Shown here in pieces: positions 1 to 64,000 of a DNA stretch of 64,000 bases; the stretch's first letter is position 1, and each line of letters opens with the position of its first letter. Position numbers and translations under genes: made by a program. Below the pieces are notes generated by a model that worked only from the letters and a program-made list of their open reading frames with translations, was not told the origin of the DNA and did no database searches. Origin of the DNA: Coniochaeta sp. PMI_546 (Eukaryota; Ascomycota; Sordariomycetes; Coniochaetales; Coniochaetaceae); contig MU271155.1 in the NCBI GenBank assembly GCA_021432605.1, positions 248,001 to 312,000 on the forward strand, written 5' to 3'.

Positions 1-444
1 CTACCTTAGGTATGTCACGTTGATAATTGCATATGTTGAGTTGAATGAGCCAAGGAAACACCATGAAAATCTACAACCACACGTAGTTGCAGCTCAAGAA
101 GGTGTATCAGGTGAACCAACAAACTCCTGTCATTTCTGCTCCATCTCAATGGCAAAATTCCCTCCTGAGGAGGCCGAATATCTACATGATTGACGAACGC
201 TGTGTGCTCGGAACATGTAGAACTACACCGCTAGACAATAAGAAAAGAGCAGAAACAAATTCGACAAGACCGATGTCAAGGACACATTAGAAACGTACAT
301 GTACTGTGTCACCCAGCATTTCCGACGCCCAGCCTACTATCCCCGCTTTGATCAATGATGTAGAGATACTCCGCCCATGTCCCGTAGGCTCTATTGCAAG
401 CCATCATTAGTAAACAACAGATAACAAGTGCCTCCACTATCACA
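1..444. other. gene-free left edge
   Basis: No ORF here has recognisable protein features. It lies downstream of the minus-strand gene that ends at 445 and probably holds its 3' untranslated region. Confidence 0.4.
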
Positions 445-1745
445 CTACACGAGGTCTGATCTCACGGGTGGCACCTCGTCGCCGTCGAACTCATACCATA
501 TCTTGGCTTCGGCAGCCGAGCCGCCGGCCGATCGGGTGATTGGCTGGATCTCCGGCTTGCCGTATGGTCGTGATGATCTCGTCTTTGGCAGGTCGGGTCC
601 GGTGGAGCGAGGAGCGTCTTCCGTGGGTTTCTTGTTCGGGACCTTGGCGCTATTACTCGAATACCTTTTGTCCACGATTCGCTGGTTGCTGTCGTCACAT
701 TCCTGGTCCGTCATCTCTTCCACTGTTTAATGATTAACACTTGGTTAAGCAGAGGCAAGTAGTCAACTCAAGGGCTTGTACATACCCTGATAGCCGAACC
801 TCTCGACGAGCTCTCTCTCGCTCAGTTTGGCCGGCAGACCCTCAATGTGCTTGTGGCACTTGGAGTCCTTGGAGGCAAAATGCCTGATACCACGAGAGGC
901 GCAGAGCGGGTTATCCTTGAAATGATGGGCGAGTTCGAAGCTGTCGTTGCAGAGTAGAACGAAATAGCCAGGACCGACAGAGGGATACTCAAATGCCCAG
1001 TGTTCGCCGACGACCATATAGAGGGGTATCGTCCGACTCTTGGACGAAGCCTAGGATGATTAGACCTGTGGAATGATGGACGTACATACTGTACGCAAGA
1101 CTTGACTTACATCTGGCTCGGCCGTTAACTTAGAGGAAGAGGCACCCAAGGATCTTCTTGTCCTCTTGCTGGGTGGCTCAGTGCTGGATGCCCGTGAGTC
1201 GGTCGAGGGACGCTTCTATGATGTGCTGTTAGTAAACGAGCGACGTAGTAGGCTGGTGGTGGTAATCCTACGGCCTGCGGCTTGCCAACAGGGGGATCAA
1301 CCGTGTCCTCTTCTTGGAGTGAGGGATCCGGAGTGTCCGGCGTGCGAGGCTGCTGCGGGCGGACTTGTGCAGGCGGTGGTGATACCGGGATCGGTTGGGC
1401 CCGCAGGGCATTATGATCAAGAAGGGCTTGACGTAGACTTGGAGGGGTTAGATCACCCTCCGCCTCCCACCGGGCTAGGACTCTATCGGCTCCAAACATG
1501 CTGACAAGGCGGTCTCGGGCTTTTGTTTCTGTCCCTCTGGCAGCGCTGAAGCAATCCTCGAGTTCGTTATGGTGCTTCTGGATGAGCTCCTGGTATTTTT
1601 TGATCGCCTCTATATGTTGTTCTGCATCTTCCACCGTACTCTTCCAAACGTCTTTGGCTATGTTGATCATTGTGTCGATCTGCGTGTCTACCATCGTCTC
1701 GAAGACTTGGTCGAGATCGACAGCAGACCTTGGTGGAATAGACAT
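445..1745 (-). CDS. uncharacterised fungal protein, paralogue 1 (coiled coil plus His/Cys-rich domain)
   Basis: Four exons: 1745-1272, 1215-1111, 1050-786 and 722-445, giving 373 aa with intron phases 0, 0, 1. The first intron has a perfect TACTAAC branch site. The N-terminal ~110 residues look like a helical coiled coil ending in a motif around RVLARWEAEGDLTPPSLRQ. A low-complexity Pro-rich linker and a basic segment (SKRTRRS) follow. The third exon holds a compact domain starting HWAFEYPSVGPGYFVLLC with HHF, IRHF and CH further on, resembling a zinc-finger-like fold. The tail has SNQRI and ends RSDLV. The same exon plan and motifs recur in the gene at 10419-11695. I do not recognise the family, and no function is proposed beyond possible zinc or nucleic-acid binding. 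The in-frame ATG at 1745 is chosen; an upstream TTG is not. Confidence 0.75.
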
Positions 1746-3200
1746 GGCGGGCAACCTTCAGCTGGACGTCCGTGGCGCGGTAGATTAGCTGTTGCTGGGG
1801 AAGGAGAGTAGGTTCAACGTGACAGAGATCAAGGTAAATAAGAGTCAAGTCCGCCCAGGCTTATCAAGAGGTAAAGCTTAAGAGGCCTGAATGGAAGGAG
1901 AAAGACAATCCAAGCTTGAAGGTATGGTCAGATACAGGTATCGACGCAATAAGCAAATGAGAGGACAGAAGACGGAAGCGAAAACACGTACCCGCCACCG
2001 AGATCAAGCAACCGTGCATAGCCTGCTTTTTCTTAAGCGGCAGGGCAAGGAGCGCTCAAAACAGAGAGGCAAGAGAAAGAGCAAACAGACCAAAGGAAAG
2101 CAGTGCCTGAATGCCAAGGCAGTTGCGTCAAGTTGAGGGGACCAAGGAGTTCGCACAGTGCTTTAAATATTTCGTATCCTTACCTTACTTAAAATACTAC
2201 CAAAAACGTGTGGGTCCCGAAGCAAGTGCTATTTAGGTATAATAAGTACAGGCAGGTACTGAAGGTACCTAGGCCGTGTGTTTGCACCTTGATCATTGCC
2301 TAAAACGGTTTGCACATTAGTACCTTGTGTGACGGCGGCAAGTATTAGGTCACTGAACTACAGTGTCCCCACTCCATACTGGTATCAACAACCCTTGCTA
2401 AATCCTTGGTAAACCCTTGCAAAAGCAAGGCTCTATCGGTTAGGCTCGTAAGTTGTTGTAAGGGCCTACTATAATCTAGCACACGAATTGGTAGCCCTCC
2501 ATAGTCTGGTCCTATTATTCACCCTCGACCTCGATTTCGTAGATAGGACGTTAAAATCCTAGGTCTCTGTCAGTCTAACATGCGACAGCGATGCCATTTC
2601 GCGGTGGCTGTCGCTGGCCTAGAAGATTCGATTCCGCGAGGGGTCACTCGGGGCGCGGTCTGCCCTGAAAAAAGCAAGTGATACCAGTTAATGCATGAAA
2701 GATGCTCCCCTTTGATTCGCTTCGCTTTCCCCCCAGGCCCCACCTCTGCTCTAAGCGCCGACTTTTAACAACAGGGCCCGGTTCGCCGTTGCCGCACCGG
2801 CAATCAGTGCAGCCATCAGGCTCGCACTGTACTGACACGAGAGGCGCAGTGCCCACCGGGCACGAAAGCCTTCCGGCAGGGGGTCTCACAGCCTGGACTT
2901 AAAGGCAGCGTTTAGGTAGATCCCGCTGAGACTATGTGATTCTCTAACATTCTACTAACACTGCCAATGGTGATAGCAAAGGACTGAGAAATCTATGCGC
3001 GGTAGGTCAATACCTTTCCGTCATGATTACGCAAAGTCGACGCCAGGATAGGCATAAAATGATAAACCTGCTGCACGAATCGACCCTGAAACCTCTGTGC
3101 TAGCAAGCGAGGTACAGAGCAATGTGCTTCTTTACATGTAGCTGTCTGCCTCCATATTCTGATTTCCAGCAGACAGCGAAAAGCCATCCATGTTTATCGC
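1746..3200. other. intergenic, no supported gene
   Basis: Between the start of the paralogue 1 gene and the 3' end of the DUF7708-like gene I see only short, low-complexity basic ORFs (for example near 1891-2136). A hairpin-capable stretch at about 2581-2615 (arms GCGACAGC and GCTGTCGC) has no clear identity. Confidence 0.4.
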
Positions 3201-5469
3201 CTAGCGTAGCCTGGGACCAGAAAGCTCTATCGAATCAAAGCAGCCTGCAGGGACATTCGCCTCCAGCTTCGCAAGTGTCGAACAGTCTCCAGCCGTGGTT
3301 AACAATATCTTGATGTCGCCTTTCCTCCCTACCCCAGTCGTCGGCCCCACGCTGGCAGCTCGAGCTACAGTGGCAGACACCAGGATTGCGATAACCTCTT
3401 GGAGGCGGCCTTCCACGCATGTCCACTCGAGATGGTCTACTCCGTCGAGCACGACGAAGAGCGAGCTCGTGACAGAATCCACGAGGACCCGCAGAAGCTC
3501 AAGGGCATACGGCCAGCAGCCCCAGAAGTCCTTCTCGAGGTCGAGGAATCTCTGGCGGTCCAGGTCAAAATCCGTTTGGATCGTGGACGGAAGCTGGTCA
3601 ATCAGCTGGCGGATCACGGAGGACACGAGGTCCTGGAGACATCGCTCCGCTCTCTGTTGCTTGTCTCTGCCTTTGTAGACGGACGGCCAGTTGCAGAAGA
3701 ATGCCAACACTGGGAACTGGAGATGAAGACAGGTGTCGACGAATCCGGCTGCTATAGCAGAGACCGAACTTGGATAGATCTCTGTGAAGTCTGTACGAAC
3801 CCATAATACACACGGTCGTTGTACGGTGAGTAGGTCCTCGAAGTAGTGGCCTAGACGTTGTTCGATGAATGGTAGAGAGTCCTCAGAAATTGTGTGGAGG
3901 AACTTCCATGTGTCTTGGTCGATGTAGCAATCGAGTGAGCTCGAGGACATTCGAAGCTCCTCGGCTGAGAACCCTCGTAATACGTGTGCTACAGTCAAAG
4001 TCAGCACCAGCTTCACATCTTTTCGTTACCTTCGGGGTCTAGTGTAGTATGCTGGCTCACTATCTCTGTCCTTCAGGTCTTTCTGGCCAAGATCCTGCAG
4101 GACATCCGGCCCTTGGCTCTGGGACGATGCACCGCCGTTCCCTAGTAGCAATGGAATATGTTGCTGCTCGATAATGAAGCTACCAGTATCGGAAGCATCT
4201 CGAAAATGAAGATCAGTACCGCTGATATTGTTGAATTGTCCCTGCAGTCCCTCCTGATGTTTTTGCTCCAAGAATCTCTCTCGGTCTTCCATCGTCATAA
4301 GTAAAAGCGTTACAATGTTCTTCAAAGCAGTCTGGTTGCGCTTGACATCTTCCAGGTCGACGTAAATACTGACCATGTCTTCATGTTGCCGCTGGGAATA
4401 GTGTTCCAACCGTCGAAGTACCAGATCAAGACTTGAGGCAAGAGACCTTTGCATATCAATGATGATCATGTTATGGGCAATGTTAGCGTTGCGATCGATC
4501 AGAACAGCAAGCCTACGAACGTCCGTCACGCATGACCGGAGTTCGTCGTGAAGACTCGAAGTCAATGACCTCAAGCATTTCTTGGCAGCATTTGAGGTCA
4601 TCCAAAGTAGCACGGCGCGGTAGAAGATGAAGAATTGTGCATAGAGGTAGCAGGCAAGACTCTGAGTGCGCAGGTCATGCTCGGCCACCCTGTCAATGCT
4701 TGATATCTCACCGCAGATCTCCTCCATGCAAGTTGCAAAGTCGAGACAAATGCGGTCATATTCCACTGTTGCCTGTCAACATGTCAGTATAATGGTGGTT
4801 CGTGTTGTAACAGTCTACTACGAGCACTGGGAGAACAAACTTGTACTATCATCTTGGCAACGCCGCAAAACAGGCTGGTGTAGATTGAGTTGTCTGGGAT
4901 GAGACTCCAGAGTGCTTGGAAGGCATCGAGCTTTGAGCAAACACATGACCACACGTAGCCGATCTTCTGACCAATTGTTTTCTCGGCAAACGCATCAGGT
5001 GCATTGAAGTGTTTAATGGCAGAGTTGATCTCGGTTCTGAGTTCCTGAAAAGTTGTGGTGGACTCGATCTTGTGCAAACCCCCTTTGGCCGCGTGTTTGG
5101 ATGACCTGGCGAAGAACCCAAACCTATGCTTCTTTTCTTCTTCGGGAGGCAACGCTTTGTTGAACATGTTGATGCTTTGCTCCAACGCGGTGCTGGACTC
5201 TTCGAGGACAAGGAGTCCCGAACTGCATCCTGTTAGTACGACACAAGACACAAGTCAAGGAGTCTTGGGGCCATTAGGATTTCCTACTCAATAGGATGTT
5301 CTTCTTTTGCGAAGCATTTCTGGCAAAGACAGATCGTCCCCGACAAGATGACAGGGCATGATGAGTCTTTCAGTCGACTCAGAATGTCATCTCGCTCTGT
5401 CTGGGGTTTTTGTTCAATCTCATTCAAATAGCTTCGCAGCGTCTGAACTTGATAGTTATGGCTCGCCAT
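3201..5469 (-). CDS. DUF7708 / NACHT-like (STAND-type) fungal protein lacking a P-loop
   Basis: Four exons: 5469-5288, 5222-4841, 4772-4061 and 3988-3201, giving 687 aa. The join at 4060/3989 uses a GTGAGC donor and a GCTGAC branch about 20 nt before the acceptor. Residues ~120-300 match the helical N-terminal region of fungal NACHT/STAND proteins (DUF7708 as I recall): ALWSLIPDNSIYTSLFCGVAK, then a long helical stretch with LHDELRSCVTDVRRLA. Residues ~430-650 resemble the start of an NTPase module. A hydrophobic Walker-B-like strand (SSLFVVLDGVDHLEW) is present, but no GxxxxGK[ST] P-loop is visible where it is expected. Known relatives act in heterokaryon incompatibility and innate-immunity-like signalling; any such role here is inference. 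It is divergent to the AAA ATPase gene, with 777 bp between the starts. The C-terminus could extend through an unseen exon below 3201. Confidence 0.7.
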
Positions 5470-6246
5470 CGTGGGAACCAAATCGACTCGATGTTAGGCT
5501 GTAAGTTGGATGCAGGGCTACAGCTCCATTGAGAAGCAAATATCCTGCCAAAAAGCTCATTAAGCGTAAGTACCTTAACTTTCTGTGCCACCCAACGTAG
5601 CATTAACGCTAAGAAATGGAGTTCCCCTTGCAAACGGAGCGGGCCGGACCACACAGACAATGCGATGGTGATGGTGACTTCAGGCTGGAAAATGGGGAAT
5701 TTCACAAATCCAGAAGTGGGTGCGGCGCCCAGTACTACAAGTTCTGGAAATATGATGTGACTATCACTCATTTGGTCATGAGTTGTTTTGCATGATTTCC
5801 ATGTCATCGGAAGACGAGCACTGGACTGCAGTGCGGCGTGTCCTTCACTACACGCTATGCCTATTCCTAACCCCTGGTCGTGCGACCTTCCTGCACCACC
5901 TTTCCCTAGCTGAATGCAGCTGAATTCGGCCAACCGAGCTGCAGCTGATAATCAGTTCATGGCGTTCAAGCTAGGGGTTGGCAGTGCCAGCTATCACGTT
6001 ATGCTCACCGGCATGGTCCGGCTATAACCTGTTGCGTCTGGAGTCCCAGAATTGAGAGATTACACTGAAGGTTTATATCAGCAGTGATGACTGCGTATAC
6101 CTGCCCGGCCAAAGGCTCCGTGATATAGGGAGTCCCTGTTGTTATACGTCGAAGATAACTGCATTTATACCCTCCTATTATCTCTTCCTTGCATTGCATT
6201 GCCAACCAAAGCTCCCTGAATTGTTGCTTCGCTACTGGCAAACGTG
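5470..6246. promoter_or_regulatory. shared divergent intergenic region
   Basis: This 777-bp stretch separates the start codons of the DUF7708-like gene (minus) and the AAA ATPase gene (plus), so it should hold both promoters. I see no convincing TATA box or other site. Confidence 0.35.
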
Positions 6247-9216
6247 ATGGGCGACCTTACTCTCCCCGAGCATGAACGCACCGCTGAGCCTGAATCCAGC
6301 CAGCAGACTCCGCACACACCACCTAAGTCCTCCGAAGACGAGAGTCAACGTAAACTTACAGATCAGAAAGTGGCTGCAGGAACTGAACAGGAAGAAGTTA
6401 CCCCGGACAAGCCATCTAGCCGCGGACACCGGGAGAGCGTTAACAGCCACCGAAGACGACCAGAACGACGGCATCGGAACCGCCGCCACGATGGTGGTGA
6501 TTCATCATGTGACTCCGACTCAGGCGATCCTGGTTCACAGAGACACGGCAGGTCGAAGGCCTCAGTGTTCTCTACCGTTGACGAGAGTGAAGATGACTGG
6601 GACAATCCTGTCAGGTATCGCGCCGCCTACATATACGGCTCCGATGATGACGGCCCCGAAGCACCCTGGGAGGAAGACGAACAAGCCCAGAGCAGTCGTG
6701 CCTCGAGCAAGGCAGTGCTCGAGGTGATATACTGTTATAGGATACCCGAGAACAAGGGAATTCGATCTTATTACATGTATCGACATGGTCATCTTGGCCA
6801 CGTTCCCAAAGGGGCGACGAGGACGAGGGAGTCCCGTATCAGGATCCATTCGCAGATGCTGATCAATGCATTTCGGGCCGTGATTGACTTCTACTACCCT
6901 GGCCAAGACTTTATCCGGGATACTGTTGAATTCCGGGATCCGTACCGCTTTCTCTTCCACCATAGGGACAAGCTGAAGTGGTACAAGGACAACCATCCGC
7001 CTCAACATGACCAGAAATACAGGGAAGTGTGCAACCAGCATATCGACATCCTGCTCACCGAGTTGGACAAGCTGATGGGCAAGCGTTATCGTCAGGAAGA
7101 AGAACGCATCAAGCGCGGCGTCATAACCTTTGAGAACCTGTGGATGATCTTCAAGCCGGGCGAGAAGATGTTTGCGAAGGCGGCCGAACCGGAGCAGACT
7201 TGGCCCTCCCTCTTGGTTGACATTAGGGGAGGAATATTCAAGGGGAAAGAGAAGCCGTACTGGGTTCATGTCTGGTTCGTGTTCTTCAACGGAGTCACTT
7301 TCGAGCGCATGCGAGACAGGGGCGCGATTCGTCCATTCGAGGGTGAGAAGGAGATCACTTCGTTGATGACATACCCACAGCAGTTCCATAAGGACACGGA
7401 TGAAGATAGAGCGAGATATGGTGGGAGGACTCTTGCTGAGCAAATGGCTGTCTGGGGTGAGAGGTACTGGGAGTTGAGGAGACCGAGACTGATGGAGTTT
7501 CATGGCGAATGCATGAACCCTAAATCTCTTCTGGTCAGTCATCGTCCACTTATTAGTGTCACAGATATCTAGAGCATCTCACTGATCATTTTTTTTTGGT
7601 TTTCTTGCATAGGTCAATGGCCGGGTAATGGTTGACTTTTACGCCTTCCGCTCCAGGCCCGAGCGGTTCACATCCGAATGGGACCGGCCAATCCGCCGCG
7701 ACGTGGACCTGAGCGAATCTTCTGACTCCGGGTCAGGATCTGAGAGCGAGCGCCTGCGACGACGAAAGAAGGCCCGACGAGTGACTAGATTATCTCCGCA
7801 GGAAAAAGCCAGGGAAAGCATAACCAGCCAAGGTTGTGAATGCGAAGCATGTTCTAAACTTGAACGAGATGTCACCACGGGACAGAATACGACTTATCGC
7901 CATTATGACGGCATCGAGCCGAGCGACGACCCGCCTGTGGACAAGCAAAACTTCTTCTCCCTGTGCGACAGAAGTGTTTTCGCATTTGCTCTCAAAGAAC
8001 GACGTTGGGGTAAGTAACGCCCCTCAAGCAGGCGGTCTGTTGGCCGAGATCCTCTGGTTTGTTTACAATGACCTAGTTCGCCTCGACATCGAAGGCCTCT
8101 CCGTCCCAACATTTGACCAGAACCTGTTCGAGTACCTCGTCCTGCCCCGTCAGATAAAAGACACATTAGAGGCCCTGGCACTCAACAACAGCGACGGAAA
8201 GTTCTCGGCCGACTTCATCCGTGGGAAAGGGGAAGGACAAGTATTCCTGCTCCATGGCAGTCCAGGGGTGGGCAAGACATGTGCCGCAGGCAAGTTTGTT
8301 CCTAGCCAGCAGTCGGACACGTACACGGTAGCAGCGCGTCTAGACAGAAGTCTCCTGCCAGTACCTACGCCCGAGGACATGTGAAGTGCTAACTCTAGAT
8401 CATAGAGTGCATTGCCGAGATGGCAGAACGGCCATTACTGTCAATCACCAGTGGTGACTTGGGCACTAAGCCTGACGAGTTTGACGCCAATCTAAGGATG
8501 TACTTCAGGCTTGGCGAATCCTGGAACGCCATTGTCCTCATTGATGAAGCCGATATCTATTTCGAAGCCAGAGTCGAAACAGACATTGAGCGCAATGGGC
8601 TCGTTTCGAGTGAGCATAATCCCGGTTGTTGTTGACTTGTTTCTACATATAGGTACCAGATACTGACGTTATACACGCTATCCACATGAAGTCCTGCTTA
8701 GGGCCCTAGAATACTACAGGGGGACCATCTTCCTCACTACAAATCGCATAGGGGTAATGGATGAGGCATTCACTTCTCGGATCCACGTGTCGTTCGGGTT
8801 TCCCGATCTCACCGACAATGACCGCGAGAGAATTTGGAGGAACAACTTCAGTCGTCTTACACGAGATACCGACATGGAGATTTCGGAAACGGCTAAGACC
8901 TACATCTCGACTACAGAAATCCGGAGTCTTAGGTGGAACGGCAGACATATCCGTAACGGTGAGTTTGCAATATATTTTGACCGCACCATGGCACCTTTTA
9001 ACTGACGTATGTCTCCCCTCGCTAGCATTTCAGACTGCTGTCGCCCTTGCCATGGCAGACAAGTCTCACAATGGCAAGCGGTTGACTGAAAATCACCTCC
9101 AGGACGTTGTCAGGCTGTACCTGGAGTTCAACGAGTACCTGGATAAGGTCCATAAGGACATGTCTCCTCAAGAGATTGCGGCTCGAAAGAGGATTAGGGC
9201 TCCGGTTGGTTCGTAG
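6247..9216 (+). CDS. DUF7025-type AAA+ ATPase
   Basis: Six exons: 6247-7533, 7613-8009, 8077-8289, 8406-8609, 8692-8958 and 9026-9216, giving 852 aa. The N-terminal ~130 residues are charged and disordered. Residues ~150-560 are the DUF7025-like region (RDKLKWYK, VITFENLWMIFKPGEK, YWVHVWFVFFNGVTFE). The AAA module follows: Walker A GSPGVGKT (~residue 623), Walker B AIVLIDEAD (~675), sensor-1 FLTTNR (~712), SRH DEAFTSRIHVSFGF and WNGRHIRN. The third intron (8290-8405) has a GC-AG boundary with donor AG/GCAAGT. The fourth (8610-8691) has TACTGAC 25 nt before an unusual AAG acceptor. Both joins restore family sequence (KTCAAECIAEMAERPLL and VSILLRALEYYRG). This family is widespread in filamentous fungi and largely uncharacterised. 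The ATG at 6247 is the first in frame; the ORF opens at a GTG just before it. Confidence 0.88.
8290..8405 (+). other. GC-AG intron in the AAA ATPase gene
   Basis: The exon ends AAGACATGTGCCGCAG and the intron starts GCAAGT, the best-known GC donor context. The acceptor is ATAG at 8405. Splicing gives G+AG = Glu and continues the conserved ECIAE segment directly after Walker A. No GT donor nearby does this. Confidence 0.75.
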
Positions 9217-10418
9217 AAGTAGGATATCTGTTAGCGGTGCGACTTTCTTGAGTTTTAGCATATAATATATTTGTGATCTGCTGCAACAGGATCAGCTACA
9301 TGTCACCTTGGCATGGAATCTCTAATAAGCGATATTTTGTGTTAATTATTGTGTCATTCCATCTCTATACTTGGGCCCGAAATTCCGCCTGTAACTTCGT
9401 GTCTTCAAGGCCGCCTCCCGGCCTACGTGGTGGTATAAAGCACGGCCATATGGCTCGTGCATTCCCTTATATATCGATTCGCCGACGCCACTCAGCCTGC
9501 ATCTACACTCTGTCGGCACCAAGTGTGGTGTCACAAAGGCACCAGCCACACTGCGGGGGAAGGAGAGGCTTAAGGCAGGGATTACGTGTGAATCTCTCCA
9601 CGAGATTCTGGAGACTTACTTTCAATCTCTCGGGTAGTATTCTAGGTGGGACATGAAACCAGTATTATGTCACTCCTGGGAAGGTTCACGGTAGGACTTG
9701 TGAACCTCATGTATCTAGAATAGAACTATATAGGGGAGATACCTGGACTCACTTCCAGGGGGAAAAGACAAGCGTTCAAGTGCTGGTTGATCTACCACCC
9801 TACCTCGCAACATGTGGCTAGTGGCTGGCTGATATCGGTAACGACGCCTGGTTATTTCTCCTGGTATAAGTTCAGCGTTGTTCAGAGACTTCAGATATTG
9901 GGACACAACAGCACTAGCAAGGTTCACTCCGACTCTAGTCAAAGCATGCTGCTTGGTTACCAGTTTTGGATCGGCGACGAGACTAGCAAAATCGCGTCGT
10001 GTTCTAAGAACAACGGCCGGCGGGCTACAACGGAGGTTGCCGAGCCATTTCTGACTCTCCTCACAGTTGTTCTACACTTCTTCAACCACGGAAGGTATCT
10101 CCTTAGAGATTATTATGTTCTTGAAAGTTAAGGGAATAATACAGTCTGTTTGGTACGGTTTCCACCATCCACCTACTCGTGTTCAATCACCTCCCTTAGA
10201 TCATGCAATAATAACCCAATTTTATCTAGAGCAGGCACCTGTACCTTATATATACCATATCCGGAAAGCCTTTCCCCATTGAACGTTATCCATCTCCCAA
10301 ACCTCACTCGTCACTACGGTCCCAAGAGAGGCCCATTCCTGGCAGCATACTGATGGTGAATGGATATGGCTAATGTCATACTGTGATCAGCTGCCAGTCC
10401 ATTTGATCCATCTAGCCA
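9217..10418. other. intergenic, tail-to-tail, no supported gene
   Basis: This is convergent space between the AAA ATPase and paralogue 2 genes. ORFs at 9273-9656 and 9787-10131 show no domain, coiled coil or credible start, and I do not call them. Confidence 0.4.
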
Positions 10419-11695
10419 CTAGAGATCCGATCTCACTTCTGGTATATAGTCCTCCACCGTGGGCGGAACATAGACGCTGTCGTGCGAGCCCATGTCCGCC
10501 TCTGGGGCGCTGCGCTGAGTGCTGTGAACAGGAGCTTTCCTGTAGGTGAACTTTGACTTCTGCTTCTTGGCTAGTCGCTCGTCTTCAATGCGTTGATTGC
10601 TGCTCCGGTAGCTCTCTTCTGTCATATCCTCGACTGCGTGATCGAAGGGTCAGATAATGCTTTCAAGATCTCGAGGAGTGGAGCGGGGAGGTGAGACTAC
10701 TAACCAAGATAGCCGTATCGTTGCATTATCATCGACTCCGACACCTCATGGAGGGGAAGGTCGAAATAATCATCGTGGCATTCGTGTTCTTTTGTGTAGT
10801 GTTTCAGGGCACGCTGGAAGAGCCAAGGGTCTGTCTGGAAGCGGAAGGCGTCTCTATCGTCGTCCTTGCAGATCAGAACATAAAAGCCAGGTCCGGTGGT
10901 GGGGGACCTGAAAGCCCAGTGGAAACCGTCAACTTCATAGAACATGACGGTGCCACGATAACGCTGCGATTGAACAGGCTGCCACTTGTTAGTTTGGAAG
11001 ACCAGAGCCCGGCAGAGCCGCATGGGAATGTATGGCTTACAGTTCCTTCTTCTGAAGGCCGGAATGTGTAGTCGCTGTTCGAGGTTCTGTGCCTCTTATT
11101 TGCAGTTGAATCCGATGAGGTATCGGTGGCTTCGAAGGAACGTTTCGCCTAGACAATTCAGGTTGATGTTAGTTGACGCTGCTTGATGGCAAGACATCAG
11201 TAGGAAATTAGTAGACATAGGTCATTGTACCGATGAAGAGCTTTCCCTCGATGTCTCAGAAGCTTGCGCAGACAGGGTCATCTCGTATTGCATAGCTTTG
11301 TCTGAGACTGATGGCTCGCTAAGCTGCTGATGGGTGCCCTGATCGTCTGGAAATAGGGTCTGACTGAGTAGCAAGTGAGAACTTCCGCGCAGTTCACCGA
11401 GCAATCCACGGATGCTAGGAGGCACCAGTTCGCCCTGTGCTTCCCACACAGGACGAACCCTATCAACAGGGAAGTTGCTGACGAGATAGTCGAAGTCCTG
11501 CTTCGTGGTATCCTCCATGGATTGGAACTCTATTTCAGCAGCCTCGAGCTCGCGCCTTATTGTCTCCAGGCGACCCCTAAAGGACTGCTCTCGTCGGCGC
11601 CACTCATTGCGAATGTTATCAATAAAAGTGACGGTAGCGATCTCAACCGCCTTTTGGACTGCGGTGTCCCTGAAAGAGGTTCTTGAGTCGCTCAT
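10419..11695 (-). CDS. uncharacterised fungal protein, paralogue 2
   Basis: Four exons: 11695-11231, 11148-11041, 10978-10705 and 10633-10419, giving 353 aa with phases 0, 0, 1 exactly as in the gene at 445-1745. Aligned landmarks are RVRPVWEAQGELVPPSIRGLL (helical N-terminus), the basic second exon KRHRTSN, HWAFRSPTTGPGFYVLICKD with later HY and CH, RYGYLVEDMT, SNQRIEDER and a terminal RSDL. Identity is modest but the order and intron positions match, so this is an old duplicate. The acceptor of intron 2 could instead lie 12 nt further on. Function is unknown. Start is at the first in-frame ATG; a GTG further upstream opens the ORF. Confidence 0.75.
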
Positions 11696-14600
11696 GGCAG
11701 ATAACGTGGCTGATAGATAGCTCAGGTGTATAGGAGAGTGTGCTGGCACTGGGGATAGAGAGCGAGGAGTGAGGTACTCGAAGCTCGCAGATCAGAACGG
11801 TCAAACAGTTGCTAAAGCTCCTGAGCAATCATGTAGTTCAGGAAGATGGCGAGGAAAGAAGCATTACCCTCTAGATTCCTGGCCGCTCACAAGAATGGAA
11901 GGCCTCGAGGAAGTGGGAACTCAAATCCAAAAGCCCAGGAGTAGAGAAGCAGAGGCGATGAAAGGGAGAGTCAGTCGAACGCTGGATAAAAAGGCACAAA
12001 CATGAGAGTGGTCTTGGAGCAAGTGACTGGCTTGGGGCGAGGGAAGCAACACCGCGTGGTTCACGTCGTCACTCTGTTATCAAATCCGCCATGGAGAACA
12101 AGACGGAATTTGGTAACAATGCAGGGTAGAGGAAAAGAAAAAAAAAAATTTCTCGCCGCCACCAATTTGCACCTATTCTCTGTGCAACCTCAACAACCTC
12201 TCATGATAAGAGATTCACGGTTTCCCAGGAAAGTTGTGCGCGATGCAGTGCGCGGAAGTAGAATGGCAGCCTCGTCTTGTCTCCAAGGCCCCTGCAACTT
12301 GCTGGAGGTTGGCGGTCACAATCTCCATTTGAGGAACCCTAGCAAAGATAGAGAGCTAGGGTATATCCTTGTCGCGGATATCGCAACCAGGGAGAGGCGC
12401 CAGGGGGAAAGCTTCCGGCATTAGCTTGCAAGATTTAGAGTGGTATGCTCAAATCTAGGTACCCAAGGTGTATGTTCTGTCCACCATAGGAGGCAGGGAT
12501 CTGCTTGCTCACAATACTGCGGTGCTTGTGCAAAGTTGTGCCAGTGTGGAGCCAGTTCATTCCGTTTCAGTGGGATGAAGGATTGGAAAAGAACAAACTC
12601 CGACGAGACCAGGGGCTGAAATCCCTGACGAATGACTGGCATCTGGAAGCTCATGACGAAACACAGTTGTACTGCAATGTATCGACGAGATTCGCAATTG
12701 TTCACTCACCCCACAGCTCGTTATAGGGCAGCGCACGCCCAATTGAGCTCGACTTCGCGGATGCCGGGATGGCTGTACCGGGCTCCGACACCTGTCATTC
12801 GAGCCGCTCCCCACATTAGCCGCTCCCCCCTGTCATGGGAGCTCTTGCGCCTGTAGAACACACACCCCTCCAGCAAGGCTGCTTCGCGGAGAAAGTTGCT
12901 AGAGTTACACGTGAGGGAGAGGTCTTGGGAACATCGGTTTTCACTCGAATATTCCGGCTACCAGTGCACTGCCTTGCACGTCACTTTAGCACCAAGTTGG
13001 AGAAGGTCGAGCAGTCAAAGATGTAGTATTACCACAAGCCCTCCTCGACGTGATTGTAGCTCACCGGCACAGCCATGTTGACCGGAAACGAGAAGCAGCA
13101 GCAGGGCAGCAACTGTTGGTCTGTGGATACAGTGATAAAGTTCCCATGCGGATTGTGCTTCTGGAATCTTCTCTAGTGTTTGGGGTAGGGCCACGCCATC
13201 CTTCACACGCATCTACACGTTGTACACGCTCACCTCACCATCTTTGCAGCAGGGAACGACACCATCGATGCAGATCAAGTTCAAGGTCGGAGCCTCGCCC
13301 CCAGGCATCTTCCTCGCTCGTTCTGCACTTGCGACGCATCCCAGCATCAACCCTGTCGAGCAGTGAACTTACCACGATCACCTTCGTGGAGCTCCGAGCT
13401 CAACACTAGTGCGGCACCCGGACACACGCCGCCGAACTACAACACGGTGAAGGTACGCAGGAGGGATAGCTAAAGGACACCCACACCACTCTGGTTCTAT
13501 TAAGGTCCGACATCGACGATCTGGTTATTATGTAACTTACGGTTTCGCTCTTGGCCCCCGACACGATTGCCAATAATCCGTAGATGCAATAACGCGCGAT
13601 CATGCAACGATCCTGACCCTGTCAATGGGTAGACCTTTTCTTATTTCCAAGTTCTTCAATTCCCAGAATGACTCGGCAGACATGTGTTCTGCGGGGTGAA
13701 GAGTTTGGTGTGTGTGGGTTACGATGCGCGAGCTCCTGCGCAGGTGACACGGTCGCTCTTTTGTTGCTGTTGGCTTCCTAGCGTGGGTAGGGTATGACTC
13801 ATGGACAAGCAGACCGTAAGGTACCTCCGAGAGAGAGAGGCTCAGTTGACGTTGGAAGGAAGAGCTGGACTCTGGTTGGCTTGGTTGGAGACACGTAGGA
13901 CGAGGCCGTTTGGGAGCCGAGTTCTACCTAGACACGTTTTCTGCCAGTTGTTCGCGAAGTATTCGGCAGTGAAGAAGCATGCAATTTTGAGCAACGGCTT
14001 GCAGAAGTGTCGCACCGGTCTTGTCGCTGCATTTTGTGGACTGCATTGGGAGCGATTGCTAGGACTCTTAGCAGACGTTGAGGCCGGGCGTGGCGCCTGA
14101 CGGAGTCACTACTCTCGACTTCATTCCCGCGCCCGCGATTCGCACCCTGCCTTTTACTTGGGACACAGTGCTCTTCGTTGTTGAAAATCGGTTGGAAGGG
14201 AATCTTGGTGCATTGCGAGGCCTCCTGTCTGCCTTACAGTTTCAGAAATGGTCGCTGCCGGGCCGGTGGTAGCCTCAGTGTTCTTGACCTGTGAAACGAC
14301 CCGGAGAATGCATATCCATTTGAGGACCGCCGTTTCGATGACAGTCTACCTGTGAGCTGTTTCTCTGAAGCTCTCTTATTAAGATGGTATTGTGGTATCC
14401 TGTGGTGGATCAGGGGGTGATACCTTGCCTTAACCATGATGAACAGTTGCCGCCCTCGCTTTGGCAATAAGGTCACAACAAGGGCAGACATGATGGGCAG
14501 CGCGCGGCGCTTGGAATAGCAATAGCTTCAGTTCACCGTCGGCTAAGGTAGTCCATGCCCCCCCACACGCAGCGGAGGGATGAACCCGGTGCTTCATTCC

Positions 14601-17600
14601 AAGCGCTGCAGTAGCCGCAGAACAACATTCCTCTCTTGTACTAAGTACATGCTTAGCACTTAACTGGACAAGCTTCAGTGCTTGTAGCCCGGTATCAGGT
14701 TCGAGTTGTCCCAGTTATGCCCTGTAGTTAGTGCAGTGCTACAGCACCATGGACCAAGCCACTGATCCAGTCAACGGTCTGAGGATTTCTGGGCCATCTG
14801 CCCTTTCCGCTTAACTACTCCAAATGCTGTGAGATGTTCCGCGGTCATTCTGGATACCTCGAACACGCTAACATCTTCTCGGTCACTCCCATCTCAGCAC
14901 CCCTGCGTTATAACGAGTTGGATGGCTGGCCGGTCAACCGGGCTCGACTCCACTGCAAGCCGATGTGGCCTCAAAGGAACTGCTCTCTCAGGCGAAGCCT
15001 GGATGCCCGTCTCCGGAAAGCCCTGCTGCATATGCTGTGCAACCACATATTACCCCTGTCCCAATTTCTTGGATGCCCAGCCTCAATTTATTCGAATGCA
15101 CACAGACCTTTCCATCTGCTTCAAGGCAATCAGTGACAGCGAGTACTTGGTTCACATTGTCACCTTGGTCTATGCAATCGGGACGATGTATATCCACGTA
15201 CAAACCGGGCATCACTGATACCGGGCAGAAATTAGCTCGCATTGAGAAAGAGCGCCTTTTTACGGTCATGCATCAATCTTGATAGTTCATCCTCCTCTGA
15301 GTGCGACAGCTCCTTTATTGTGCCACGATACTGCATCAAAATAGGCGGATTAGATCTGGAACATTGCAGAGCTGGCCGACATGATGTGCTGTTGGTAAAA
15401 ATTTTCGCAAATCTCAAGAAAGTAGAGCGCGCTTTGCACTTCAATCGTAATCATTGCATGGTTCCCAATCGTAAACATGTTGCAGATCTGATATCGCTAG
15501 ACGCTGCTGGTATTGCCTCAAGCGACGACCCTGTATTTTGACCACCGGGAGTCAATCATTCCAAGCAAGAGAAGTCAATCTCTGGCATCGGTCCATACAT
15601 CATTACGCCTTGCGGGAGGATAAGACCTAGCAGGTCTAGCTCCATCGTAACAATGGCTAAATTTGGCACTGAACTGCCTGGCCGTACCGACGGGCCAACA
15701 TCCATTCTCTCCTGACTCTCAATCCGGCGCGCAGCATTCCAGTCTCGCTCCCATCGCTCTAAAATTTCCCAGGGCCCTGTCCCTGTTAAGCGGTTGCCGT
15801 CGGCTGAGAACGTCGTTGAGCTAGAACAACTGGGTCTTGTTGCAAGCCCCTGAAGACGTTGGTTGTTCAGGCACTCCAAGAGCCACTGAGAGACATACAA
15901 CGGTCGAGGTACTATTCCCGGCATTAGAACATCGATAACTACCTGGCTTACCCTCCTGAGTCACTGGCATCGCAGGGGCTGAGCCTCAATAGGCCAAAGG
16001 TAGCCAACAAGCAAGTTGGCCTTGAACGCAACGTAAAGAACTGGGACTTGCCTATGGTTTCCGCAGTCGAATCAGAGAAAAAGAACACCGAACCGGCCAT
16101 TTTCGAGTAACGCGTGCGTCTTGATGTGCAGATTGCAAACAGTACAGTCTGAAGAGGCGTAATCGGAGGCGTGCTCAGCACGCTTGCACACTGACACTTT
16201 TACGACACGACGAGACGCATAGGCTTCTCGGCGACATACTTGCTGATATTTATAGGACACTCATTATCATTGTCAACAAAAAGGTTAGCTCATTTTGCGC
16301 TTCTCGCTCCTTGCTGTACACAATGTCTCGAAGGTCAATTAATTCTCTGGCGATGATAGTTTTGCGTCTTGGCTGCGATTGAACCTCAACTACCAGGGGT
16401 TGGCTCACACAGAAACCCTGCAGTTGTGCTGACTTCCGTCTGGCGTACACACTGGCCACTGACATTTGTCTCGGCGTAGATGACCTTGGCTAGCTGCAAC
16501 CCGTCGCTCATCCTGTCTCGATGTGGAAATGGGTGCATGATGGGGGCTTGCCGGTCACATAGCCGGAACGCTCCCGGCGTGGATGCAAAGGAGCAAGCGG
16601 TGTGGACAGTGCACTTCACTCGGTGCCGAACTCCTTCTAGGTGTGACTGCTTGCTTCTGAAAGACATTGGAAGCCCCTCGGAGGGCACCCGCGAGACTTC
16701 AGCAGGGATGTGACTTTCTCTGATTCGTCCCATACATGATGCCCATCACCACGAAGTCCATGTTTGCCGTCTTGACCTAACATTCTTTTCTTTTTCCTTC
16801 CTTCCGCTTCCTGCAAGGGATAGATATGTCATGGACGCACAAGTGAGAAGTGACAAGTGGCAACGAGGCCAAGTCGAGGCCTTGCTTTGGTTCGCCTGTC
16901 AGGGACTTGTCTCAAGGAACCCGTACCTCATCACCATCACTCTACTGTTACGCGATAACCTGCACAGGAGTCAAATTGCAACGAAGTAATGACACGCGCC
17001 GCATCACCGACTCAGCATTTCGGAGGCGAGACGAATGCAGATCTGCACGATGTCCCGTGGAGACTTCAAACAAGGGTAGTGCCAAAAATGACGCTCCTGC
17101 TTCGCTCTCCCACGGAAGCCGTCTTGCGTCCATGACCTAGGCTTCAAGCTCCAATAGAACCAGAAACTGCCATAAAGTGACGGGCGATGGTTCGAGTTGT
17201 TTGATTGGGGCGTAGCTCGACGCCTGAGTGGCGGCTGAGGAGTCTCCCTCCCAGTTTCACGTCACCCAACACTTCCCGGCTGCCCTCGACATTCGACGCA
17301 GCACGATGGAAGGTTTTAACAGGTGGTCGTAATGAATCAACCATTCTCCAGTTTTGACCTTGACGAACCTGTTCCACACGAGTCACTCCCAATCGCATCT
17401 CCGGAGGATCACATGGCGACCGGAGCCCGCTCGTCTTCCGCCTTCACTCGCGACGAGCAGCAAGACCACAATTGGACGACCAACCAGTCCCAGTACTGGC
17501 TTGGCAATGCTCTTGTCGACTGCTCGTTCGTTCGACCCCTCGATCAACAGCCTCCGAGCATCCCGAGTCTATGTCGTCAGCAACTACCCATAACAGTCGA

Positions 17601-18883
17601 ACCCTCCTTGCGATGATACTACACCATCTGCTTCTCCTATATTCCAACAGCATCCAATGACAAGGACCTATCAGTGCCTTGCCATTTGCACAGAATGAAG
17701 TCAAAGCCCGGTTTGGTCTTGCACTATTGCCAAGGAGCTCACAAGAAGACTTCTGTCAGCGGTCACGACCTGTTCGAAGACAAGAGTGCAGTATGGCTTT
17801 CGTCGATTGACATTTATTTCTTTCCTTGTTTGTTCCTTGCCTGTCACTATCACAGAAGAGCTAACCATGTCTCGCAAATGGACAGACGTCGCTACCTCAT
17901 CACCAGCGCCGGGTGGTCATGAGCGCCATGGATCGCGATCTGCAGCTCAGCATCCAGTTCTCCATCAACGCAAAGAGAAAGCATCTGAAACGACTGAGGC
18001 CAAGATGCCGACAAACAGTAGTAGAACTCTCATACACACCCGCCTCAAAATCGCTGCCTCGCCGCCCACTTTGCACTGGCTTGGAATCCTTCTGCTCTCT
18101 CTCACCTCCCAGTTGCTGCCAGCCGACATCCCTCATCACGCCAGGCTCAAGCCCCCGTATCGATCAACGTGCAACCTCCCCTTATTGCACACTTACTGCA
18201 TCCGAACCTTGCCTTAACCGACAAAGACATAGCTTAATCCCCTATCTGCCACTCGTGGCCCTCGATATACACTCCACGAACAGAAGGGCATGGCACAAAG
18301 GTACTTGTAGCACACTACATCTCCACAAAGCCCTCCAAAAGAGGAGACTGTTCCTGGAGATTGAGAACACATTGATCGGGGTCTGTCCAGGAATTGACCC
18401 CGGGACCCCTCGTCGGCAAAAGCTTCAAAGTGTACCCTAAGCGACAATCATACCGCGAGGTCACCAGACCGACGAATATACCCATTGTTGGGCGTGACAG
18501 TGCGCGTGTGTGGTGGGCTGAAGACGATTGCCAGTGGTGCCCGACTCGTGTAACCTCCGTGGCGAACACCGCTGGCTCGCCAGTGGCGGAGCACTTGGGT
18601 CACAGCATCGCGGGGCTTTCTATCATTCTTCCGCAAGTGCATCCGAGAGCTCGGTGGCCGGTTGATATCGGGGACCGGCTACTATGGGTTCGGGCTAAGG
18701 ATGGTCTGACCTGCGATTTACTGAGTTTCGAGGGGGAGGTTCATCTAGCGCAGGTGGGCGGAGAAACCCCTACAGGATGTCAGTCGTTTTGGGTACGAGC
18801 TGGGCCTGCATTGTTGCGTCCTTCTTCATAATTTTGCTAGTAGATAGTGTTTTGAATGCCTATTTTATATTCTAATTATTTAT
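11696..18883. other. 7.2-kb gene-poor region
   Basis: Many short overlapping ORFs occur on both strands, but none has a recognisable domain. Some (such as 13801-14100 plus and 16072-16465 minus) could be decayed exons. Base composition is not obviously AT-rich, so this is not a plainly RIP-mutated transposon. The best single candidate, 15556-15924, is listed separately. Confidence 0.4.
15556..15924 (-). CDS. possible small hypothetical protein or terminal exon
   Basis: An ATG-started ORF of 122 aa with a protein-like composition (PRPLYVSQWLLECLNNQR, then PNLAIVTMELDLLGLILPQG and an acidic C-terminus). No family is recognised. Upstream minus-strand ORFs at 16072-16465 might be further exons, but I could not connect them with convincing splice sites. 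Confidence 0.25.
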   Translation of the reverse strand: MPGIVPRPLYVSQWLLECLNNQRLQGLATRPSCSSSTTFSADGNRLTGTGPWEILERWERDWNAARRIESQERMDVGPSVRPGSSVPNLAIVTMELDLLGLILPQGVMMYGPMPEIDFSCLE

Positions 18884-20554
18884 CTACATCTCTGGCAGAA
18901 GCAATGGGTCCTTCAACAATCGCTCCATATCTTCGGCCTTCAAGGCAACAGAAATATCAAGGCCGTTGTCAGTCCACGCAGGCTTCCCGTCAGCTACGAC
19001 GTTCTGCCCGGACGGCGGCGCCTCTTTAATGAGTATACACCCATCCATATCTGGCACAACGCCATCAGCATACCGGACAGCAGAACCCATGCCAAAGTCA
19101 ACTTCATATATCCCAGCGCGTGCCCATGTCGTCACGAGTATATGCTTCCGACCCAGGAAAGCCTGCCAGATACGCTGGGGTGACTTCTCAAACGCCAGTG
19201 CGTGTAGATGACAGCCTATCTCTGCCGCATCGCTACACTTCAAGATCACCGAGCGGATGCGCGTAGCGATGTCCTGCAGAGCAAATTCCCCTCCCTGATA
19301 AGCAGCGACCTGAGGTGCGTACATGTCGATGTCGACCATGAGGACCGGAGAACCTATGAAGTCGTCGCCGAGGCGCAACACCTGCCGCATGCCGATGACC
19401 AGATTGCAGTGCACATCTTCAAAGCTCCCGTTCAACTGACGAGCCCGCACGATGCAGGACCATATGTGCGCTAGCACCGCGTCGTGTTTGCTAACCCTGG
19501 CGCCTTTGACTTTGACACCCGAGTCCGCCCCCGGAGGGGTTCGTGTGGCCGCTTCGAACAGGTAATCGACCTGCCTGCGCGTCAAGTGGATGACGTAGCT
19601 CGACACTGGAGCAGCGACGTCCCAATCGTGCCATGGCATCGGAAGGCTATGGCGGGCCGGCTCCAACTCTTGGCCGCGATAGACATCCGGGACGCTGGTC
19701 GGCCAAGGACAGCTTTTCACTGATTCCTCGGCCCACCAGTCGAAGCGACTCATGGGAAGAGACATGGCTGCCAGCACGATTTCCTCGTCATAGTCATCGT
19801 CGTTGATGTCGCCCTGGGCCCAATCATCGACTTTTGCCGGTTCGAACACGGGGCTCAACCGCGGCATGGGCTGACCCTCCAGCATGGCGTGGGATACATT
19901 GCCCCAGTCCTTGATGAGGTGGACCAAGGCCGCGATGTCGGCCATCGGGTGCGCGGATTTGGCGGCTAGGACGAAGCTGCCGCAGGACAGCTGCGTGACT
20001 TGGACTGCGAGTAGGGGCTTTCGGAGGCCATGCTCGTCTGGGTGATTCGGCTCGAGTGTTGAGTGTATCGTTGTTGGGGGAGCAAATCCTTTTAGGGATG
20101 CTTCTCGGCGGTCCCATAAAGGCAGACTTTCTGTCCGGTTGGCCGGATAGAGCGTGTCTAAGGTCGCTTGGCTCGTGGCCGTCACGAACTCGACGCCCGG
20201 GTCTTCACGAGTGCCGAAGTGCGCGTATATGCGACCGAAGCGTCGGGCGTGAGGGGGGAAGTCCCTCGCTTCGTCTCCTGTTGGGCCTGTCAGGGCGGTG
20301 ACTGCCTTGCATTGGCCGCACCATTGCGGATAGCCACTGAGGGTTGTCTGGAGGGATTGCTTGAGATGACGCGCAAGGTCAAAGTCTTTGGGCACATGTT
20401 GGGGACGCTCAAATAGCCAGATGGCTTGAGTGAGGGCGAAGTTCGCAGTTGTCGCGTCCAGGAGCGACAACGGCACCGCGCGCTCGTATGGCGCTGGTGT
20501 CTCAGGCAACACGCGCTCTGTTTTGGTGACGATGACTTCGATTGTTGGCGACAT
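18884..20554 (-). CDS. BAHD-family (transferase family) acyltransferase
   Basis: A single exon of 556 aa with an ATG start. It matches fungal PF02458-type proteins, which move acyl groups from CoA to hydroxyl or amine acceptors. The catalytic HxxxD is HPMAD at residues 202-206. The structural DFGWG motif appears as DFGMG at 486-490, followed by AVRYADG. Length is normal for the family (about 450-560 aa). Such enzymes often decorate secondary metabolites, but the substrate cannot be read from sequence. The inverted-repeat element at 20778-21262 sits 224 bp upstream of the start codon, inside the likely promoter. Confidence 0.88.
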   Translation of the reverse strand: MSPTIEVIVTKTERVLPETPAPYERAVPLSLLDATTANFALTQAIWLFERPQHVPKDFDLARHLKQSLQTTLSGYPQWCGQCKAVTALTGPTGDEARDFPPHARRFGRIYAHFGTREDPGVEFVTATSQATLDTLYPANRTESLPLWDRREASLKGFAPPTTIHSTLEPNHPDEHGLRKPLLAVQVTQLSCGSFVLAAKSAHPMADIAALVHLIKDWGNVSHAMLEGQPMPRLSPVFEPAKVDDWAQGDINDDDYDEEIVLAAMSLPMSRFDWWAEESVKSCPWPTSVPDVYRGQELEPARHSLPMPWHDWDVAAPVSSYVIHLTRRQVDYLFEAATRTPPGADSGVKVKGARVSKHDAVLAHIWSCIVRARQLNGSFEDVHCNLVIGMRQVLRLGDDFIGSPVLMVDIDMYAPQVAAYQGGEFALQDIATRIRSVILKCSDAAEIGCHLHALAFEKSPQRIWQAFLGRKHILVTTWARAGIYEVDFGMGSAVRYADGVVPDMDGCILIKEAPPSGQNVVADGKPAWTDNGLDISVALKAEDMERLLKDPLLLPEM

Positions 20555-20777
20555 AGCCAGAGGTCAATACGCTGCGATATCTAGACATTTGTGTCTCACT
20601 TGAACGAAGTGTCACTAGCGCTATATAGTTCAAAGCTACTGTTGCACAAGCGACGCGAGCGATACGCGTGCGGCGAGTGACTCACGTGGAGATAGATATG
20701 CCCGGCGGAAATGGAGAGTCATCAAGCTTCCACTTTTGGATTAGTGCCTGGTCCACGGGACAAAGCTAGCTGGGCCA

Positions 20778-20831
20778 ATACCGTATTAACTAGGTACCCT
20801 TCCGGGCCAACTACCATTTTGGGCCACCCCA
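20778..20831 (+). repeat. left terminal inverted repeat
   Basis: The left arm of the 485-bp element, inverted relative to 21212-21262. It contains the two GGGCCA-type blocks and a GGTA insertion absent from the right arm. Confidence 0.8.
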
Positions 20832-21211
20832 CTTCTACCACTAAATCATATTAAAATACTCTATATTTGAAAAACCTATAGTTTATTAACAAAATATAAA
20901 CATATTATCTTTAATAAGTTAAAAATGGAAAAAAATATAAGGAAATATATAAAGTTTAATTTTAAATTATAATTATTTTATTTATTTAATTAAGTAAGAT
21001 TATCGCTTATAAAAATCAAATAAATATTCTTTTAAACGATATTTCTGTTTAATAAATTACTAAAAATTAAAGTCTCTTGAAAATTAAAACTCTTACTAAT
21101 AAAAATTTTGTTTTATTAGCTTTATTTTTTACTTAATTTTAAACTATTTAATAAATTTATTATTTAATTTTCTGAAATAATAAGCTTAAAGGTGTAAGTA
21201 GTTATGGAAAA

Positions 21212-21262
21212 GTAGGGTGGCCTAAAAGGGTAGTTGGCCCGGAAGGGTAGTTAATACGGTAT
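21212..21262 (-). repeat. right terminal inverted repeat
   Basis: The reverse complement of the left arm with about three mismatches, ending ATACGGTAT. Confidence 0.8.
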
Positions 21263-21486
21263 CTACAACCGCCCTTGTTCATGTATCGTCTCCTGGTTCC
21301 TGGTCACACGACGGGTTCCTGCATCACTAGCACCAACAAGTAACAACTCTGCACTCGTCCATGGTAGTAATATTCACATTTTATCTCTTCATTCGACGGG
21401 TAGCTGGTTTCTTGACTTCCAGTCCTCCACTGCTGTTCGCAACACGCCGCAACCCGTCATTTTCTCCCCTCCTGCTCTGCGCCGCC

Positions 21487-21506
21487 AAAAAAAAAAAAAA
21501 AAAAAA
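21487..21506 (+). repeat. A20 homopolymer
   Basis: An uninterrupted run of 20 A, with a second run of seven A shortly after, 28 bp before the start codon of the Ras-like gene. Confidence 0.9.
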
Positions 21507-21533
21507 CAATAAAAAAACCCCACCAGGGATGCT

Positions 21534-22408
21534 ATGATGTCCCGAATGGGCTCATGGATCCGGAACTTCTGCAGGGATCGGGGACATACACCCAAGCCTG
21601 AGGGGACTGGACCAACCCCTCCGAATCCTGTTGTGCGCGCCTTCCGGCAACCTTTTGATGACAGCCCACAGCAGGCCGAGTTCATGAAGATACATGGAGC
21701 TGTATCGAAAGCTCCACACACGCACCTATACGTGGATATTGTAGGTGCTCCAGGAGTTGGCAAGATGTCGTTGATAAAAAAGGTACTCCTCTTCGTTGTC
21801 TATGTGTTGGCTCTGGCTGATCTATCCCGACTATGTAGATGACCTACGGTGACATGAGAGGCGGAGAAAGGGAGGAGTGGGTCATGCTTATGTGTGACGA
21901 ACCATATGTCTGGTACCACTGCGAGGGCAAGAGATATAACCTGGTGGCCGTTCCTAACTCTAAGCCTTACTCTTCTCCGGGGAACAATGCGAGTGCGCTC
22001 AAGCGAGAGAATACGCGACAAGACTTGAAGAAGCGAGCGCAGAATGACAGGTCGGGTTTAAATTCGACAGGATACCGAAGGCTTGTCTTTGTTTACGACA
22101 TATCGTCAAAGGCGTCGTTCGAGGAGTTGACGGAGCGCTTCGACGACTTACTTGTTCGCTGTAATCATGTGTCCTCGTCCTCTCCAGTCATGATTCTGGG
22201 GTTGAAGGCAGATGTCAGCGATGACGTACGACAGGTGTCGAAGGATGACTTGAGGGATTTTGCTGCCAGTCGTGGCTGTCTCTTCGCGGAGTGTTCGGCA
22301 AAAACAGGTTCGAATGTTGACGAGGTGTTCTGCCTCATCACGGAGCAAGTTCACATCGTCAGAACCGCCTCTGAGGGGAGAGAACACAAAACACTACCTG
22401 CACCGTAG
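21534..22408 (+). CDS. degenerate Ras-superfamily GTPase-like protein
   Basis: Two exons: 21534-21782 and 21839-22408, giving 272 aa with a 56-nt intron. The first exon ends with a P-loop, GAPGVGKM (residues 71-78). The second has VFVYDISSKASFEEL, a G4-like LGLKAD and a G5-like ECSAKTGSNVDEVF, in Ras order. Two key elements are off. The Mg-binding Ser/Thr after the P-loop Lys is Met, and no DxxG switch-II motif is seen (AVPNSK lies where it is expected). A long insert precedes VFVYDIS. It may be a pseudo-GTPase or a fast-evolving member. No lipidation CaaX box is present at the C-terminus. Confidence 0.7.
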
Positions 22409-23083
22409 TTCCAGTCAGACTAGGTAGCTTTTGGTACCGATGCCGGACCATCGAATTGTGGTGATGGGCTTTGGCAGAAGATCGGACACATGTGGATTGC
22501 TAGCGACTTACCATGGTGGGAAAGGTATAGGATCAATATTCAGGGTACGGACGCATTCCTTTTTGTTTTCTCGTGAGCTCTCTTACGTTAATACCGGGGC
22601 CACAGGCGGCTACTCTGATGGTCTCGATGACCTGGGCTCCGTCGGGATCAAGAAGAGGTGCTAATATACAGCCCTGGGGTACCTTGCATGCGACGCTGTG
22701 CCAGGGTAAGATCCAACACTCCTGAACTGTTGGAGCTAAGGCCTTGCGGTCTTTGCATGGGCACCACGCATGAGGTTATTGAAGCAACATGACGGCACGG
22801 AACCTAGTCCGCTGCCAGCGTAGTACCTGACCGCCAAGGCATCCCGGACTACGTACCTAAAGCGGGATAACTCCTGAGCTCTTCGCAAAATGATGGAACA
22901 GACGGACTCGGGCAAATAGGGGAATGCAACCTACGCTTCATCGCGCGTTACGCGATAGCCATGAACTGCGTAGTGGCTATATAGGACTCTGACTCTGCAC
23001 AGCTTTATCGTCGAGAGTCGACCGAATGCATGCTAACTCGGTGCTTCGAACTTTGGAAGCACTGAGAATCTCTTGGGCTCAAG
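22409..23083. other. intergenic
   Basis: No gene is supported. It should contain the former promoter of the GH71 pseudogene, but I see no clear TATA box. Confidence 0.35.
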
Positions 23084-24951
23084 ATGGCCACAATGATATG
23101 GCTCATTGGCTTTGCGTTGTACCTGCTTTGGCAGGTAGACCTGGCACAGGCTAAGGCCAAAGCTGTGTTCGCCCACTTCATGGTAGGTCCAGTACATGTT
23201 ATGAGACATCGGCGTGTATAGAAACCCCAGCTAACTCTATATAGGTTGGCAACACCAAAAGCTTTACCATTGATGACTGGGTACAGCAGATGAATCTTGC
23301 AAAGAACACTGGGATCGATGCATTTGCTCTTAATATGGCCAACAAGGACAGCACAAACGACATCGCCTTGCCTCTCGCGTTTAGTGCTGCTACTCAGACA
23401 AACTTCAAGCTCTTCTTCTCCTTTGACTATGCTGGGAACGGCCCTTGGGACATCACAGACGTGAAAACCACAATCCAGAACTATCAATCCAATCCTGCCT
23501 ATTTCAACAGAGGCTCGAAACCGTTTGTTTCCACCTTCGAAGGGCCGAAGTTGGCATCTGGGTCGAAATCAAACGCGACACGGGCTGCTTTTTCATCCCG
23601 GACTGGTCATCAGTCGGGGCACAACCAGCCGCAGGCCTTGCTAACGGCGTTGCTGACGGTCTCTTCAGCTGGGACGCATGGCCTCACGGGGACCAGAACA
23701 TGACCACCTTTCCTGATGCGTCCTACTATGACTTCCTCGGCGGGAAGCCGTATGTGATGCCTATGTCGCCTTGGTTCTACACCAATCTGCCCGGATACAA
23801 CAAGAACTGGCTATGGAGAGGTGATGATCTCTGGTTCACTGCTGGCAGCAGGTACTATCGCTCGACAGACAGCCGGACTACCTGGAAATCATTTCGTGGA
23901 ACGACTTCGGCGAGTCACACTATATCGGTCCACTAGACACTCGACAACTCGAAGCCTTCGACATTGGTAAGGCACCATTCAACTATGTTCAAGATATGCC
24001 CCACGATGGATGGCGGGACTTTTTGCCTTATCTTATATCTCTATATAAGACCGGTACCGGTTCCTTCAATCAGAAGGGAGTCACGACATGGTATCGACGT
24101 AACCCAAACGGGTCGTGTGGTGACGGCGGCACAACGGGTAACACTGCAAGCCAACTGCAGTATGAGTACTCGCCGAACGTCATGATGAAGGACAGGATCT
24201 TCTATACGGCACTCCTTGGATCCAACGCTCAGGTTAAAGTCTCTATCGGTGGAGTAACCCAGACCGGCATATGGGAACAGCAACCGTTCGGCGGTATAGG
24301 TCTCTACCATGGCAGTGTTCCTATCAATGGTACCACCGGTACCGTGGTTGTAAGCATCGTACGAGGAAGCACCACGATCGCCACCGTCAATGGAGCTTCG
24401 ATCACGACCAGCTGTACTAGCGGCCTGAACAATTACAACGCCTGGGTTGGAAGCAACAAGGCGCCCGCAGCTGGTACCTTCAGCTTGCCTATGAACCTCG
24501 CAGCCTTGAACTGTACCGAAGGATTCGGCGTGTACGACTTTGCTGGGCTTTGCGACTTTTCTTGCCACAATGGATACTGTCCTAGCACAGCCTGTGTATG
24601 TCTCAATAAAGGGGTTGCCAACCCTCCGAACACGACTAGAGTCAATGGCTAACAGCAGCTGGCAAGAGCATGATCTACGAAGGTCTCAGTAGCTTTGACT
24701 GCAACCATGGCTACTGTCCGACGGGCGCCTGCGGCACTACTCCAAACGATGGAACCATTCCGACGTATTCGCCATTCCTGCCGCCTGCTTGTACTGGCGG
24801 TAGCGTACTACCAACGGTCACGGCAGCATTCACCGGACTGTGCGACTTCAGTTACACATTCGGCTTTTGCCCGATGCACGTATGTTCATGCACCAGCACT
24901 AGCGTGCTGGTTGAGAGTTATCAGCCAGACATAGATTTCTATCAAGTATAG
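23084..24951 (+). pseudogene. GH71 alpha-1,3-glucanase (mutanase), three frameshifts
   Basis: Exon 1 (23084-23182) encodes a signal peptide (MATMIWLIGFALYLLW, then AQA). After a 62-nt intron the GH71 domain runs VFAHFMVGN, FALNMANKD, LFFSFDYAG, FEGPK, CFFIPDWSS, GLFSWDAWP, NLPGYNKNWLWRGDDLW, ISWNDFGESHYIGP. Cys-rich repeats (AGLCDFSCHNGYCP, SSFDCNHGYCP, GLCDFSYTFGFCP) end the protein. These pieces lie in three successive frames. Shifts occur near 23545-23560, 23834-23843 and 24640-24655, each equal to loss of one base, with no intron to explain them. All hallmark regions survive, so the decay is recent, or these are assembly errors. An intact enzyme would hydrolyse fungal cell-wall alpha-1,3-glucan outside the cell. 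Confidence 0.82.
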
Positions 24952-26029
24952 GTCGCTTAAAGTTAACATGTTTGACGGTCTTACGCAACCGGAGCCGAGT
25001 CAGAAACTCAGGAGAGCGAGCGGGTGGGCAGCCTGAGCCGGACCTAAGCCGAACCTGAGCCAAGCAGCGACTTTGACTAACACTCTGTTAGGTCTTCTAT
25101 ACGGTCCGTTTCGTCTGAGAATTCCGGACGAGTCTCTGCCGATAATGCAAAGGAATACGCGCGGTCCATATTCGGTCGCCGTGCGCCTAATCACAGGTGG
25201 ACGGCTGCTGATTATGCACTGCCATACTAAACAAAAAGGGATCTTCACGCATATTGATATGAACGATACGCATGTATACGCAGCCCAATTTGTTGACCGG
25301 TCCGTAGACAAGGGCCATGCGCTCCAGGATGCTTCTGGGTTCAAGTTCCTCCAACCACATCCCTCTTTTCCCAGCGGGAGACATGTCACAAATTTCTTCG
25401 TCATCCCTACTCCATGTGCCTTTGGCTGATACGAGCTCACAGTTTCGACGATACTAGCTTGGATTTGTGCTGTGGAATGACTGTCACCTGATGTTGCATA
25501 CGTACTGCATGTCAGACAGTTGGTAGTATTACTCGAGCAGGCACTTGAAGTCCTGCGGGCCATATGCATGACGAGATCTCACCTTCCAGGTTGTTTCTTG
25601 ACACACACGTGTGCAGCGAAGCTACCGTTCCGTTGCGAGTCCAAAACGGAGACGCACCGATATCGAGAATAAGGTACCTTATAGGTGTAAAGGCGGAACA
25701 GAACATGGTTTCACTTCACCTTAGGGATGTCTTCGAAACGGTGTTTCCTGGTATCGAATTGCCCTTCAGAGTTCGCTCGGGCTAGTGAACGCAATTGAGT
25801 GTGTTGGCGGCAAATATTGCGCCCTGGACACCGAAGACTATGTTCCCTTAGTGTTACCCTGGAATCTTCACATCTCTTTCAACGAACACATCGGCAGAAT
25901 ATTTAAAGTACACCGCGACCCGACCTCAAGAGCAGCTCGATCCTGTCTACCAAACAGATTCTTTTCAATCAATCACTTGACCAGGTTATACAACCACCTA
26001 GCTACCCACACCTGACCTCCAATCACATC
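24952..26029. other. intergenic upstream of the peptide precursor
   Basis: ORFs exist on both strands at 25000-25569 (189 aa minus, 118 aa plus), but neither is recognisable and they overlap. The last few hundred bases are the probable promoter of the precursor gene. Confidence 0.4.
25899..25908 (+). promoter_or_regulatory. TATA-like element of the precursor gene
   Basis: ATATTTAAAG lies about 122 bp before the precursor ATG and is followed by a C/T-rich leader, a common fungal arrangement. Confidence 0.4.
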
Positions 26030-26269
26030 ATGAAGCTTGCTCTTATTACACTCTTTACCAGCGCCATTCTGGCCGCTCCTGTCGCCCAGAAGTCCACTGA
26101 TGCTACTGACGGTGTCATTACCTGGAATGACAAGCGAGGTGAGGATGCCGCCAATGGCGTTATCACCTGGAACGACAAGCGGGAAGATGATTCCACCAAC
26201 GGAGTGATCACTTGGAATGACAAGAGAGAAGATGCCTCGACCAACGGCGTCATTACCTGGAACGACTAG
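26030..26269 (+). CDS. RiPP precursor with four Kex2-separated GVITWND repeats
   Basis: A single exon of 79 aa. Residues 1 to ~17 form a signal peptide (MKLALITLFTSAILAAP). Four units of exactly 15 residues (45 nt) follow. Each ends in the invariant core GVITWND (28-34, 43-49, 58-64, 73-79). Lys-Arg, the Kex2 signal, follows the first three cores at 35-36, 50-51 and 65-66, and the last core is the C-terminus. Spacers vary (STDATD, GEDAAN, EDDSTN, EDASTN). This is the architecture of ustiloxin/phomopsin/asperipin-type (dikaritin) precursors and of Kex2-processed repeat proteins. The protein has no Tyr, Phe occurs only in the signal peptide, and Trp is the only aromatic residue of the core. UstYa-type genes begin 0.5 kb downstream. 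It could instead give linear secreted peptides, such as a pheromone-like or hydrophobin-like repellent peptide. Confidence 0.85.
   Translation: MKLALITLFTSAILAAPVAQKSTDATDGVITWNDKRGEDAANGVITWNDKREDDSTNGVITWNDKREDASTNGVITWND
26093..26266 (+). repeat. 45-bp coding tandem repeat, four units
   Basis: Units start at 26093, 26138, 26183 and 26228; the last is truncated by the stop codon in place of Lys-Arg. Within the seven core codons the copies differ only at synonymous positions (Gly GGT/GGC/GGA/GGC, Val GTC/GTT/GTG/GTC, Ile ATT/ATC/ATC/ATT). The spacer codons differ in amino acid. Confidence 0.95.
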
Positions 26270-26786
26270 AGGCACAAGATCTGCCTCCCAGTCTCTGGAG
26301 ATGAGTGAGTGCAATCACTTCGCTGTCCTTGTCCAGCGACTAACAGAGGAACCTAGAATTCTGAATGTCAAGGAGAACGCATGGTGGTGCTGTCTCAAAA
26401 CAGACGAACTTATGCCTGAGTATTCGAGCTTTTTGTGGTTGCGTAGACGAGGGCAGTTCAAGGCAGATTAATTCATTTTTTAGCTGCGTAAACTGAAGCA
26501 GTTGCCAACCTAGCTTGTTTGACATACGTGCCTTCTTACACTAATGTGGTGTTCTTCTGTCTACTGATGCCAAGATAACCCAGTTTTCCTCGCAAGCTAT
26601 GGTCCAGAACTGCCATTACTCGGCTGCCACACGCACCTTGTTTTCTAGAAGTCATCTAACTTAGTTATAATTTCGCTCATTCGCTCTACTGGGAATCTTG
26701 CTTCGCACCCGGTCCAGCGATGTAGTCAAGGAAAGAAAATGACAAAGCCATTGCTCCTATCAACGGCTAATTTGATATAAGTCGAT
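26270..26786. other. convergent intergenic region
   Basis: The 3' flank shared by the precursor gene (plus) and the UstYa-like gene (minus). No gene is seen. Confidence 0.4.
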
Positions 26787-27458
26787 CTACGTATCAGCAC
26801 GATAAACCCTCATTCCCCCCAAAACTCGATACCACCCAAACCTCCCTTGCTTTCTACTTTGCGGCCATGGACAGCTCGCATACTTCATATACACGAATTT
26901 CTCTAACCCTGGCCTGTTGGAAATCAACATCTCACAATGGCTCGTATGATGCTCATCCCCAACATAACCGTCCAGCACACCACCACTCATCGCCACCTGC
27001 CAGGTCTTTCGCCAAGTGGCGATGCACTGCGCGATATAGAAGCCCGGCTCGATATAAAGCTTATCCCATTCCCCTGCCAGAACTTCATCTAGCGGGACTT
27101 TGGTGGTGTTGAAGTCAGGACCGGGGTAGAAGGACCATTCTTTCTGGGCGAGGAGGCGGGTTGCGAGGTCAGAGTCGTAACACCGCCTGGGAACCCAACC
27201 CATCAGGACGGCATCGAAGACGCAGTTGTTTCGGCGGGCTGACGAAGGGGACGTGCCGCATTCTTCGGGCGCTTTCTCATTTGGCGCTGTATGCTTGGAC
27301 TGTAGGGTGAAGACCAAGATGATGACGAGAGTGACGGTGAACAGAATAGTTGCAGTGCTGATGAGTGAAACGAGTCTCCTGCGGGTAACGATCGGTAAGT
27401 CTTCATGGTTGGCTTTGGCGCGAAGCTCGCGGTATGGGAAGGCCGTCCTATTGTCCAT
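26787..27458 (-). CDS. divergent UstYa-like membrane protein A
   Basis: A single exon of 223 aa from the ATG at 27458. It has one membrane segment at ~29-52 (RLVSLISTATILF then VTLVIILVF), then a lumenal part with NNCVFDAVLMGWVPRRCYD, EWSFYPGPDF and HHTSHCEML (HxxHC at 171-175). The same CVFD-W-P-CYD, then HHTxHC layout is found in the gene at 32316-33070. UstYa/DUF3328 oxidases carry two HxxHC-type metal motifs. Here the first appears as YIAQC (141-145), having lost both His. It may be catalytically altered or a partner subunit. It is convergent with the precursor gene and divergent from the UstYa gene at 28802. The assignment as a UstYa relative is inference from motif layout and context. 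Confidence 0.7.
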   Translation of the reverse strand: MDNRTAFPYRELRAKANHEDLPIVTRRRLVSLISTATILFTVTLVIILVFTLQSKHTAPNEKAPEECGTSPSSARRNNCVFDAVLMGWVPRRCYDSDLATRLLAQKEWSFYPGPDFNTTKVPLDEVLAGEWDKLYIEPGFYIAQCIATWRKTWQVAMSGGVLDGYVGDEHHTSHCEMLISNRPGLEKFVYMKYASCPWPQSRKQGRFGWYRVLGGMRVYRADT

Positions 27459-28801
27459 ACATGTGTTGGCGGTGCTGGTTTCGGCTGATGGAGTGTGACA
27501 AACTGAGACTGACGAACGAAATAGAGCAGAACCAGTCAAGAACAATTTGGAAGCCGGGAGTGGGCGGGATGGGAGTGACGCAGTCGTTGGATGTGCTGGT
27601 ATGACAACCCTGTGATCGGCCAGCTACTCAGGCCCGAAAGGAAGTGATATCACGATTCGTTAGAGATCACATAGACCTGCCAATTCCGGAAGCCTAAGAG
27701 ATAGTATAATCACGTCTAGCTGCAAGTGTACCCCAGCCCTTTGAAGGGCAAGCAATACAATCCTGCACGAAACATGCCGTATCCTTCGCTGACAGCACTG
27801 TTTCTGAGATCTCTCTCTTCAATGAGGATCCCAGGTACGTCCAAATTGTAAGCCGGTTCCGCGTAAACAGATTTTACCGCAAGACTTCGGTGAACCATGC
27901 AGTCATTTTACGATCATATTACGCGATTAGATACCCCTTGTGATACGCGTGAGAAGACTACGGTGGTTGTTGGTCAAGCAGCGGCGTCGTAACAAACCCC
28001 AAACTTCTGGTTGTCGACCTCCCGCCGATGCCTCTGTTGCCACAAAGCTCCGCAAAAACTCGAATGTCTGCAGAATACAACCCATGTAACAGGTAGCAGC
28101 GCATATGGTGTTGATTCCTAGTCCTAGGCTTTGACCAACTTACGGACTGCCGTGTGCACTGATAGCCCAGATTGATGATCAATCGATCCGATGTCATAAT
28201 CCTGAATCCACCGAAGAACCGCCGTTCCAACATATGAAAGCAGTGCATGTTGTCGATACATTCTGCATAGAGTCGACCATGCTATGGGGTTGGTGGCCTG
28301 CAAGAACCAGCTGCTCTCAAACATCTAGTGGTCCTGGGTCAGAAAGCTTGAGCGTGTATTCGCTTGTTCTATCAGCCGCCCCGAAGTGTATCGGGCTGGA
28401 AATCTTAGCGCGTATTTGTTGCCAGAAGGAGTTCAAGTGGCATATTACTCTATAATGATGTGGAGACCTTACGAGAAGACTTGGTGTGACGCAGTGACGA
28501 AGCTTCTCGTCAGTTGTTTTGAGAGCGAGTCGAGTTCCGCATCAAGGAGACTATTGGTTGGATACGTCTAAGCCCTCCGAGTATTCCGGATCGCGTACCA
28601 CATCAGAAACGGAGGGGAAACGGTGGGCTGATGATCCTTCTTGTCATGTATCTGCGCTACTTACACGTATATGCAAGCCATATTAAGAGAAATCTGCAAC
28701 ATTTTCAACCCATATGCCGGGCTGCTCTTGGGTACCACTTCTGGCATTCCTATCGTCTCAGTTCATCTCTTCATGCCAATTATACGGGCAAAGAGACCAC
28801 G
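27459..28801. promoter_or_regulatory. divergent intergenic region between two UstYa-type genes
   Basis: This 1.3-kb stretch separates the starts of the genes at 27458 (minus) and 28802 (plus). Minus-strand ORFs at 27958-28324 have some protein character but no recognised family. No regulator gene is found. Confidence 0.35.
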
Positions 28802-29980
28802 ATGGAGAGACTCAAATCAGTGCTCACACGACTAAGATTCCAGACCTCTTCAAATGAAATCGATGTGATCTACGAAACGCTCGGAGCATCCTCAGATTCG
28901 AGCGAGAAGCTTCTTTCCCCGCGAGACAGAGAAGATGTCGTTCACAATCTCCACAACGACCTTAGGAAGACCAGGTTGCGAATGAAAATGTTGACGACGG
29001 TGTTGACGGGTTTGGTAGTCTTCATATCACTCCTTTGGATCATAAGGGAATTCTCTGAACAGCGGATCTCAAGGAAGTTGACGATTCACAGTAAGCTGCC
29101 TTAGCTTTCCAGCCATTCTCCCGTCGCGAGATACTCTACGAATCTCAAGGCACTTACGATCGTTTGCCGCAGGCAAAGCTGCAGACAATATAAAGTTCGT
29201 CTACAATAAGGTACCCGAAGTGTTCTCACCCGCCATGGAGGCGGTGGAGTACAAGGAGGTCGTCTTCCACAACAATTTTCGGCAGGACCGCACCAAATGG
29301 CAAGGTCCGCCAGATGATGAAGTTGATAAGGCGTGGAGGGAGATCTACGTTGGTAAGTAGAAATATCTACTTTCAATCTTAATCAGGTCTCATGTTGACA
29401 TGGAATGCATCAGACATTGGCGTCATCAAAATCCCTAAAGCGGATGCTGATAAACTTCCAAACGCAACACTGCCTATCCCAGGAGAAGAGGACGGGTATA
29501 TTATCGCCTTGGAGGTATATCACCAGTTACATTGCTTGGTAGGTTTCTTGATCAAGTTCATGCCTACACCATAACAACTGACTCGCCATCATGAGCAGGA
29601 TCTCCTCCGCAAGCATCTCTATCCCGACCGCTACGGTGCCGACAGACAAATGAGTTCCCGCGCCAAGAAAAAATACTGGGTTCATCTAGGTCTGCACACA
29701 TTCAACCTCCGAACACCTCGTTCCACGGACTAACCCCTTGGTCACAACAGAGCACTGCATAGACAACCTGCGGCAGACCATAATGTGCCATTCCGACGTC
29801 AGCACAATCCCCTGGATAAACCACGACCTGGGCGGTCAGTTTCCCGACGCTCACTCAACGCATGTCTGCAGGGATTTTGACAAGCTCACCGCATGGATGC
29901 TGCATCCGGATCGCCATTTCCCGCAGGAGGAGTTTCAGCGGCGGTATGACGCGCTGCATGGGACTATCGGAGGGCATTAA
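28802..29980 (+). CDS. UstYa family (DUF3328) oxidase B
   Basis: Five exons: 28802-29090, 29173-29352, 29414-29538, 29599-29689 and 29751-29980, giving 304 aa. A charged cytosolic N-terminus is followed by one membrane segment (~66-84, MLTTVLTGLVVFISLLWII). Then come family landmarks: YSP-type segment VFSPAMEAVEYKEVVFHNNF, GPPDDEVDKAWREIY, and the two motifs YHQLHCL (HxxHC, 193-197) and EHCIDNLRQTIMC (HC at 230-231), ending with STHVCRDFDKLTAWM. UstYa proteins install oxidative crosslinks or oxidations in fungal RiPPs such as ustiloxin, asperipin and cyclochlorotine-type products. All introns are 60-82 nt with good boundaries. An upstream in-frame ORF extension lacks support, so the ATG at 28802 is used. 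Confidence 0.9.
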
Positions 29981-30431
29981 GAAAGATACAATGTTGATTT
30001 GGTTGTTAGCCGACTTAAATTTCACGGAGCTCGTTTCTATCTTGTTGTGAGCTAGTCCGCAAAAGTCAGGCAGTGACGGTTCTTATTAGGTTGTTCACAT
30101 GACAAATGCAGCTTGCAATGTATACCACTTTGGAACATGCCACAATAAAAGTCTGAAGTAGTATATTTCCACACGGTGAGCACTTAACTACATGACTCCA
30201 GTAGATACATGGGTGCTCGCAATGTCGTCAGGGTAGCCATAAATATGTTGTGCATTCGGGTTCACACAGTCGCAAGCTTGCGCACCATAGTTTGGAGTCA
30301 TCCATTCAGATAGCCCAAGGCTATACTACAGATGGAGAACACACCAGAGGCAAGCGAGATGTGTGCAAACAGAGATGACAGCCATTTCAGAAACGCAACC
30401 GCAATACCACTTAATTATCTCAAAATACTAG
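29981..30431. other. convergent intergenic region
   Basis: Space between the two tail-to-tail UstYa genes. No gene is seen. Confidence 0.4.
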
Positions 30432-31498
30432 TCACTGCGGTTGGATAGCACTATCTCCCTGAAACCGATCAACCATCCAATCTCGTAATGCGTCAAAGTT
30501 CCGACAAGTATGCGGCATCTCCGACTCGACGTAGTTTCTTCCCAGCCCGGGGTAGTACTTGGTCGGCACCGGCGTCATATCCCCTGAGCACATGATGAAC
30601 TGCCGGATGTGGTCAATGCAGTGATCCTGATGCACCTCAGGATGACCGCCGTATTTGCCATTGGCAAACTCATACACGGTGCCGTAGTAGGACGGGTTGA
30701 GGGATTTACGGATGTGGTTCTGTTCCTCATTAGCTTGGTACCTTGACCGGAGCAAAGAAGGATGAAGGGGCTACGAACCAGGCAGTGGAGGGTGTGGAAC
30801 ATATCAAATCTTAACCATCGTGTTAGCATCAGCTGGAACAGCAGCTGGAACGGATGACATAAAACTTACCCAGCAAGATACCCGCCCCTCTTTGTATCCC
30901 AATATTCCTGCGTGGCATACTCCTTCCCCCAAGCCTCGATGGCCTCCTCCTTTGTGATGAGAACATAGCGACCTGGTCAACAAACTCAGATACATATCAC
31001 CCAATTACTTGTCACGAGCGGTTCAACTCACCCCAGGTCAAATTATCCCAGTTGTGATCTATCTCCGGATACACCTTCGGATCACCGATAAACCTTGTCT
31101 CGCCCATGTTGGGAATCAACATCATACCGTCCTCATCGAACGAGGCACCGCCAGTGAACCGTTGCTGGGATACGTGAATATAATTCTTCGCAGGTCCTGC
31201 TTGAAACATCAGTTCTGTGTCGCTACGATTTGGCGAGGACGCCATCGGACGTACCGAAATCCGTGGCGTAACCGCTCGCAAAACTCCCCAGTCCGTCGCT
31301 TGGTTTTCGATCGATGAGTATCGCGAGAAAAAGGGAGAGTGAGGCAAAGACAGCTGTAAGAGTCCATGGTACCAAGGGTCGGAGAAGAAGACTTCCAAGC
31401 CGTCGCTGATGGGTGTCGCCGTCGGCGAGGAATGGGCCATCGTCATTTGAGTCGCGAGCGGAGACGGCGGCGTACCTCACTTTCCCAGTCAAAGGCAT
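30432..31498 (-). CDS. UstYa family (DUF3328) oxidase C
   Basis: Five exons: 31498-31255, 31196-31032, 30972-30870, 30809-30779 and 30719-30432, giving 276 aa. The fourth exon is only 31 nt but carries the first metal motif. Landmarks are a membrane segment at ~42-60 (VPWTLTAVFASLSLFLAIL), FIGDPKVYPEIDHNWDNLTW, RYVLITKEEAIEAWG, MFHTLHCL (HxxHC, 176-180), then HQDHCIDHIRQFIMC (HC 214-215) and PHTCRNFDALRDWM. Intron sizes (58-60 nt) are uniform. It is convergent with oxidase B and divergent from the UstYa-like gene at 32316. Two canonical UstYa proteins per cluster is common in dikaritin pathways, where they often act together. Confidence 0.9.
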
Positions 31499-32315
31499 GG
31501 TGGCCACTTGAACTGAATCTCTCGGCGAGTTGTCTAATCAAATTCAGGCTATCTTGTAGAAATCCAGGTGCATCAAAGTGGCGCAAGGGACGATGAGGGA
31601 GTGAAAACTTGGGCGGTCTGGCGTGCCGCAGGACCAGAGGAAGACAATATGTCGGGCCCAACTCAACTGCATTCTCCTCAAGCGAGTTTGACAATATGTC
31701 GAGTTGGCTGGCGTGAAAGGACGCTATCGACGATCTTCGGGGTAATGTTAGCCTCCGAGACGGTTGTAAAACGGTGCGGATGGAAATATGCATCCAATAA
31801 CACGACCAAATAGGAAGGTTGCAAAGGAGGTTCCAAAGATGGGTTGAGACTCATTCTCAGATGTTGGCAGAGTAGAGATTCCAACCACCAACTTTACCTA
31901 TCATAGGATTCCAAAGTCGTGGCAGGCATACGCGGATCTATGCAACCACTGTGTTAGTGACACGCAGTGCGTATACGCGGTGGGGTAGCAAGGTAGCATC
32001 CATACATGGCACGGTTGGTGCCAGTCCACGACCTCCTATTGGCTTACATTCGACAATTTCCCTGGCATTATATTTCGTTCCCTCCTCGGATCCCCGGCGA
32101 GGTAAGGGGGACTTGAGAACGAATGTACCGCGCGTCCAAATCAGCTTTGCGCAGCTTCCAGCGACCTCCACACTCTTCCAATTCCTTCATCCTCGTGAAC
32201 CAAATCTGGTTCTAACCTTTCAAGTGCCATTTCGAAGCCCTCGTCTTCAAGTTCTGCCAACTTGCCCTCTTGAGTACACAGCAACCAACCATCGCCACTT
32301 TTCTATGAAGCCACT
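31499..32315. promoter_or_regulatory. divergent promoter region of UstYa-type genes C and D
   Basis: This 817-bp stretch lies between the start codons of the genes at 31498 (minus) and 32316 (plus). A C/T-rich leader precedes 32316. ORFs inside it have no recognised features. Confidence 0.4.
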
Positions 32316-33070
32316 ATGTCCCCCGAACGCGAATCCATACAGAAACCTTCCTTTGACGACAGCGACGATGCATCTGGCATGACTCTATTGCATGAGCACA
32401 TGAAAGACTCAATGACGGCACATCCACGCGGCTTGAGAGCCTCTAGCTTGCTGTTGAAACTCTTCCTGGGTACCATCGTGCTCATTTGTGGCGTCTCAAT
32501 CGTTTACACGGCAGCGGGTGTCCACCGTCTATCCTCGGCAGCCACAGCTGACTATGGCAACTGTGGCCAGAGCGAGACGGTTGAGGAAGCCCGCGAGAGG
32601 GGATGCGTCTTTGACCCCATGAGTTGGATCTGGGTGCGCCCGGAGTGCTACGATGCTGAGCTGGTCGCCGAATTCATGAACCGCACCAGCTTTTCGTGGC
32701 ACACGGAGCCCAAGCTCAAGCCCGAGACCAAGTTGGGCATGGACGTCATTTTTCGGGGTGACCACCCCAAATTGTTTACTCAGAAGGACTACCATACCGT
32801 CCACTGTTTTGTCAGACTCAATCCGCCTCTTCATATCTTAGCAACCCAGAGACTGACCTACTAATTCCCTCGCAGTACATGATGAAAAAGATGCACAAAG
32901 CGATTCTCGAGCATCGGCCCATTGACAGCTACCTGACCGAGTGGCACCACACCAACCACTGTGGCATGGTCATGCTCAACGATATCTTACATGAGGACAC
33001 GGACTGTGCTGCACCCAAAATCTGTCCGACATGGGTCAGGGCGACGTGGACTGCTTGTCGCCGATATTAG
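32316..33070 (+). CDS. divergent UstYa-like membrane protein D
   Basis: Two exons: 32316-32810 and 32876-33070, giving 229 aa; the intron falls directly after the first metal motif. It has one membrane segment (~43-67, SLLLKLFLGTIVLICGVSIVY), then RGCVFDPMSWIWVRPECYDAELV, TSFSWHTEPK, DYHTVHCF (HxxHC 160-164) and EWHHTNHCGMVML (HxxHC 190-194). Both metal motifs are intact here, unlike its relative at 26787-27458. The shared CVFD-W-P-CYD block defines a subfamily distinct from canonical UstYa. Proteins with this block are often annotated only as hypothetical. A role as oxidase in maturing the precursor at 26030 is inference from layout and neighbourhood. Confidence 0.75.
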
Positions 33071-34757
33071 AGTTTGTCAGGGGTTCCTCATTCAAACACT
33101 ATGCAGGAGACTGCAGTTGTCGATCTGTAGCTGCGAATAACTGAGGAAGAAAGTTGGTGAGGAATTGCTGTAGAGGAAGTTGAGCGTCCGATGAGCAAGG
33201 AGGACAAACCATTCCAATCGCTCAAGGAGGTGAAGGAAGTGCGCTAGCCCAAAGGTTGTCGGTCCCGATTTCTCACACGGAGATTTTCTTGATAGATGTG
33301 AATTTAGCCTAAATATTGAAAATACATTGAGCTGTCCCTCTGCCTATTTTGACCTTTCGCCCAGCGGTGCGATGGTTCGATCCTGGTGTTGCTGGTCCGT
33401 CGGCCTTAACTTCTCCATTGTAAGTGTTGAACGACGACGCCGTGTCTGAGACGCTGTCATTTGTCGAGAGCTACTAGAAGAAGGCCGCAAGGTCACGCTT
33501 ACTTCGTATCTACGAAGAAGGCAGATGCAGACCGGCCACGGGTCACGGTGGGAGTTTCGGCCTTGACTTTACCGGGCTCATAACCTGTTGTTGTGGGAAG
33601 GCACTGAACTCTAGATTGATGAACATGGATAAAACCCTATCTGAAGTGGGAAGTACCTCCTACATACAGGCCTTCAACTGATCAAAACAGTGATTTCTAA
33701 ACTATCAAGGTTCTTCTAAAGCAAAAGGAGAGTGAAGCCCAGCCTAGAAGACAAGCGGGTAGGTACAGGAGAGTGACTCTTCCTGAATCAACTACTCGAG
33801 AAGAAATCAAGGAAGAGAGACAGAGAGAAGGGGGGGTACACCAGTGCAGTGCTCGATCCAACCGCGATCCAACTACTAAGACGAGTCATGGGACTCGTCC
33901 GCCTCCTCGCCCGATAGGTTGGACAAAGTTGGACAAACGGAGGGTCAAGAGTCCCTAAAACTCGAACCCGTCCACCATGAATAAGCACTCGGTGACTGTG
34001 ACATTGTTGATATCGAGACTACTTGCCTCGATGCCCTTGAGAGAAGCTCCTTGGTTGGCCGCCTCAATGGCCATGTGCAGTAAGCAGGCCATTTTATTTC
34101 GAGTCTCACTAGGATAAGAAGACGCTGATGAGCTCAACCAGACGAGTGATCTTCGCAGCTCCGGTTGTTGGTTGTTAGAAGTTCCTGAAAATTACTGAAG
34201 GCTTCTATCCGTGGGCGACTACTGATGAGTTCTGATCATGTGCTTCTTAATTAGTCGAACCAATAAAGCACTTTTTGACTTTAGAAAGAATAATATAGTG
34301 GCGTACTAGGCCCCATTGTCATGTTGGAGGCTTCCCGGCGCAACAAGTCGCGGTCGTCGCTGAAAAGGGACCATACCGCGAGTGTGTCGTTATAGGTCAA
34401 TCACTTGGCGCGTGCTGACATACCATAGTAAGTAAGGTAGGCGAAACCGGCGTCACCTTCCTGGTTGGGCTGGAACATGGGGCACCCCGTTTCCGGCCCT
34501 GAAGCGAGCGAAACCCTTCCCTTGGGGGTTTCTCATATAAGTAAGCAAACGAATTTTGGGGGCCTCTTTCGCGCCAACAGCGGCAAAACTGCCGCCTTGA
34601 TACAACCTGCGGACCTCTAAATGCTGTGATCCTCTCCACATCTCCCATCTCAGCCTTTGCCACGTCTTCCTCAATAGTAACAGCCAATACGACCACGAAA
34701 CAAAAGTTGAAAGGCTGCGCATTATCCAACGTAGGCTTCGGCGCTCGGCGGAGGGAC
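33071..34757. other. intergenic, no supported gene
   Basis: A minus-strand ORF at 33955-34137 ends with a peptide of plausible composition (NKMACLLHMAIEAANQG) that may be a relic exon. No zinc-cluster regulator or enzyme is recognisable. Confidence 0.35.
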
Positions 34758-35809
34758 ATGGAAGACCCTGGAATTACCTACCATGGCAATTGTCACTGCG
34801 GAGGCTACCGGTTCGTTGTCCGCCTTACACCCGATAAACAGTTGGAGCCGGTTGCATGCGACTGTAAGCTTTGTGCGAAGCAAGGGTACCTCTGGTGCAT
34901 GCCGTCAGTGGCAGCCGTTGAGGTTGTTCGAGATGACGGTAACTTAGTCGAGTATCGGTCAACGACACTGGAACACAAGGTGATTAGTGTTTGATCTCTC
35001 CGTTATGGTAAGAATATGATGCCTTGCGGCTATACTAACGCGAAAAAAAACTTAGTTCTGTGGAATCTGCGGCACAGGGGTTCTAGGCAAGCATTTTGGC
35101 GGACCTCGTCAAGGGCGCATGGTTCTAAATGCTAGGGCGTTCAGAGATTTCAATCCTTTTAGCTTTGAGTTAGGCGTCCCCCTATTGCCTTATTTCACGA
35201 AACCACAAAGCTAAGATGAGAGGAAGGCATCATGAGCAAAAGCACGATAGGTCGGCCGAGCCAGCATCCCTACCTCGTTTCGGCTCGTGTGATTGTGGCA
35301 TGGTCAAAGTGGAATTACTTCATCTCCCTGACGACCTGGAGATCAAAGAAGACAATTGTAGCATCTGCACGAGGGTAAGTCATGAACTTTGCCTCGACTA
35401 AGACTTCTACCCGCTTCCTCTCTTGCTTGACTGGGTTGTGGTTCTTTTCGTTCAATGCTCACAAGTATAGAACGCATGGGTTGGCATCTATCCACAACTT
35501 TCGGAAGTGAAGGTGACAGGAGCGGAGCACTTGACGGACTATCGCTTTGGTCGTAGGTTCATGGGCCACCCCTTCTGCAAAATATGCGGCGTGCACGTTG
35601 TCATGGACGTACACGGACCGCCGCAGCACGTTGTTGACCGGTTTCCGGAGGATAAGAAAAAAATGGTCCGGAGGAAACTAGACCTTAAACCTGTAAATGT
35701 TCGAGTGCTGGATGGGGTTGAGCTACCGCTCTTGAGGATCAAGCGTTCGGATGAAGGCACGGATGGGTACGAAAGGGATGTACTTGTTGAGACTGATGAG
35801 GCACCATAG
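34758..35809 (+). CDS. tandem GFA-domain (CENP-V/GFA) zinc protein
   Basis: Four exons: 34758-34979, 35056-35168, 35221-35374 and 35471-35809, giving 275 aa. The first GFA domain has GNCHCGGYRF, CDCKLCAKQG and FCGICGTGV. The second has GSCDCGMVKV, NCSICTR and FCKICGVHVVMDV. These are the paired CxxC/CxC zinc ligands of the glutathione-dependent formaldehyde-activating (PF04828) fold. Two-domain versions are common in fungi, and most are not true GFA enzymes. The second intron (35169-35220) is the weak point, with donor GTTAGG and acceptor ATGAG. Without it the first domain would stop at 35212-35214 and the second would be its own gene from an ATG at 35216. Confidence 0.75.
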
Positions 35810-37205
35810 GGAGGCGGGAGAGGTAAGGATTTGAAACAGATATCGAAGTCTTAGTGTTGATCTTACCACAATATAACTGCTGATGAGATGAGCTGTTACC
35901 ACAAGAGAGCAGTCATTTCACCTTGTGAGTAGAACGGAGGGAAGTCGAAATGAGTTGGATGATGTCAGATAGCCTCTGCGAACACTCGTCAAGTGCGTCG
36001 ATGATGATGACGACATGAAATCTGCAGATGCCTTCCCCGTGGCTGTGGCGTAGCAGATGTGACAACTGAGGTGTGGCCAACTTGCCCGACAACCGTTAAC
36101 AGCAAGAAAGATGTGATGGTGCTGTTGGCGACTGGCGGGGAAGGACTCCCTTTCAATCGCGAGACCACAGCGCAAATTCATGCACAGATGCCCGTGAACT
36201 CAGACCGACGGGGATTGTATCGTAACATTCAGCGACACGAGGTTCTGATCGTAATGCTGCGCGAGGAGGCCAAGGGCAGCGGGACGACACGTAGCCTATC
36301 TGGTACGCAGTCGCCAAAGTTCGTGTACCAATGGCTCTATGATGTTTCTCATGTACCACGCACGGAGCGTGACTGTGTCTTTTGACCCATGATCTAAAGA
36401 AGCGGTAGCCCCTCCCACTGTCCGGGATGGACATGGGTGTGCGACGGCCCCAGCCGTGATGATCGCGCCGCCGTAGTGTACCGAATCTCCTTGTTCATAT
36501 GGGCCTATACGCGACCGAATAATCTGTGTAACGGTCTCTCTCGAGACAATTGAGTTTCGGTACCAGCTGTTTAAGTCATCTCAACTTGAGTCTCGGGAAC
36601 TTGAACCTCGTTGCCTTTCACCTAGTTCTGCCTGGCTTCCAGGCCAAATTCCACAGCTCATACATACTTAGTATAGGAAGCATCAATTCAAGGTACTCAG
36701 AACGGATTAGTCCAATAAAATGGGTATGATTGAAGTGTAGAGAGGATAGGGATTACAATAAGATTTCTGTCCCCTTACTGTACGTAGGTCTGAGCATCGG
36801 AGAACTAGCCGTGTGTAGATCTCTAGCCGTAGCTTGGCATCTGGGCAGTCAGGGGAACGGCCACTTCTGCCCCATCTAATTGGCTGTGATGGTCGCAACG
36901 CATAGTAGTAATTCTAAGAAACTGTTGCCTGGCCAATTGCTCCTCGACAATCTCTCCCCGTGGCTTGATGAAGCATGGGAACAGGTCCGAATCTTCGACC
37001 GAAATGCAACCATGATGGTCGTGCTACGATAGAACATTACACGTGTGGGCAGCAGTGGCACATGGTGGTAAGAGATGTGACATTATAAGACTCGTACGCT
37101 ACATATAAATATACCAGACACCTTCAGTCCAAGCGCTTCCAGAAACCTCACAGAAGAGTTGGCCAGGCGTGATCTGCAAGCATCACAACTGTCACCGGTG
37201 AGACC
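35810..37205. other. intergenic, no supported gene
   Basis: Overlapping ORFs at 36059-36434 on both strands have no recognisable features. The right end is the promoter of the NLP gene. Confidence 0.4.
37102..37113 (+). promoter_or_regulatory. TATA box of the NLP gene
   Basis: CATATAAATATA lies about 95-105 bp before the ATG at 37206. Confidence 0.5.
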
Positions 37206-38024
37206 ATGACAGCCTCAATGACCATGCTGCTGAGTGCGGCACTGCTCCTGACGGCTAATGTGCCATTTTCCCATGCCATTCCTCTTGAAGCTCTTAACAT
37301 CCTTCAGTCCCGGGCTGTCAACCCTCCCACTGCCCTTCCCCAGAAAGCAACAGCGAATGACCTCCGCTGGCAACCATCCATGGACTTCGACACCGATGGG
37401 TGTTACAACGTCCCTGCTATCGACGCGCAGGGAAACATTGCCCAGGGCCTGCCACACAATTTCGTCGGGCTAGCTCAAGACTGCCACGACCTCTCAGACC
37501 TAGATAATAACAACGTATACTCCCGACAGCGCTGCAATAACGGCTGGTGCGCGTATCTATACGACTACTACTTCGAAAAGGACGTGGCGATCGCCAACTT
37601 CTACGATGTAGGCCACACCCACGACTGGGAGCACATCGTCGTCTGGGTCAAGGACAACAAGGCGCAGTACGTCGCAGCCTCTGCTCACGGCAAGTACGAG
37701 GTCAAGGCCGCCGCTGACGTCCGCTGGGACGGGGAGCATCCCAAGATGGTGTACCACAAGGACGGGTTGGGTACGCACGCATTCCGGTTCGCGAATGCGG
37801 ATGACGATAAGATTGAGAATGCCAAGGGAGTGTGGTTTCGGGGAGCGCTGGTGAGTTACAATGGGTATCCCGCCGGGATCAGGGATAAGCTATTCGCGCA
37901 TGACTTTGGGGATGCGACGATGGCCAGCCCGGATTCCAGATTTGCGAATAATCTGAATAATGCGCGACCAGCTGGGATTACCTTCGATACGGGGGTTGAT
38001 GATGGGAGCCCGGGCACTCCTTAG
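37206..38024 (+). CDS. NPP1 / necrosis- and ethylene-inducing-like protein (NLP)
   Basis: A single exon of 272 aa. A signal peptide (~1-24) is followed by a short pro-region and the NPP1 domain (~52-265). The family's hallmark central heptapeptide is present at residues 136-142 as GHTHDWE. Its third residue differs from the basic residue usual in cytolytic members; the acidic and His residues that bind the metal are kept. Four Cys are visible in the first half of the domain (66, 93, 110, 115), consistent with disulfides of a secreted protein. Family members are secreted by plant-associated microbes. Some lyse dicot cells by binding sphingolipids and others are not toxic. Which applies here cannot be told from sequence. 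It stands alone between intergenic stretches. Confidence 0.92.
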   Translation: MTASMTMLLSAALLLTANVPFSHAIPLEALNILQSRAVNPPTALPQKATANDLRWQPSMDFDTDGCYNVPAIDAQGNIAQGLPHNFVGLAQDCHDLSDLDNNNVYSRQRCNNGWCAYLYDYYFEKDVAIANFYDVGHTHDWEHIVVWVKDNKAQYVAASAHGKYEVKAAADVRWDGEHPKMVYHKDGLGTHAFRFANADDDKIENAKGVWFRGALVSYNGYPAGIRDKLFAHDFGDATMASPDSRFANNLNNARPAGITFDTGVDDGSPGTP

Positions 38025-38592
38025 GCATATTCCTTGAGCCCGTAGCATTGTGGAATAATTAGTTGGCATCATGTGAATATGGCAGATAGGAAAGCCTGGA
38101 TCTTTAGTTGTTTTTATCACACAGTATCATTCATTCGGTTTAAACGTAATGCCCTCCCTTAATACAATCGCCCTACCGGACCGTGGAAAAGAGCTGGCTC
38201 AAGATCAAGCTTTCGCGGCAGGCTACAAAATGCCCAATCTGTGCTCTATGCTCGCACTCTAGAATTCCAAAGTAAGAGTTATGAAGGCCAGCAGTAGTCC
38301 AGCTTGAACTAGAGATACTTATGTACCTTATGTATGAAGGCCGTCATCTTGTACAAGAATAGCATTATCTCTACTAAGAACATAGGTATAAGTGAGAAAT
38401 TCCTGCAGTAAACCCGTAAAACTAGGCCTGGTATACGAGTTTTATTCTATGCAGAACCTATAACATATGGCTGTTACCGGACTTTAAACGTACTCTCTGA
38501 TTTAGTCCTTCAGACAACTTGTCGCTTGTCAGTGATTCACTTAAGCAATTCTACTTGATGACTTTAGATTTTGACGGGGGTCAAGCCGCATT
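38025..38592. other. convergent intergenic region
   Basis: Tail-to-tail space after the NLP gene. No gene is seen. Confidence 0.4.
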
Positions 38593-40421
38593 CTACTCAG
38601 GAATACTATGCTCAGATGCAGGCACACCAGTTTTCCAGTGGAACTTTGCCGCCACATGCTCTTCTGGCGGGTTCTTCTGCCCAGTTTGCCCATAGAAATT
38701 CTCCCGGTACGTGCCACCCGGCACGGCATAATCGTCCCAGAATAGACCTCGTTTCTGCAGCTCTGGAAGCAGCAGCTCGATGATATCCTTGAACGATTGA
38801 GGGAATAAAGCGTACGCCTGCAAGGACCGTCAGCTAAGTTGGTATCATGGCTCCAAAGAGTTGACACTTACGAAGTTAAAGCCATCAACATCTGCTTCTT
38901 TCACCCAGGTCTCGAGGCCATCGGCAACCTGCTCAGCTGTGCCGACGAAAATTGGGCCGTTGCCGCCGATACTAACGTGCTCGGCGACGGTGTGCTTGGT
39001 CCATTTCGAGTTGTGCGGCGAGAAACGAGCGTATGCGTCGACAGTTGACCTTTCTTGCCGTTAGCTTGAATGTCGAGATACGTGGCGTGTCAATGATAAC
39101 CACTTACTTGACAGCATTACTCTCCACATGTCGCAGCTCCTCATCATCACCATACTGGTTCAGATCAATGCCCGTCCACCCGCCAAACAGTGCCAATGCC
39201 CCTTCATGCGAGGCATACTTTCTGTAATCCGCCAATTTAGCCTGAGCCTCCTCCTCAGTCTTCCCCAGAATAGGTGTAACCAGGGCAAGCACCTTGATGC
39301 TCTTTGGATCCCGCCCATACTGCGTCTTAGCCAGTTCCCTGACCTCAGCGATGTTCTTTGCGCAAACAGCTGGCGCATGAGCGGAGACAAAGATCGCCTC
39401 GGCGTGTTGAGCAGCAAACTGCTTCCCCGCGCGGGACGTGCCGGCTTGTAGGAGGAGGGGCGTGCGTTGGGGACTGGGCGCGACGATATGCGGGCCCGGG
39501 ACGGTAAAGTATTTGCCTTGGTGGTTGATCTCGCGGACGAGGGCGGGGTCGGTGTAGACGCCGGTCTCCCTGTTGAGTTTCACGGCGTCGTCGCGCCAGG
39601 AGGACTGGAAGAGTTTGTACATTATGCGCATGTACTCTTCTGCTTGGGCGTAGCGGTCATCGTGCTGACTAGATTAGGCTTGTGTGCAAGTGAAGATACG
39701 TAGGATGCGGAGGCTTACTGCTGGCTGCTCTGCTCGACCTAGGTTCCGGGCTGCGGAGTCAAGGTAGCTCGTGACGATCTGTGTCCTGTTAGGGTTCTAA
39801 TCACGAAGGCACCGGAAGGATAGCGCGTTTTTGCTCACATTCCAGCCAAGTCTGAGCACGCGTTAGTCAGGACACTTCCAAGTGTAGAGATGCCGCAGCC
39901 CTTACCGTCCTTTGGTGAGGTGGTCAACCGTTGACAGTCGGCGGGCAAGATGATACGGTTGCTCATATGTAGTAGACACCGTCACTCCGAAGCCAATACT
40001 CTTGGTCGCTGCAGCCATTGCAGGCACGACAGAGAGGGGTTCGTGGACGGGCCATTGCGCACCGGACGTGATGGCGGGTTCTAGAGATTTCTTGTAGACG
40101 TCGTATCCGCCTTCGAAATATCAATATCACACTTGAAGAAGGCCACAAGGGAAAAACCTACCTAGCACGTCAGCAATGAAGATGCCGTGGAATTTGGCGT
40201 CTTCGAGTAGCTTTGCTAGCTCGACCCAATGGTCGACATCTGTAAAGCGCCACGACTGGTCGTCAGGGTGGCGCCACAGTCCCGGAGACTGATGCCCACT
40301 GCCTGTATACAGACTGTGAGCAATAGCATTTTCTCTGAGACATCATCTAAGACGTACACATCTCGACGAAGGCATTGAGAATTAGGCGCTTCTTGCCGGT
40401 ATCTGCGTTTTGGGTCGCCAT
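38593..40421 (-). CDS. luciferase-like FMN-dependent monooxygenase 1 (NtaA/SnaA/DszA type)
   Basis: Eight exons: 40421-40358, 40302-40162, 40110-39906, 39851-39839, 39778-39719, 39664-39108, 39049-38872 and 38817-38593, giving 480 aa, normal for the family. The fourth exon is only 13 nt. Landmarks in order are [119 protein letters not shown] and [10 protein letters not shown]. These enzymes use FMNH2 from a partner reductase plus O2 to oxidise substrates such as nitrilotriacetate, sulfones or sulfonates. No flavin reductase is seen nearby. A second family member lies at 50032-51665. It is divergent to the reductase gene at 40970. Confidence 0.88.
39839..39851 (-). other. 13-nt microexon
   Basis: The exon reads A CTT GGC TGG AAT, encoding the end of Arg plus LGWN of the conserved KGR[LI]GWN motif. 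Introns of 54 and 60 nt flank it, with donors GTAAGG and GTGAGC. In the paralogue at 50032 the same motif is within one exon. Confidence 0.75.
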
Positions 40422-40969
40422 GTTTATCTCGGCGTGTTGTTGTCTTCGGTGCGCGGTCTGGATTAGGTTTGGAGCGCGATTCGAGAATGGCGTTCCTCTG
40501 GAGTCGCCAAACCGCTTTAACACGGCTTTTTCGGGGTATATGAACCGACGTCCGGATGTGAAGTTGGTGTGGCCGGACCGGAGCGTATAGCTTCGTAGCG
40601 TTGCTTGGCTTACACGATTGCATCATCGTCACCCACAATGGCGCTCATCCGATGCGGCAACGACCACCAAAAGACTCACATCCACTCGCGTCACACCATT
40701 ACCTAGGCAATTCTTACGGTAGTTACAGCGAGGAAATGATTGACGAAGTTCGGTGGGGTAGAAAGTCCGGCGTCGCTCTGCCAGACTTGCACGCACTTGT
40801 GTTCTCTTTGATGGATTCCACTTTGCGTGGTAATACCCCATATCAGTATTATAGGACATGAACGTTGTATCATGCAACTTTATTGCCATTTCCCTTAGAC
40901 ATAGACACCGGGGCATACATAAACACCGTGAACATACTTTGATCTGGTTGATACACACTCGTCGAAGCA
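40422..40969. promoter_or_regulatory. divergent promoter region
   Basis: This 548-bp stretch between the starts of the luciferase-like monooxygenase 1 gene and the reductase gene would allow co-regulation. No site is identified. Confidence 0.4.
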
Positions 40970-42329
40970 ATGAGTAGCTGGTCTCGGATACGTCGATTCT
41001 CACTGAGACGTCAAAGCAAGTCTCAGGATGTTCAACCTCACAACACCACAGAGGAACGACCAGAATCGCCACCAGTACCCGAGACGCAGACCGTGCTCTT
41101 ACTACACGGAGCTAAACAACAATACCAACTCACCGAAGGCCACCCGGTCCCTAAAGCTGAGACTGAGCATGAATTGCTCGTAAGAGTGCGAGTCATCGGA
41201 CTGAACCCAATTGACTGGAAAGCACCGTAAGTTGCAGCGTCTGATCGTCCTTGTCTCTGACCAACTCGCTGATAATGGTGCCAGCGACTTCAACTTTGGC
41301 ATTCCTGAACTTCCATATGTTTCCGGAAGAGAATTTGCTGGGGACATTGTCAAACTACCAGCCAAGTCCGGGAGGCTTAAGGTTGGAGACAAGGTGACTG
41401 TCATATCGACGGATTACCGTGACTTGAGGAAGGCGGCGTATCAGCAGTATGCCGTTGCCTTCGACTATAACGTGGTAAAGCTCCCTGCCCAGATGTCCTT
41501 GCAAGAAGGAGCGACACTTGGTGTTGCATTTGTTGCAGCCGTCCTTGCTTTGGGCGTGTCAATGGGCGTCGACTTCTCGCATGTTCTTGATGGACCAGAT
41601 TTGCTGAAGAGTCTGCGGGACATCGATCCGGAGGTACTACCAGCTGACATTCGCGGCGAATGTCTCAACGGCATCCAGGAACATGAGAGAGCAAAGTCCG
41701 GGGACTGGCTCGCGATATGGGGCGGGTCGGCCACATCCGCCAACCTCACCATCCAGCTCGCCCGTCTCGCAGGGCTGAAAGTTATAGCTATCGTAGACAA
41801 GGCGAAACACGGTCTGAGACTCTCAAACCACAAGGTTCTCCGTCCGGATCTGCTAGTCGACAGCCACGACCCCAACAGGGCCGTCGACATCATCCGCGCC
41901 AACACCCATGGGAAGGTCCGCTTTGGTATCGACACGCGGGGACGAGACACTGCTGCTCATTTACTCCGAACATTGACCCCAGACAACTTGGCATCCACGT
42001 CAGCAGCCGACGGGTCACCGCCATCGCCACCAGCTACACCACAGAGCACGACGCTGCTCTCGGCGCACTTGATCGGGCTCACTGGTCTTCCGAAAGGAGC
42101 ACCACCAGAGGGTGCGTTGTTTCACACCGTTCCTATCAAATTGTTCCATGAGGTCCCAGAGATTGGCTTGTCGCTGGTGACCTGGTTGGAGAGACTGTTG
42201 GAACAGGGTCTGGTGGTCCCGCCTGAGATCCTCGATGTCGAAACCGGGTTTGAGAGCGTGAATGGCGCACTGGATAGAATGAGGAAAGGGGAAATCAGTG
42301 GTGGGAAGCTAGTTGTTGAGGTTGCTTGA
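40970..42329 (+). CDS. LovC/toxD-like zinc-independent MDR oxidoreductase
   Basis: Two exons: 40970-41226 and 41285-42329, giving 433 aa. It is a medium-chain dehydrogenase/reductase with ELLVRVRVIGLNPIDWK (GroES-like fold), PYVSGREFAGDIV, the family insert GVDFSHVLDGPDLLKS, and a nucleotide-binding stretch GDWLAIWGGSATSANL (~residues 235-255) in place of a plain GxGxxG. The lack of zinc-ligand patterns fits the trans-enoyl-reductase/toxD-like group, NADPH enzymes common beside secondary-metabolite genes. An N-terminal extension of ~45 residues rich in Arg/Ser and Pro precedes the domain. The start is the only ATG that keeps the extension in frame; a shorter start cannot be excluded. Confidence 0.85.
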
Positions 42330-42682
42330 CGGGCGTAAACTATACCAATTTCAGAATAGTGAGAGGCCACATAGACAAGGAATCATATATGCCTGTTCAA
42401 GCTGCCTATCGATAGTCATAAAGATACTATATGATGAGACTAACATGCCAGAAGTAGATTAGGGAAGAGAGCACAATTACTCATATATTAGCAATGTCTT
42501 ACTACCCAGAGTTGGAATTTCCTTATATACCGTCACTAGACTTTACCGATATCTAGTAGTGCCAAGAGGACGGTGCACAAGGTTTCATTGTGCGACACGA
42601 TTAACTAATGGCCAATTTTCTATCTTAAGTCTTGTCTTCAAAAGTTGCTGGTCACCACAAAGTCAATTTTCATGCCGTGACA
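42330..42682. other. convergent intergenic region
   Basis: Tail-to-tail space between the reductase and UNC93-like genes. No gene is seen. Confidence 0.4.
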
Positions 42683-44298
42683 TTACGATTCCTTTGGATT
42701 GACGTGGTCCACCTCTTCGCCTGAAGTTGTCTCGCGTGACTGAGCCCCTTGCGCTGATTTCGTGACTTGCCCTTCCTCCAGCTGCGTCCCATTAGTGCCA
42801 AAGTGCCGAAGAACCAGCCAAGCCGGGAAAATGGACAAAGCCCATAGCCCAAAGTTGAGATAGACACCGCCAACCTGGCCAAACACCGTCAACGACCCAA
42901 GGCCGTAGCTAACAGCTTGCCATGCAGACTCCGTTCCACGAAGCAATGCTGCGAAGCGGATGACGTCCGGCTCATCTTCAGCCAAGTTGTGGATGATGAA
43001 ATACCTGTGAGTGTTAGTGAGTTCTCGTTGAGACTGGGTCGTGAGTCTTACAGAAAGAGGTAGTTGATCTGGAAGCCGATAACGAGGAACAAAAAGACGC
43101 CGAAGGCTGAGCCGAAATGATCGCTCGACCAGTCGTACGTTGGCAGCGTGTTCCGAAATCTGGAGACCAGTATCGTGGCCCAAATCCACCAAGCGCCCTG
43201 AAGAATTACAATAGTCCAGAAGGACGATCGCGCCCGGGTCTTGAGTGGAACCTTAGTTCGGTCGAGCCATGCTCCGAGTAAGTTGCCGGAAATCACGGCG
43301 ACGATGCCCGAAAGAAATGAGCCGAGAGCTCGTGCTCTCACGGAGAACCACACTACATATAACGTTAGAAAAGACTTGATAAGCACCAGGGAGCCCGAAG
43401 TTACCCACATGACAGATAGGTAAAGAAGACAGCCTCTGCAAATACGGCCTGCCCGATGAAGAGTATGATCAACAAGAACTTTTTGCTAAAGAAGAGACGC
43501 GTGGTAGTCTTGATCTCATGCCACGGATGCTGCGTGATACTCAAGTCAACCTTCTTCCCGTCCTTACGTTGCACTTTCTCAGGTTTGTTAAGCAGCAACG
43601 CAACGAATGGTCCAGACGCTTGAAGACCGATGAAGACCAGGAAGACAGTATACGACACTTTTCCGGCCTCGTCCCTGTCCGCATTGAGACCAAGGTTAAT
43701 GGCTCCTCCCAAGATCTGGCCGCTGAGGCGGTAGGTCAACCAGTACCCCAGCGCTTTGCCTCGGTTCCAGGGTTCAGGATATGCTATAGCGATAGCTGCT
43801 TCGGCCATCCAGAAGACGCCGGCAGAGATACCGCACAGTGCGGCGCCGAGAAGAGTCAGCCATTCGGTGCCGAAGCGGTTGTTGGTGTAGAGACCGGCGG
43901 CATACGGTGCGTAGCCGATTGTTCCGAAGATCAAGGCACCCTTGATACCGATATAGTGTACTAGAACACTAGAAAAGTAGCATGACACTACCATCAGGCA
44001 GAACGTGAGGGCGTTGGCGGCGTTGACAAGTTTAGGTGTCGCTGCGCCTCCTGCTCCCAGGGAGTTCATGGCTCCCCAAATACCGGGGGCTGCGAGGTTG
44101 CATAGCCCTAGAATTGTGATGTTGTAGAAGGTTGATCTGTACCATTTCACTGTCGAGGTGTGTTAGTGTTTGGTCTTTGTTGTCTGGTTTCTCCGTCTCC
44201 AATATCAAAAGGCCCGTACCTGGATGCTGCTGATCCTGCGGCGGCTCAAACTCGCTCTCCGTATGCCTGGCAACTGCAACTTTTGGAATAGCCTCCAT
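42683..44298 (-). CDS. UNC93-like MFS-fold membrane transporter
   Basis: Four exons: 44298-44220, 44149-43409, 43352-43052 and 43004-42683, giving 480 aa. About 11-12 hydrophobic segments are visible. Family signatures are STFYNITILGLCNLAAPGIW at the first helix, MNSLGAGG, YAPYAAGLYTNNRFG, AGVFWMAEAAIAIAYPEP, GKALGYWLTYRLSGQILGG and FSVRARALGSFLSG. The third intron is short (47 nt). Fungal UNC93/DUF895 proteins are poorly characterised plasma-membrane or endomembrane transporters. The acidic C-terminus (EEVDHVNPKES) is probably cytosolic. The ATG at 44298 is used; a GTG-started extension upstream is not supported. Confidence 0.88.
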
Positions 44299-44957
44299 GG
44301 TAGGAAATAGGCGCTCGAGACCTCGATGTCGATGGCTTCTTTCTGCTTTGTGACTATGGTTGATGTCCTTAACCGCATTCTTTACCTCAGCTTCGCGGCG
44401 CCGCACTCATTTATGACGCGCTCTGCATGAGCAACGGGCCCCCTTGCGAATTCTTCAACGTCTCGACGTAAGAGGCTGACCGCCACATCGGCACCTCTCG
44501 CGGCATCGAACGGTCTGTCCAGTTCTACGGGTCCACCGTTGCAATGACATCCCCGGCGAGCACGCAATTCTCAGAATAAACAAGACCCCCACGTTTTGAC
44601 GCCATACCCCCAGTACCCTAGTTACTCTGACAGGCTGCATTCGCCAGAGTCCACTTGCATGCGAACTGCACGTTCTCGACTTTGAAGATCCACCTGTCAT
44701 GTAACGGTGCCGAGGCGTCAAAACTCACAAGCCTTGGAGGGGTGCCATCCCTGGATAACGCCGGGACACACATCAACCATGGTGTTAGCGAATTATCATC
44801 GGGTTTGACATGTTGAAAGTACAAGGATAGTATAACGCCATCTTCCCCAGATCAAATGTCGCCCTGTCATTCATCAATGGGTATCGGAGATTTCCTGCTA
44901 TACTAAAATTTGAGTTCTACTCTAACCCTAATACGATGTAGTTACAAGTCGGCAATC
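44299..44957. other. intergenic between two minus-strand genes
   Basis: Holds the probable promoter of the UNC93-like gene and the 3' flank of the flavin monooxygenase gene. No gene is supported. Confidence 0.4.
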
Positions 44958-46918
44958 TTACGGCAAGCTCCACCAAGACTCGTGGTAATCTCTCAAGTCC
45001 ACCTTCTCCGGCACTTGCAAATAAGGGGTCATATCCGACTCCGGATCGGCCTCTTTGCGGGTCCAGCCGTTGCCAAAGTACCAGTGGAACCGGTTCCCGG
45101 TGTCGGACAGGTACTCGTACTCCCAGTCCTCCCACCGCGGCTCTCGTCTTACAGCCGTGACATGTCCGGCGCTGCCCGGCCAGACACCGTGAATCCTGCC
45201 TCCGGGTCGGCCGCCGTTGTACCACGAGCTGCAGTTATCGGACAACACCGTCTTGGCGAAGAAGGCGTCTGCGTACTCGATGAAATCATCTGCTGCCTTT
45301 TGGCTGGGGCTCATGGTTTTGATGCCCTCGCGGGATGCTTTGCGGAGGAGCTTGGCGTAGTAGGTGAGTTGGACTTCTACGCTGTGTGGGACGGTGCCTG
45401 AAGGTCCTGTGCCGTGGGGACCGTGGACAAAGAGGAGATTGGGAAAGCCGGGGGTGGCAAGGCCGAGGTAGGTATGCGGGTAGCCATATTTGCCTCCCGG
45501 CCGCCAGGCTGCCGCGAGTTCCTGGCCATTGGCACGGATTGGGAACGGTGGTATCATGTCCACATTGGCGCCCGTGGCGCAGAAGATGGCATCCACCTCG
45601 CGGTGCTTGCCGTCTGTGGTCTCGATGCCGCTTTCGGTGAAGCGTTTGATAGGAGTCCGGATATAATCGACGTTGTCTTCAGTGATGGCTTCCAGATATC
45701 CCGGACCGGGAGTGAGTCGCCTGCAATTGGGCGAAAAATCCGGCACAATATCGTTCAGCAGCTCGGGTTTCTTTGCGAGCCGTTTCCGCATGATCTCTGT
45801 GAACTGATCACGAAGTGCCTGGTTGTCAGGATGGTCCTTGAAGAAGGTTGCGAACCTCCTCCAGTACTTGTTTTCCAGCTCCTTCCGGAACTTGAGATAC
45901 ACCTCTGGATCTTCGAACGACTTCTTCTGCTCCTCTGATATGGGTTGTGGCTCCAGCGTACGCTCGTCACCGGCCCAGGATGCGGCGATCCACGTTCTGT
46001 TGCGCGCATAGTGGTCGAGGTGCGCAACGACAGGTTGTAGGTTTGCCACGAGCTGGATGCCGCTAGCTCCGTTTCCGATGACTGCGACCTTCTTGCCTGT
46101 CGGATCAAAGGTCGGATCCCAATGCGACGCATGGCGGAGCAGGCCCTTGTACTCGGTGATGCCTGGATAGTCTGGCAGTTTCCAAGCATTGAATCGGCCC
46201 AGTGCCGTCAGGACAAACTCGGCCTCTTCCACACGGATCTCGCCCGAAACCACGTCGCGTATGCTGAGACGCCACACGCTTTTACTCTCATCCCAGTCCG
46301 TGGCTTCTACCTTTTGTCCGAGTTTGGCATACTGATAGACGTCGTACTTGCGAGCTTGTGCTTGCCAGTAGTCTCTGATCTCAGCACCGGGTGCGAACTG
46401 ATCAGACCAGTCCAATTTTGGTGAGAAGGTAGACTGGTAGACATGGGAAGGAATATCACAGCGAACTCCCGGATAAACATTCTCAAGCCACGTACCGCTC
46501 TATGAGAGTGTTAGTTTTCAGGGACCAAACTCAATGTGGACGAGAATCTACTTACGAGGTCGTGGTTCTTCTCGTATATAGTCAGCCTGATGCCAGGAAC
46601 TTTTATGGGTAGCAGGATTCCGGCGAGAATGCCCGCAAGACCTCCTCCTATGACAGAGACCCTCAAGGGTCGTGGTTCATCTATGAAGTGGTCCAGAAGA
46701 TCCAGTCGTGACTTGGGATATGACGCCGCAGGGGGAATGCCGTTCTGAAGCTCGGGAGACCTTTTATCCACCGGCTCTGGTGCAAAACCGTTGGCAGACA
46801 ACAGATCGCCCTCACCGATGGGGACCACTTTGGTAGGCGGCTGCTCCTTGGTCTCATTGAGCGTTGGTATCTCAATCTCATGGTGAGATGAGACATCTCC
46901 GTTGGTAGCCACCGTCAT
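44958..46918 (-). CDS. Baeyer-Villiger-type flavin-dependent monooxygenase
   Basis: Two exons: 46918-46556 and 46499-44958, giving 634 aa with a 56-nt intron. The FAD-binding Rossmann motif VIGGGLAG ends at residue 96. SGTWLENVYPGVRCDIPSH follows, as in cyclohexanone-type monooxygenases. The BVMO fingerprint reads YKGLLRHASHW (~238-248, Tyr for the usual first Phe). The NADPH-binding motif VIGNGASG lies at ~261-268. LTALGRFNAWKLPDYPG and CATGANVD are also typical. The enzyme would insert one oxygen from O2 into a ketone, or oxidise N or S. The first ~80 residues are a low-complexity extension. It is divergent from the Dal5-like transporter gene, a likely shared promoter. Flavin monooxygenases act in ustiloxin biosynthesis, but this one is 12 kb from the nearest UstYa-type gene. 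Confidence 0.92.
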
Positions 46919-47667
46919 AATTTGTTGTTGCTTTTTGACCTAAAATAACCGACAGGGAAAGTTACGGCTACTCTCAAAGAGCTTGGCAGATCCGGAACAC
47001 AGTCGACGCCAGGCTAATATGAGTTTCTAGTTAGTGGCCTTGTTGATATACGGGGATGTCATTCACAGTTGATCGTTCCATATCGGCTCCGCTTCTAGAT
47101 GGTTTCAAGTTGGTGGTGCGAAGCTACTGGGGCCTGCCGTGGCACTCATGAGCACGTCAGCGACACCCTTCGTGACACCACCAGAGTCACCGAGTGGAGA
47201 CCCCTCCGGATCCCGCCGAAGATGGCCGAACACGGAGAATGGTGGGATAAAGATCGGATCTGGGGAACATTGCGGTAAATTGTGTCGTAAATCTTGCACT
47301 TTTTCGGCTCCGCTTGTCTCGCCCATTGGTTTGCATTCGCGTATCGATGTCGCCATCGTCATGTGGGTGACAAAAACAACGACATGCTGACAACCCCTGG
47401 ACTTAGGGTTAGGGTTGGTGGTACTGAGCGCCCGGCTTGCGAAAGAAAGTGGTATCAGTGGCAAGGGAGTTCATGCAAGGCGACCCAGTCTTGCGGTTGT
47501 AATTCGAGTTGAGTATACATGCTTTGTTGAGATATGCAGGTTCCACACGGGACAGTTAAAAGCGAGAGCCATGGGCTCCAGCTTCAATGTGTGCTCTCCA
47601 GAGCTCTCCCGACCACACTGGCCGTCATCTTCCTTGACCCTCTCTGGCCGTGACATCTGTACACAGG
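46919..47667. promoter_or_regulatory. divergent promoter region with short interstitial telomere-like repeat
   Basis: This 749-bp stretch separates the flavin monooxygenase and transporter start codons. It contains TTAGGGTTAGGGTT at 47403-47416, two copies of the fungal telomere unit. Confidence 0.5.
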
Positions 47668-49262
47668 ATGGCGAAGACAACCAACAAGAAGTGGTACCAG
47701 CTGCAGTGGTTCAGACCGGCAGACACACATGCAGAGCGCAAATTGATCCTCAAACTGGATCTACTCATAGTTCCCTACGCCTTCCTCTCATACTGGACCA
47801 AATATATCGACCAGTCCAACCTCAGTAAGCCGCAAATTCAGCTACAATATGCCCGTGTGAATGGTTACTGAAACTTTTCAATGATAGACAATGCCTATGT
47901 CGCCGGTCTCAAAGAGGACCTCGGATTCAATGGCAACCAACTTGTCCAATTGCAGACGTTTTACATTGTGGGAGCTGTCGTAGGCCAGATACCATTCTTG
48001 TTTCTGTTCACCTATATTCCCATGTACTGGATCGTACCTTTTCTCGATGTAGCCTGGGGTATCTTCACACTTCTTCAATACCGAGTCCACGGCTTCGCTG
48101 AGCTGGCCGCATACCGCTTCCTCGTTGGCTGGTTCGAAGCAGCCTTCTTCCCGGCCATGCACTACATCTTCGGAGCATGGTATCGCGGTGACGAGATAGC
48201 ACGTCGCGGCGGAGTGTTTTATGTCGGCCTGACATTGGGTACACTGACTGCGGGACTGATCCAGGCTGGAGCATCCGCCCGGTTGGACGGTGTCAATGGT
48301 CTCGAGGGTTGGAGATGGATGTACATCATCTGCTCTATCATCACTATTCCAATCGGTATTCTGGGCTATATCGTACTCCCGGGCACGCCTGAGAAGCCTA
48401 ACCGGCTGTTCCTGAATCAGCACGACATTGACCTTAGCGTCGTGCGACTGAAGCGGGATGGTCATGCTACATCTGGCAAGTTCAGCTTTACGACTCTCAA
48501 AACGATCTTCAGAAAGTGGCAATTCTGGGCTCTGCTCCTCCTCGACATCTTCTTCTGGAATGGCAGCATCAACACCTCCACTGGCGGTTATCTGCTCTGG
48601 CTCAAGAGCCTCAACCGGTATACTCCGGCACGACTTAACAATCTTGGAGCAATCTCCCCTGCACTTGGCATCCTGTATACGCTGCTCATTTGCTTCGCAT
48701 CAGACCTCGTCCTCGGTCCGGCATGGGCCATCACCGTGGCGCACACGTGGAATATCATCGGTCTGATCATCCAGGTCATCTGGAACGTCCCTGAGCCGGC
48801 ACTTTGGTTCTCCTTCATGACCACCTACTCGGCAGTGGCAATGTCGAGCGTGCTATACGGCTGGGTCAACAGCCAGCTTAAGGCGTCCCCTGCGGAGCGA
48901 TCTTTTACTCTGGTACTCATCAATGCCATTTCTCAGTCGACAACGGCCTGGACGCCCTTGCTGGTCTTTCCGACAGTCGAGGCACCGAGGTTCAAAAAGG
49001 GGTATGCTTTTGTGCTAGCTAACGCGGTGTTACTGATTATCACGGCTCATATTATCCGTATTTACCTGAAGCGTTCTGAGTGAGTGACCCATACCCGTGA
49101 ACATAATGTTCACTTTGTTCCAGCTGACATTCGATCAGACCTCTAGATGACGATGCAGAGTCGACCAGTGACGGAACAAGAGCAGTTTCTGAGGATGTTG
49201 CAGTCGAAAAGGCCACTCCTGTTACTGAGAAGGTCGTGGGCACAGGTATTCCTGTGATTTGA
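47668..49262 (+). CDS. MFS transporter, Dal5-like (allantoate permease, ACS) family
   Basis: Three exons: 47668-47824, 47888-49079 and 49139-49262, giving 490 aa. About twelve hydrophobic segments are visible. Signatures are KLDLLIVPYAFLSYWTKYIDQSNL, NNAYVAGLKEDLGF, YRFLVGWFEAAFFPAMHYIFGAWY, WRWMYIICSIITIPIGILGY and a cytosolic loop FSFTTLKTIFRKWQFW. The third exon adds an acidic tail (PLDDDAEST...). The family imports organic anions such as allantoate, nicotinate, biotin precursors or sulfonates by proton symport. Next to luciferase-like monooxygenases, uptake of an N- or S-containing organic acid is a reasonable guess, not shown by sequence. Confidence 0.9.
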
Positions 49263-50031
49263 TGTGGGCTCTCGCGGTCTCTCCTGTTCGGGAGTCTCCT
49301 CGCGCGGTAATTACTTGGATGTAGACCAGTCTAGACTAGTATGTGAATATTCGTCTTCGAATACCATGTGGAACCAATTACACCATAATTCGCAGTCCCT
49401 TTATATTGGAATATAAATTTTGATTAGTCTAGTCAACTTACTTTCGTGATATTGGTTGTGTAAGAGATTCACCCCCTAACATAGGCATTATAGTATAAAA
49501 TCGTCCTGCAAACTGTCACTTAGATTTAGGAATAAATGATCGGAACATTGCTGTTCAACGCGGTTATCGTGTTTAATGTTGTAGAACCACGTTTTGTGCT
49601 CTGCTCCACTGCTCAGATGTTGTTATATCGGTGGTCTCATCGTGAGCGGGACGAAGGTGGGTAAGGCGTGTCACAACATCCGCCAAGCAATGACGACATA
49701 AAAGATATGGCCATTTCGGTCGAATCATAGGTTCTTTGTAACTTTTAAAATCGATGCCCCGCCATCCAATCTCACCCGCGTCGCGATGCGCAATTACTTG
49801 ATTGTGGGGATGGATGGCGTCCGTCCGAAGGCGGCGGTTACCCCAGTGCTAAGATATGACCTGACGGGGTAGTACGGTTCAGGCCATTATCGTTGTACAT
49901 GAATCCAACAGATTAGTATACAACGTAACCAGTGGTGCAACTTGGAACCGTCATCTAGACACTATTCAGACCATTATCCGCCACTTTGACTTAAGAGTCT
50001 ATACTACAGAGCCTGTACCAAAGTCAAAATC
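49263..50031. other. intergenic, promoter side of monooxygenase 2
   Basis: No gene is seen. The right part is the likely promoter of the luciferase-like monooxygenase 2 gene. Confidence 0.4.
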
Positions 50032-51665
50032 ATGGCAGAGACCCAAGAAACTACCGTCCCTGTCCACGTCAATGGCCAACATGATCTCGGCAATGGCAAG
50101 AAGCATATCCTCCTCAATGCCTTCGACATGTCCACGATAGGACATCTGTCCCCCGGCCAGTGGAAGGTAGGACTTCAACAAGTGGTTGCTTGCCATGTTC
50201 AGATGACTAATCGAGCGCACAGAACCCTGTAGATAAGTCTACGACGAAAAGAGACCTAGAGTACTGGATAGAACTCGCCAAACTGCTTGAGAGGGGTGGA
50301 ATAAATGCACTGTTTCTCGCGGATACCTTCGGTGGCTATGACACGTATCAAGGGAAGTTGGACGAGTGTATTAGGCGAGCGGCTCAATGGCCGGTTACGG
50401 ACCCGAGCATCCCTATCAGTGCAATGGCGGCCGTGACCAAGAACCTCGCCTTCGGCATCACAGCGTCGACTTCGTTCGAAACTCCTTTCGTCTTGGCCAA
50501 ACGGTTCTCGACCCTTGATCACTTCACCAAGGGACGTATTGGCTGGAACATTGTCACGTCATGGAAGAAAGCCGCCTACAAGGCCATCGGCCTGGACAGT
50601 CCTATAGAACATGACGAGCGTTATCGCCAGGCGGACGAGTACCTCAGAGTCCTATATAAGTGAGTTTTCCGCATAAAATGGTCGTCGCGCCATGCCGAGG
50701 TGGTATATGCTGACCCAATGGATAGGCTATGGGAAGGCTCCTGGGCAGACGATGTCATCAAACCCGACCCTGAGAACGACACTTACATGGACCCCGACAA
50801 GATTCGCACCATCCACCACAAAGGCAAGTACTTCTCCCTTGATACAAAACACATCGTCGATCCATCACCGCAGCGAACACCCTTCCTGTTTCAAGCCGGG
50901 ACATCAGCCGCCGGATCCGCCTTTGCGGCCACCCATGCCGAAGCCATCTTTGTCTCCTCGCACTCTCCCAAGGTCTTGCGGCCAAAGGTAGAAAATATCC
51001 GTAAGCTGGCAGCCGAGCAAGGGCGCGATCCGAGGTCCATCAAGTTCTTCGCAACCTTTACGCCAATCATCGGCAAGACGGACGAAGAGGCGCATCAGAA
51101 GTATGAGGAGCTGAAGAAGTACGCTTCGACTATTGGTGGGCTGGTGTTATTCAGCGGCTGGGCAGGCATCGACATCTCCACAATCCCGCTCGATGACGAG
51201 ATTACCGCAGCCAATTCAACAGAAATTCACAAGGTTACGAGCATTCTGGACGCGTTCACCACCACTTCCAAGGAGATTCCCAAGTGGACGCCCCGCGTCG
51301 TGGCCGAGCGTGCTTCGATCGGTGGCCTAGGTCCAGTCTCAATCGGCAGTCCACAGACTGTGGCTGACGAGTTGGAGTACTGGATCAAGGAAGCCGATAT
51401 TGATGGGTTCAACATCTCGTATGTGACGACGCCAGGGACATTTGAGGACGTGGTCGACTTGCTAGTTCCGGAACTCCGTCGCAGAGGCCTCTATCCTGAG
51501 CCGCTGCAGGAGGCGCTTACCGCACGGGAGAAGGTGTACGGGAAGGGGCAGAAGGGGTTAAGAAGTGATCATATTGGAAGCAAGTATAAGTATGATGTAT
51601 ATGTAGAGGAGCCGGACTACCAGGAGCCGGTTGAAGATGGTGAGAGCGGTAAGGGAAATGCATAG
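50032..51665 (+). CDS. luciferase-like FMN-dependent monooxygenase 2 (NtaA/SnaA/DszA type)
   Basis: Three exons: 50032-50166, 50223-50659 and 50726-51665, giving 503 aa. It carries the same landmarks as the gene at 38593-40421: HILLNAFDM, INALFLADTFGGYDTY, STLDHFTKGRIGWNIVTSW, HDERYRQADEYLRVLYK, WADDVIKPDPENDTY, GKYFSLDTKHIVDPSPQRTP, QAGTSAAGSAFAATHAEAIFV and ERASIGGLGP. The C-terminus (EEPDYQEPVEDGESG) is an acidic extension. Only two introns remain, against seven in the paralogue, and the divergence is large. The pair is therefore not a recent tandem duplication. Both need reduced FMN from a partner protein that is not encoded here. Confidence 0.9.
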
Positions 51666-52578
51666 GAGCACTTTCAAGACCAGATGTGTAGATTCTACAT
51701 GCTGTAGTTCTGGGCGACTCCAAGGACTAGGTAGCATGGAATTCGAGACAGCGGTGTTTCTATGCTGAACTTCAATCGAGGTGACAGGATGAACCTTAAA
51801 ACCAAACCGTTCCCTCATTCTACAGGTGCCTTATCACGTACTCATATAATGGGCATAATGGTCTCCTAGTAACCGACTTGAGACGTAGCACAATATATAA
51901 AAGCTATCAAGTTCTACTATACATTAAGCGGCTTGGCTTTGAGTTTATAGAAGTTTACCTAATCAGATTCAGGATGAGTTCAAATACGTGATGCTCAACA
52001 CTGCTTACTAACCATGCGGTCGATCCTTTGCGGAATGGGACATATACTAGACGTAGGGGATCGACAAGCGCCAAACTATTAACCCATCAGCATTGCAGGA
52101 GCGAGGACACCTGACTCGATGATTCATCGTATTCATCAGTTTTACATGTTTAGCTCCAGAACTACCAAGTCTGCTATCTGTTGCACTACACAAGAAAGGC
52201 AGGAAAGGGCAGTTTTCTTAGGGATCCGAGGGCTCGGACAGATACTGATTGTCCGCTGCAGGGCCACGTTGTTTTGCTAATACGAATGGAGTCCGCGAAC
52301 CCCTGATCAAATACGTAGTCTTTACCCCTGTTGAAGATGTCATTGTCAAGGGTTATAGCGGCGATCCTTCTCCCATCAAAATGACTGGCCCAACAAGGGA
52401 GTCGACTTCAGTTGCGGAGATGAAGATCACCATTTAGTCTACCGAGGTTCTTTTAAGGGATGTTGAGGTTGAACATTGAAGTAACTCGCAGGGGCGGAAC
52501 CTCGTCGAGTCTGACCTGGCTTTGGTTTTGTTTTTGCAACCTTAGATTGCTATACCTCGTACTTAGGCATAAGTCATC
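51666..52578. other. intergenic
   Basis: No gene is supported. The right end is the tyrosinase promoter. Confidence 0.4.
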
Positions 52579-53759
52579 ATGATATTACGTGTTCTGGTGT
52601 TGGCAACATGCACTCTCTGCAGCGCAGTGACCGTCAAGGCTCCCGCAAAACAGACCTTCCATCTCTTTCCCCATGAAAAAGCGAAAGCCCATGCCGAAAG
52701 CGCGGGGATCTTCCAACCAAAACCGGACCACGTAGTCAGTCGTAACAATACGGACGGAAAGTCAACCGCTGGCGTCGACACAGCCAGTGACGCTGCGGGA
52801 ACATGTGGCGACCCAGCTGTCCGTATTGAATGGCGTGACCTCTCCGACGACGACAGAAATTCTTTCGTTGGCGCTGTGAAATGCCTGCTTGGCAAACCTT
52901 CCGCAGGTGGGCAATACTCCGGATCCCAGAGCCGGTATGAAGATCTAGTGTCGGTGCATCAGCAGATGACGGGGAGCATCCATATGGTTGGGCAGTTTCT
53001 ACCTTGGCATCGTTACTATCTGTCGATCTATGAGTCGATATTGAGAACCGAGTGTCAATACGGCGGCCCCATGCCGTGGTGGGACGAGGCAAAAGATGCT
53101 GCCGACTTCACTGCCTCACCGCTGTTCATGGATCAATGGTTTGGTCCAATTCCTAGGAAGGGAGGGGATGGACAGGAGACTTGTCTTAGCACTGGCGTAA
53201 GTGTTCGGTTCAGTTGCATACTCTGATGATGCTAACCAGGGCGATAGTTCCCTATCACACTGCATATCGGCCCTGGATCGAGTCTGACAGATCGCTGCTT
53301 AGGCCGTGCCCTGGATGACAGTTTGACATCGCAATGTACCGCTGATTTTGCCAACTACTGCAATTCATATACCAGCTACGCTGATATGGAGAGCTGTGCT
53401 GAGGGAGGGTGAGTCGCAGCGTCGGCCCCAGCACTGACTACCAAATACGACTGACATAACTCAGCCCCCATGCATATTGCCACAACGGCATTGGCGGTGC
53501 AATGAGCGATGTTGCTTCGTCACCCGGAGACCCTGTCTTCTTCATGCATCACTCTTTTATCGACCACAACTGGCGCATCTGGCAAAACGCAGATGTGGCT
53601 CGACTGTCTGAGGTGGGAGGAAACACCCAACCAGATGGCTCAGGGCCCCCCTTGGACCTGGACTACGTGCTCACTTCAAAGGGTCTTTCGAACGATGTTA
53701 CTGTGAGAGATGTTATGGATACCCAGGGGGGGTATCTTTGTTATCGATATAGCTATTAA
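52579..53759 (+). CDS. secreted tyrosinase (type-3 copper)
   Basis: Three exons: 52579-53196, 53248-53408 and 53465-53759, giving 357 aa. A signal peptide (MILRVLVLATCTLCSAV) is seen. CuA ligands lie in VHQQMTGSIHMVGQFLPWHRYY (His 127, 135, 144). CuB lies in HAYCHNGIGG (His 262 and 266) and FFMHHSFIDHNW (His 288/289). Extra Cys pairs fit a secreted, disulfide-bonded form. It lacks the long C-terminal extension of melanin tyrosinases and resembles the short secreted type. The reaction is oxidation of phenols to o-quinones. In the ustiloxin cluster a tyrosinase acts on the RiPP core, but the core here has no Tyr and lies 26 kb away, so a link is uncertain. Confidence 0.9.
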
Positions 53760-54136
53760 GTCATGGACACGCCTGAAAGTCAACGTGTAGCATAATACGT
53801 GACATCATGAAGGTTGATTGACGAAAGACGCACCCCATTGCTATGTAATTATTGCCTTGTTGTATCGAGACATCGGGTGTCTCATTCCCATAAAGGCGGG
53901 AAAGAACTGGATACCTAGACCTAGGCAACATTCAGGCAAAATCTGTCAAAGTCGTACGAGTTCCAGAAGGAGGCTTGCTAACATTGGCATCGTTGTTGTT
54001 CTTTGCGTGTTCTATTATCCCTCATCTCCCATCCGTCGATAGCGTCACAATTGAGTTTTAGACACCTAGGTCTGGGCTACTAATGTAGAGAATACCCACT
54101 TGTAAGATATAAACCTGCCACACAATAGGCATTTCT
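53760..54136. other. convergent intergenic region
   Basis: No gene is seen. Confidence 0.4.
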
Positions 54137-54439
54137 CTACCGACCGCTCTTCTCTAGAAGCGCCTGAACATCTGGCAGCGCTAACAGATCCAGAATCGGA
54201 ATTTTGTTCTGTGCTCGATAAGCCTCAGTCTCCTGCCGCAGCATGAGGACCTCCTTCTCACGGGCAACTTCGTTCTCTAACTCAAGTCGGCGCTTCTCGA
54301 CCGCCATTTCTTGCTCCCAACGTTTCTGATGAAGCTCATCCTCCTGCGCCCTGCGGCTTTCGCGGAGAGCAGTCCATGCCTGCCACTCCTGCAAGATCAG
54401 AGGCGTAACACTGACGAGACCGCTTAAGAGCTGCGACAT
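54137..54439 (-). CDS. small coiled-coil protein or terminal exon of the GTPase gene
   Basis: An ATG-started ORF of 100 aa, strongly helical and charged (LHQKRWEQEMAVEKRRLELENEV, then VLMLRQETEAYRAQ), ending LDLLALPDVQALLEKSGR. It starts 50 bp after the stop codon of the AIG1-like GTPase on the same strand. That gap ends in GCTGACAG, a good branch and acceptor, so an alternatively spliced transcript could fuse it to the GTPase. The simplest join (donor at the last codons) creates a stop, so I keep it separate. Confidence 0.45.
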   Translation of the reverse strand: MSQLLSGLVSVTPLILQEWQAWTALRESRRAQEDELHQKRWEQEMAVEKRRLELENEVAREKEVLMLRQETEAYRAQNKIPILDLLALPDVQALLEKSGR

Positions 54440-54489
54440 CTGTCAGCAAACTATACTAGACGTCTCAAGGCAACGACCTTGAATCATGT

Positions 54490-55853
54490 TCACCAGTCCT
54501 CCTGCTCGGTATCCTCCATCGCATCTGGTCCGCCACCTAATATATCAAGCACCGTAAGGAAGAAAGATGCCACAGGGCCGAAACCGTGCAATCGCCTGTC
54601 AGGAGACGTAGGACTTACACCTGTGGAGACGACACCCTTGACCGACTGTCCCGTATTCCTAGCAACATCGTCCAGCTTTTTTTGGTACGCCAGTACCTCT
54701 CTAGCACGGTCCATCTCCAGAAGCGCCTTGTCGGCCTGAACCTTCTGTAGCAACTCTTCAACCTTTGCCAGTCTTTCAGCGAGCACATTCTTGAGCTCTT
54801 CGTTCTCTTCTGCTGTAGCATTCTGTATCTCCTCTCCAAGTTCATGTATAGTTTCCACGTGTTCCACACGCATGGCATCGAGATCCTGCGCGATCGCCGC
54901 CCCGGCATCTGTGTCCCGCAGAGACATCCCCTCATCGACCAGCTGTTTCTGCAGCTGCAACGCGACACCCTCGTGGCCGAGCACCATACGCAGCGCGTCC
55001 ACGGCAGACTCGCGTGTGTTGTCGTGCCGTGCCGTACGGGCGCCACTGGTGAGTTCCAGCTTGAGGTGGTCGGAGATCAGCTGGGCCTCCCGGCGTTCGC
55101 CATCCGAGTTCGACACCATGTCCCACTTCGTCGTTAGAAAGACGACGTTTGCCAGAGACGACGTGCCGCATAGCTTGCGGAACATGGCTAAGTTCTTCAA
55201 GGAGGAGCCGCGCATCCGAGCTTCGGTGATGTCTCGTAAATAGAGGATCCCGGTAATTTTGACGCCTTGGCGGTACCTGAATATCCTGTCAGTTCCTATG
55301 TCCAGGAACACAGCATGGGCACTAGGGCGTTTAGATAACTCCTACTTACGTCATGTCCATCCAGTCTGAGATCCGCCTGAGAACAGCGGTATCAGTAAGG
55401 TAGGTGTCGTCAAAACCCGGCGTGTCAATTATGCTCCCATGGAAGCCATCGACATTGAAGGGGATCGCCTCAACGTTCGCGGTGCAGGAGTCAAGATCGT
55501 GTCCCACTTCAACTTTCTTGGTCTCCGGCTCCAGAAGTAAGTTGATGAACTGCCACAGACGTGGTGTAAGCCCTCATGCTAACAATAAGGAGCAAAAATG
55601 TGTATATGGAACATACACTGCTCTTTCCTGAACCTGTAGCTCCCATAATGCTGGGGAAATAGGCTGTTAATCACTTTCCATATGCTTCCTGTACGTTTTA
55701 TCGATGCAGTTAGAACCAAGAAAAGACATACGCCACCAGCTCGACCTTTGGTTCATCTTCCCATATGTTCCTCGTGTTCAAGGCTCCAGCCTCGGCCAGA
55801 GGAAAGGCTCCAGGTGCGGTTTCAGTGTCAGACATGTTGTCGGGAAGTGCCAT
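54490..55853 (-). CDS. AIG1/GIMAP-like P-loop GTPase
   Basis: Four exons: 55853-55732, 55650-55617, 55549-55350 and 55276-54490, giving 380 aa. G1 is GATGSGKSS (44-52), encoded by a 34-nt exon. G3 is DTPGFDD (94-100) and the G4-like motif is TTKWD (167-171). YRQGVKITGILYLRDITEARMRG is the segment typical of fungal AIG1-type GTPases. Residues ~220-330 form a long coiled coil (EELKNVLAERLAKVEELLQKV). The C-terminus has a hydrophobic stretch (GFGPVASFFLTVLDILGG) that may touch membranes. Such proteins are abundant and uncharacterised in fungi; plant and animal relatives are defence or immunity GTPases that scaffold on membranes. The gene lies downstream of, and in the same direction as, the gene at 56203-58383. 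Confidence 0.85.
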
Positions 55854-56202
55854 TTCGAATCTGTGTTGATGATTCTTAGACAATACACTTGATGTAGACA
55901 ATTAGCTTCCTGACGATCGATCGTACGAAGCTTTCGAAGACGAAGAGTTAGGAAGTGGGTGCCGTTCTACCTTGTTAAGTGGCTCCGCACCCAAAAGCCC
56001 AGGCCTTTGTTGAATAGTATTTAAATGTCTGTGGTGGCGGTGTTAGCTTGGCGGGGGTGTGATGATTGCTTCCCGCCAGTGACTTTCGCAGAGCCTGCTT
56101 TAGTAGCGTGGTGTGGCTGCATTACAAGCGTAGGGTCGAGGCACCTCTGAGGGCTGAACCTCGCTCTGTTTCAGAATAGCCATGTTTTTTTTTATTACTA
56201 CC
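55854..56202. other. intergenic between two minus-strand genes
   Basis: This 349-bp stretch contains the promoter of the AIG1-like gene. No gene is seen. Confidence 0.4.
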
Positions 56203-58383
56203 TTACAGCTCATCATCTGATACCAGAGGGTGGCACTCATTGAGCTGCCTCGCAGCCAGTCTGGCTGAGTACTTTTCGAGTCTAGCTTTCAGGACCTGCA
56301 TGTCCCCCTCCAGCTTTTTGGTCACCACCTTGAAGTAAGTCTTGACATACTCGGGGGTCAAGACGAGGCTACTGGAGACTTGCGACTGCAGAGCCTGAAC
56401 TCTTCTAAGAAAGGCAACATCGTCTCCGCCCTCCTCTTCGGTAGATATGATCAGCAAACTGACCAAATACGCCGCACATTCCTCCACTGTTTTTTGCACA
56501 TCAAGAAGAACGGTAGAGGCTAGACGGCTTTCTGTTAGCTGCTCTTCGATCAGGTGTGCTTTCCCTGGGTTATGTTGACTTGACGTACGGTTCGTCTCCT
56601 TATCTGCCTTCCACTCGGCCCCCTTTTGCGCACCTTTCTTGCCGAACGCTATGCCAATTGCACCGGCAGCAGCACCTACAAGGCCCACTGGACCTAGCAG
56701 AGAGGCAGCTCCGAGGTATATGAGACTACCTGCTGCCACGGCTGCTGCCGCTCCAACTCCTGCAATAGCAATAGTGGGTAAGATCTCTTTGAATTCTTCC
56801 TCACTTATGGTGAGGGTGACGTGGAATAGAGGCATGGTGGTTTGCATGAGATTACCAAAGCTGTTGATGGTCATGGCAAGGTCATCGGCAGTTGGCTTCT
56901 CCATAGCTGTGTATAAACAAATTAGCCCAGCCTCCAAACGCGGTTATTAGCAGACAACGACCCACTCGCCAGAAGCTTCAATGCAGAAATCCCACGGATG
57001 GACTCTCTCATGTAAGCATCAGAAGCTAATGTTAGTCTTGCCTGGGTTACGGTGCCGTGCAGTGCAAGAAGCTTGAGTTCGAGCTACACAGACAGTCAAT
57101 TAAGCCCGCTCCTAATACACCGTGCGGCCGAATTTGCGGATTGAGTTAGTCGGAGATCACACACCGCTTTTTTTACATCAGGAGCGAATCCTTTTACTGC
57201 CCTCATGAGGTGGCAAGCATTTGCAATAGAGACTCTGATGCAATGGGCGGTAGCTTCCAAGCTGGCGGCCCGTTCGCCAGACGTGCTGCCCAAATTGACA
57301 CCAATTCTGACGATGCCTCTGTTGAACGCAATAGCGTTGAACTTCTCCAACTGTTGGGTGAGATTGTCGATCTGGCTCTCACAGCGAGTCACCATTGTTG
57401 CAGCATCGTGCATACCTAGCATGCTGGTGGCAGCTTAGTCCCAGCTTGCCGCATATCGCTGTGATGCTCGGGGGCTTACATCGTATGGATGAACCTGGTC
57501 GAGTTTCTTGTAAGGAAACCGTCTCTCTCCGCCTCCATGTCTGTTGAAAGCTTCGTGTGCATACAATATCGGCCAACTATGCCGACGCTGAAGCAGCGTA
57601 TGAACCTCTTGTCCATATATGTTTGTGTACCTTCACGCGAGGGCGCAAAGATGAAGCGGGCGCCGGGACTGAGTGAACGCAGATGGGTAGCTAGCTGAGA
57701 ACTGAGGAGACTGTCGCAGAGTCGTAGAAGCTGTTCGCTGGCCGTGCTCGAGTCGGGCGCGTCAGGATGGACAAGATGTAACTGGCAGGCAAGGGCATCC
57801 GTCAACACACTCTTCGGGTTCATGATACGGAACAATAATGACTTGCCTCGAGCTTGAATGTGCCATCGCTTGAAGTCTTGTAGGTTTTGAACCTCTGGTA
57901 TCGCCAATCAGTCCCTTCAGCTGCTTCGGCAATAGACTCCCTCAGATGAGCTATGTACTCCTTTATAAGCCGTTGCTCGTTGACACAGTCCCCGGTGCCG
58001 CCCTCCCACGCAATCAGACGTGCCGTGATCCGGGCCGGGGACCTAGTTGTGGTCGACATGGTTGAGGTGCTGCTCGAAGTCGAGTGCCCTTTGGTACCTA
58101 TGGTACCACAATCGAGACTTGTGATTGTCACTGAGTTAGGCATCGAGGTTTCCAAGAAGACACTCAGGTGCGATAAGAGAATTAGTATGTGTTGTGTAGT
58201 TCCCTCGGCCTGTGGATCGGTGTCTGAGCAAGCAGAATTCGAAATAGACGCATTCGCCGAGGGGCAGGGCCTCTGAGCAGATGAGAGATTCCCAATTGTT
58301 CGACGAGGCTCTGTGTCGAGGGTGCTCAGTCGAGAATGCCCTGCACAGCCCCTGTCGGAATTTGTGGCGTCCAAGTGCGCCAT
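56203..58383 (-). CDS. uncharacterised protein with Gly/Ala-rich membrane-type segment
   Basis: Five exons: 58383-57847, 57781-57480, 57423-57165, 57083-56966 and 56906-56203, giving 639 aa. The first intron (57782-57846) is GC-AG with donor GAG/GCAAGT. No family is recognised. The first ~130 residues are Ser/Thr-rich and probably disordered, and the start could be a later ATG. The middle is helical (CESQIDNLTQQLEKFNAIAF). At ~455-505 lies a long small-residue hydrophobic run (IAIAGVGAAAAVAAGSLIYL, then GPVGLVGAAAGAIGIAFGKKG) followed by Lys-rich sequence, as in membrane-inserting hairpins. The C-terminal ~100 residues are a coiled coil. The layout recalls membrane-perturbing effectors, and its neighbour is an AIG1-like GTPase; a joint role is speculation. 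Confidence 0.65.
57782..57846 (-). other. GC-AG intron
   Basis: The exon ends TTCAAGCTCGAG and the intron starts GCAAGT and ends GCCTGCCAG, 65 nt, phase 0. Using it links two ORFs in frame and makes the whole five-exon model a multiple of three. It is the second GC donor of this window. Confidence 0.6.
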
Positions 58384-58514
58384 TGCATTTCAGCTCATGC
58401 ACTCGACAACCATTATCACGTCCTTGGCGCGCTGTGAAACTCAACACCTCCTATTAAATGACCACACACAGGCCACGACAGATAATCTAACACTACGGAG
58501 AGTAACCTGCTGCT

Positions 58515-59072
58515 ATGTCCGTTGCTGAGAGCGCGAATGATGAGGACCATGATGTCCTGGATCTCGTATCCTATCGGTCGTTCTCCCGTTCTTCACCAGC
58601 GAAAGACCACTCAAGAGGACGCGCATCACACGAGACAGCTATTCAAGGCCTGCAGCTCGAAGCGCAGAGAAGATCAGCGCATTACTACCTGGCCGAATAT
58701 CTAGCCATCCGGAAACGAGTCTTGTCCGCTCGTTCGCATGCTCAAGAACCGTTTCATGAGCGATTGACGGACCTGCAGTGGCTACGTAGGCTTGTGAAAG
58801 ATACGGCCGTCTCTAGAGGAAGTGCGCCTGGTGAGTCACCATCCAGTCTACAATGTGTGCATGTGTTTTGGACGTGTGCACTAAGGATATATACAGCCGC
58901 GGTCGTAGGGGAGCTGGACACTGACGTCTGGGAGCTTGTCGTCGTGCGAGATCAGTTGGACTCTGACCTCATCATGCTGGGGCACAAGCTTGATGACATA
59001 GCCCTAAAGTTCAGGAAATCTGCCACCTGGTCAATGCTTTACCCAGGGACTGCGTGGGTCCTGTTTTTCTGA
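58515..59072 (+). CDS. small hypothetical helical protein
   Basis: Two exons are favoured: 58515-58830 and 58897-59072, giving 163 aa. The intron has GTGAGT and TACAG boundaries and a length of 66 nt, so reading through also stays in frame (185 aa). Composition is charged and helical (IQGLQLEAQRRSAHYYLAEYLAIRKRV; WELVVVRDQLDSDLIMLGHKLDDIALKF). No family is recognised. It is divergent from the gene starting at 58383, with only 131 bp between the two ATGs. Confidence 0.5.
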   Translation: MSVAESANDEDHDVLDLVSYRSFSRSSPAKDHSRGRASHETAIQGLQLEAQRRSAHYYLAEYLAIRKRVLSARSHAQEPFHERLTDLQWLRRLVKDTAVSRGSAPGESPSSLQCVHVFWTCALRIYTAAVVGELDTDVWELVVVRDQLDSDLIMLGHKLDDIALKFRKSATWSMLYPGTAWVLFF

Positions 59073-59135
59073 TCCATCCTCACCGTCTTGTGTTCGTTTG
59101 TAAGCCAGCCTGCAAATTTCTGACTGTCGTGAGGT

Positions 59136-59450
59136 ATGCTTAGATTGGTGTTTGCTCTACTTCTTCCGTCGCCAACCACGACCGAGTCGCGCTATCGCTA
59201 CATCCGGGGATTAGGCTGGGTTTTCTTTGGCTTGTGTAGTTCGTTGAGCTGTTTCTGTGGCTTGCGAACGGCGCTCGTGCTATGGTTACGTCGTATTGTG
59301 GACGTTACGCAGAGAAGTGTTGATAACGAGCCACTGCTGTGCGAATCAAGTCCTGTGCTAGGCAACTTGTCATACTGGGGATGGTCGGTGCTACAGCTCA
59401 GCATGACCGATCTATTTGATAACCACTTCCTATCGTGGTTGCGTTCATGA
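59136..59450 (+). CDS. possible small membrane protein or extra exon
   Basis: An ATG-started ORF of 104 aa with two hydrophobic stretches (LVFALLLP; WVFFGLCSSLSCFCGL). It directly follows the gene at 58515-59072 and could be a downstream exon of it, but I found no join that keeps the frame. Unrecognised. Confidence 0.25.
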   Translation: MLRLVFALLLPSPTTTESRYRYIRGLGWVFFGLCSSLSCFCGLRTALVLWLRRIVDVTQRSVDNEPLLCESSPVLGNLSYWGWSVLQLSMTDLFDNHFLSWLRS

Positions 59451-59833
59451 TGGATGAAAGGTCTACAGATAAAACACGATTGGAGGAATTCGAGAGGGTT
59501 ACTGGTTCGCTATATAGGATGAGAAGTGCCTCGCCAGAGTGCTAGTTGAAGATATTGAGTGGCACGAGTAAGCTTAACATTGGAACTTCATGAAACTTCA
59601 AACAGGAGAGCCACGTCACAGATATAATCACTTGGCAATACTAGAAACCTTTTGCATAAATCAAAACGATACCAGAGCCTAGCTCAAGGCAGAGAGACGC
59701 TATCAACTCAAAATGTTTAGATTCGTCTGGGCGGCAAATTGCTCCTCTCTTGAGAACAACAACCGCTCGCCATCGGCATTCTTGGTAATGATGACGGAGC
59801 AATCGTCGACATCTAAGGACGCTCATGATCGAC
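59451..59833. other. intergenic
   Basis: No gene is supported. A short minus ORF at 59641-59826 has no recognisable features. Confidence 0.35.
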
Positions 59834-60295
59834 TTATGCTGACATCTCGTATATGCGGTTCATCCTGCACTTTAACATGAACCAGTCGTCGCCTTGACGC
59901 TTGTATGTCTCAAAATAATGACCTCCACCCGTCCCCGTCACCCCCTGGGTCGAGTCGGCCGTTTTGGCGAGTGCCGAGTAGTAGACAATGGGGAATATGG
60001 CGTGAATCTCGTCCATGTTAGAGTTGGTGTACTCGAACTCGCCAGGCCCGACAAGGTGCATGGTCTGTAAGGTTTCGAAGGCCACGGAGAAGAATCCGGT
60101 GAACTCGGCCGTCGAAGACCACGAGTACTTAAAGCCCTGATCGACGAGTATCTCGCCATGGCTGCTGTATTCGTAAGTGCATTCCGGCAGCGCCACGCGG
60201 TCGAACTTATCCCATTGGTGGGTGTCAGCGAACCGGCAGTACTGGAGTTTCTTGGTGGTAATGATTTGAGCAATCTCCGGGGGTACTGCAGGCAT
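59834..60295 (-). CDS. SnoaL-like (NTF2-fold) domain protein
   Basis: A single exon of 153 aa, about one SnoaL/NTF2-like domain. Typical pieces are KLQYCRFADTHQWDKFDRVALPE near the N-terminus and, near the end, GGGHYFETYKRQGDDWFMLKCRMNRI, the W-x(2)-K/R strand seen in SnoaL_4-type proteins. Members are small cyclases, isomerases or dehydratases acting on hydrophobic metabolites, or have no known activity. The ATG at 60295 is the first in frame, and a TATATAA box lies ~102 bp upstream. No partner biosynthetic core gene is adjacent. Confidence 0.8.
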   Translation of the reverse strand: MPAVPPEIAQIITTKKLQYCRFADTHQWDKFDRVALPECTYEYSSHGEILVDQGFKYSWSSTAEFTGFFSVAFETLQTMHLVGPGEFEYTNSNMDEIHAIFPIVYYSALAKTADSTQGVTGTGGGHYFETYKRQGDDWFMLKCRMNRIYEMSA

Positions 60296-60396
60296 CTTGA
60301 ACGCGGTTGTGTTTTTTTATCAGGTTGAAAAGGAGGAAAATTGGAAGAGGGGAAAAGGAGGGACCGGAAAAGAGGGTGGTGCATGACAACTGGTTC

Positions 60397-60404
60397 TTAT
60401 ATAA
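60397..60404 (-). promoter_or_regulatory. TATA box of the SnoaL-like gene
   Basis: TTATATAA lies about 102 bp upstream of the ATG at 60295, at a usual distance for a fungal TATA element. Confidence 0.55.
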
Positions 60405-62189
60405 GCTCTCCATATTACCGCCGAATGAAACCCCATGGGGTGATATGCTCAGACTGACAATTTGAATGCTACATCTGGGAATCTTCCCTGGCCCCTCCAG
60501 GTCTGTGGAGTGTGGACTTCTTGTTTCTGCCAGAAAACGTTGGTTGGCACGAAGACCTCCCTAGCTCAGTCGAAATAGAATCAATGTCTTCGCACATCCA
60601 CGGAGCGTAAAGTATCATAGGTGTTTATCCCGAGACCCTTTCTACATCAGCGCACCTCCACAGTATGACTTTTTTCAGAAGTATGCTTCAGCAAACTTGC
60701 GAAGGAAAAAATAGCATGATACCTTGCTTATCAGTCCTCTTGCATGATAGGAGGGACTTGCCTTAATCGCTTGAGCCAGGGTTCGCAGTAAGACCGCGGT
60801 TCTTGCATGTCTAGTATTGGCAGAAAAACAATACCATAAAGCTTCACCCTGAGACATTGGTAGAGCGAGCTGTATAGCTAGAATACGGCCATCTACCAAA
60901 GCTTACTCCAACAGTCATGCAAGAGCCGGGGACATATCCAATGTATATCATCATTCTTGTCGCTAGTCCATCCGTATCGCGAGAACGGGCTACATTGACG
61001 GCCCGGGAAGCGGCTCAAAACCTCATGTAAGTGCTACATTGGAATGTGTTCATGATTGACTGTCGATAAGTCAAGCTACTCTGTCCCGAGCGAGGAAGCT
61101 GTTGCTGGTTGAAAATGCTTACCAAATCATAAACTATCAGGATGCTTGCCTAGGACTTGATTAGATCGTTCGCTCTCTCGCCTGGCAAGACAGATGCATT
61201 CACAGACGCACGTACATTCGCACTTTCAGATTAAGCCATATAACGTCAGACTGTCTAATTGAGGACCACGTTGCTCTCAATAGAGGGACTAGGGTTTCGC
61301 TTGAGAATAGAGACGCGACGAGGTCGGGACGTTGGTATGTTAAGGTGCCCCGAGCAAAGCTCAACCAGCTAGTCCAACCACTAAAGTACACAAGTGCGGT
61401 TCCTTTCGTCAGTCATTGTTTATAATGACAAGGACTCACTTGTATCTAGGTTATTCCACTCGCCGCTCAAATAACTTCTGATCAGCTTGGTGTAAGAGGC
61501 TTCTATAAGTCGACTACCTCTACAAGCTACAGAACTACAGAGACTTAAACCTACCTACTAAGAGAGGACTGCATGAGTTCCCGAATCCCGAGTATATTGT
61601 CGGACAATCAAGGTATAACTCTTCTACTGAGTTCATTAGACTACTAGTGGCATCGACAACTAGATATCTAAGCTGGAAGAAACAGCTTCGCTAAGATTTG
61701 GGGGGAAGGCCTAGGAGCAGGGGAGTCGTAGTCTTTACTCTTTACGTAAGAGCCACGATCTCTTGATCAATTAAGGAGATTGTCAGTGGATAGAGCGTTC
61801 ACTTGACTTCAAATTGTTTGATAATTTTTTTTTGACCGATGGAACCGCGGCTCATGTCTTCCTGGAATACTGTTAAGTGACTTGTGTGGATGGGGCGAAA
61901 GACCTGTTAGCGATCCACTTCGTGTAAGGGGGTTGGAGGCGAGAAATGTGCTCAAATTCCCTTGCGCCGCCAATCGACGGCAGTGAACTGCATGCAGGTC
62001 CATTTTCAAGGGTATATGCCACCCTGACTTGTATCGTCATACTTGATTGACCACTTGCGTAATAGCGTTACATGGTCTAGCATGGTCGCTCGTGGAAGTG
62101 TGGGTAATGTCGGTCACGGTCAAATATATACGAAGAAGCTGCTCCGAAGTTCTGACCAAATATTCTGCAAACACAGTCTTGACACCATC
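60405..62189. other. intergenic, no supported gene
   Basis: Only short ORFs without features occur. A tRNA-like string near 61780-61850 fails to fold and is rejected. Confidence 0.4.
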
Positions 62190-62987
62190 ATGACGGACAC
62201 CGAGGATTTAGCTCGAGGCTATACTTTAGTCAATGAGACGCAATACAATGCCGGTCTTTACCTGCTTGACCGCCTTCGCCTCCGTACGGGCGAGCATGTC
62301 CTTGATGTCGGATGTGGGCCTGGCAACCTCACAACTCACATAGCAGATCTGGTCGGCGAGGAGGGGGTGGTTGTTGGCATCGACCCAAGCAAGGAGCGCA
62401 TCGCCATTGCTCTGCACCATAAGAGTGTGCCAGAACGGGCGACGCAGAGCAACTTATCGTTTTTCGAGGGGCGAGCCGAAGATCTCTCACGCTTCGCTTC
62501 GTCTAGCTTCGATGTCGTATACGTCAACTCGACCTTCCACTGGGTGCAGGATCAGGAATCCGCACTCCGGGAATTCGCTCGCGTACTTCGGCCGGGCGGC
62601 CGCCTCGGAATCTCCGGCGGATCTGGGGATTTTGTGGCCGCGCACGAACGGATCAAGGCGGACGTGCTGTCGAGAGAGCCTTATAGGAACTATCCCGAGG
62701 AGGCCGGGCCTAAGTTCTTGAAGCGAAAAGAACTCGAGGGGCTCTTAGACCGAGCGGGCTTCTCTGAGAAAGAGTTTGTAATCAACACAATCGTCAAGTC
62801 GGCAAGGGACGGAGCGGAGATGATCGAATGGCTGGATACCAGCTCGTCGGGGAAGACATATGGGGCCATTCCGCTACATCTCAGGCCCCGAGCGCGAGAG
62901 GAGATGAAGCTAGAATGGGACAAACTTACGACAGGAGTCGGCATTAAGATGCAGATGGAGTTACTGGTGACTGTAGCTATCAAATAA
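62190..62987 (+). CDS. class I SAM-dependent methyltransferase
   Basis: A single exon of 265 aa from the ATG at 62190 (MTDTEDLARGY). Motif I is VLDVGCGPGNLT (~35-46), the acidic residue closing strand 2 is in VVGIDPS, and FDVVYVNSTFHWVQD plus REFARVLRPGGRLGIS are the later Rossmann motifs. This is the Methyltransf_11/25 type resembling trans-aconitate methyltransferase and many small-molecule O- or N-methyltransferases. The substrate cannot be deduced. Upstream in-frame ATGs (near 62081) would add a basic stretch without features, so the 62190 start is preferred. Confidence 0.9.
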   Translation: MTDTEDLARGYTLVNETQYNAGLYLLDRLRLRTGEHVLDVGCGPGNLTTHIADLVGEEGVVVGIDPSKERIAIALHHKSVPERATQSNLSFFEGRAEDLSRFASSSFDVVYVNSTFHWVQDQESALREFARVLRPGGRLGISGGSGDFVAAHERIKADVLSREPYRNYPEEAGPKFLKRKELEGLLDRAGFSEKEFVINTIVKSARDGAEMIEWLDTSSSGKTYGAIPLHLRPRAREEMKLEWDKLTTGVGIKMQMELLVTVAIK

Positions 62988-63156
62988 CGATTCAGATTTA
63001 GCGTCATCCATGCTGCCCTCTCTTCGCGAGTTATTTACACAGCTTTCAATACACTCTCGTCCTGTCTCCTGTCGGGTAAATTCTTCAGCACATATCACAT
63101 GGTGCATATACTTTGTTGGAGACTGTTCCCTGGAACTTGTAACGGGGCAGTTATGG

Positions 63157-63195
<39 letters not shown>

Positions 63196-64000
63196 GGTAG
63201 AGCCGCCCACCCGGGCACCTAGACTGGACGCATAAAGACTAGATTATGACTGATACGCATGAAGCGAAAGGGGCGTACAAATCATGGGAAATCGCAAAAG
63301 CCCGTAGCGTAGCATCGCCGCCAATGGGGCAGGGGAGCGAGAGAGTCACGCAAACGTGCCAAGCTTCGGCATTGCATATTTGAGTGCGGTGGGTAGATCC
63401 GTGACAGATCTAAGCGGTGAGTTGCGGTGGTTTGAGCAGGTTGCGGTAATGTACCAGGTACAACCGCTTGGATTTTGTTCTTCACCATAGACAGACACGC
63501 AAATAGATTGATTGATGTGTAGTCGCGGCCCACTTTGTATCTTCCGCCGATCTAGGCAAGCCTATCCGTCAGACTGGAGGTAACAATCCCGGCACGTGAG
63601 AAGTAGAAATCTATTCCCTCTTGATATGTCGGGAATCTTGCGGTCGCCGCAAATGAACAATCGGGAGTGCTTTACAAACAGGTTTACCTGATAGAACTGC
63701 ACTTTCTCGCCATGGCATCTCCACTGAAGTCTAGGTGAAGATCGTTCCTCTTTGAACACAGGATCAAGGAGCGGTTTCAGCTAGTGGTTACTGGATTCGG
63801 CTTTATTTTTTTTGTCGAGATCGGCGCAATGTGTGCTTTCAAAATCCTAAGGCATCTTACACGTCGGCTTGGGGTGAGAGAACCGCAGGATCAGTTGGAC
63901 TGTTGTGGAAGTGAACAAACTCATTACTATATGTATGATTCGTTTCTAGCTCGGTAGTCGAGTGAGGCTTCGGTATGATGTGTGCCCTTCTAAAATGAGG
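62988..64000. other. gene-free right edge
   Basis: No supported gene occurs. It contains an uninterrupted A31 run at 63161-63191. Confidence 0.4.
63161..63191 (+). repeat. A31 homopolymer
   Basis: 31 consecutive A follow GGCAGC. It could be a poly(dA) tract or the tail of an inserted retro-element or cDNA, but no element body is recognised upstream. Confidence 0.9.

What the first reader, a model, noticed from the sequence alone, without database searches (positions are those of the whole stretch)
26030..33070. Candidate new dikaritin-like RiPP cluster
Seen: a signal-peptide-bearing 79-aa precursor with four Kex2-delimited GVITWND cores, followed within 7 kb by two canonical UstYa oxidases and two divergent UstYa-like membrane proteins. 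Known: UstYa proteins crosslink or oxidise cores cut from such precursors (ustiloxin, phomopsin, asperipin). Inference: this locus makes an undescribed modified peptide.
Basis: partly seen in the sequence, partly recalled or inferred. Interest (0 to 1): 0.95.

Follow-up and report, generated by a model that had tools for sequence, protein, structure and literature searches.

The report
Fungal modified-peptide gene cluster, tryptophan core
A Coniochaeta fungus carries a small gene whose protein is probably cut into four copies of a short peptide, beside genes for copper enzymes of a kind known to tie such peptides into rings; it looks like a real but unstudied member of a known class of fungal peptides, with tryptophan where the best-known members have tyrosine.

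Summary
At 26030-26269 (+) an intact 79-codon gene encodes a signal-peptide-like start and four identical GVITWND cores; three KR sites part them, 15 residues apart. The core copies differ by at least 7 nucleotide changes, all synonymous, so the peptide is probably under selection. Within 7 kb follow two canonical UstYa oxidases (B, C; PF11807) and two divergent relatives (A, D) that Pfam misses. D keeps both HxxHC motifs, A one. D relatives share contig length with B or C relatives in 6 of 36 records, so the enzymes form an old set; the precursor has no detected relative. The genome is Coniochaeta sp. PMI_546. There, 7 of 18 UstYa loci, this one included, have a repeat precursor beside them. 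Best reading: a dikaritin-like RiPP cluster making a modified peptide from GVITWND. The class is known, and over 1700 such pairs were predicted in print. Unusual is the tyrosine-free core; three other UstYa loci here also have tyrosine-free cores. That a crosslink forms, and that these enzymes act on this peptide, is inference.

The parts
26030..26269 (+). Precursor gene, 79 aa, four GVITWND cores, three KR sites, single exon
   Evidence: Translation; core pattern found only here in the genome; synonymous-only divergence of the cores
26030..26074 (+). Probable signal peptide MKLALITLFTSAILA (cleavage site uncertain)
   Evidence: Hydropathy; no SignalP available
26111..26131 (+). Core copy 1 GVITWND
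26156..26176 (+). Core copy 2 GVITWND
26201..26221 (+). Core copy 3 GVITWND
26246..26266 (+). Core copy 4 GVITWND, ends at the stop codon
26787..27458 (-). Gene A, 223 aa, divergent UstYa-like membrane protein; first motif degenerate (YIAQC), second kept (HTSHC)
   Evidence: 28% identical to D over 152 columns; alignment; motif count; no Pfam match
28802..29980 (+). Gene B, canonical UstYa oxidase, 304 aa; exons 28802-29090, 29173-29352, 29414-29538, 29599-29689, 29751-29980; HQLHC and HLEHC
   Evidence: PF11807 181 bits; public record P0038 equals its last 187 aa
30432..31498 (-). Gene C, canonical UstYa oxidase, 276 aa; exons 31498-31255, 31196-31032, 30972-30870, 30809-30779, 30719-30432; HTLHC and HQDHC
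   Evidence: PF11807 131 bits; identical to public record P0037
32316..33070 (+). Gene D, divergent UstYa-like membrane protein, 229 aa; exons 32316-32810, 32876-33070; HTVHC and HTNHC
   Evidence: 36 relatives; both motifs kept in 14 of 15 aligned relatives; family aligns to UstYa at both motifs
27459..28801 (.). Shared upstream region of divergent genes A and B
   Evidence: gene models
31499..32315 (.). Shared upstream region of divergent genes C and D
   Evidence: gene models

Best explanation
This is a dikaritin-like RiPP cluster of five genes. Shown from sequence: a repeat precursor with a signal-peptide-like start, four identical GVITWND cores and KR sites; two UstYa (DUF3328) oxidases; and two membrane proteins of a divergent branch of the same superfamily. 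Inferred: the precursor enters the secretory pathway; the luminal copper oxidases B and C, perhaps with D, oxidise the core, most likely at Trp together with a neighbouring side chain (Ile, Thr or Val), giving a Trp-linked ring or a hydroxylation; KexB cuts after KR, and exopeptidases trim the acidic spacer (GEDAAN, EDDSTN, EDASTN). A, with one HxxHC motif only, is more likely a non-catalytic partner than an oxidase. The product is a small modified peptide for export.
For: Precursor anatomy; synonymous-only divergence of the cores; PF11807 matches of B and C. D family: both HxxHC motifs in D and in 14 of 15 aligned relatives, aligned to UstYa exactly there (E 8.7e-5, probability 60), and each motif lies in its own helix of the model, below a long N-terminal helix (H52-89, H171-189, H201-216), as described for the copper enzyme CctR (PMC12435403, part 1 of 3 of the text). 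Repeat precursors lie beside 7 of 18 UstYa loci of this genome, this one included. Two of three A/D-like matches outside the window lie within 1.2 kb of a UstYa match (C12, C14), and both loci have a precursor. Published survey: 1758 of 7878 Kex2 repeat proteins have DUF3328 genes nearby, mean distance 3.09 genes; pheromones almost never (PMC7329392, passages and Discussion).
Against: No transcript or metabolite seen. The core has no Tyr; two papers call Tyr mandatory or essential for cyclisation in ustiloxins, phomopsins and (first paper) asperipin (PMC7329392; PMC6339444). No peptidase, methyltransferase or tyrosinase domain was found inside 25.9-33.1 kb; the nearest found are a tyrosinase ORF at 52573-53223 and a methyltransferase at 62028-62984. 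Relatives of B, C and D exist in other fungi in which no GVITWND protein was found, so the set might have another substrate. Of 12 UstYa loci seen at 10 kb or more, 5 have no precursor by my rule, and the A/D-like gene at C8 has neither UstYa match nor precursor. One of 15 aligned D relatives (P0016) has lost both motifs. Shared promoter words are marginal: 3 shared 8-mers against 0.67 expected, reached in 10 of 200 shuffles; none at 9 or 10 bases. DUF3328 proteins also act in non-RiPP pathways (PMC12048977).
Confidence: 0.75

Rival explanations
1. The precursor yields a linear secreted signalling peptide (pheromone- or hormone-like), cut by Kex2 and not modified; the UstYa genes are neighbours with another job.
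For: The Kex2 repeat layout is shared with alpha-type pheromones and other secreted peptides (PMC6339444, abstract and sections 16 and 17); the core has no Tyr.
Against: In the published survey none of 227 yeast alpha-factor-type and 3 of 216 other pheromone-type repeat proteins had DUF3328 neighbours (PMC7329392). No pheromone Pfam family matched the precursor at E up to 1. Six other UstYa loci of this genome also have precursors.
Confidence: 0.12
2. B, C and D are an old enzyme set with a conserved substrate encoded elsewhere or not ribosomal; the precursor came beside it by chance.
For: No relative of the precursor was found.
Against: The precursor search needs three shared 5-residue words and a predicted protein of 0.55 to 1.75 times its length; it did not return this genome's own precursor either, although B and C of this genome are in the database, so absence elsewhere may be missing annotation. 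Repeat proteins vary fast: most are unique at least at genus level (PMC7329392).
Confidence: 0.1
3. A decayed or silent cluster: the genes are not expressed, or A's lost motif marks decay.
For: A lacks one of two copper motifs; no expression data.
Against: All five reading frames are open with GT-AG splice sites in my models, and the cores look selected.
Confidence: 0.03

Closest known systems
Ustiloxin B cluster (UstA, UstYa, UstYb), Aspergillus flavus
   Same: Signal peptide, repeated core between Kex2 sites, UstYa-type oxidases
   Different: Core YAIG with Tyr; a tyrosinase and a methyltransferase act in its pathway (PMC12048977). Here Trp, no Tyr, and neither domain found between 25.9 and 33.1 kb
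Phomopsin cluster
   Same: Repeated core, several DUF3328 proteins (5 in phomopsin, PMC7329392; 4 here counting the divergent ones)
   Different: Core begins YVIP, with Tyr
Asperipin-2a cluster
   Same: Kex2 repeat precursor modified by a DUF3328 oxidase
   Different: One DUF3328 protein; Tyr in the core
Victorin cluster
   Same: Listed among dikaritins (PMC12048977); its core lacks Tyr (recalled, not checked)
   Different: Different core and gene set (recalled)
CctR, copper-dependent DUF3328 hydroxylase of cyclochlorotine
   Same: HxxHC(x)nHxxHC, single membrane helix, luminal helical domain (PMC12435403)
   Different: Acts on a non-ribosomal peptide; A and D here are not matched by the Pfam model
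DUF3328-accompanied Kex2 repeat proteins of PMC7329392 (1758 predicted)
   Same: Same layout; 20.5% of their repeats hold Trp
   Different: GVITWND not in its text; its supplements could not be read

Membership tests
Dikaritin RiPP | DUF3328/UstYa protein as class-defining enzyme (definition as told in PMC12048977) | tested here: met
   B 181 bits and C 131 bits against PF11807, cut-off 25
Dikaritin RiPP | Two HxxHC motifs in the enzyme | tested here: met
   B HQLHC/HLEHC, C HTLHC/HQDHC, D HTVHC/HTNHC; not in A (YIAQC/HTSHC)
Dikaritin RiPP | Precursor with signal peptide and repeated cores between Kex2 sites | tested here: met
   signal peptide by hydropathy only
Dikaritin RiPP | Tyr in the core, as in ustiloxin, phomopsin and asperipin (not part of the newer definition) | tested here: not met
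   GVITWND has no Tyr
Dikaritin RiPP | Older five-gene definition: tyrosinase, methyltransferase, peptidase or transporter in the cluster | tested here: not met
   None found in 25.9-33.1 kb; tyrosinase ORF 19.5 kb and methyltransferase 29 kb beyond gene D. Pfam saw the five gene products and 35 ORFs, among them 32 of the 78 window ORFs of 130 aa or more; short exons may be missed
Dikaritin RiPP | Crosslinked product | not testable with these tools
   Needs mass spectrometry or NMR
Alpha-type pheromone precursor | Match to a pheromone Pfam family | tested here: not met
   Only four sub-threshold matches to unrelated families at E up to 1
Alpha-type pheromone precursor | No DUF3328 gene nearby (statistical trait, PMC7329392) | tested here: not met
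   Two PF11807 genes within 5.3 kb of the precursor
UstYa superfamily, for A and D | Match to PF11807 above cut-off | tested here: not met
   0 families for A and D at E up to 1
UstYa superfamily, for A and D | Profile-level homology with both HxxHC motifs in register | tested here: inconclusive
   D family: hhalign E 8.7e-5 but probability 60, both motifs in register; A only through 28% identity to D

The most novel reading that the evidence does not exclude
UstYa-type copper oxidases in this fungus work on cores without tyrosine. Here the core is GVITWND; other UstYa loci of the same genome have DAIWLW (C11), VLGDASMD with no aromatic residue (C14) and EPHHQG (C3). If modified, these need chemistry other than the Tyr-ether crosslink: a Trp-to-side-chain ring here, with B, C and D as oxidases and A as a partner that lost its copper site.
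Probability: 0.4. Interest if true: 0.7.

Novelty: new member of a known kind. Interest (0 to 1): 0.52.

Why it matters
If true, it gives a compact, testable case of a Trp-based fungal ribosomal peptide, and enzymes (B, C, D) with linked relatives in several fungi whose substrate can now be sought. The precursor was not returned from a protein database that holds B and C of the same genome, so such clusters may be under-counted by annotation. Several Tyr-free cores beside UstYa genes in one genome would show how wide this copper-enzyme family's substrate range is.

Tried and rejected
Precursor homologue search: no candidate sharing three 5-residue words. PDB sequence search with the profile of D, 15 relatives and A, and with the B/C profile: 0 matches at E up to 1. 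Foldseek against PDB: D-relative model 1 match, E 8; UstYa-relative model (mean pLDDT 67.5) 127 matches at E up to 10, none at 0.001; neither is usable. Shared promoter words: marginal.

Paper searches: ITWND, 0 papers; Coniochaeta with RiPP, 7 papers, one on repeat proteins; fungal RiPP, UstY, macrocyclisation, tryptophan, 16 listed; DUF3328 since 2022, 17 listed; Kex2 repeat proteins since 2021, 4. By titles and abstract starts I saw no Trp-linked dikaritin, but I opened only four papers, none of them whole. A link to N. crassa POI2 was considered; no genomic context for Neurospora was at hand, so it is untested.

Scan details that count against tidy numbers: a repeat at L052 8620-8985 met the rule but was not counted, since no signal-peptide exon was looked for; frame-shifted echoes of two precursors (L052, L055) were dropped. 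accept any dibasic site; the C11 and C3 precursors have KK, a weaker Kex2 site than KR (recalled). The C2:2461k precursor met only the looser rule (two exact copies before dibasic sites, a third copy visible). Of 18 UstYa loci, 12 were seen at 10 kb or more (7 with a precursor) and 6 at about 3 kb (C4:2608k, C1:1387k, C1:896k, C1:3213k, C2:111k, C22:187k; 0 with one). One search warns that its matches are lower bounds. A comparison with random genome regions was wanted and not obtained; the non-UstYa DNA scanned was 56.8 kb of this window and 10 kb at C8, 0 hits.
Full report
What is there. The window is contig C13 248001-312000 of a 33.5-Mb, 24-contig genome. Gene C equals, letter for letter, a protein of Coniochaeta sp. 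PMI_546 on a contig of 667,004 bp, the length of C13, and the last 187 residues of B equal a second one. So the organism is that fungus; the genus lies in Sordariomycetes, Coniochaetales.

The precursor at 26030-26269 is a single open frame of 79 codons with a hydrophobic start. Four identical GVITWND cores sit at 15-residue spacing; KR follows the first three. The six residues before each core vary (STDATD, GEDAAN, EDDSTN, EDASTN). The core DNA differs at five third-codon positions with at least seven changes, none of which alters the peptide; under random change the chance is about 1.6e-5 to 5.5e-5. This is good evidence that the repeat is translated and matters. The pattern for GVITWND occurs nowhere else in the genome.

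Neighbours. Order and direction are precursor (+), A (-), B (+), C (-), D (+), so A/B and C/D are divergent pairs with shared upstream regions of 1.3 and 0.8 kb. B and C are plain UstYa proteins with both HxxHC motifs. A and D match no Pfam model at E up to 1 but are related to each other (28% identity over 152 columns). D has 36 relatives in the protein search, with names from Rhypophila, Echria, Podospora, Coniochaeta, Copromyces, Xylariaceae, Diaporthe, Beauveria, Penicillium, Cladophialophora and Microthyrium. I aligned D, A and 15 of the 36: both HxxHC motifs are in D and in 14 of the 15; P0016 has neither and A only the second, with YIAQC in place of the first. Profile comparison of the D family (15 sequences) with UstYa relatives (23) aligns these motifs to each other, E 8.7e-5 but probability only 60. 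The AlphaFold model of a D relative (P0002; mean pLDDT 77; residues 1-50 low) has a long N-terminal helix and two later helices that hold one motif each, which agrees with the architecture told for the copper enzyme CctR (PMC12435403, part 1 of 3 of the text). I read A and D as a divergent branch of the UstYa superfamily, A probably without an intact dicopper site. That is inference.

Conservation. Of the 36 D relatives, 6 have a contig length equal to that of a B or C relative: Rhypophila decipiens (B and C), Copromyces sp. (C), Echria macrotheca (C), Podospora didyma (B), Cladophialophora carrionii (B; adjacent locus tags), and an unnamed contig of 16,314 bp (B). All three enzymes thus appear together only in Rhypophila; both searches reach only relatives that share exact words. 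I take equal length as same contig and have not read that DNA; for the contigs of several megabases this shows little about closeness. Identities of these partners are 44-76% to B and 56-58% to C. No relative of the precursor was found; this genome's own precursor was not returned either, while B and C were, so missing annotation can explain that.

The same genome as a control. One search gave 34 UstYa matches (a lower bound), which I group into 18 loci including this one. With a scan for dibasic-flanked repeats precursors appear beside UstYa genes at 7 of 18: this one; C1:371k (VQYYPS); C11:415k (DAIWLW); C12:606k (DGIYIGPG and FDYVGPG); C14:303k (VLGDASMD); C3:2354k (EPHHQG); and C2:2461k (QVYGAHLL, looser rule only). 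Signal-peptide-like starts lie upstream of 5 of the 6 others in a frame that would need an intron, which I did not model; at C3 the hydrophobic stretch is in the repeat frame without a visible Met. Twelve loci were seen at 10 kb or more (7 of 12 with a precursor), six at about 3 kb (0 of 6). A/D-like matches also lie near UstYa matches at C12 and C14, where precursors lie too, but the one at C8 has no UstYa match and no precursor within 10 kb.

Mechanism. Most likely the precursor is exported into the secretory pathway, oxidised there by B and C (with D), cut by KexB at KR and trimmed to a product around GVITWND. The bond is not known; Trp with Ile, Thr or Val is my best guess, since Trp is the only aromatic residue. 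Shown: anatomy, signs of selection on the core, enzyme families. Inferred: localisation, order of steps, chemistry, and that these enzymes act on this peptide.

What is known. The survey PMC7329392 (12 of 29 passages on my terms, and the Discussion) predicted 7878 Kex2 repeat proteins, 1758 of them with DUF3328 genes nearby; [quoted passage not shown] So Trp cores beside such enzymes have been seen in bulk; it also names di-histidine cores with Pro, one type of which lists Coniochaeta, and the C3 core here resembles these. PMC12048977 (12 of 13 passages) gives the class definitions used above. PMC6339444 (abstract and sections 10, 16, 17) describes the repeat proteins in general and calls a conserved Tyr essential for cyclisation. 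I found no paper with ITWND; supplements could not be read and most subscription journals are not held.

Verdict. Observation confirmed; interpretation well supported but unproven. A new member of a known kind, with a Tyr-free core that makes its chemistry worth testing.

Noticed in passing
L053 (C11:410500-420499) 7044-7373: Tyr-free repeat precursor with DAIWLW cores mostly followed by KK, beside a UstYa gene; signal-peptide-like stretch MHFKQLALVAPLLLALVAGAP upstream in another frame.
   Followed up: partly
L050 (C14:298000-307999) 2400-2807: Repeat precursor with about a dozen VLGDASMD/VLGDSSMD units before KR and no aromatic residue in them, near a UstYa match and an A/D-like gene that has both HxxHC motifs.
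   Followed up: partly
L049 (C12:600500-610499) 2451-2789: Repeat precursor with alternating DGIYIGPG and FDYVGPG units, near a UstYa match and an A-like match.
   Followed up: partly
L052 (C1:367000-376999) 3567-3845; also L009: Repeat precursor with VQYYPS cores before KR, divergent from a UstYa gene about 1 kb away.
   Followed up: partly
L055 (C3:2350000-2359999) 7442-8323: Long repeat precursor with 12 EPHHQG units near a UstYa match, like the published di-histidine type.
   Followed up: partly
L054 (C2:2457000-2466999) 2981-3274: Repeat protein with three QVYGAHLLKM(K/A)EDDF units near a UstYa match; found by the looser rule.
   Followed up: partly
L040-L043 (C4:562500-580499, C1:2343000-2362999): Two stretches with several UstYa matches in which my scan found no repeat precursor.
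   Followed up: partly
37173-38021: Necrosis-inducing protein (NPP1 family) ORF, 198.5 bits, downstream of the cluster.
   Followed up: no
39107-53223: Stretch with two luciferase-like monooxygenases, a zinc-type dehydrogenase, two MFS-type transporters, an FMO-like oxygenase and a tyrosinase ORF: possibly a separate metabolic cluster.
   Followed up: no
18887-20563 and 23245-24649: Transferase-family (PF02458) protein and a GH71 glycosyl hydrolase upstream of the precursor.
   Followed up: no
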